From a virus: 29,730 nucleotides of DNA. Location of the stretch: IMG/VR virus record IMGVR_UViG_3300018067_000095, positions 1-29,730 of that record. The stretch is one strand, 5' to 3'. Each line of letters opens with the position of its first letter. Within the stretch, counting starts at the first letter, position 1. Both the position numbers and the translations under genes were made by a program. Positions 1 to 29,730 of the stretch are shown piece after piece. A model generated the notes under the pieces. It did not search any database. It saw nothing but the letters and a program-made list of their open reading frames with translations, and was not told the origin of the DNA.

Positions 1-8
1 GTGATTCG

Positions 9-251
9 ATGCGGCTGGAGTCGCCAGCGGCACAAGAGGAATTGAAGTACCTCAAGACCCTGAAGGCGGGGGACGTCCGGACGGGCGTCCTCCTGCCAGC
101 CTTGGAGGTGGGCATGGAGTGGACGCTGGTGCTGGAGACGAGCGGCAACCGGTGGGAGTTTGACGGGACGTTCTTCGGCCAGCCTCTGTATCATCTGGTC
201 ATCCGCACGGACGCCGCGATGCTCACGCTGGAAGTGCAGGAGGCCCGGTAA
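9..251 (+). CDS. hypothetical protein, possibly 5'-truncated by the window edge
   Basis: I do not recognise this 80-aa protein. It begins with MRLESPAAQEELKYLK and has no membrane segment, cysteine pair or catalytic motif that I can see. The frame is open from the ATG back to the window edge, and only eight bases precede it, so the true start may lie outside the window. Its stop overlaps the next ATG (TAATG), so the two are translationally coupled. Being upstream of a DNA polymerase suggests the phage replication region, but that is context only. Confidence 0.6.
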   Translation: MRLESPAAQEELKYLKTLKAGDVRTGVLLPALEVGMEWTLVLETSGNRWEFDGTFFGQPLYHLVIRTDAAMLTLEVQEAR

Positions 252-718
252 TGGAGCTAGGCTACTTCGCGGCGGATACGCTGGGCGTGACCCTCTACCA
301 GATTAAGGGCACGCTCGTGGCCAACGAGATTCACCCGATGCAGTTGGGGCCGTGGCGGCTGGACCTCCCGGTGGACGTGGATTCTGACATCCTGTCAGGC
401 ACGGAGTTAGGCTTCTGGGTCACGCTGGGCAAGATGCTCCACCTGTATGTGGTCGTGCGGGAGAAGCAGTGCTGGCTGTTCGTGCTGGACCGCAAGGCCC
501 TGCAGCTATGCGGGCAGGCGACAATGTTCGCAGGCGATACGCTCAAAGAGCGGATTACGGAAATCAAACCGGCCATTCGGGCAGCGTTTCGCTGGAGTGG
601 TGTGGAATGGGAACAAGTGGAGTATGATGGCGGTACCCACGGGAGGGGCAATGCTCGCACGGAATCTGATGGGTCAGAAATTCGGGCGACTAATAGCGGT
701 TCAAAGAGCAGGAGCTAG
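251..718 (+). CDS. hypothetical protein upstream of the homing endonuclease
   Basis: This is a soluble 155-aa protein of unknown function. The start is supported by GGAGG at 239-243, seven bases upstream, and by the TAATG coupling with the preceding gene. Residues 1-130 look like ordinary folded protein. The last 22 or so residues, rich in S, R, G and N, are read out of frame through the start of the homing endonuclease gene. That tail may therefore be an accidental read-through sequence left by insertion of the endonuclease rather than the ancestral C-terminus. Confidence 0.65.
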   Translation: MELGYFAADTLGVTLYQIKGTLVANEIHPMQLGPWRLDLPVDVDSDILSGTELGFWVTLGKMLHLYVVVREKQCWLFVLDRKALQLCGQATMFAGDTLKERITEIKPAIRAAFRWSGVEWEQVEYDGGTHGRGNARTESDGSEIRATNSGSKSRS

Positions 719-1142
719 TAAGCAGAGACTGGCCATTTGGTTATGCCAGTGTTCGTGTGGAAACCAAATCACGGCTACTAGTAGTCACTTACTACGTGGA
801 GGCGTGAAGTCGTGCGGCTGTTTGCGGGTGGAAAGCGTTGTTGGACGAAATGCGTTAGGTAGATATCCAGCCAGAGCAGAAACGAAACACCCCCTCTATG
901 TGACGTGGCGCAACATAAAATTGCGATGTTATAACTCGTCTAATCCTGATTACGGTGGGAAGGGCGTTAGCATGTGCCAGAAGTGGCAGGAGTCGTTTCA
1001 AGCGTTTGTGGCTGATGTGGGAGAGCGCCCTACTGGTATGACCTTGGATCGCTACCCAAACCCCGCTGGTGATTATGAGCCGGGGAATGTGCGGTGGGCC
1101 ACCCCGCTACAGCAGCGACACAACCGGAGGCAGGCGTGTTAA
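651..1142 (+). CDS. HNH-type homing endonuclease, free-standing
   Basis: This 163-aa protein resembles the phage proteins that pair an N-terminal zinc-binding segment with a C-terminal HNH-like nuclease. Visible parts are NLMGQKFGRLIAV, a CQCSCGN followed by a KSCGC motif (four cysteines, probable zinc site), HPLYVTWRNIKLRCYN, and the C-terminal LDRYPNPAGDYEPGNVRWAT that matches the usual LDRIDNDGNYEPGNCRWAT core. I chose the ATG at 651 because GGGAGGGG lies just upstream and the family signature starts at once. A longer frame back to 447 runs inside the upstream gene. The gene is clearly more A+T-rich than its neighbours, as expected for a mobile gene. It overlaps the upstream gene by 68 bases and the polymerase start by 7. 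Confidence 0.88.
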   Translation: MLARNLMGQKFGRLIAVQRAGASKQRLAIWLCQCSCGNQITATSSHLLRGGVKSCGCLRVESVVGRNALGRYPARAETKHPLYVTWRNIKLRCYNSSNPDYGGKGVSMCQKWQESFQAFVADVGERPTGMTLDRYPNPAGDYEPGNVRWATPLQQRHNRRQAC

Positions 1143-3520
1143 CTGTCTGGTCGAAGACCGCGCCACACAAGGTGTTGACGAACCTGTCTCCCGTGCTCAG
1201 AACCGTTCCCGAACTACCGGTCAAAGTCGTCAGTGACTTTACGGTGCCTCTGGGCACCAAGACCATTCTGGCGTTAGGCGGGGATTCCTTCAAGCAACTG
1301 CAGGACGAGAAGGTCGTCGCCAAGAACCGCACGGTCACGGCCTACCGGACCCGGCCCCAGATGCGGGGCGACGTGCCCGTGCTCGTGAGCTACAGTCCGG
1401 ATATCGGAGACATCGACCACGGTTACTACGTGGACCTGTTGACGGACGTGAGTCTGGCGATTCGCTTTTGTCTCACGGGCCTGTGGCATCCCATCTACGG
1501 GAAGTATCGCTATGTCCCAGACTTTGCGTTGCTGTGTACGGCGATTGAGCAACAGCACACGCTGACGGGGGAGCCGGTGGATGTGTCGAAGGATCTGGAG
1601 ACGCTGGGGCTGGACCCCTACGCGGAGCCGATGCTGTCCCCACCGTTCCCCGGTGCCTACATCGTGTCGATGCAGGCCACCCACCAGAAGGGCACCGCAG
1701 ACGTGGTGCGGTTCCTGAGCCGGGAACACGAACGGGAACGGCTGCAAGACCCAGCGTTCCGTGAGCAAGTGGAATTCCTGCTCCGCTGTCCCTACATCCG
1801 CCTGAAGGGAGCCAACTTCAAATACGATTTGCACTGGCTCTGGAAACGCGGTGCATTTGATTGCACGACGTTTACCTTCGACACCACCATCGTGGGTAGT
1901 CTGCTCGATGAGAACCGCAGCAATGCGCTCGATGTGCATGTGAAGATTTACGTGCCCGCACTGGCGGGCTACAGCGATGAGTTTGATCGCACGGTGGACA
2001 AGTCCCGCATGGACCAAGTCCCTCCGGAGAAGTTGCTGCCCTATGCGGGCGGGGACGTGGACGGGGATCTGCAAGTCGCGGCGGCGATGAAGACGGAACT
2101 GCTCCGAGACAAGCCACTGACCAGCTTCTACGTGAACATTCTTCATCCGGCATCGAGAGCCTTCGAACAGATCGAGCAGGGTGGGATCGTCGTGGACCTT
2201 CCGGCCTTTCAGGAGTTGAGGGCCGACCTAGAGAAGGAGCATGCACGGCTGGTCAAGGACGCCTGCAACATCATGGGCGGGCGCATCGTCGCCAAGCATG
2301 GCTATGCCTACCTGAATCAGCAGGCCAGCATGAACCTGACTAAGGCCAGCATGCTCTGTGATTTCTTTTTCGGGCCGATGGGGCTGAACCTGAAGCCGAA
2401 GATGTTCACGGCCAAGCCCGATAAGGACGGCATCAAGCGGCCCAGCACGGCGATGGAGCATCTGGAGATGTTCGCGGACGTGCCGGAGGCCAAGCCCCTC
2501 ATCGACATCATCCGGCAAGACAGTAGCATCATGAAGACGTACAACACGTACGTCATCGGCTTCCTAGAACATCTGCGGTCGGACGGACGGTTGCACCCCA
2601 CCTATTACCTGTTCGTCGGCAATCATGACGAAGGCGAAGGCGGAGCCCGTACCGGGCGACTGTCTTGCAAGGCCCCAGCGTTCCAGACGGTGCCCAAGCA
2701 CACGACGTGGGCTCAGCGTATCCGGCGCTGTTACCCCGCTCCGCCCGGATACGTGGTTGTGGAGCGGGATTACGGTCAGGGTGAGCTACGAGTTGTCGCC
2801 TGCATTGCCCACGAGACGAACATGATTGCGGTGTTCAAATCGGGCCGGGACATTCACGCAGACACAGCGGCTCCATTCGCAGGCTACACCTACGAGAGCC
2901 TGATGGCGCTGGAGCAGACTGACGTGCATACCTTTGAGGAGACGCGCCAGTTAGGCAAGGCCGGGAACTTCGGGCTGGTCTTCGGCATGAAGGAAGATGG
3001 CTTCGTGAACTACGCTCGATCCCAGTTTGGGGTGCAGTTGACGCGGGATGAGGCGCAGACGTTTCGTGACGGGTTCTTCAAGAAGTATCCCCGGTTGCGG
3101 GTGTACCATGAGGCGTCGGTCCAGTATGCCCGTCAGCACAAGCAAGTCCGGACGCCGCTGGGACGGGTCAGGCATCTGCCGTTGATCAAGAGCCCGAATC
3201 GTGAAGTCGCGGCCAAGGCGGAGCGGCAGGCCATCAACAGCCCCGTACAGGGCACGCTGACGGATATGGTGCTCTGGGCGATTGGCTTGGAGCACAAGAG
3301 CGGCCTGAATGCCATAGCCCCGTGCTTCGGCGCATGCCATGACAGCATTCTGAACTATGTGCCGGAAGACCGGGTGGATGAAATTGTCACCAAGCAGGTT
3401 GAGCAAATGGAAAACCTGCCCTTCCATCAGGTGGAGTGGCAACCGCAGTTGCAGTTCGTGGCCGATGCGAAAGTCGGCACGAATTGGGGCAGTCTCGTGA
3501 AATTCCAGAGGAAGTCATGA
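1136..3520 (+). CDS. polA: DNA polymerase I-like (family A) replicative polymerase with 3'-5' exonuclease
   Basis: This 794-aa enzyme would replicate the phage genome. The proofreading domain is intact: Exo I DLET at residues 153-156, Exo II NFKYD at 227-231 and Exo III YAGGD at 303-307. The polymerase domain has motif A DYGQGELR from residue 545, motif B RQLGKAGNFGLVFG from 604 (fingers Arg604, Lys608, Phe612) and motif C CHDS with His735 and Asp736. Motif A usually reads DYSQIELR and motif C usually VHDE, so this is a divergent phage branch. There is no 5' nuclease domain, and the length suits phage polymerases. I chose GTG at 1136 because GGAGG at 1126-1130 precedes it. The frame is open back to 1094, but that part overlaps the endonuclease. 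Confidence 0.93.
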   Translation: MLTVWSKTAPHKVLTNLSPVLRTVPELPVKVVSDFTVPLGTKTILALGGDSFKQLQDEKVVAKNRTVTAYRTRPQMRGDVPVLVSYSPDIGDIDHGYYVDLLTDVSLAIRFCLTGLWHPIYGKYRYVPDFALLCTAIEQQHTLTGEPVDVSKDLETLGLDPYAEPMLSPPFPGAYIVSMQATHQKGTADVVRFLSREHERERLQDPAFREQVEFLLRCPYIRLKGANFKYDLHWLWKRGAFDCTTFTFDTTIVGSLLDENRSNALDVHVKIYVPALAGYSDEFDRTVDKSRMDQVPPEKLLPYAGGDVDGDLQVAAAMKTELLRDKPLTSFYVNILHPASRAFEQIEQGGIVVDLPAFQELRADLEKEHARLVKDACNIMGGRIVAKHGYAYLNQQASMNLTKASMLCDFFFGPMGLNLKPKMFTAKPDKDGIKRPSTAMEHLEMFADVPEAKPLIDIIRQDSSIMKTYNTYVIGFLEHLRSDGRLHPTYYLFVGNHDEGEGGARTGRLSCKAPAFQTVPKHTTWAQRIRRCYPAPPGYVVVERDYGQGELRVVACIAHETNMIAVFKSGRDIHADTAAPFAGYTYESLMALEQTDVHTFEETRQLGKAGNFGLVFGMKEDGFVNYARSQFGVQLTRDEAQTFRDGFFKKYPRLRVYHEASVQYARQHKQVRTPLGRVRHLPLIKSPNREVAAKAERQAINSPVQGTLTDMVLWAIGLEHKSGLNAIAPCFGACHDSILNYVPEDRVDEIVTKQVEQMENLPFHQVEWQPQLQFVADAKVGTNWGSLVKFQRKS

Positions 3521-3804
3521 ACGAAGAAGGTATCACCCGGTTAGAACCGGATACGTGCCCCCACTGTAAACGGATGCTCGATGCGGCAGCGGTGAGTACG
3601 GGAGAATCCATAGAGCCCAGTCCCGGTGACGTGACGGTGTGTCTGCGCTGTGGGCATCCGATGGTCTTCACGGAGGCCATGCGCGTGCGGTCGATGACGC
3701 CAGAGGAATGGCAGGCATTGTCCGAGAAACAGCGCCGGGAACTGTTGGCTGTGCGAATGTTCGCAGAACACATTGCGCCGTCAGTAAAAGCCCAGTGGAA
3801 TTGA
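3517..3804 (+). CDS. small zinc-ribbon protein
   Basis: This 95-aa protein starts at an ATGA overlap with the polymerase stop and has GAGGAAG just upstream. Two cysteine pairs, CPHC near residue 14 and CLRCGH near residue 47, form a probable C4 zinc ribbon. The C-terminal third is helical and charged (MTPEEWQALSEKQRRELLAVR). Coupling to the polymerase suggests a replication or transcription accessory role, but I see no feature that specifies one. A frame extending upstream to 3436 overlaps polymerase codons and is rejected. Confidence 0.75.
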   Translation: MNEEGITRLEPDTCPHCKRMLDAAAVSTGESIEPSPGDVTVCLRCGHPMVFTEAMRVRSMTPEEWQALSEKQRRELLAVRMFAEHIAPSVKAQWN

Positions 3805-3806
3805 GA

Positions 3807-3838
3807 ATTTGACAAAGTATTTGGAGTTGTGGTAAAGT
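3807..3838 (+). promoter_or_regulatory. sigma70-like promoter P1
   Basis: A perfect -35 TTGACA at 3809-3814 is followed after 18 bases by TAAAGT at 3833-3838. It lies in the gap between two genes, 24 bases before the next ATG. The string ATTTGACAAA (3807-3816) recurs at two other gap promoters in this window, which supports it. Confidence 0.75.
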
Positions 3839-3862
3839 TACGGCACCGTCCAAGGAGGGACC

Positions 3863-5962
3863 ATGAAGCTGCCGCCGGGGTTCACTCCCATTGTGTTTCG
3901 GGATTTGCTGAAGATCATTGGGGACGTCAGTCCGATGATTGGGCCTATGCTCTGGAAGCATCTGGGCCTGTCGGAGGATGAGGCTCTAGAGCGGATCAAG
4001 GCCCTAGAGAAGAAGGGGCTGGTGCAGTTCGCATTCAGTCCAGCGAATGAGCCGTCTGTCTTCGCTGCCGCCGACAATCTGTTCCAGACGGCAGAGGAAG
4101 AGATTCTGGCATCGTTGCTGGTTGATTTCTGGGACACCACGGGTCAATTCAATTCCAAGAACGGACGCATCTTGTCAGCGACGAATAACCTGATTGAATC
4201 ATCAGTCGTCCGGGTAGAGACGCCCGAAGGGCCGCTGGCCATCGTGGCAGCTATTGCCAAGAAGATGCTGCATCTGGGTCTGCTGCAGATCGATGCGGAG
4301 GGCCGCTACTCCGGGCCGTCCAAGCAACAGGTGACGCGGTGGACACAGGAACACGGCATCTGTGACTTCTGCTCCGATGCGAACCCCAAGCACGTCGAGA
4401 TGGTGCCGGATTTCTCGCTGGAGGATGCGGGCATTCCGGGGCAAGTGGTGGACATGATGACGGAGGCGTGGTCGCCCTCCCAGAGCATTGGGGGCTGGGC
4501 GACGTGCGATACGTGCCACACGATGATCGTGGAGAACCGGCGCACGGACCTGTTGCAGCGAGCCATCACGGCCAGCCGGGGTGGGAAGTTCACGGCGGCA
4601 GCGTTGAAGGGCTTGCACAAGCGGTTCTGGACTGCGCTGGAAACCAAGGTCGAAGCGGCCAGCATCAGTGCGGGTCTGCTTGATTTTATCGAGAACAGGG
4701 CTCCTGTGGTGGAGACGGACCCCAAGTTGAAGCAGCGGAGTGTACGGCAGGAAGCCATCCGTCGCCTGACGGGGTTGACGCAGGACGAGATGGAGGCACT
4801 GGGCAAGGGCGACGTGATGTACAAGGACGTCGCCAAGAAGCTGGCGGCATGGCGGAAGCGGTGGGGTGGAGACACCTTGGAAGACAAGCGCGTGGCGCTG
4901 ATGCTGGAGCGGGTGGAGCATCCACTGCCGTCGCACCTCTCCCCACACTGGCAGCAGGCACTGGACCGGAAGGTCGAAGCCATCGAGAAGTTGGGGAAGG
5001 GGGCCGGGGAGATATCCTTTGTCCTTGAGAAGGATGGTCCCCAGTTGTTGGATACGCCGATGGCGCGGCTGATGCTGGACATGGGTGAAGACCTGATCGC
5101 CCTGAAGGGAGCCGAGATTTATTCGTTCAACGCCGACACGATGCACGCCATCCAGATCGCGGCGGCGAAGATTCCGCATGAAGCTCCACTGAAGTCCATC
5201 GAAGTTCCACCGTTCCGGGCCGGGTGGTTCTGGTTCTCCGAGCCGTTCCCCGTGGCATCAGCCCCTCTCACGTCTGACCGCACGCATGCGTTGCTCTGGA
5301 CGTGGGACACCAAGTTCAAGGAACCCACGTTGCGGTTCTCCGCCTTCGTGGTGGATGAGAAGTCGCCCTTCGGCAGTCCACGTCGAGGCACGATTGCCCC
5401 ATCCACGAAGTGGTTCTGGCCCCTGTCGGCCACGTTCCACGAGATGATTGGCCTGAGTCACCGCTTCTATGATGAGAATTACGGGCCGGGAACCCCGGAT
5501 TCGATTGGGAAGGAATGGGCCATCGGCAAGGAACCCACCATGAAGGTGGTGGCGGAGATGAGCCTGTTCTTTATGCAAGCCTGCCAGTGGTTCCGTGACT
5601 TCGTGCCGGGAAGTCCGCACAAGAAGAAGGCTCCCATCCTGACGCAGGAACAAGGGCACATCGAGCGGCATGCCCGCAAGCGGTACGAGAAGCAGTTCAA
5701 GGCCACCCCCAACGTCCGGGTGATTGCTCTGAGGAAGACGGCTCCTACCGTGCGGGAAGAGCCCACGGAGACGGTTGATCCCAACGACAAGAGCAAGCGG
5801 CACCTGAAGGTGCGCTTCGTGGTGGAAGGCCACCACCGTCTGCAGCGGGTGGGACCGGGGCTGAAGGAGACGAAGCTGATTTTCATCGAATCGTATCCCA
5901 AGGGGCCGTCTGACGCTCCCTTCAAGGAGAGCGGACCACGGGTATTTGCCGTCATACGCTGA
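3863..5962 (+). CDS. conserved phage protein of unknown function with CxxC pairs
   Basis: This 699-aa protein has AAGGAGGGA directly before its ATG and promoter P1 upstream. The N-terminal 90 residues (EDEALERIKALEKKGLV) look like a winged-helix fold. A probable zinc site follows: CDFCSDANP near residue 168 and CDTCHTMIVENRR near 214. This arrangement, with GGWATCD before the second pair, recalls a family of phage and actinobacterial hypothetical proteins. The C-terminal segment, with FVVEGHHRLQRVGPG and IFIESYPKGP, recalls a conserved C-terminal motif (GHWR...GP...WI.P..KGP) in phage hypothetical proteins. No catalytic site is evident. It heads a four-gene operon with small overlaps. Confidence 0.75.
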   Translation: MKLPPGFTPIVFRDLLKIIGDVSPMIGPMLWKHLGLSEDEALERIKALEKKGLVQFAFSPANEPSVFAAADNLFQTAEEEILASLLVDFWDTTGQFNSKNGRILSATNNLIESSVVRVETPEGPLAIVAAIAKKMLHLGLLQIDAEGRYSGPSKQQVTRWTQEHGICDFCSDANPKHVEMVPDFSLEDAGIPGQVVDMMTEAWSPSQSIGGWATCDTCHTMIVENRRTDLLQRAITASRGGKFTAAALKGLHKRFWTALETKVEAASISAGLLDFIENRAPVVETDPKLKQRSVRQEAIRRLTGLTQDEMEALGKGDVMYKDVAKKLAAWRKRWGGDTLEDKRVALMLERVEHPLPSHLSPHWQQALDRKVEAIEKLGKGAGEISFVLEKDGPQLLDTPMARLMLDMGEDLIALKGAEIYSFNADTMHAIQIAAAKIPHEAPLKSIEVPPFRAGWFWFSEPFPVASAPLTSDRTHALLWTWDTKFKEPTLRFSAFVVDEKSPFGSPRRGTIAPSTKWFWPLSATFHEMIGLSHRFYDENYGPGTPDSIGKEWAIGKEPTMKVVAEMSLFFMQACQWFRDFVPGSPHKKKAPILTQEQGHIERHARKRYEKQFKATPNVRVIALRKTAPTVREEPTETVDPNDKSKRHLKVRFVVEGHHRLQRVGPGLKETKLIFIESYPKGPSDAPFKESGPRVFAVIR

Positions 5963-6339
5963 TGACGATCTTGCCAACCGGCAGTTGTTTCGATGACGTG
6001 CTGGACCACCAGTCGGCGCTGATATTGTTCGACTCGCGCATCCTGCACCAGTGGATCGTGCATGGCATCTGCCTGATACCGGAGGGACAGGAGAAGGCCG
6101 GAGAACCCTTCGCCCACGCATGGATGGAAGACGATGACGAACGCAAGGTGTACCAGTCCGGTCTGGTCAAAGGCGTCAAAGTGTGGTGGAGCGCCGACCG
6201 GAAGGAGTGGTATGACCTGATGCGGGTGCAAGATCGCACCCGCTATTCGTTTGCGGAAGCCTTGACGTTGAACTGGAAGACGTGTCATTTCGGGCCGTGG
6301 GAAGAGAGGTATCGGGTGCTGTGCAAGAGGGACATATGA
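5962..6339 (+). CDS. conserved hypothetical phage protein
   Basis: This 125-aa protein starts at a TGATG overlap with the upstream stop. It is rich in aromatic residues: FAHAWMEDDDERKVYQSGLV, VKVWWSADRKEWYDLMRVQ, then RYSFAEA and HFGPWEERY. The pattern of AHAW, Y-x-SG, K-V-[WY] and TRY-[ST]-F resembles small conserved phage proteins of unknown function. No membrane segment or known catalytic motif is visible. It is in operon with the 699-aa protein and three cistrons in all overlap stop to start. Confidence 0.65.
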   Translation: MTILPTGSCFDDVLDHQSALILFDSRILHQWIVHGICLIPEGQEKAGEPFAHAWMEDDDERKVYQSGLVKGVKVWWSADRKEWYDLMRVQDRTRYSFAEALTLNWKTCHFGPWEERYRVLCKRDI

Positions 6340-6506
6340 CCAGAGAAGAATTCCTGAAAGCGTACGATGAACTGCGGGCGGATCAACATGCGCTCGACAA
6401 GAAGCTGGCGCGGTTGGAAGAGCGGCTGTCGGCATTGGCGCATGAAGTCGAGATGGTGAAGCGGCAGATTCAACCCGTGAATGCGAGAGGCATCCCCCGG
6501 CGATGA
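6336..6506 (+). CDS. short coiled-coil protein
   Basis: This 56-aa protein begins at an ATGA overlap and has GCAAGAGGG upstream. The run from residue 12 to 46 (DQHALDKKLARLEERLSAL and onward) shows heptad spacing of hydrophobic residues and no proline, so it should form a coiled coil. Function is unknown; it may be an oligomerisation partner of a neighbour. A frame reaching back to 6282 lies within the upstream gene and is rejected. Confidence 0.65.
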   Translation: MTREEFLKAYDELRADQHALDKKLARLEERLSALAHEVEMVKRQIQPVNARGIPRR

Positions 6507-6718
6507 TAGACTTCGACCGATTGGTGCAACTGATTGCAGCGGAGGCCCCGATGTGGCGCATCAAGAGCCTGACGAAGACCGACAACCACGGCAGGCCCAA
6601 GTACTGGTCGGACGAGTACGGCTGGACGTGGGAGGCCATGGCGGACCTGTACACGGAGGACCAACGGTCGAAGATGACGCTTCCTAAAGGTGGTTTGTGG
6701 GAGTCGTGGGTGTTATAA
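6503..6718 (+). CDS. small hypothetical protein
   Basis: This 71-aa protein begins at an ATGA overlap with the coiled-coil gene. It contains a tryptophan-rich centre (PKYWSDEYGWTWEAMADLY). I do not recognise it. It is the last gene of the P1 operon. One copy of the 14-bp TGCA quasi-palindrome, in reverse orientation, lies within its codons at 6525-6538. Confidence 0.6.
   Translation: MIDFDRLVQLIAAEAPMWRIKSLTKTDNHGRPKYWSDEYGWTWEAMADLYTEDQRSKMTLPKGGLWESWVL
6525..6538 (-). repeat. 14-bp quasi-palindrome copy 1
   Basis: This copy reads TGCAACTGATTGCA on the + strand, the exact reverse complement of the copies at 15540, 18959 and 25188. Here it encodes VQLIA, not the QSVA read at other copies, which argues for a DNA-level signal. 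Confidence 0.7.
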
Positions 6719-6719
6719 T
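6714..6719 (+). promoter_or_regulatory. possible -10 element of a promoter for the secreted proteins
   Basis: A perfect TATAAT overlaps the stop of the previous gene, 30 bases before the next ATG. The best-spaced -35 (TGGTTT at 6691-6696, 17-bp spacer) is poor, so the promoter is only possible. Confidence 0.35.
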
Positions 6720-6748
6720 GCTCTCCCTTTTACCAAAGGACACCTCCG

Positions 6749-7243
6749 ATGCGAAGATGTGCCGTCGCTGTGCTGTTCGTCCTCAGTCTCGCCTCCCCCG
6801 CACTGGCACAGGATCACGTCCTGTGCAACACCACGCCTCCGGCATCGTTCACGGTCACCAGCGGAGCCCCGTTCACGGTGACGTGGCTGATGCCTGACAC
6901 CGCGACCGAGAACGGTGTTACGGTGCCCAACCGGTTCGATGGCTTCTACCTGCAAATCGACGGTGGCCCCAAGACCGATATCGGCAAGGCGCAGGCATTG
7001 ACGGCGTGTTCAGCGGGCAGTCAGAAACCCGCTGATGTGCCGTACACCTATCGCACGCCAAGCGGCGTGTCACGCGGCTCGCACACCCTGCGTCTCAGCG
7101 CATGGAGCTTCACGCTGGATGGGAACGGTGCGCCCACCACCACGAAGCAGGAATCGCTGGTGTCGCAAGTCCCTTTCGCCGCAGGTGATCCGATTCTCTA
7201 CGGCCCGCCGGTCGCCCCCGGATCGATCACCATCACGAAGTAA
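6749..7243 (+). CDS. secreted Ig-like protein
   Basis: This 164-aa protein has a clear Sec signal peptide: MRR, a hydrophobic core, and ASPALAQ with probable signal peptidase I cleavage after ALA or AQ near residue 21. The mature part is beta-rich with alternating T/V strands (SFTVTSGAPFTVTWLMP), a DGFYLQIDGG hairpin and SHTLRLSAWSF, typical of an Ig or fibronectin type III-like fold. Two cysteines (mature CNTT and TACS) could form a disulfide. It ends in APGSITITK. AAGGA precedes the ATG. The next gene has a similar layout and C-terminus. An exported phage protein could alter the host envelope, or this could be a host-derived cargo gene. Confidence 0.7.
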   Translation: MRRCAVAVLFVLSLASPALAQDHVLCNTTPPASFTVTSGAPFTVTWLMPDTATENGVTVPNRFDGFYLQIDGGPKTDIGKAQALTACSAGSQKPADVPYTYRTPSGVSRGSHTLRLSAWSFTLDGNGAPTTTKQESLVSQVPFAAGDPILYGPPVAPGSITITK

Positions 7244-7254
7244 AGGGGCGCACG

Positions 7255-7620
7255 ATGTGGTGGTTGCTGCTGCCGCTCGCATTGCAAAGCGTGACGCCGT
7301 TTGGCATCTATCCGAAAGTCGGATGGGACCAAGCGGCAGGCACGCTGGCTGAGGCGCAAGCGTTCACCTATCGGTACTATCTGGACGGAGCCGCCAGTGG
7401 TGCGGCCCTGAGCAGCGTGACGTGCAGCGGGAGTGCGTCACCCTATACGTGTCAGGCGGAACTGCGGGTCACGATTTCTGGTCCGCATACGCTGGCGTTG
7501 AGCGCGGAAACCTCACCCACGTCCCGATCCCCGCTCAGCCCGCCCGTGTCGTTCAATCATGTGCCGTCTACCGCGCCTACTGCGCCAGAGAGTATCACTC
7601 TCACCCCCGGCGTAATTTGA
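7255..7620 (+). CDS. secreted Ig-like protein, probable paralogue of the preceding gene
   Basis: This 121-aa protein starts with MWWLLLPLALQSVTP, a short hydrophobic N-terminus that could be a signal peptide. The body matches the preceding protein in plan: AFTYRYYLDG, a cysteine pair (VTCSGS and YTCQAEL), GPHTLALSAE and a C-terminal APESITLTPGV that echoes APGSITITK. The two are therefore probably diverged duplicates. It sits 11 bases downstream of that gene and is likely cotranscribed. Function is unknown. Confidence 0.62.
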   Translation: MWWLLLPLALQSVTPFGIYPKVGWDQAAGTLAEAQAFTYRYYLDGAASGAALSSVTCSGSASPYTCQAELRVTISGPHTLALSAETSPTSRSPLSPPVSFNHVPSTAPTAPESITLTPGVI

Positions 7621-7646
7621 CAAATCGGGTGGCCCGATGCTACACT
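7615..7646 (+). promoter_or_regulatory. sigma70-like promoter P2
   Basis: TTGACA at 7617-7622 and TACACT at 7641-7646 are 18 bases apart. The -35 sits in the same ATTTGACAAA string as P1 and P3, and the downstream TACACTGGT matches P3. It drives the three small genes that follow. Confidence 0.75.
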
Positions 7647-7672
7647 GGTTTTACGTTCAGGGAGGAGCACCT

Positions 7673-7762
7673 ATGAAAGACATCGCACTCGCACTCGCTG
7701 CTGCAGCCTTGGTGGGCATCGTACTGGGCAGGTTCGTGATTCCATACGTGGCGGTGCCATGA
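7673..7762 (+). CDS. 29-aa single-span membrane peptide
   Basis: A strong GGAGGAG ribosome-binding site six bases before the ATG and promoter P2 mark this as a real small gene. The peptide is MKDIALALAAAALVGIVLG followed by a short tail, almost wholly hydrophobic from residue 4 to 19 and ending in VAVP. It should span the membrane once. Its stop overlaps the next start (ATGA). It could be a holin-like or membrane-anchoring micropeptide, but there is no lysis gene beside it, so function is open. Confidence 0.65.
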   Translation: MKDIALALAAAALVGIVLGRFVIPYVAVP

Positions 7763-7905
7763 GCTACGATTCTTGGAAGACCACGGAACCAGACCCCGGC
7801 CAGTACGAAGAGCCACCCGTCGATGACGAACCGGAGCCCGATGACGCGGAATTCGACGGGCCGGATGACGTCGAAGACGATGAGGAAGAAACGGAGCTTG
7901 ACTGA
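7759..7905 (+). CDS. 48-aa highly acidic protein
   Basis: This small protein starts at an ATGA overlap with the membrane peptide and ends at a TGATG overlap with the next gene. After MSYDSWKTTEPDPGQ it is almost entirely D, E and P with few basic residues, ending in EETELD. It may be a DNA mimic or a disordered acidic tail protein. Evidence that it is expressed is only the coupling on both sides. Confidence 0.55.
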   Translation: MSYDSWKTTEPDPGQYEEPPVDDEPEPDDAEFDGPDDVEDDEEETELD

Positions 7906-8171
7906 TGATCGCCAAGGAGTATCTGGGCGTGCTACCGAGAACCTGCACGTTCATTGACTGGGATAAGGCCACGAATATCGAGACGGCGTGTCAGAAGCCT
8001 GCGGTGGCCGTCTACGTGTCGGATGATGAGGAGCCGAAGGGCCGCTATGTCTGCCAGTATCACGCGGAGGATGCGGAGCGGCACGGTGATGGGCCGGTGT
8101 TCTGGCAGCGGTTTCCGGTCCCGTCGGGAGACGAAGAGAACCGGCTGACGTTGGCGCACGAAGAAAATTAG
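7905..8171 (+). CDS. small protein with possible zinc site
   Basis: This 88-aa protein starts at a TGATG overlap. Cys14, Cys29 and a C-x2-H (CQYH) near residue 50 could bind one zinc ion in a loose ribbon: TCTFIDWDKATNIETACQ, then GRYVCQYHAED. I do not know the family. It is the last gene before a clear terminator, so P2 drives a three-gene unit. Confidence 0.6.
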   Translation: MIAKEYLGVLPRTCTFIDWDKATNIETACQKPAVAVYVSDDEEPKGRYVCQYHAEDAERHGDGPVFWQRFPVPSGDEENRLTLAHEEN

Positions 8172-8181
8172 TCAATCACAG

Positions 8182-8205
8182 GGCCGGAGGATACTCCGGC
8201 CTTTC
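8182..8205 (+). terminator. rho-independent terminator
   Basis: A perfect 8-bp stem GGCCGGAG (8182-8189) and CTCCGGCC (8194-8201) encloses a GATA loop and is followed by TTTCT. It lies 10 bases past a stop codon and separates the small-gene unit from the head module. Confidence 0.88.
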
Positions 8206-8229
8206 TCTGTACCCTGCCTTCAAATCCCG

Positions 8230-8258
8230 TTGCAATTGAGTGCAGCAGTCGGTAGACT
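8230..8258 (+). promoter_or_regulatory. possible promoter of the head module
   Basis: TTGCAA at 8230-8235 and TAGACT at 8253-8258 are spaced by 17 bases, each matching consensus at four of six positions. It lies between the terminator and the portal gene. The -35 overlaps one 14-bp quasi-palindrome (8231-8244), so the repeat could act as an operator here. Confidence 0.4.
8231..8244 (-). repeat. 14-bp quasi-palindrome copy 2
   Basis: This copy reads TGCAATTGAGTGCA, the exact reverse complement of the copy at 12858-12871. It is intergenic, so its conservation here cannot be due to protein coding. Confidence 0.65.
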
Positions 8259-8303
8259 GTCACCATCCTTGAACTGCAAGCCGATGCTTTATCAAGAGGA
8301 TGT

Positions 8304-10181
8304 ATGCTGAAGTTGACCGAGGGGAGTCCGGTGAGTACCGTGACCAAGGCCGAGCGGCCTGAATCGAAAATCACGTTCGTTCAGAAAGTCATCAAGAACG
8401 AGACGTGGATGGTGATGGCGCAGTCCGCCGTCGAGTTGGAAGACGAATTTTCCAGCCTCTATTGGACGGCAGGCGCACAGAATAACCTTTTCCTCCAGCC
8501 GCCATTCGAACCCAACGTCCTCCTGAATTTGGTCCAGAGCAACAACATCCTCAACCAGTGCATCGAAGCGATGGAAGTCAACATCGACGGTACTGGCTAC
8601 GAATTGGTGCCCATCGAAGAGGGGAAGGACATCGACAAACAGGAAGAGAAGATCGCCCGTGCCTTCTTCGATGAGCCCTACCCCAACGTATCCATGACAT
8701 CGATCCGCCGGAGACTCCGGCGACAGATGGAGTCGGTGGGCTATGGATTTCTGGAAGTGCTGCGAAACATTGCCGGTGATGTGGTGGGTCTTCGCAGTGT
8801 GGAGACGGCGCATATCCGCATGGTGAAGCTCGACGCCCCGATCCAAGTGAAGAAGAAGATCATGCGGGACGGGAAGGAAATCGAGTTGACACTGTGGGAG
8901 CGGGAGCGGCGGTTCGCCCAGACGGTGGCCCTGAAGCAGCAAGTCTACTACCGGGAATTCGGCACCACCCGTGAGATTGATCGGGACACCGGAGACTGGG
9001 AGTCGGATTTACACGCGGTACCGCCGGAGAAGCGGGGATCGGAGTTGTTGATTCTGGGCATCAATCCGGACATTACCACGCCCTACTATCTGCCCCGATG
9101 GATCAATCAGTTGCCGTCCGTGATTGGCTCCCGTGCCGCTGAGGAACAGAACCTGCAATTTCTGGATGCCGGTGGCCTCCCACCCGCCATCGTCTTTATC
9201 CAAGGCGGCACGCTCATCAAAGATACGTCTGACCAGTTGCGGATGTACTTGAGCGGCCTGAACAAGAACAAGAACCGGGCGGTGGTGGTCGAAGTCCAGT
9301 CGTCCAGCGGTTCGCTGGATGCGGCGGGCAAGGTCGATGTCAAGGTGGAGCGGTTTGGATCGGCCCAGTCACAGGACTCGATGTTCACCAACTACGATGA
9401 GGTGACAGAAGAGCACGTCCGGGTTGGCTTTCGTCTGCCTCCGCTGTTTCTCGGGAAGGCGGTAGATTATAACTTCGCCACCGCGCAGACCAGCTATATG
9501 GTGGCTGAAGCCCAAGTCTTCGAACCTGAGCGCACCGAATTCGATGACATGATGAACAAGACCGTCATCAAAGAATTAGGGATGAAGACGCTCCTGTACA
9601 AGTCCAAGCCGATCACGCTGAAGGACGTCGCCACGCAGTTGAAGGGCCTTGAGTTGTCGATGCCCGTCGCCACCCGTGAGTCCTTCCTGAAGGAAATGAA
9701 CACGATTGCGACGATGAATCTGGAACTGGCCGAAGTCCCAGCCCCGAACGTCGCCCCCGGTGAGACGCCGCTGGCCAACACGCCCACGATGGATGAAATC
9801 CCCTCTGGTGAACTGCCGGTGACGGCCCAGACGCCCCAGATGACGGCTCCGCAGAAGCAACCGGAGCCCAAGGTGGAGTCTCCGGACGAGATTGGAGCCA
9901 AGGAGGAGGCGAAGGCCATGGCTAGAGAGAAGGCAAAGGCTAAGTACCGCAAGGCCGCAGGCGAGATGCTCACGCTGGTGCAGGACTATGCCGTCTACCA
10001 AGGGCTGATCCCGTCGCTGGCCCAGAAACAGGAACTGACGGCGGAGCGGGCGGCGGAAATCAACCAAGCCGTCGAGCGGCTGGACCCTGAGAATGCACAG
10101 GTCTTCAACAGCCTGTTGGCGATGATGGTCTTCGGCTCCGATGATGCGGACCTGTCGGCACTCGTAGCGGCGAGCCGATGA
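8304..10181 (+). CDS. phage portal protein, PBSX/SPP1-like
   Basis: This 625-aa protein would form the dodecameric portal ring through which DNA is packaged. Its layout matches PBSX-type portals: an N-terminal region with FEPNVLLNLVQSNNILNQCI, a wing segment with GYGFLEVLRNIAGDVVGL and QVYYREFG, the stem region NLQFLDAGGLPPAIVFIQGG, and the strongly conserved FTNYDEVTEEHVRVGFRLPP followed by LFLGKAVDYNFATAQTSY. The C-terminal 130 residues are P-, E- and A-rich, then helical. AAGAGG precedes the ATG. No large terminase gene is visible upstream within the window. The portal opens the head module and is followed at once by an ATGA-coupled membrane protein. Confidence 0.9.
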   Translation: MLKLTEGSPVSTVTKAERPESKITFVQKVIKNETWMVMAQSAVELEDEFSSLYWTAGAQNNLFLQPPFEPNVLLNLVQSNNILNQCIEAMEVNIDGTGYELVPIEEGKDIDKQEEKIARAFFDEPYPNVSMTSIRRRLRRQMESVGYGFLEVLRNIAGDVVGLRSVETAHIRMVKLDAPIQVKKKIMRDGKEIELTLWERERRFAQTVALKQQVYYREFGTTREIDRDTGDWESDLHAVPPEKRGSELLILGINPDITTPYYLPRWINQLPSVIGSRAAEEQNLQFLDAGGLPPAIVFIQGGTLIKDTSDQLRMYLSGLNKNKNRAVVVEVQSSSGSLDAAGKVDVKVERFGSAQSQDSMFTNYDEVTEEHVRVGFRLPPLFLGKAVDYNFATAQTSYMVAEAQVFEPERTEFDDMMNKTVIKELGMKTLLYKSKPITLKDVATQLKGLELSMPVATRESFLKEMNTIATMNLELAEVPAPNVAPGETPLANTPTMDEIPSGELPVTAQTPQMTAPQKQPEPKVESPDEIGAKEEAKAMAREKAKAKYRKAAGEMLTLVQDYAVYQGLIPSLAQKQELTAERAAEINQAVERLDPENAQVFNSLLAMMVFGSDDADLSALVAASR

Positions 10182-10372
10182 AGGTCAAGCTGTCGTATGT
10201 GTATCTCCTGACCACCATCGTGTGGCTGGTGTTGATGCCCTTCGCTATTACGAGTTGGAAAGACTCCGTGCCCTTCCTTGTGTTCCTGTCGTGGTATGCC
10301 AACTTCACGACGGATTTGGGCAATTGGATGACCGCCCGCACGAAGGAAAAGGCGGATGGCCAAGATCGTTGA
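10178..10372 (+). CDS. small two-span membrane protein
   Basis: This 64-aa protein starts at an ATGA overlap with the portal. Two hydrophobic segments are visible: YVYLLTTIVWLVLMPFAI (residues 7-24) and SVPFLVFLSWYANFTTDL (30-47), followed by a basic tail. It overlaps the start of the next gene by 17 bases. A membrane protein between portal and effector genes could be holin-like or could help deliver injected proteins, but the sequence alone does not decide. Confidence 0.62.
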   Translation: MKVKLSYVYLLTTIVWLVLMPFAITSWKDSVPFLVFLSWYANFTTDLGNWMTARTKEKADGQDR

Positions 10373-11906
10373 CCTGAGAACCTACCTCCTGCTGGAGCGG
10401 GCATTCGTCCGTCGTCTCCAGCGGTCGTGGCGAGCCCAGTCGGCTCCCACCTATGCGGCCATAGCGAAAGCCTGTACCGAGCACCGATGGGATGAAGCCC
10501 GCCGTCTGGTCACCGATCTGGATATGACGGAGGTGGGTACCGAGAACCGCGAGTGGATCACCTACATGCTCCTGTCCTGTGCGGTCTTCGGGGCAGGCAT
10601 GGTGTCGCGGAAGAAGCCCAGCTTCGTCGGCGTGGGTTCCTTCGATACCTTCCTGAAGCAAGTCACCACCAACTTCCTGATGTATCTGGAGCACGGTGGC
10701 ACCCAAGCCGTGCAGGAAGAGGCGTTGCAATCAATTGCCGAAGACGAGGCCAAGACCAAGGCTATCAAGTGGGATGAAGCCAAGCATCCCCGTGACAGGG
10801 AAGGGCAGTTTGCGGTATCCCGCAGTGTGGGAAGAGTTGGGGCTCAACCCGAAGGCTATGCCATCGAGGGAGGATTCGGACCAGAGCGAGCCAAGTGGGT
10901 CAAGTTGAATCAAGCCGTGATGGACGCCGATGAGAGAGTATGGGCCGCGAGAGAGGCGTATGATCCGCTCTCCAAGTCGATGCGACAGAAATACGGTGAG
11001 ATTTACCTGTGGGACACGAAAGAATGGGGCGATCCGACACAGGATTCGGAGTATCCCGCGTATGTGGCGGCGAGGAAAAAATTCTTTGACGCTCGGAAGG
11101 TCGCACAGGACGCCACGACGGCTCTGAAAGCTCAAGAGCCCGCGATGAAAGTCGAGGTCGTCACCAACGTCGCCACGAGTGTGGCCGAGCGCATGGGCGT
11201 CGATCCGTCCATCATCTACGTCGTGCATCACGAGCCCCGCGAATTTCATGTGGGGGACAAGACGTTCTACGAAGGTGGGCACTACAATCCAGCCACCGGG
11301 CGTATTGAACTGAACGCCTACAACATTTCTTATGCGGATGCGCCATCCGTGCGGGGGATCACAGCCCACGAGATTTCACACGCCATCTACCACGCCGCGA
11401 AGAAAGCGGCGGACGAAGAATTCGAGCGATACATAATCAAAGCGGTCACCCCGGATGGCTCCAAGCACAGTGACTGGTATCACGAGCGGTTTGAAAAGGT
11501 GCCGGGGATGGAGACGTGGCGGCGGCTGAAAGAAGAGTACCGGGAGGAGTTTCAACGCGACTACCCGGCGGTGATGGCTCTGTCCGCACTGGCGGAGGGC
11601 CAGCCCTTCACCGGCATTGCCCAGTCGATGGTGGACGAGGACGGCCACAGTGCCTACGCCAAGGCGTACTGGACGCCCGAAGCGAGAGCCGCCCGTGGGT
11701 ATTCCTACGAGACGGCTATCAACGAGACGATTGCGGAAGTCACCCGCTACATCACGTCCCCTCGGTCGTGGAACGAGAAACAGACGCCCCGCACCGATTC
11801 GCCGTGGTACAAGCTGACCGTGGCTATGCACTCGTGGTATCGCAACCAGCAAGACGAGCAAGAAGCCCGCATGCAAGCCAGCATGGCGGCGGGGATGTTC
11901 CGATGA
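10356..11906 (+). CDS. zinc metalloprotease with head-type N-terminus and HPRD linker
   Basis: This 516-aa protein opens the effector island. Residues 1-130 are helical and may be a head-binding region (LLERAFVRRLQRSWRAQSAPTY cut short here). LQSIA near residue 124 is encoded by a copy of the 14-bp repeat, and KWDEAKHPRDREGQF at 138-152 is the island's recurring linker. A zincin domain follows, with AHEISH giving His338, Glu339 and His342. Downstream NETIAEV offers Glu457 or Glu461 as the third zinc ligand, as in gluzincins. Preceding beta strands (FYEGGHYNPATGRIELN) fit the zincin active-site cleft. The likely role is cleavage of host proteins after injection or processing of head proteins. 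It is coupled to the next gene by ATGA. Confidence 0.75.
   Translation: MAKIVDLRTYLLLERAFVRRLQRSWRAQSAPTYAAIAKACTEHRWDEARRLVTDLDMTEVGTENREWITYMLLSCAVFGAGMVSRKKPSFVGVGSFDTFLKQVTTNFLMYLEHGGTQAVQEEALQSIAEDEAKTKAIKWDEAKHPRDREGQFAVSRSVGRVGAQPEGYAIEGGFGPERAKWVKLNQAVMDADERVWAAREAYDPLSKSMRQKYGEIYLWDTKEWGDPTQDSEYPAYVAARKKFFDARKVAQDATTALKAQEPAMKVEVVTNVATSVAERMGVDPSIIYVVHHEPREFHVGDKTFYEGGHYNPATGRIELNAYNISYADAPSVRGITAHEISHAIYHAAKKAADEEFERYIIKAVTPDGSKHSDWYHERFEKVPGMETWRRLKEEYREEFQRDYPAVMALSALAEGQPFTGIAQSMVDEDGHSAYAKAYWTPEARAARGYSYETAINETIAEVTRYITSPRSWNEKQTPRTDSPWYKLTVAMHSWYRNQQDEQEARMQASMAAGMFR
10726..10739 (+). repeat. 14-bp quasi-palindrome copy 3
   Basis: TGCAATCAATTGCC, two mismatches from the main form. 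It encodes QSIA, 27 bases before the linker codons at 10767. Confidence 0.55.
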
Positions 11907-14900
11907 CCCTGTATCCCATCACCATCGGCGGCAAGTCGGGGACCGTGGTCTATCTGGACCGGGATTGGCACCCGGTGGAGCCCGAGCATGCCGCGATAGC
12001 GAAGGTGATCTTCGACAATGGAGCGACGGCGTTCTTTACGACCGGCGAGCGGGAAGACGTCGAGAAGTTCGATCCCCACCAGCTACGCGATGAAAAGGGC
12101 CGCTGGGCCACGGGTGGCAAGGCGGGCGCACTGGTCACGGATACTGGGAACACCTACCTCCACGGCACGGCACAGGGGTTCCTAGAAGACATTCTGCGGA
12201 ACGGCATCCGTGGGTCAGAGGGTGGGAAGATCCACCCCAAGGACAAGCGGAACAGAACGCTGGCCCTGCCCGGTCACGTCTACATGACGACCGATCTGGC
12301 GGAGGCCAAGGAGTACGCGCAATCGACAGGCTTGTCGGATGAATTTTTCCTCAAGCACAAAGAGACGGTGTTGAACCCCGAGTACGCGAAGGGATATCCC
12401 CGTGTGCCCGAGTATGAGCCGTCCTATGATGCAGGGACGGAAATCGGTGGGGGGTTGCCGTGTGTGATCACCATCGAGTTGCCTCCAAGCGTGGTCAAGA
12501 AGCTCCGTAAGGATCGTCGGTCGGACATCCTGACCCCCGAGCCGTATGCGCCGGGGGGCTACATGATGGGAGGAAAGAAGCAGATATTTTCTGACTTTGC
12601 CCGGTCTTACAAGGGAGACATCAAGCCCGAGTGGATCAAGTCCATCACCTACATGACGAAGGATCTAGCCACGGGTACGGAGACGTGGCACACGATTGAC
12701 GCCAAAGACTACAAGAAGCCCGGACCCCAAACGCCACCCTACTTGCCTCAGCCTCCCGGCTGGGAAGTTTCCCCGGAGTGGCAAGAGTACCTGAAGGACA
12801 CGGAGAAAAAGGTTGCAGCGGACGGCACGGTGATCTATCTCGCGTTGAAGATCCCGCTGCACTCAATTGCAGGACTCGGTGGCATCACCCGGAAGTTCGA
12901 TGAAGCCAAGCATCCCAGAGGGACGGACGGACGGTTCAAGGAAGCGACGGAGCCGCGTATCTTCAATCGACTGTCAGACGTCGAGCAGTATGAGAGTTGG
13001 GGGAGAGAGAAGCGGTGGCAGTGGAGGAAAGAGACGCCGAAGTCAGGCTTCCTGCTGACGGGTGAGCCTATTCCCCGTGAACAGTTGCCTCCGGTGCTCT
13101 ACCACGTCACCACGAACGCGCCAGCCGTGGAGTCGTCAGGCGTGCTGCTGGGGCTTCAAGAAGGCGGCGGGTTGGGTGGCGGGCAGGCAGAGGGGGTGTC
13201 CTTCACGTCGAGCAAGGAAGACGCCGACGTGATCCTGCGGGAGTTGAAGCGGTCAGTCCTGATCGCTCGTGGGGAAGTGGACATTGACGTCTTCGAACGG
13301 TGGGCACGGGAGGACGAACAGACTGCAGGGCTCCCCGAAGGCACGCTCAACCATGCGGTGGAATTCAGCCGCTCGTCATGGGACGTGGACGCCCCGAATA
13401 TGGGGAAGACACACTACTGGGACAAGGACGCCCCGGAGGGCGAGCGGTATAAGGAAGGCCCACCAGCGGCTCCAGAGGAAAAGGAGCGGGTGCGCCGGAG
13501 TCTACTCAAGGATGCGTTGAATGCGTACCTGATCGCCCGAGACACGGTGTCGAGAGAGCAGAACGCGCCGAGCATCAAGAACCCCATTCTGTTTGGCCGA
13601 CAGGAGCATCTGGCGAAGCTGGACCCGGAAGGTATTCAGATTCTGGAAGTGGAGTCCGCGCAGATTCCACTGGAAGCCTTGGTGACGACCGGCTCTGACA
13701 CCTTTCTGCATGAAGTCCGTGCATATTCAGACGTGCCATACAGGCGACGGAAGAAAGTCGCCTATGACCCGAACCAGCCTCGTGGTAAGGAAGGCACACC
13801 CGAAGGGGGGCAGTTCGTAGAGACGGGACGGTCAGGCGTCCCTACCCCCGATCCGGTGCTAGCGGTGCAGGCCAAGGCAGGCATTGCTGCCGTGGAACGG
13901 CTACTTCCTGAAGCCGTGAGAACAGCGGATTTCGATCCGGGGTCTGCGGGGGTGACGTGGGAGACGGTGGATCAGCCCACACAGGATTCGGTGTATCACG
14001 CTTATATCAAGGCCGAATCCGACAATATGCTGGCGGGCAATGAAGACATGGACTATCTGGATGCCGAAGCATGGGCGGATAAGAACTGGCACACGCTCTC
14101 CGATCAAGACAAATCGAATGTGATGAACGACTACGCGATCATGGGCAAGCTCCCGGCGCGGCGACAGTTGGAGAAGAAAGAACCAGAAAACTGGGTGACG
14201 GGTGTCGAGACGGGCACGCACTCCGAGCAGAATTATGCACGGACTCATGAGGTGGCTCTGCGATTGGCCGAGTTGCGGACGGATGAACTGCGGAAAGAAC
14301 GGGGCCTAATGAAGTCCGGGGCTCCGGTCGAGTACACCGTCGTCCAGCAGCCCCCGAACCCCGAGTTTGAGGGAGGCCCCTCCGAAGACAGCTTTGAGGT
14401 CCGCGATGCGACAGGTCGTGTCGTCGGATTTGCCAGTTCCAAGGCTGGAGCGCATGCGTTTGGGACATCGTGGGCACGGCAACAATCCACCGATATACCA
14501 TCTGACCAGTTGATTCATCAGGTCTGGGAGGCGTGGAAACAAAAGTCCAGTGAACGGTTAGGACTCTCGCTGCAATTGGCTGCAGCTAGAGAACTAGGCG
14601 GTGTCCATCGGATGACGCCCGATGAAGTACAGGAAGCCGAAGATTCGGCGGTGCAGGAGCTTGGCAACAACGGAATGGCCACGCTGCAGGCGTACGTCCG
14701 AGCGCAGTGGGAAGTCACACAGTTCGTCATGCAGAAGGCTGGAGAAGACAAGGTCGCCGTCTACCGGGGCTTGATGCTACCCGGCGATCAGGTCCGAGCC
14801 ACTACCCATGTCGTGACGGATAAATTGGGCGGTCTTCCAAAAGATCCGCCCACTAATATCAAACGAGTGGAACAACGAGTTGCACCAGAACTGGATACGC

Positions 14901-16735
14901 CGGAAAAACCGCCATTGAAGGTGTTTGTCGCCTTCGACTACGACGGTGAGCACTTTGTGGAGGAAAAACTTCGCACGGTCCCCAAGAGCATCGTGGATAT
15001 TCCTCCGGGTGGCAGTCCGTATGAGAGCGATGACGTCACCATCCAGCGACGGCTTGACCGGTACCACCAGAACCAATCGCGTCGAGGTCTGCTGTTCACC
15101 AAGCTCCCTGACCTTCAGTTGCAGCGGGCCGGAGCGCAGTCCACGACCGGAAGTCGATCCGTCGCTAATGATTGGGGCGGCGTGGGAAATTTACCGCCAG
15201 ATCCCAAGCGCGTGGTGGTGCGTGTAGAAGCTCCAGCCACATCGGTATTATCGCTACCGGTTTACGGAGAAAATGCCCAAGCTGAACATGAGTCGGTGAT
15301 ACTCGGCACCCGTGACAAGTGGTTATGGGATGCGTGGTATGACATTGCCCCATCTTTTGAGAGCCAGTCTATATCCGGCACACCGGTTCCGAAGAAAACC
15401 TTGGCTGTAGAGTGGCCCAAGCCCGTGGACTACGATACTGCTATGGCACTCAAGGTTGAGAAGAAACCGTTGATCATCGATCTGCAGGCGGAAGACCGGG
15501 ACAAACCACACTGGATGAGCAGTGTGGACTGGTCGAAGGTGCAATCAGTTGCAGAGAAGTTCGATGAGGCCAAGCACCCACGGGATACGAAGGGCCAGTT
15601 CGCCCCGTTCTACCACGGGACATCCAACGAGATTGCCGAGAAGATTCTGGCAGAGGGCCTGAAGCCGCTCAGTGAAATGGACCGGACTTCCCCCATCGGG
15701 AAGGGTTTTGCGTCTACCAGTGAGAAGGTGGCCCTGAGCTATGCGGCGATGGCATCGGATGACTCCACCGACACCATCACGGTGATTGTGTTCAAGCCCG
15801 AAGCCAGCCAGTTCCTCAAGCCAGCCGGGAAGTTGGTGCCGGGAGGCAGGCCGGGGACATGGGGTCATGCCCGGAGCACGGAGATGTCCAGCACGGAGAC
15901 GGTCCCGCCGGAGATGATTGAGGAAGTGCGGCAGTACCGACTGGCCGATGTGCTGGAGGCGATTGGACCACGGGACGGCAAGCAGTATGCGGACTGGGAG
16001 ACGCCGCTGGAGGATCTGGACCCGGTGCGTGTTGTACGGAAAGAAGACCGTATTTATCTAGCTTTTCCTACGAAAAGTGAAGCTGTGGTAAAATGGGATG
16101 AGTTAAAACACCCGCGAGACGAGGAAGGCCAGTTCACGCGGGTGGCGATGACCAGTCAGCGGCCTGAAAGTGATCCGGGGCACCAGCCGAACAAGGACGT
16201 CTTCCGCCATATGCGGGAATTCCATGAGCAGTTGGAAGCCCTGCCGGGGGTATCGTCCGTCTCCGTGAAGCCCGGTGTCGGGGGCTGGGAGGGTGGATCG
16301 GAGTCGATGTGGCAGATTTATTACAAGGGCAACGGAGAAGCCCGGAAGTTGGTGGCCCGCACTGCCAAGCAGTTCGATCAGGATGCGGTGCTCATCCTGA
16401 ATGCGTGTAAGAAGGGGCAGGACTGCCAACCTGCCGTTGAGTTATCCTTTGACGATGCCATCTCGCCCGGTGCCCGTGAGGACGTCCACAAGCTACTCGT
16501 GGCCCATGGCATCAGCGGGTGGACGTGGCAGAAGCGGAACGGCAAGACGCTGCTCCGGATGGTCAGCGTGCCGCAGTGGGGAAGCGAAGCCAAGCAGCAT
16601 CAGCAGGCGACCGTAGCGATTAGCGAGCACTTACGAAAGAATGGGCTCAAGAACCATCGGAAGGTTCATAAAGTAGCCGTGTCAGTCATGGAACGTGAAG
16701 GGACCAACAGTTATGACGCCGTTATCAAAAGCTGA
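11903..16735 (+). CDS. giant modular protein with four ADP-ribosyltransferase-like domains
   Basis: This 1610-aa protein starts at an ATGA overlap; the frame is open back to 11516, but that part is a shadow of the protease gene. Linkers sit at residues 55-68, 331-345, 620-638, 1219-1233 and 1397-1411. Module 1 has YLHGT (His87) and VYMTTDLAEAKEYA (Tyr127), an H-Y type ADP-ribosyltransferase pattern. Module 2 has LYHVTT (His401) and VSFTSSKEDA. Module 3 is an R-S-E type: VYRG (Arg955), QSTTGS (Ser1080) and EHE (Glu1128, Glu1130), the ExE pair of arginine-specific toxins. Module 4 has FYHGTS (His1238), FASTSEKVALSYA and STET. The last 200 residues are an unknown domain. Such enzymes transfer ADP-ribose from NAD+ to a protein or nucleic acid. 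Catalytic state of modules 1, 2 and 4 is uncertain. Confidence 0.8.
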   Translation: MTLYPITIGGKSGTVVYLDRDWHPVEPEHAAIAKVIFDNGATAFFTTGEREDVEKFDPHQLRDEKGRWATGGKAGALVTDTGNTYLHGTAQGFLEDILRNGIRGSEGGKIHPKDKRNRTLALPGHVYMTTDLAEAKEYAQSTGLSDEFFLKHKETVLNPEYAKGYPRVPEYEPSYDAGTEIGGGLPCVITIELPPSVVKKLRKDRRSDILTPEPYAPGGYMMGGKKQIFSDFARSYKGDIKPEWIKSITYMTKDLATGTETWHTIDAKDYKKPGPQTPPYLPQPPGWEVSPEWQEYLKDTEKKVAADGTVIYLALKIPLHSIAGLGGITRKFDEAKHPRGTDGRFKEATEPRIFNRLSDVEQYESWGREKRWQWRKETPKSGFLLTGEPIPREQLPPVLYHVTTNAPAVESSGVLLGLQEGGGLGGGQAEGVSFTSSKEDADVILRELKRSVLIARGEVDIDVFERWAREDEQTAGLPEGTLNHAVEFSRSSWDVDAPNMGKTHYWDKDAPEGERYKEGPPAAPEEKERVRRSLLKDALNAYLIARDTVSREQNAPSIKNPILFGRQEHLAKLDPEGIQILEVESAQIPLEALVTTGSDTFLHEVRAYSDVPYRRRKKVAYDPNQPRGKEGTPEGGQFVETGRSGVPTPDPVLAVQAKAGIAAVERLLPEAVRTADFDPGSAGVTWETVDQPTQDSVYHAYIKAESDNMLAGNEDMDYLDAEAWADKNWHTLSDQDKSNVMNDYAIMGKLPARRQLEKKEPENWVTGVETGTHSEQNYARTHEVALRLAELRTDELRKERGLMKSGAPVEYTVVQQPPNPEFEGGPSEDSFEVRDATGRVVGFASSKAGAHAFGTSWARQQSTDIPSDQLIHQVWEAWKQKSSERLGLSLQLAAARELGGVHRMTPDEVQEAEDSAVQELGNNGMATLQAYVRAQWEVTQFVMQKAGEDKVAVYRGLMLPGDQVRATTHVVTDKLGGLPKDPPTNIKRVEQRVAPELDTPEKPPLKVFVAFDYDGEHFVEEKLRTVPKSIVDIPPGGSPYESDDVTIQRRLDRYHQNQSRRGLLFTKLPDLQLQRAGAQSTTGSRSVANDWGGVGNLPPDPKRVVVRVEAPATSVLSLPVYGENAQAEHESVILGTRDKWLWDAWYDIAPSFESQSISGTPVPKKTLAVEWPKPVDYDTAMALKVEKKPLIIDLQAEDRDKPHWMSSVDWSKVQSVAEKFDEAKHPRDTKGQFAPFYHGTSNEIAEKILAEGLKPLSEMDRTSPIGKGFASTSEKVALSYAAMASDDSTDTITVIVFKPEASQFLKPAGKLVPGGRPGTWGHARSTEMSSTETVPPEMIEEVRQYRLADVLEAIGPRDGKQYADWETPLEDLDPVRVVRKEDRIYLAFPTKSEAVVKWDELKHPRDEEGQFTRVAMTSQRPESDPGHQPNKDVFRHMREFHEQLEALPGVSSVSVKPGVGGWEGGSESMWQIYYKGNGEARKLVARTAKQFDQDAVLILNACKKGQDCQPAVELSFDDAISPGAREDVHKLLVAHGISGWTWQKRNGKTLLRMVSVPQWGSEAKQHQQATVAISEHLRKNGLKNHRKVHKVAVSVMEREGTNSYDAVIKS
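12858..12871 (+). repeat. 14-bp quasi-palindrome copy 4
   Basis: TGCACTCAATTGCA, encoding HSIA, 21 bases before the linker codons at 12893. It is the exact reverse complement of the intergenic copy at 8231-8244. Confidence 0.6.
15540..15553 (+). repeat. 14-bp quasi-palindrome copy 5
   Basis: TGCAATCAGTTGCA, main form. It encodes QSVA and ends three bases before the linker codons at 15557, at the boundary between two ADP-ribosyltransferase modules. Confidence 0.7.
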
Positions 16736-16901
16736 ACAGGCTCTCGTGCAACAGGCCCTCCAAGGGTTACGAGAGACGCTGGAGCAGGAACGAGCCTCCG
16801 GCGAACCGCCGGATACGTCGTGGACGGACGATCTACCGGATGATCCGTTACCGGAAGAGGAAGACGAGACGTCTGTGACGTTCCTGACGAAACCGAAGTA
16901 G
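16713..16901 (+). CDS. small acidic protein
   Basis: This 62-aa protein starts at an ATG preceded by AAGGGA and overlaps the end of the giant gene. It has a helical first half (SKAEQALVQQALQGLRETL) and an acidic second half (DDLPDDPLPEEEDETSV). A GTG at 16695 is an alternative start. It could be an adaptor or a masking protein for the preceding or following enzyme; nothing in its sequence proves this. Confidence 0.55.
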   Translation: MTPLSKAEQALVQQALQGLRETLEQERASGEPPDTSWTDDLPDDPLPEEEDETSVTFLTKPK

Positions 16902-16911
16902 CGAGAGAGCT

Positions 16912-18684
16912 ATGACCCCCAAAGACATGGCGCGGTTGGTGGCGGAGATTCGGGACATTCTGGATCAGAAGTCCCCGCCGTATCACTCGGTGCTCAAGTG
17001 GAACCGCAACCAGCCCCGTGGCCCGAAGGGCTCTCCTACTGGGGGCCGGTGGGTAGCGGGGGTGAGTGCCGGAGGGGGCACGGCGTCTTCGACGTTCAAG
17101 CCGCCCGAATATGGCTTCGGCAGCACGGAGGATCGGCGGAGGGCACAGGCCAATCAAGCGTCCTATGCCGCCATCATGAACGCCCCCACCGGGACCGGGT
17201 TCCACAACCGTCCCCGTGGCGTGGGCATTCCCGAGCCCAAGGCGGAGCCTACCGGTGATCCCAAGATTCTGAGTGCCTTGAAAGAGGGCACGGTCACGGA
17301 CAGCCGTCCGCTGGGCGGTGGCGGAACCAATGCGTCGGTTATCGTGACGATGGACGACGGCACCGAAGCCGTCTACAAGCCGGAACGTGGTGAACGGTGG
17401 GGGGAAGGGTTCGCCAACCACGAAATCACCGATTACATCACGAACAAAGATTTTTCACTGGCCGCACGGGAAGCCTTCGCCTTCGAAGTCGATACGGCAT
17501 TGAGTCTGGGGATCGTGCCCGAGACGGTGCTACGGGAACAGGTCGATGAAACCCACATCAGCGTCGATACCTCTGGAGACGGGAGCGGCGGAGGCGGGTA
17601 CGACGAAGACTATGCGCGGGAAGAGTACGAGAAATACAAAGAAAAGATGATCGATGACGACTCGATCATGGATGAAGTCGGTCAGCGGTTCGAAGCCAAG
17701 TTTGACGAAGCCAAGAACGACCACGTCAGTGATCTGGAGAGTCGCCGCGAAGAACTGCAGGAAATCTGGGATGAACTGGTCAAGGACTACCCCGAAGATA
17801 CCACGTACGGTGCTCAGTCAGAACTGCGGAAGCATCCCGTGCTCCCGATGGGATCGGTGGAAGGGTTTGAGCGGCGAGAGAAGAAACTTCTCGATGAAGT
17901 GAATCCGATTGCTCTGCTCGATGAAGCCAAGGTGGATGTCTCCGCCACGATGAGTGACGAGGAAGAAGATCGTGTCCGAGCGGCGATGAGGGGGTATCTG
18001 GACGAAGGGTACCGGCGTCTGGGCGAAGTCGATGAGCATGAGGCGAAAGAACACCTCGACCGGGATGACTGGTATCAGGAGCACGAAAACACGGAGGCCG
18101 AGATTCGGGACAGCGTTTACGGTGACAAAGTGCAGAGCTTTACCGCATGGCGCAAGAGTCAGGGCTATCGTAGCGATGGCAGCTACGGCGGAGGCGGCGG
18201 GGGGGATCAGAACCCCGATGCTCCTCACCCGAATGGCGGATCGTTTCAGAATTTCCGGAGCAATGCGGAAGGTTGGGGCAACATGAGTGCTGAAGACGGA
18301 GCCAAACTGGCGGTGCTCGACTACGTCATTGGCACGATGGATCGACACGGGGCCAATCTCATGTTCGAAAACGACCGGCCCGTGGCGATTGACAACGGCT
18401 ACAGCATGCCCGGTGGCATGGACACCGAGGACGATTTCCAGTTCCGGTCAGAGGGCGTCAACGAGTGGTACCGCAGCAGCAAGAGCCGGAACGTGCCATC
18501 GGAGCTACGTGCTCAACTCCATGAGGCTATGGAGCAGACCGATTGGGATGCGCTGGTGGCCCGTCATCCGGGGATGAGTGCGGAGGAGAAAGAAGCGTTT
18601 CTCGGTCGGGTGAACAACCTGACGATTGCCCTGCAGACCGAAGAGGGCTTGCGGGAATTGTGGCGTAAACAGCGGCGAATGTAG
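16912..18684 (+). CDS. PI3/4-kinase-like protein kinase with linker and long insertion
   Basis: This 590-aa protein carries the linker KWNRNQPRGPKGSPTGGRW at residues 29-47. The N-lobe has a glycine-rich loop LGGGGTNAS (from residue 134) and VYKPERGER with Lys156 as the likely ATP-binding lysine. The catalytic loop is GTMDRHGANLM (Asp477, Asn482) and the metal-binding segment AIDNGYSMP has Asp494. The DRHxxN plus D-N/F-G order is that of the PI3/4-kinase and HipA-like fold. Between the lobes lies an insertion of roughly 200 residues, charged and partly coiled-coil (DEDYAREEYEKYKEK), ending in a glycine-rich stretch. It probably phosphorylates a protein or small molecule of the host; an AMPylating or pseudokinase role cannot be excluded. 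Confidence 0.75.
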   Translation: MTPKDMARLVAEIRDILDQKSPPYHSVLKWNRNQPRGPKGSPTGGRWVAGVSAGGGTASSTFKPPEYGFGSTEDRRRAQANQASYAAIMNAPTGTGFHNRPRGVGIPEPKAEPTGDPKILSALKEGTVTDSRPLGGGGTNASVIVTMDDGTEAVYKPERGERWGEGFANHEITDYITNKDFSLAAREAFAFEVDTALSLGIVPETVLREQVDETHISVDTSGDGSGGGGYDEDYAREEYEKYKEKMIDDDSIMDEVGQRFEAKFDEAKNDHVSDLESRREELQEIWDELVKDYPEDTTYGAQSELRKHPVLPMGSVEGFERREKKLLDEVNPIALLDEAKVDVSATMSDEEEDRVRAAMRGYLDEGYRRLGEVDEHEAKEHLDRDDWYQEHENTEAEIRDSVYGDKVQSFTAWRKSQGYRSDGSYGGGGGGDQNPDAPHPNGGSFQNFRSNAEGWGNMSAEDGAKLAVLDYVIGTMDRHGANLMFENDRPVAIDNGYSMPGGMDTEDDFQFRSEGVNEWYRSSKSRNVPSELRAQLHEAMEQTDWDALVARHPGMSAEEKEAFLGRVNNLTIALQTEEGLRELWRKQRRM

Positions 18685-18687
18685 GGT

Positions 18688-18720
18688 ATTTGACAAATTG
18701 TCCTCACATAGTGATACACT
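18688..18720 (+). promoter_or_regulatory. sigma70-like promoter P3
   Basis: TTGACA at 18690-18695 and TACACT at 18715-18720 are 19 bases apart. The -35 lies in the shared ATTTGACAAA string and the -10 in TACACTGGT, as in P2. It lies in the middle of the island and starts the second half. Confidence 0.65.
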
Positions 18721-18737
18721 GGTGGCTGGAGGATTCC

Positions 18738-18953
18738 ATGCACGTTGAGTTGTGGTCGAATACCGGGGGGAAAAGTCGGGTGATTGCCATCATCCGGGCG
18801 GATGGCGTCGAAGAAAAGGAACCGGTGCCACCGCGCATCCGGGCAGACGTCGAGAAAGCGCGAGCGCGAGAGTCAGGGGACGAGGCGTTTCTGAAGTCGT
18901 TACCGGTGGAGTTTTCAGGCACCTACTACCGGGCGACTCTCATCAAGGACTGA
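18738..18953 (+). CDS. small hypothetical protein
   Basis: This 71-aa protein begins at an ATG with GGAGG six bases upstream and P3 just before it. A longer frame from 18690 overlaps the promoter and is rejected. It begins MHVELWSNTGGKSRVIAII and ends in GTYYRATLIKD, a beta-rich pattern. I do not recognise it. It may be an immunity or chaperone partner for the ADP-ribosyltransferase that follows, by position only. Confidence 0.6.
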   Translation: MHVELWSNTGGKSRVIAIIRADGVEEKEPVPPRIRADVEKARARESGDEAFLKSLPVEFSGTYYRATLIKD

Positions 18954-18957
18954 CCTG

Positions 18958-19845
18958 TTGCAATCAGTTGCACCGTCGTTCGTGCGGGTGTTGAAGTACT
19001 CGCCCACGCAGGCCCGAGCCCCCAGAGGCTCGTCTGAGGGCGGACAGTTCACAGGTGATCCCACGCACGCACGGCGAGCGGATGTCGAACAGATGGAGGG
19101 CGCACTGGCCGACAGTGCCGCCACCATAGCCCCCGGCATCACGCCCCGGTCCATGGGGCAACGAGCCGCCGTCAAAGATCATATCCAGCGAGAGTTGACG
19201 AAGTCCTTGTACGCGGACCCGGCGTTTACGGGTATGTCACTGGAGGCGGTGTCCAACTGGGTCAAGGGCAAAATTGATCTGTGGGCGGACACGTCCGGGG
19301 ACAGCGACATCGACGCAGGCGTCATGCAGTTGGCGGTCCAAGCTGAATTTGGGCTGACGGATGCGGCCACGGACCACATTACCAGTGCCATCAAGCAAAT
19401 GCACGGCACGGGGATCAGGTTACCGGAGCGAGAAGGCGCACGGCTCCGGGCCTTTGTGCGAGCCGAGTACGACGCCACGCAGGCGTGGTTCAAGGAACGG
19501 GGCATCACCCACGTCACGGTCATCCGGGGCATGGACGATGATGAAGACAACAAGCTGTTAGGCTATGGCTACGAGACGGTGACGATGCAACCGGCATCCT
19601 CATGGACATCGGACGTGGGGACCGCTTTTGCGTTTACGACGGACAAGGCCAACCCCAAGATCCTCACGACGCGAGTCCCGGTGTCTCAGGTGCTGAGCAC
19701 CTGTGTGACCGGTCGTGGGTGTCTGACGGAGCGGGAAGTGGTGCTGCTGGGTAAGCCCCAGCGTGCCCGAGTGTTTGGCGTGAGCGGGGATACGTTCTAT
19801 GTCGATGGACCGGAAGTGAAAAAGGTTCTGAGGACGCTGGAATGA
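18958..19845 (+). CDS. R-S-E type ADP-ribosyltransferase with linker
   Basis: This 295-aa protein uses a TTG start with AAGGA upstream. The first codons (MQSVAP) are encoded by a copy of the 14-bp repeat. The linker KYSPTQARAPRGSSEGGQF is at residues 13-31. The catalytic pattern is complete: TVIRGM with Arg190, the SWTS strand at 215-218, and CLTEREVVLLG with the ExE pair Glu258 and Glu260. This matches arginine-specific ADP-ribosyltransferase toxins and is paralogous to module 3 of the giant protein. It would modify arginine residues of host proteins using NAD+, for example to redirect host transcription as T4 Alt does. That comparison is by analogy only. Confidence 0.82.
   Translation: MQSVAPSFVRVLKYSPTQARAPRGSSEGGQFTGDPTHARRADVEQMEGALADSAATIAPGITPRSMGQRAAVKDHIQRELTKSLYADPAFTGMSLEAVSNWVKGKIDLWADTSGDSDIDAGVMQLAVQAEFGLTDAATDHITSAIKQMHGTGIRLPEREGARLRAFVRAEYDATQAWFKERGITHVTVIRGMDDDEDNKLLGYGYETVTMQPASSWTSDVGTAFAFTTDKANPKILTTRVPVSQVLSTCVTGRGCLTEREVVLLGKPQRARVFGVSGDTFYVDGPEVKKVLRTLE
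18959..18972 (+). repeat. 14-bp quasi-palindrome copy 6
   Basis: TGCAATCAGTTGCA, main form, covering the TTG start region of the ADP-ribosyltransferase and 21 bases before its linker codons. A site here could also affect translation or transcription of that gene. Confidence 0.7.
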
Positions 19846-20519
19846 ACATCGACGCCAACCTCACGAACGCCGACTGGCCGAAGCGAACCCCGGACAAGTT
19901 TGCGGATTTGGTCCAGAAGTATGATCCCGATCAGGCGCGGGACAAGGCAGGCCGCTTCACCAAGGAACAGATGGCGTTCCTTGAGGCCCACGGAGTGCAG
20001 CGACGGGGGACGCCCGCCGCCGAGATGAAAGCCCTGCCTCCACCCAAGACGATGGCGGAGGCTGAAGACCGTATTCGGCACGAACCGAACGAGCATGCCT
20101 TCCTGTTCAAGGACGGGCAAGCGGTTAGGGTACTGGGCAGTGACGATAGTCACCATATCTATCTGGAAGGTATGACCGATGCGGATTTGAAGGATGCGGT
20201 CCTGACCCACAACCATCCTTCGGGCTTTGGTTTGAGCAACAAGGACGGGGTGTCCGCCGCCGCCCGTAATATGCTGGAGATGCGAGCCGTAACGGCCACC
20301 GGCACGCACGTTATCCGGCGCACGGGCACCGACTGGCCGTCTCACTTCGCGGAAGCCATCTCCGATCAGCACGGGGAGTTGATGACCGAACTGGGCATGC
20401 GCCTGCATGACCACGACATCACCGTGGAGGAGGCCAACACCCTGCATCACACCATGATGTACCGGCGGCTCCAGCAGCGGGTGGGTGGCTTCGTCTATTC
20501 CTTTGAACCCAAAGCATGA
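19842..20519 (+). CDS. JAMM/RadC-like metalloprotease with linker
   Basis: This 225-aa protein starts at an ATGA overlap. The linker KYDPDQARDKAGRFTKEQ begins at residue 26. A JAMM (MPN+) zinc site is visible: THNHPSGFGLSNKD supplies His123, His125, Ser132 and Asp135, and Glu84 in NEHAFLF is the likely general base. This is the arrangement of RadC-like and JAB deubiquitinase-like isopeptidases. The HPSG form is close to RadC. In a capsid-delivered set it could remove ubiquitin-like or other isopeptide conjugates, as used in bacterial antiphage conjugation systems. A role in head maturation is an alternative. Confidence 0.8.
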   Translation: MNIDANLTNADWPKRTPDKFADLVQKYDPDQARDKAGRFTKEQMAFLEAHGVQRRGTPAAEMKALPPPKTMAEAEDRIRHEPNEHAFLFKDGQAVRVLGSDDSHHIYLEGMTDADLKDAVLTHNHPSGFGLSNKDGVSAAARNMLEMRAVTATGTHVIRRTGTDWPSHFAEAISDQHGELMTELGMRLHDHDITVEEANTLHHTMMYRRLQQRVGGFVYSFEPKA

Positions 20520-23500
20520 CCCCTGAACTGCTCATTGACGACAGCGAATTCCTGACACCGGTCTACGTGTCGGTGCGGAAGTTCGAAGAGGTTCGCAAGT
20601 TTCAAGAAGCCCAGCATCGACGGGACCGCCGGGGCCGCTTCACCGAGACAGCCTCCGTCACGGTCGGGGACCGTCAGGTGGAGGTGGTCAAGCCCGAGCG
20701 AGCCATCCGCGACGGGGACAAGCGCGTGCCGCTGGATGTGATTGGGTTCGATGAGGAATTCCAGCGGGAGGAAGGCTTCTACATCGACGTGGGCGGGAGG
20801 GGTGGAATCGGCGTCCGCTATGAACGCTTCGGGCAGTTCCTAGCAGAGAACGACTCCATCGAAGCCGCTGAAGTGTACGTCCACGAAGACGGGAAGGTCG
20901 GCTTCATCAACGGACGGCACCGCTATGCGTGGCTCCGTGATCAGGGCATCACGTCGATCCCCGTGGCGATGTCCCCGGAGTCCGTGGCCCATGCCAAGAA
21001 ACATGGCTACCTGTCAGCCGTCAAGAAGGCATGGGACGAAAGCCAGCATCCCCGTGATACGGAGGGGAAGTTCACGGGGAGTGGGATTCTCCCCAACCTT
21101 CGGGTTAACGAGGGAGAAGATACACTCACCTCTGATGTGGGACACATTACGTTGCGGCGTACCAAAAGCGGCAAGGGGTTCATGACGGTGGGTCATGTCC
21201 AAGTGTGGGACCAATACCGTCGTCAGGGGTGGGGAGCCCGTCTGTATGCTGAAGCCGCCGCGTATGCGGCGTCCCATGGGTATGAGGGGATTGCTCAGAG
21301 TCAGGTTGTTTCTGACGATGCCGCAGCCCTGTGGCAACGCATGGCGGAGATGCGCGGGTTCCGTGTCGAAGAACGTCCGCTTCGTGGCGGCGGCGGAAGA
21401 ACCACTCATGTTCTCTTTCCTCCGAAGGTTAGAAAGTGGGACGAGAGCCAACATCCACGGGATGCCGAAGGCCAGTTCACGACCTTCTACCACGGCACGC
21501 TGCAGGAACAGGTCGATTCGATCAAAGCCCACGGACTGCAGACCAATCGGTCAGGGTTAGCATGGCCGGGACTGAGCCAACCGGGGACCATCTATCTGGG
21601 TAAAACCCAAGAAGCGGCCATGCAGTGGGCGGAGTCCACGACGCTCCGGCTGGAGTGGAAGTTTGATAACCCCACAGCCGTCGTCTTGGAAGTGCGTATC
21701 CCAGACGAAGTGCTGGAGAAGTCCCAGCGCACGGCTGAACCAGAAGGCAATCTGCGAGTCTTCCAAGACATTCCCCCCGAGTGGATTGTGGGGGTGACGG
21801 TTGGGCGGAGCCATGATCAAATCCTTGGCGTGACGAGAGCCCGGATGCGGCGGGAGGAAGCCACACACATTGTTCCTCCCTTCGTGACCAAAGCGGAGAC
21901 GTTTTATATCGGGCTGGTGGTGGAAGGGGGCGTGCAATCAGTTGCCAAACAGGAGCACGCCTACGGCAACACCCAGATCCAGATTACGCCCACCAGTTCT
22001 GCCGCCATCTGGTTGAACATGGGGCGAGACGCTATCCGTGATGACCATCTGCAGGGCACGGGTAAGGACGTAGACCCGAACCACATCACTGTCCGGTATG
22101 GCCTGCTGAATGACGATCTGGATAGCCTGCGAATCTTCATAGCCAATCAGGCCCCCTTCACGGCGTACGTAGGGGAGATAGAACTGTTCCCCGCCAGCGA
22201 GCACAGTGAGTGGGCGGTGCCTGTCGTGGCCCGTATCGTGGCCCCAGAGCTACACGCCATCGAAGCTGAGATTGGCAAGCATGCAGACTTCAAGGAGAAG
22301 AGCTTCCCGGTTTACAAACCGCACTGCACACTGGCGTACTGTAAACCGGAGGAAGCCGAGCAGTACCAGAAGCTGTTCGTCCCCGGCGCGGACCATGGCT
22401 TCTTTGTCGTGCAGGGCATCACCATCAGTCATCAATCCGGCGTCTTGGAAACGATTCCTTTCGGCTTGGTCCAGAAGTGGAATCCCAGCCAGCCACGAGA
22501 TGCCCATGGACGATTTACTGATCTGGGGTTGCATGGCGACGTGGTTACTGTGCTGCATGGCACGACTCGCCAGAATGCGGAAGCGATCCTTGCGGGCGGA
22601 TTCAAAGCGGGCGATCCCGCTCGCGTTGCGGCACAGGTTGAACACGAATACGGACTACCGTCGAACAGTATCCTGAAGCATGTGGCGTTTGAATTCGCCA
22701 GAGGCCGGAAGGATCTGGGCAACGTCCACTTCACCACGGATGAATCGGTCGCAGACCAGTACTCGGTTCCCGAAGTGCTGCAGGATGCGCTGACGTCCGC
22801 GCATATGCTGCTCTACCCCACACCAGAGGACGTGCCGTTCACCAAGGAGATGCACGCCGCACGCAAAGCATGGATTGACCGGGAGGCCAGACGGTTGACC
22901 GAGCCTGCCTTGTTGGCGGTGACGGTGCCCTTTGAGACGGTGGGACGCCATGGCTTCGGCAAGCAGTTCACGCTGGAGGAATTCAAGGCTCTGTTGAAGC
23001 GGTTCCCCAAGTCCGAAGAAGACATCTTCAACAACATCACCATCCCGATTGAGGCTCTGCACGGCGCACGTATTGAGCGACGAAAGTGGGATGCAAGTCA
23101 GCATCCCCGTGCCCCCAAGGGCTCATCTCGTGGCGGCGAGTTTACGGACACCTTGCATGGGCCGAAGGATGCGCTGGACTCTCTGTTGAACGGGGAGAAG
23201 GACGTCAGCATCGACCGGAATGATGTGCGACGGTTCTTGGAACTAGCGGACGAGCACCCTCAGGTGTTTGATGAGACTGGGAAAGAAATTATTCCCGATC
23301 TGACCGATCTGCAAGTCGAGGGGATGGAAATCTTCGGCGGCAACGGGTTGGGCATCGAGCGGGATGACATGCCGCAGATCCCCCCAGAGCATCGGCAGCG
23401 GTTTCTGGAGTATGCGGAACGGCAGGGGGTCACGATTGTGGCGGAGACGGTGGACCCCCTGACGCTCAAGCCCACCCAGAACGCTATTTCAGCCCGTCGT

Positions 23501-24958
23501 GTGGCGGAAAAGCTCCGCAAGTACGAGAAAGGGGACCGGAAGTTCCCCAACGTGTTGGTGTCCAGTCAGAACCGGATTCTCGATGGCCACCACCATTGGG
23601 GCATGATGGCGGCATTCGCGTTGGATATTCCAGACGCGAAGATGCCCATCTTCCGCATGCACGTCAGCACCAAGGAAGCCCTGTCCTTGATGCACGCCTA
23701 CATGAAGATCCATGGACTCAAACGGGCCACGTTGTCCGGAGCCAAGCTGGCGTTGGACCCTGCCAGTGGACGATATGTCACACCGTTCGTGTCCTTCGAC
23801 AAGCAGGGGGATGAGCAACTGCGAATGATCGCCAGCTTGAATTCCAGCCGTCTGGCCACATGGGGCTTCACGGCGGAGGCCGAAGTGCTGGGCATGGCCC
23901 GCTACCGGCTGACGGCGGTGCTCGATGGACGCACCAGCAAGTTCTGTCGTCTGATGGACGGCAAGGTGTTCGAAGTCTCCGATGCCCGGAGAAAGGTCAT
24001 CGAAGCGTTGAATGTCCAAGACCCCGAAGACCTGAAGGTGGTGCAGCCATGGCCCAAGCAGACCAAAGCCGCCATGGCCATGTATGCCGAGATGAGTACG
24101 GAGGCGTTCGTGGAACGGGGCCTGCACATTCCCCCCTACCATCCACACTGTCGCACGCTGCTCCGTCATGTGCCATCGAGCATCGGAGCCCCGATGGAGA
24201 TAACACCCACGGTGCCCGAAGGCGCACAGGTCTTCCAACAGGTGACGCAAGCGGACCTGAAGGAACTGGGGATCGATGCCACGCCTGAGCAAGTCGCGGA
24301 GTGGAATGAACACATTGGCATGACCCCGGTGGAGTTGCTGTCCAAGTTCTCTGGACTGCCACCCCGTGAGGTGATGACCAAGCCGCTGGGCGTGGGAGCC
24401 CAGCCCATCTCCTTCGATGAGGCCGGGAACATCGGGGTCACCGTCCGGGGCGAGTCCCCGAAGGGTGTCGAATTCAAGCTGGGTGCCCTGCTCGATCCCT
24501 TTACGGGGATCTACTACCTGACACAGGCGGACCTGTTGAAGGGCACGCCCAGTGCGGAACTGGCGTTCTTGAAGCAGATGTTCTCAGCGTTCATCGAGAT
24601 GGGGCAGAAGTCCTCCGCCACGTCGCTGGCACTGGGGGTGGCCGGGAATGCCCCGTACTACGCCAAGATGGGATTCCTGCCGGATGAACTGGAGTGGGAC
24701 AGCCTGCGGACCTATGCGCTGGAAGGGGATACGATGATCCCCACGGTGCTGGCGTCACTGGACCCCGAGGATGCCCTGCTGGTCAGGCACCTCCTGCAGG
24801 ACAAGTCCGTAGGTGCGATGCAGGCGCTGGTGGAGCTACCATTAAGCTATCAGGGCAAGACCATCGGGGAATGGCTCTTCGGAGAGGCCAGCGGGACATG
24901 GGCACTGGACCTGACCGATGACGTGATGGTGCAGCAAGCCTTGGCGTATTTGTCATGA
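20516..24958 (+). CDS. giant modular MuF-type protein with ParB-like, GNAT, ADP-ribosyltransferase and 2H phosphoesterase domains
   Basis: This 1480-aa protein starts at an ATGA overlap. Linkers begin at residues 28, 172, 307, 654 and 857. In order: a ParB/Srx-like domain (NGRHRYAWL, His135); a GNAT acetyltransferase (YRRQGWGARLY from about 234); an ADP-ribosyltransferase-like domain (FYHGT, His326; TIYLGKTQEAA); a 2H phosphoesterase (HIT at 523-525, HCT at 603-605); a second ADP-ribosyltransferase-like domain (LHGTT, His681; VHFTTDE); a ParB-like domain (ILDGHHHWG, from Asp1023); a MuF/SPP1 gp7-like head domain (LDGRTSKFCRLMDGKVF, Cys1144, and PPYHPHCRTLL, His1209, Cys1212); and a C-terminal region ending near YYAKMGFLP that looks like another GNAT. 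The MuF domain ties the whole chain to the phage head. Domain order is unusual, since MuF is normally N-terminal. Confidence 0.82.
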   Translation: MTPELLIDDSEFLTPVYVSVRKFEEVRKFQEAQHRRDRRGRFTETASVTVGDRQVEVVKPERAIRDGDKRVPLDVIGFDEEFQREEGFYIDVGGRGGIGVRYERFGQFLAENDSIEAAEVYVHEDGKVGFINGRHRYAWLRDQGITSIPVAMSPESVAHAKKHGYLSAVKKAWDESQHPRDTEGKFTGSGILPNLRVNEGEDTLTSDVGHITLRRTKSGKGFMTVGHVQVWDQYRRQGWGARLYAEAAAYAASHGYEGIAQSQVVSDDAAALWQRMAEMRGFRVEERPLRGGGGRTTHVLFPPKVRKWDESQHPRDAEGQFTTFYHGTLQEQVDSIKAHGLQTNRSGLAWPGLSQPGTIYLGKTQEAAMQWAESTTLRLEWKFDNPTAVVLEVRIPDEVLEKSQRTAEPEGNLRVFQDIPPEWIVGVTVGRSHDQILGVTRARMRREEATHIVPPFVTKAETFYIGLVVEGGVQSVAKQEHAYGNTQIQITPTSSAAIWLNMGRDAIRDDHLQGTGKDVDPNHITVRYGLLNDDLDSLRIFIANQAPFTAYVGEIELFPASEHSEWAVPVVARIVAPELHAIEAEIGKHADFKEKSFPVYKPHCTLAYCKPEEAEQYQKLFVPGADHGFFVVQGITISHQSGVLETIPFGLVQKWNPSQPRDAHGRFTDLGLHGDVVTVLHGTTRQNAEAILAGGFKAGDPARVAAQVEHEYGLPSNSILKHVAFEFARGRKDLGNVHFTTDESVADQYSVPEVLQDALTSAHMLLYPTPEDVPFTKEMHAARKAWIDREARRLTEPALLAVTVPFETVGRHGFGKQFTLEEFKALLKRFPKSEEDIFNNITIPIEALHGARIERRKWDASQHPRAPKGSSRGGEFTDTLHGPKDALDSLLNGEKDVSIDRNDVRRFLELADEHPQVFDETGKEIIPDLTDLQVEGMEIFGGNGLGIERDDMPQIPPEHRQRFLEYAERQGVTIVAETVDPLTLKPTQNAISARRVAEKLRKYEKGDRKFPNVLVSSQNRILDGHHHWGMMAAFALDIPDAKMPIFRMHVSTKEALSLMHAYMKIHGLKRATLSGAKLALDPASGRYVTPFVSFDKQGDEQLRMIASLNSSRLATWGFTAEAEVLGMARYRLTAVLDGRTSKFCRLMDGKVFEVSDARRKVIEALNVQDPEDLKVVQPWPKQTKAAMAMYAEMSTEAFVERGLHIPPYHPHCRTLLRHVPSSIGAPMEITPTVPEGAQVFQQVTQADLKELGIDATPEQVAEWNEHIGMTPVELLSKFSGLPPREVMTKPLGVGAQPISFDEAGNIGVTVRGESPKGVEFKLGALLDPFTGIYYLTQADLLKGTPSAELAFLKQMFSAFIEMGQKSSATSLALGVAGNAPYYAKMGFLPDELEWDSLRTYALEGDTMIPTVLASLDPEDALLVRHLLQDKSVGAMQALVELPLSYQGKTIGEWLFGEASGTWALDLTDDVMVQQALAYLS
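21933..21946 (+). repeat. 14-bp quasi-palindrome copy 7
   Basis: TGCAATCAGTTGCC, one mismatch, encoding QSVA. It lies exactly between the first ADP-ribosyltransferase-like domain and the 2H phosphoesterase of the giant protein, a boundary that has no HPRD linker. Confidence 0.65.
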
Positions 24959-25134
24959 AGATTATCCCCAAGCCGTTGACGATCAAGCCTCGTCCGAACA
25001 CTCCGGCGATGGTCGCTGTGGTGTCGGCATCGACAGCCCCCCGGTCCCAACAGGTGGGGAAGGCGTATCAGCAGCTAGTCACGTCACAAGACGTGCATCC
25101 TGACCGCGCCAAGCGACTATTAGGATTGCCCTAG
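24955..25134 (+). CDS. 59-aa basic protein
   Basis: This small gene starts at an ATGA overlap with the giant MuF gene and ends before a short intergenic region. It starts MKIIPKPLTIKPRPNTP, then a helical segment with SQQVGKAYQQLV and a basic end (DRAKRLLGLP). It has no recognisable domain. Translational coupling is the main support. Confidence 0.55.
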   Translation: MKIIPKPLTIKPRPNTPAMVAVVSASTAPRSQQVGKAYQQLVTSQDVHPDRAKRLLGLP

Positions 25135-25141
25135 AAAATAG

Positions 25142-25171
25142 TTGTTGCTTTCTCGACGGCTCCTGTAAAAT
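25142..25171 (+). promoter_or_regulatory. possible promoter P4
   Basis: TTGTTG at 25142-25147 and TAAAAT at 25166-25171 are 18 bases apart in the only gap of this region. The predicted start point lies near 25178, so the 14-bp repeat at 25188-25201 would be an operator-like site inside the leader. Confidence 0.45.
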
Positions 25172-25187
25172 ACACGCCGGGTCTTCG

Positions 25188-25201
25188 TGCAATCAGTTGC
25201 A
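25188..25201 (+). repeat. 14-bp quasi-palindrome copy 8
   Basis: TGCAATCAGTTGCA, main form, in the leader between possible promoter P4 and the next gene. It is not part of the assigned coding sequence, which argues for a DNA- or RNA-level role. Confidence 0.7.
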
Positions 25202-25215
25202 CGGCTGGAGCACAC

Positions 25216-25689
25216 ATGCCACTGCATATGACGTCCTTGGTGTCTCGCCATAAATTACTGCACCCGGATGAGCAATCTCCCGCCCCAGCAACGCCGCTCG
25301 ACTACGAACGAGTCCTCAAATACAATCCCAACCACGGTCCTGACGGTCGATTCGCTTCCGGGGGTGGAAACCCGGCGCTCAGCACGAGCAATGTGCTGGG
25401 AGCCTTGAGGAAGAAAAACCCTACGGCGGTAGCCGCAGCGGAAGCGCGGTATACGGGCAAGGTGCCTGCTCTGGACTATGGCTTCTTCCGGGGAGCCCCG
25501 CAACCCCGTGACCCGCGATTTCACAAGGGGCCGGAAGCCACACTCGATCCCAATTTCCACCACGGGGTAGGGGATGCGGAACTGGCCGGGTCCACTCCGT
25601 ACAAGCATGCGGTCAATCCCGCCAAGATTTCGATCAACAATGCCTCACGTCGGCAGCACGCCCGTTCCGTACTCGGACACTTCACATAA
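25216..25689 (+). CDS. linker-bearing protein of unknown function
   Basis: This 157-aa protein has GGAG about ten bases before its ATG. It carries a short linker form KYNPNHGPDGRF at residues 35-46, followed by ASGGG. The rest is rich in H, P, G and R (FFRGAPQPRDPRFHKGPE, ATLDPNFHHGVGD) and looks poorly structured. I see no catalytic motif. The linker places it in the island set, perhaps as a packaged basic protein. Confidence 0.65.
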   Translation: MPLHMTSLVSRHKLLHPDEQSPAPATPLDYERVLKYNPNHGPDGRFASGGGNPALSTSNVLGALRKKNPTAVAAAEARYTGKVPALDYGFFRGAPQPRDPRFHKGPEATLDPNFHHGVGDAELAGSTPYKHAVNPAKISINNASRRQHARSVLGHFT

Positions 25690-25697
25690 GGTGGCCC

Positions 25698-25985
25698 ATG
25701 CCTCTTACCACAGGCTTCACGAGTCGGCACGCCATCAAGGGTGAAGGCCATATCCATTCGGAGAAGTGGCACCGCTGTATCGAGCACGTCAAGGCCAAAG
25801 GTGGCGGCTACGATCCCTACGCCGTCTGCACCTTCAGCATCGGCTACAACGAGTCGGTCAACCCGGAGCACCAGACGCCGGGACCGCACTCGTCACGAGA
25901 CACCCGCCGGTTCAAGCGACGGAAAGAACGCCAAGAGGCCGAAAAGAAAGACGTTTCGTTCGCTGCCATTCTGAAATCCAAGTAG
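25698..25985 (+). CDS. small conserved phage protein
   Basis: This 95-aa protein has AAGGTGG upstream of its ATG. The segment SEKWHRCIEHVKAKGGGYDP then YAVCTFSIGYNES resembles a motif I have seen in many phage head-region hypothetical proteins (KWHRCV.HVK...NPYAVC). A basic helical tail (RFKRRKERQEAEKKD) follows. Its role is unknown. It lies between two linker-bearing genes and is likely cotranscribed. Confidence 0.68.
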   Translation: MPLTTGFTSRHAIKGEGHIHSEKWHRCIEHVKAKGGGYDPYAVCTFSIGYNESVNPEHQTPGPHSSRDTRRFKRRKERQEAEKKDVSFAAILKSK

Positions 25986-25987
25986 CT

Positions 25988-26974
25988 ATGCCTATCGAAG
26001 GACTCCGGACGACGTGTGAAGGTCCGCCTAAGCAGGGCCATCTGGAGAAACGGAAGCGCAAGCATACGTACGTCGTGACGGTGAAATTCAATAAGTGTCA
26101 CGATAGTTCCAGCGGGGAATTTTCCAGCGCGTGCGGGACGGATAAGAAACCGGGGAGTAAACTATCGCCTGCTCAACGTGAAATGCAGCGAGAGCTAGCA
26201 AGACAGGCGAAGAAACCTGTTCACAAGGTGCATTCAGCCGAAGAAGCCGTGGCGCTGGTCCTTCGGGGAGAGAACGTCGAGATTCAGACTACCAAAGCCG
26301 TACATACGGTGCTGAAGAAGCTGGGAGAAATGGCCCTCAGAGCCAAGAGCCTGAACAAGAAGGCCCCCAGCTTTGATCCCTGTACCATCACGGTGAAGGG
26401 CGTCAGCTTGTTCTGTTCCGAGAAACTGAAGACCGCAGAATTTCCGCATGGTCTGCCCCGCATCGAGATGCCGCAGTTCAAGTCCAAGAATCCTGTACCG
26501 GGAAGTGAGGCGGACAAGCTCCCACGGGATGAGAACGGGGAGGTTGATGCCTCTCAGGCGTTTCTCCGTCATCTGAAAGAGTTGGATGTTGAGACAAACC
26601 CCAACGGAAAGATGCTGGCTCGGAAGCTGAAGGCCAGCCAAGCCGAAATGGAAGGGGCCAAAGTCGCCGGGATGATGCTCGACAAGAGCCGTGATCCCAA
26701 GAAACAGAAGATTTGGGTGTCCAAGGATGGCTATGTCATCGACGGACACCATACGTGGGCGGCAGCAGTGGGCCGGGATGCCGAAGATGGCAATCTGGAC
26801 AACGATATGGAGATGGACGTGGTCGTTGTAGACCTTCCCATGTCCGAGATATACCACCTGTCCAAGAAGTGGACGGAGACGTTTGGGTTACCTGCCGCAG
26901 GCGTGAAGAAGTTCGATCCATGGGTCCGCAGTTGGATGCGTGGTCGGCGGTCGTCAACGTCGGTGTCGTTGTAG
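25988..26974 (+). CDS. ParB/Srx-like protein with degenerate linker
   Basis: This 328-aa protein starts at the ATG at 25988, two bases after the previous stop; a longer frame from 25766 overlaps that gene. KFNKCHDSSSGEFSS at residues 33-47 has the spacing of the island linker with the HPRD core replaced by CHDS. A helical, lysine-rich middle follows. Near the C-terminus KIWVSKDGYVIDGHHTWAAAV (given here as IDGHHTW, Asp252 to Trp257) matches the ParB-like/Srx nuclease-fold signature and resembles ILDGHHHWG of the giant MuF protein. It may be a nuclease or nucleotide-using enzyme. Its final residues are basic and serine-rich. Confidence 0.7.
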   Translation: MPIEGLRTTCEGPPKQGHLEKRKRKHTYVVTVKFNKCHDSSSGEFSSACGTDKKPGSKLSPAQREMQRELARQAKKPVHKVHSAEEAVALVLRGENVEIQTTKAVHTVLKKLGEMALRAKSLNKKAPSFDPCTITVKGVSLFCSEKLKTAEFPHGLPRIEMPQFKSKNPVPGSEADKLPRDENGEVDASQAFLRHLKELDVETNPNGKMLARKLKASQAEMEGAKVAGMMLDKSRDPKKQKIWVSKDGYVIDGHHTWAAAVGRDAEDGNLDNDMEMDVVVVDLPMSEIYHLSKKWTETFGLPAAGVKKFDPWVRSWMRGRRSSTSVSL

Positions 26975-26988
26975 AGGAGTGTGTGTCT

Positions 26989-27777
26989 ATGCCAAGCAGA
27001 CAGGTTACGATTCAAGGGGTGATGACGTGGGAAGAGCCCACGACGCCACAGCCCCCCTTGCATCCCGGCTGGCCAACTGTGCCGGGGTGGCCCGGTGGAT
27101 CGCTGCCGGGTGGTGAAGGTGGGTGGGGCGGTCCTCCGATTGCGGGATGGCCCAGTGTGCCGGGAAATTGGCCGTCGCTCCCCGGACCTATCAGACCGCC
27201 ACAGCCGCCGTTGCATCCGGGTTGGCCCACGGTACCGGGATGGCCGGGTGGTTCATTGCCGGGTGGGGGTGGTGGATGGGGTGGCCCACCCGTCGCCGGA
27301 TGGCCTGATGTGCCGGGGAACTGGCCGTCATTGCCACGGCCACCGATTCAGCCGCCACAGCCTCCGACCGTGCCGGGATGGCCGACTGTGCCGGGATGGC
27401 CGGGTGGTTCATTGACGGGTGGCGAAGGGGGATGGGGTGGTCCTCCGGTCGCTGGCTGGCCGAGTGTGCCGGGTAACTGGCCGAGCCTGCCCGGAACCAG
27501 ACCGCCGACAGGACCGGGAGGCGGTTGGCCGGGTGGTGGAGAGCCCCCGCAAGCACCGGGGTTCCAGCCCATCGGACAGCCGGGGCCGATCTACGGCTAT
27601 CAGTGGTACTGGTCACCCACGCTGGGATGGCTGTTGGGCATCCCGCCGCAGGGTGGCGAGACGCCGTCGCCGCCGGAGGGTGGGATTCCGCCCGGACCCG
27701 GTGGTGAACTGCCGCCTGCGACCACGAAGCCGGGTGGAGACAAGCCCCCGATTTCGCCGGAACCGTCGAAGAAGTAA
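26989..27777 (+). CDS. tryptophan/proline/glycine repeat protein
   Basis: This 262-aa protein starts at an ATG preceded by GAGGAG; the open frame back to 26713 is a shadow of the ParB-like gene. After MPSRQVTIQGVMTWEE there are three near-identical repeats of 51, 52 and 50 residues built from PGWPTVPGWPGGSL, GGWGGPPVAGWP and VPGNWPSLP. A short unique part with YGYQWYWSPTLGWLLGIPP and a proline-rich tail ending EPSKK close it. Proline-rich proteins of this plan, with an aromatic W-Y-W segment, occur in head regions of other phages. Function is unknown; a flexible capsid-surface or fibre-like role is possible. Confidence 0.72.
   Translation: MPSRQVTIQGVMTWEEPTTPQPPLHPGWPTVPGWPGGSLPGGEGGWGGPPIAGWPSVPGNWPSLPGPIRPPQPPLHPGWPTVPGWPGGSLPGGGGGWGGPPVAGWPDVPGNWPSLPRPPIQPPQPPTVPGWPTVPGWPGGSLTGGEGGWGGPPVAGWPSVPGNWPSLPGTRPPTGPGGGWPGGGEPPQAPGFQPIGQPGPIYGYQWYWSPTLGWLLGIPPQGGETPSPPEGGIPPGPGGELPPATTKPGGDKPPISPEPSKK
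27049..27507 (+). repeat. three tandem ~150-bp coding repeats
   Basis: Units run 27049-27201, 27202-27357 and 27358-27507, encoding 51, 52 and 50 residues. The protein repeats are nearly identical while many third codon positions differ, so they are conserved as protein. Confidence 0.85.
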
Positions 27778-27792
27778 GTAGGGGAGGGGCAT

Positions 27793-28389
27793 ATGCCGAC
27801 ACCAACACACAAGAAGCTCGTAATCAAGAGCGAGGACGCGCAACTCGTGTTTGGTGAGGTATATGCCCCCAACCGCCCGGACGCACAGGGCGAGTACATG
27901 ACGGCGGACGATATTCAGAAAATGGCCCATGAATTTATCCGGTCGGGTAAAATGGGCTCTATTGATTTGATGCACGGCAACAAGCTCGTGACGGGGGCCA
28001 GTGTGGTTGAGTCGTTCGTGGCCGATGAGACGGACACACGATTCCTACCGGGCTCGTGGGTGATCGGGGTCCACATCCCCGATGCCCAACTGTGGGGGGC
28101 GATCAAGAAGGGTGAAATCAACGGCTTCTCCATGGAGGCGCTGGTCACGCGCCACGACATGGATGTGGAAGTCGAGATTCCACCTATTGTGACCGGGCTC
28201 ACCAGTAAGTGGGAAGAGCATCAGCACAAGTTCTTCGTGGCCTACGATGAAAAAGGCCAGTTCAAGGGCGGCGTGACCGATATGGTCAATGGACACCAGC
28301 ATCAGATCGTCGCGGGCACCCATACACAGGATGCGGCAGGCCATCGGCACCGCTTCTCCAGCGTCGATAATGTGCGGATACTAGGGTGA
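27793..28389 (+). CDS. XkdF-type phage head maturation serine protease (S78-like)
   Basis: This 198-aa protein has GGGGAGGGG before its ATG. Residues 1-125 match the XkdF family: LVFGEVYAPNRPDAQGEYMT, a DLMHGN motif with His61, WVIGVHIPDAQLWGAI, and INGFSMEALV with Ser113. His61 and Ser113 are the likely catalytic pair. It would cleave scaffold and head proteins during prohead maturation. The C-terminus has three H-x-H clusters (EHQHKF, NGHQHQI, GHRHRF), a probable metal-binding tail seen in some relatives. YDEKGQFKGG in that tail resembles the island linker. Position after portal and MuF matches PBSX and SPP1 head modules. The last eight codons are duplicated, recoded, after the following endonuclease. 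Confidence 0.87.
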   Translation: MPTPTHKKLVIKSEDAQLVFGEVYAPNRPDAQGEYMTADDIQKMAHEFIRSGKMGSIDLMHGNKLVTGASVVESFVADETDTRFLPGSWVIGVHIPDAQLWGAIKKGEINGFSMEALVTRHDMDVEVEIPPIVTGLTSKWEEHQHKFFVAYDEKGQFKGGVTDMVNGHQHQIVAGTHTQDAAGHRHRFSSVDNVRILG

Positions 28390-28856
28390 AAGAAATTCCA
28401 CTTACGCAAGGCCAAGTGACCTTGGTCGATGACGCTGATTTTGACTGGTTGAATCAGTGGAAGTGGTATGCCATATATCAGCGTAACACCCAGAGTTTTT
28501 ACGCTGTTCGTGGGGTAAGGGTTGCCGGGAAAGTTGTTCGCATTTGGATGGCCCGGTTGATTCTGGGGTTAGATCAGCTTGAGATAACAGCCGATCATCA
28601 AAATGGAAACACTCTTGATAACCAGCGGTTGAATCTGCGAGCAGCTACGAATCAGCAGAACGTAACCAATTCAAAGATGCGATGGAATAATCAGGTGGGC
28701 TTGAAGGGTGTGTCACCTTGTAGACGGCGATTCAAGGCGCAAATTACCGTCAATGGAAAGAAGTTGTATCTGGGGTTGTTTTTGACTCCGGAGCTTGCGG
28801 CGGAAGCCTATCGCAAAAAGGCTCTTGAAGTTCATGGTGAGTTTGCAAGGCTTTGA
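28386..28856 (+). CDS. HNH-AP2 homing endonuclease, free-standing
   Basis: This 156-aa protein begins at a GTG that overlaps the protease stop (GGGTGA). The HNH core ITADHQNGNTLDNQRLNLR is followed by AATNQQNVTN. The C-terminal KGVSPCRRRFKAQITVNGKK then LYLGLFLTPELAAEAY and HGEFARL is an AP2 DNA-binding domain. This combination is typical of mobile phage endonucleases that cut one site and spread into it by repair. The gene is much more A+T-rich than its neighbours and lies between the protease gene and the next head gene. It is followed by a recoded copy of the protease C-terminus. Confidence 0.92.
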   Translation: MKEIPLTQGQVTLVDDADFDWLNQWKWYAIYQRNTQSFYAVRGVRVAGKVVRIWMARLILGLDQLEITADHQNGNTLDNQRLNLRAATNQQNVTNSKMRWNNQVGLKGVSPCRRRFKAQITVNGKKLYLGLFLTPELAAEAYRKKALEVHGEFARL

Positions 28857-28860
28857 ATTG

Positions 28861-28887
28861 GTAGACAATGTCAGAATTTTAGGGTAA
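28861..28887 (+). repeat. recoded duplicate of the protease gene 3' end
   Basis: These 27 bases encode VDNVRILG and a stop, exactly as 28363-28389 does at the end of the protease gene. The two copies differ at eight bases, all synonymous, and use different stops (TAA, TGA). They flank the homing endonuclease. Confidence 0.85.
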
Positions 28888-28891
28888 CGTC

Positions 28892-29730
28892 ATGGCGACT
28901 ATTCGGGCGAAGCTGAAGCAGTTGCGGAACGCCGACGTCCGGTACATCTCACTGGTGGACCGAGCCGCTACGCGCATCCCGTTCCGAGTGCTGAAACGCG
29001 ACAAGGAGAGCAAGATGGGCATTGACCTGACGCAGGTATTCAAGTCGGATGACACGGCGGTGAAGCCCTCCGTCTCGGCATTGGTGGTCTTTGCCCAGAA
29101 GGATGAGGCAGTTGGCACTCAAGTGCAGGACGCCATCAAGGCTCATGGCTTCAAGACCGACGTGGTTCAGAAGTCCGATGAAGGCGAGACGGTGGTGTAC
29201 ACCCAAGGCCCCCAGCAGAAGAACACCTCCATCGTGCGCCTGAGCGATCAGACGCTCGTGTCGGTGTCGGGTCTGAAGATTCCCGAAGGCTGGGTGGGCG
29301 AGATGGTGGAAGAGCACGGCTTCTTCCCCGATCTGCACATGGCCACCGAGCAGATGCACCAGCGGATGCAGGACATCGTGGCCAAGTCGGACACGCCGCA
29401 AGCCGATGCCGAAGCCGCCCTGACCAGCTACGCCGAGTACCTGAATCAGATGGTCGTTCTGCCCACCGCGTGCTTCAAGCTGGATGAGGCCATCGTCGGT
29501 ATCGTCAAGAAGTGCTCGTGCGAAGACGAGGACGAGGTCGAGGACGACGACAAGGACGAAGTCGAGAAAGACGACAAGGCCACGGTGAAGAAGTCGTCGG
29601 ACGAGCACACCGGGCACCAGAAGACCAACCCCGCCGCTGAAGCCGTCAAGGAAGAGACAGCGGCTGACAAGAAGAAGCGGGTCAAGAGCCACGCGCCCGC
29701 CGAGATGGCTCCCAAAGACGAAGACGACGA
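28892..29730 (+). CDS. acidic head-associated protein, scaffold-like, cut by the window end
   Basis: The visible part is 279 residues and stays open to the window end. It starts at an ATG four bases after the recoded TAA, with AGGG as a weak ribosome-binding site. The N-terminus LRNADVRYISLVDRAATRIP resembles the conserved VRFISLVDRGANRIPFR segment of phage proteins encoded with XkdF proteases. The middle is a soluble alpha/beta region with a helical stretch (DLHMATEQMHQRMQDIVAK) and a CSCED pair. The end is a highly charged D/E/K tail, as in scaffold or internal head proteins. It could be a scaffold or a decoration protein; the major capsid gene is expected further downstream. Confidence 0.72.
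   Translation, partial: MATIRAKLKQLRNADVRYISLVDRAATRIPFRVLKRDKESKMGIDLTQVFKSDDTAVKPSVSALVVFAQKDEAVGTQVQDAIKAHGFKTDVVQKSDEGETVVYTQGPQQKNTSIVRLSDQTLVSVSGLKIPEGWVGEMVEEHGFFPDLHMATEQMHQRMQDIVAKSDTPQADAEAALTSYAEYLNQMVVLPTACFKLDEAIVGIVKKCSCEDEDEVEDDDKDEVEKDDKATVKKSSDEHTGHQKTNPAAEAVKEETAADKKKRVKSHAPAEMAPKDEDD

Follow-up and report, generated by a model that had tools for sequence, protein, structure and literature searches.

Gene layout at the right end of the window

The window analysed here is a metagenomic virus fragment of 29.7 kb (29,730 nucleotides; IMGVR_UViG_3300018067_000095). Its right end carries a protease gene, an endonuclease gene and the next structural-region gene, all on the + strand. 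The first of these (27793-28389) encodes an XkdF-type prohead protease of 198 aa (PF14550, E=4.8e-25; phrog_15223, E=1.5e-68), which is probably essential, judging from its family (XkdF, PF14550). The gene is completed by its last eight codons and stop (28363-28389, VDNVRILG and TGA, GTCGATAATGTGCGGATACTAGGGTGA), and this stop precedes a gene for an HNH-AP2 homing endonuclease (28386-28856, 156 aa) whose GTG start overlaps it in the string GGGTGA. This overlap suggests that translation of the endonuclease is coupled to that of the protease. After the endonuclease stop, ATTG (28857-28860) leads into a second copy of the protease end (28861-28887, VDNVRILG and TAA, GTAGACAATGTCAGAATTTTAGGGTAA), which lies in a different frame from the endonuclease and is not translated as protease. 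The next gene (28892-29730, phrog_27672) runs off the window. AGGG at 28881-28884, inside the second copy and 7 bases 5' of the ATG at 28892, reads as its likely Shine-Dalgarno sequence. The GC content of the endonuclease gene is 0.47, compared with 0.57 and 0.61 for its neighbours. Just 5' of the protease, a gene at 26992-27777 contains imperfect tandem Pro/Gly/Trp-rich repeats, and in L002 this position is occupied by a different Pro/Gly-rich repeat gene.

The endonuclease matched phrog_99 (E=1.5e-31) and, by profile comparison, I-HmuI (1u3e, E=5.6e-4). Its HNH_3 motif (28593-28664, residues 70-93) scored under the family cut-off of PF13392 (E=3.8e-4), whereas the endonucleases of L056 and L173, described below, scored over it. 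The AP2-type DNA-binding domain at the C-terminus (28713-28838, residues 110-151) matched PF00847 weakly (E=0.079), and the family profile matched plant AP2 structures, the best being 7wq5 (E=6.4e-15). An AlphaFold2 model had a mean pLDDT of 91; its PDB matches were led by AP2 structures (1gcc, 50 columns, rmsd 0.9), with I-HmuI among the next. The enzyme thus classifies as an HNH homing endonuclease with an AP2 domain, for which cleavage and homing are predicted, and by its model it is intact, with no sign of decay. No intron family was found in 27700-29200; the protease is complete and its stop precedes the endonuclease, and the reading as a group I intron-encoded endonuclease was dropped.

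The protease C-terminus is encoded twice

The initial annotation had described two copies of VDNVRILG with a stop, at 28363-28389 and 28861-28887, that differ at eight of 27 bases without changing the peptide. Both positions and both translations were confirmed. The eight differences fall at copy positions 3, 6, 12, 13, 15, 18, 19 and 26, and all are synonymous. The further claim that chance is excluded as the source of the duplicate end held up in shuffle, flank-pair and substitution controls. In 3000 Markov-shuffled versions of the 611 downstream bases, the 9-symbol end was matched at no more than 6/9. The peptide match between the upstream and downstream flanks scored 47, whereas 1500 mismatched flank pairs drawn from other HNH loci reached at most 44. 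When eight random substitutions were simulated 200,000 times, an all-synonymous outcome occurred in none.

The inserted element had also been described as carrying a recoded end that keeps the protease whole while removing the cut site. The synonymous nature of this end and the integrity of the protease stood, but the idea that loss of a cut site was the purpose of the changes was not supported as stated, as 8/27 differences are typical of the phage group, where pairwise differences over these 27 bases range from 2 to 12 with a median of 7. Since this level of divergence is normal, the upstream end can be a natural diverged ortholog; it is most readily taken as the ordinary end of an ortholog in a diverged phage, and special recoding would be unneeded. 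Escape from cleavage is then plausible as a by-product of that divergence. The replacement end may also guard the element against deletion by recombination between the repeats.

The downstream copy matches the empty site

To find which copy is native, a point that the initial annotation had left unclear, we compared both with endonuclease-free relatives, located by a degenerate protease-end pattern and a protease-family scan. In L070, L046 and L047 (the same contigs as L007-L009) the protease ends in GTAGACAATGTCCGAATTTTAGGGTAA, followed by CGTC and then ATGGCGAC. The downstream copy in the window agrees with L070 at 26/27 bases, the spacer at 4/4 (CGTC) and the start of the next gene at 8/8. 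The normal spacing of this copy to the next start, noted in the initial annotation, is therefore that of the empty site. The L070 empty site joins directly at GTAGAC, which places ATTG at the right-hand border of the insert. The upstream copy has 7/27 differences from L070 and 5/27 from L043. Stop usage follows the same division: close endonuclease-free relatives all use TAA or TAG, whereas the window and L056, which bear the endonuclease, use TGA.

Since the downstream copy matches L070, and since the TGA/start overlap is common to the endonuclease-bearing phages, the upstream copy appears to be a replacement that goes with the endonuclease, while the downstream copy is, on this sequence comparison, the native end. 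The native assignment rests mainly on the L070 group, together with position and the shared stop/start overlap; against relatives other than L070, both copies are about equally distant. The presence of close relatives without the endonuclease bears out that it was inserted into the protease gene at the 3' end of the coding sequence. An attempt to set the left insert boundary from the 23 bases left of two serine codons, which are identical to L070, was uninformative, as L053 shares most of them.

A 27-base target-site duplication at insertion, followed by drift, would also leave direct-orientation copies flanking the insert exactly, as they do here. However, it is the translated copy that has 7 differences from L070 and the untranslated copy that has 1; drift would be expected to affect the untranslated copy no less than the translated one, and to include nonsynonymous changes. 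HNH homing enzymes are not known to make such target-site duplications, and we regard this origin as extremely improbable.

The two flanks have different nearest relatives. The left flank is closest to L043 and the right flank to L070; identity to L070 is 63/70 bases on the right and 46/60 on the left. Over the first 45 codons of the next gene L070 is again nearest, with codon-window identities of 0.84, 0.89 and 0.95. The older genome backbone may be represented either by the L070-like right flank or by the L043-like left flank. This asymmetry could arise by plain mosaic recombination of two diverged phages, in which overlapping protease ends were joined at an endonuclease that was a passenger or a breakpoint marker, and nuclease genes are known markers of exchange boundaries in phages (PMC10448857). 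The breakpoint would, however, have to fall exactly at the endonuclease, and in two phages the endonuclease start is adapted to the stop of the replacement end; we judge such an origin improbable. A metagenomic assembly chimera of two strains would equally give a fragment with flanks resembling different relatives. An assembler would have had no long exact match between the two ends at which to join them, and no repeat linking them was reported; the endonuclease junction recurs in L056, which is an independent contig, and the stop/start overlap and spacing are functional on both sides. A chimera is accordingly very improbable.

A related endonuclease at the same place in L056

Among 77 protease relatives, one (L056) has an endonuclease at the same place. 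Its endonuclease is the nearest relative of that in the window (56% identity) and sits at the same position in a homologous phage, and the TGA of its protease overlaps the endonuclease ATG, as at the window junction. The insertion adjoins HRHRFSSVDN, the segment in which the protease is most conserved. L056 thus has the left junction of the unit, but its displaced native end is not recognisable downstream, where the endonuclease frame runs straight to TAACGTCATGG. We considered whether a decayed native end precedes the TAA there; the length of VAEQGNKV and stop fits, but the 24 bases show no likeness beyond chance. The displaced end may have been lost from L056; alternatively, the duplication in the window could be a scar left by one transfer event.

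In the latter case the endonuclease would normally follow the protease stop cleanly, as it does in L056, and the duplication would not be part of the travelling unit. Transfer into an L070-like phage would have been repaired on the left by recombination inside the protease, and, before resection had extended to the stop, on the right by end joining or microhomology, leaving the last 27 bases of the recipient behind. The shared junction of L056, with no recognisable second copy, fits this sequence of events, as do the L043-like left and L070-like right flanks. An untranslated displaced end could equally be lost in L056, however, and a similar duplication, at a gene start, is present in L173. 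The displaced ends of the mitochondrial precedent discussed below are, moreover, constant (PMC3630166). We consider a one-off scar rather unlikely.

A mirror-image duplication in L173

We surveyed 87 HNH-family loci with flanks, the window included, and 10 more. The peptide match between flanks beat all 1500 mismatched pairs at 2/87 loci, the window (47) and L173 (51). The next-scoring loci were rejected on inspection, L198 and L131 as out of frame or non-coding and L139 as a low-complexity match. No convincing duplicated ends were found in about 95 other HNH loci, and a scan of bacterial genomes for the endonuclease gave one match, without duplication.

In L173 (IMGVR_UViG_3300017655_000246, 2471-3367), an HNH-AP2 endonuclease lies between two differently coded gene starts rather than ends. 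The upstream copy, MEAISGTRRAM, is in frame with the endonuclease, the downstream gene starts MNAISGTRRSMRE, and the two have many synonymous differences. The corresponding gene start in endonuclease-free L201 matches the upstream copy at 22/24 and the downstream copy at 17/24. Since the L201 start matches it better, the upstream copy would be the stranded native start. By this comparison with one relative, L201, divergence is again found in the copy attached to the body of the gene, and the endonuclease separates the native terminus from that gene, the mirror form of the arrangement in the window.

HNH relatives of the window endonuclease occur in several unrelated phages (L016, L024, L028 and L042) directly 5' of genes that look helicase-type; L042 has LRPYQPLMRDHVIDTPRGALFVPMGMGKS after the endonuclease stop, and the position before helicase-type genes is a possible recurrent insertion niche. 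Within the window, a further HNH endonuclease gene (651-1142, phrog_374) is inserted between a small conserved gene (251-) and the gene for DNA polymerase A. The stop of this endonuclease gene overlaps the polymerase start (GTGTTAA), and GGAGG occurs in the final endonuclease codons. Several relatives lack this gene and have only a short gap or overlap instead, and other insertions occupy this position in L206 and L208.

Proposed insertion of the endonuclease with a replacement protease end

The explanation of the whole locus that we favour, and consider probable, is that the endonuclease was inserted as a unit with a replacement protease end. The anatomy of the locus, the empty site, the identity of the native and replacement copies and the second phage with the same stop/start junction are observed; from them we infer the cleavage site, homing, protection from self-cutting and stability. 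The unit would consist of the replacement last eight codons and TGA plus the endonuclease ORF, placed at or within a few bases of protease codon 191. The replacement codons would restore the full protease, their stop overlapping the endonuclease start, and the native last eight codons and stop would be pushed downstream, noncoding for protease and still the native leader of the next gene. Because the displaced end keeps AGGG 7 bases from the ATG, insertion at this point would preserve a plausible ribosome-binding site that, judging from the spacing, insertion right after the stop would move. Homing would begin with cleavage of an empty allele by the enzyme, at the native junction near HRHRFSSVDN. 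Repair, with the protease body serving as left homology arm and the native end followed by the next gene as right arm, would bring in the replacement end together with the endonuclease. The replacement end, probably from a diverged relative, would neither rebuild the target nor form a long perfect repeat that allows deletion of the insert.

Several results point to insertion as such a unit. The empty-site relatives match the downstream copy, its CGTC spacer and the right flank better than the left; the sole endonuclease-bearing protease relative has the closest homolog and the same TGA/ATG overlap; and TGA is used by both bearers, TAA or TAG by the close relatives without the endonuclease. The insert adjoins the most conserved protease stretch, its HNH-AP2 enzyme is intact by model, and its GC content is lower than that of its neighbours. 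A mirror duplication exists in the same HNH family, with the stranded copy like L201, and an identical anatomy is established in fungal mitochondria (PMC3630166). Against it count that the complete unit with both boundaries is seen once, since L056 has no recognisable displaced end, that about 95 other HNH loci have no duplicated ends, and that the native status of the downstream copy depends mainly on the L070 group.

Relation to known mobile elements

The closest parallel is with mobile ORFs (mORFs) of fungal mitochondria that carry a C-terminus, known from atp6 of Allomyces macrogynus and from atp6, atp9, cox2 and nad3 of Glomus sp. (PMC3630166). In these, as in the window, a foreign in-phase C-terminus, an endonuclease ORF and a displaced native C-terminus follow one another in that order; the native copy matches endonuclease-free relatives and the inserted copy differs mostly synonymously (PMC3630166). 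In contrast, the mitochondrial enzymes are LAGLIDADG or GIY-YIG and the inserted ends are 51-238 bases long (PMC3630166), whereas the present case involves an HNH-AP2 enzyme in a tailed phage, 27 bases and, in L173, a mirror-image 5' form. Since the enzyme families differ, the likeness is in working and not in descent.

Among phage elements, the Seg and Mob endonucleases of T4 are likewise encoded by free-standing genes between conserved genes and spread by double-strand-break repair with flank co-conversion (intronless homing). In contrast to the present case, they are intergenic and their cut sites lie hundreds to thousands of bases away, and the available portion of that account describes no replacement gene end (PMC2988022). 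The IPA-HNH genes of ICP1-like phages resemble the window endonuclease in having HNH followed by AP2 and in adjoining essential genes at exchange boundaries, but a replacement gene end is not reported in the available portion of the source (PMC10448857). The synthetic home-and-rescue drive HomeR also places a nuclease cassette in a 3' coding end with a re-coded end that restores the gene; its re-coded end has 22 or 27 residues and resists gene conversion (PMC7968924). HomeR is engineered, Cas9-based and works in the fly (PMC7968924), whereas the present arrangement is natural and spans 8 residues, with putative protection. No earlier phage example of such a layout was found in the open-licence literature, an absence that is weak evidence; the layout is known from fungal mitochondria.

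We tentatively suggest, as a possibility short of an even chance, that some phage HNH-AP2 genes are terminus-swapping elements that insert in coding ends (3' here, 5' in L173) and bring a synonymous replacement terminus. If true, terminus-swapping would be a natural, splicing-free form of home-and-rescue in which the translation signals of both neighbours are preserved, linking intronless homing in phages with mitochondrial mobile ORFs and providing a natural parallel of the synthetic drive. Free-standing endonuclease genes lie mostly between genes, having no intron or intein to hide in; the window and L173 indicate that landing inside coding sequence would be possible given a working replacement for the severed terminus. 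The enzyme is predicted to cleave the native end but to leave the replacement end uncut. A practical warning is that gene ends beside endonucleases may be foreign.

Recurrent motifs in the head region

Elsewhere in the window (10356-26000), and also in L067 and L079, several genes contain many recurrences of a motif of the form [KW/F]DE[AS][KQ]HPRDxxGQFT or (F/Y)NPNHGPDGRF. Motifs of this HPRDxxGQFT/NPNHGPDGRF type stand within and between large head-region ORFs, as if at module borders, and are possible protease processing tags.
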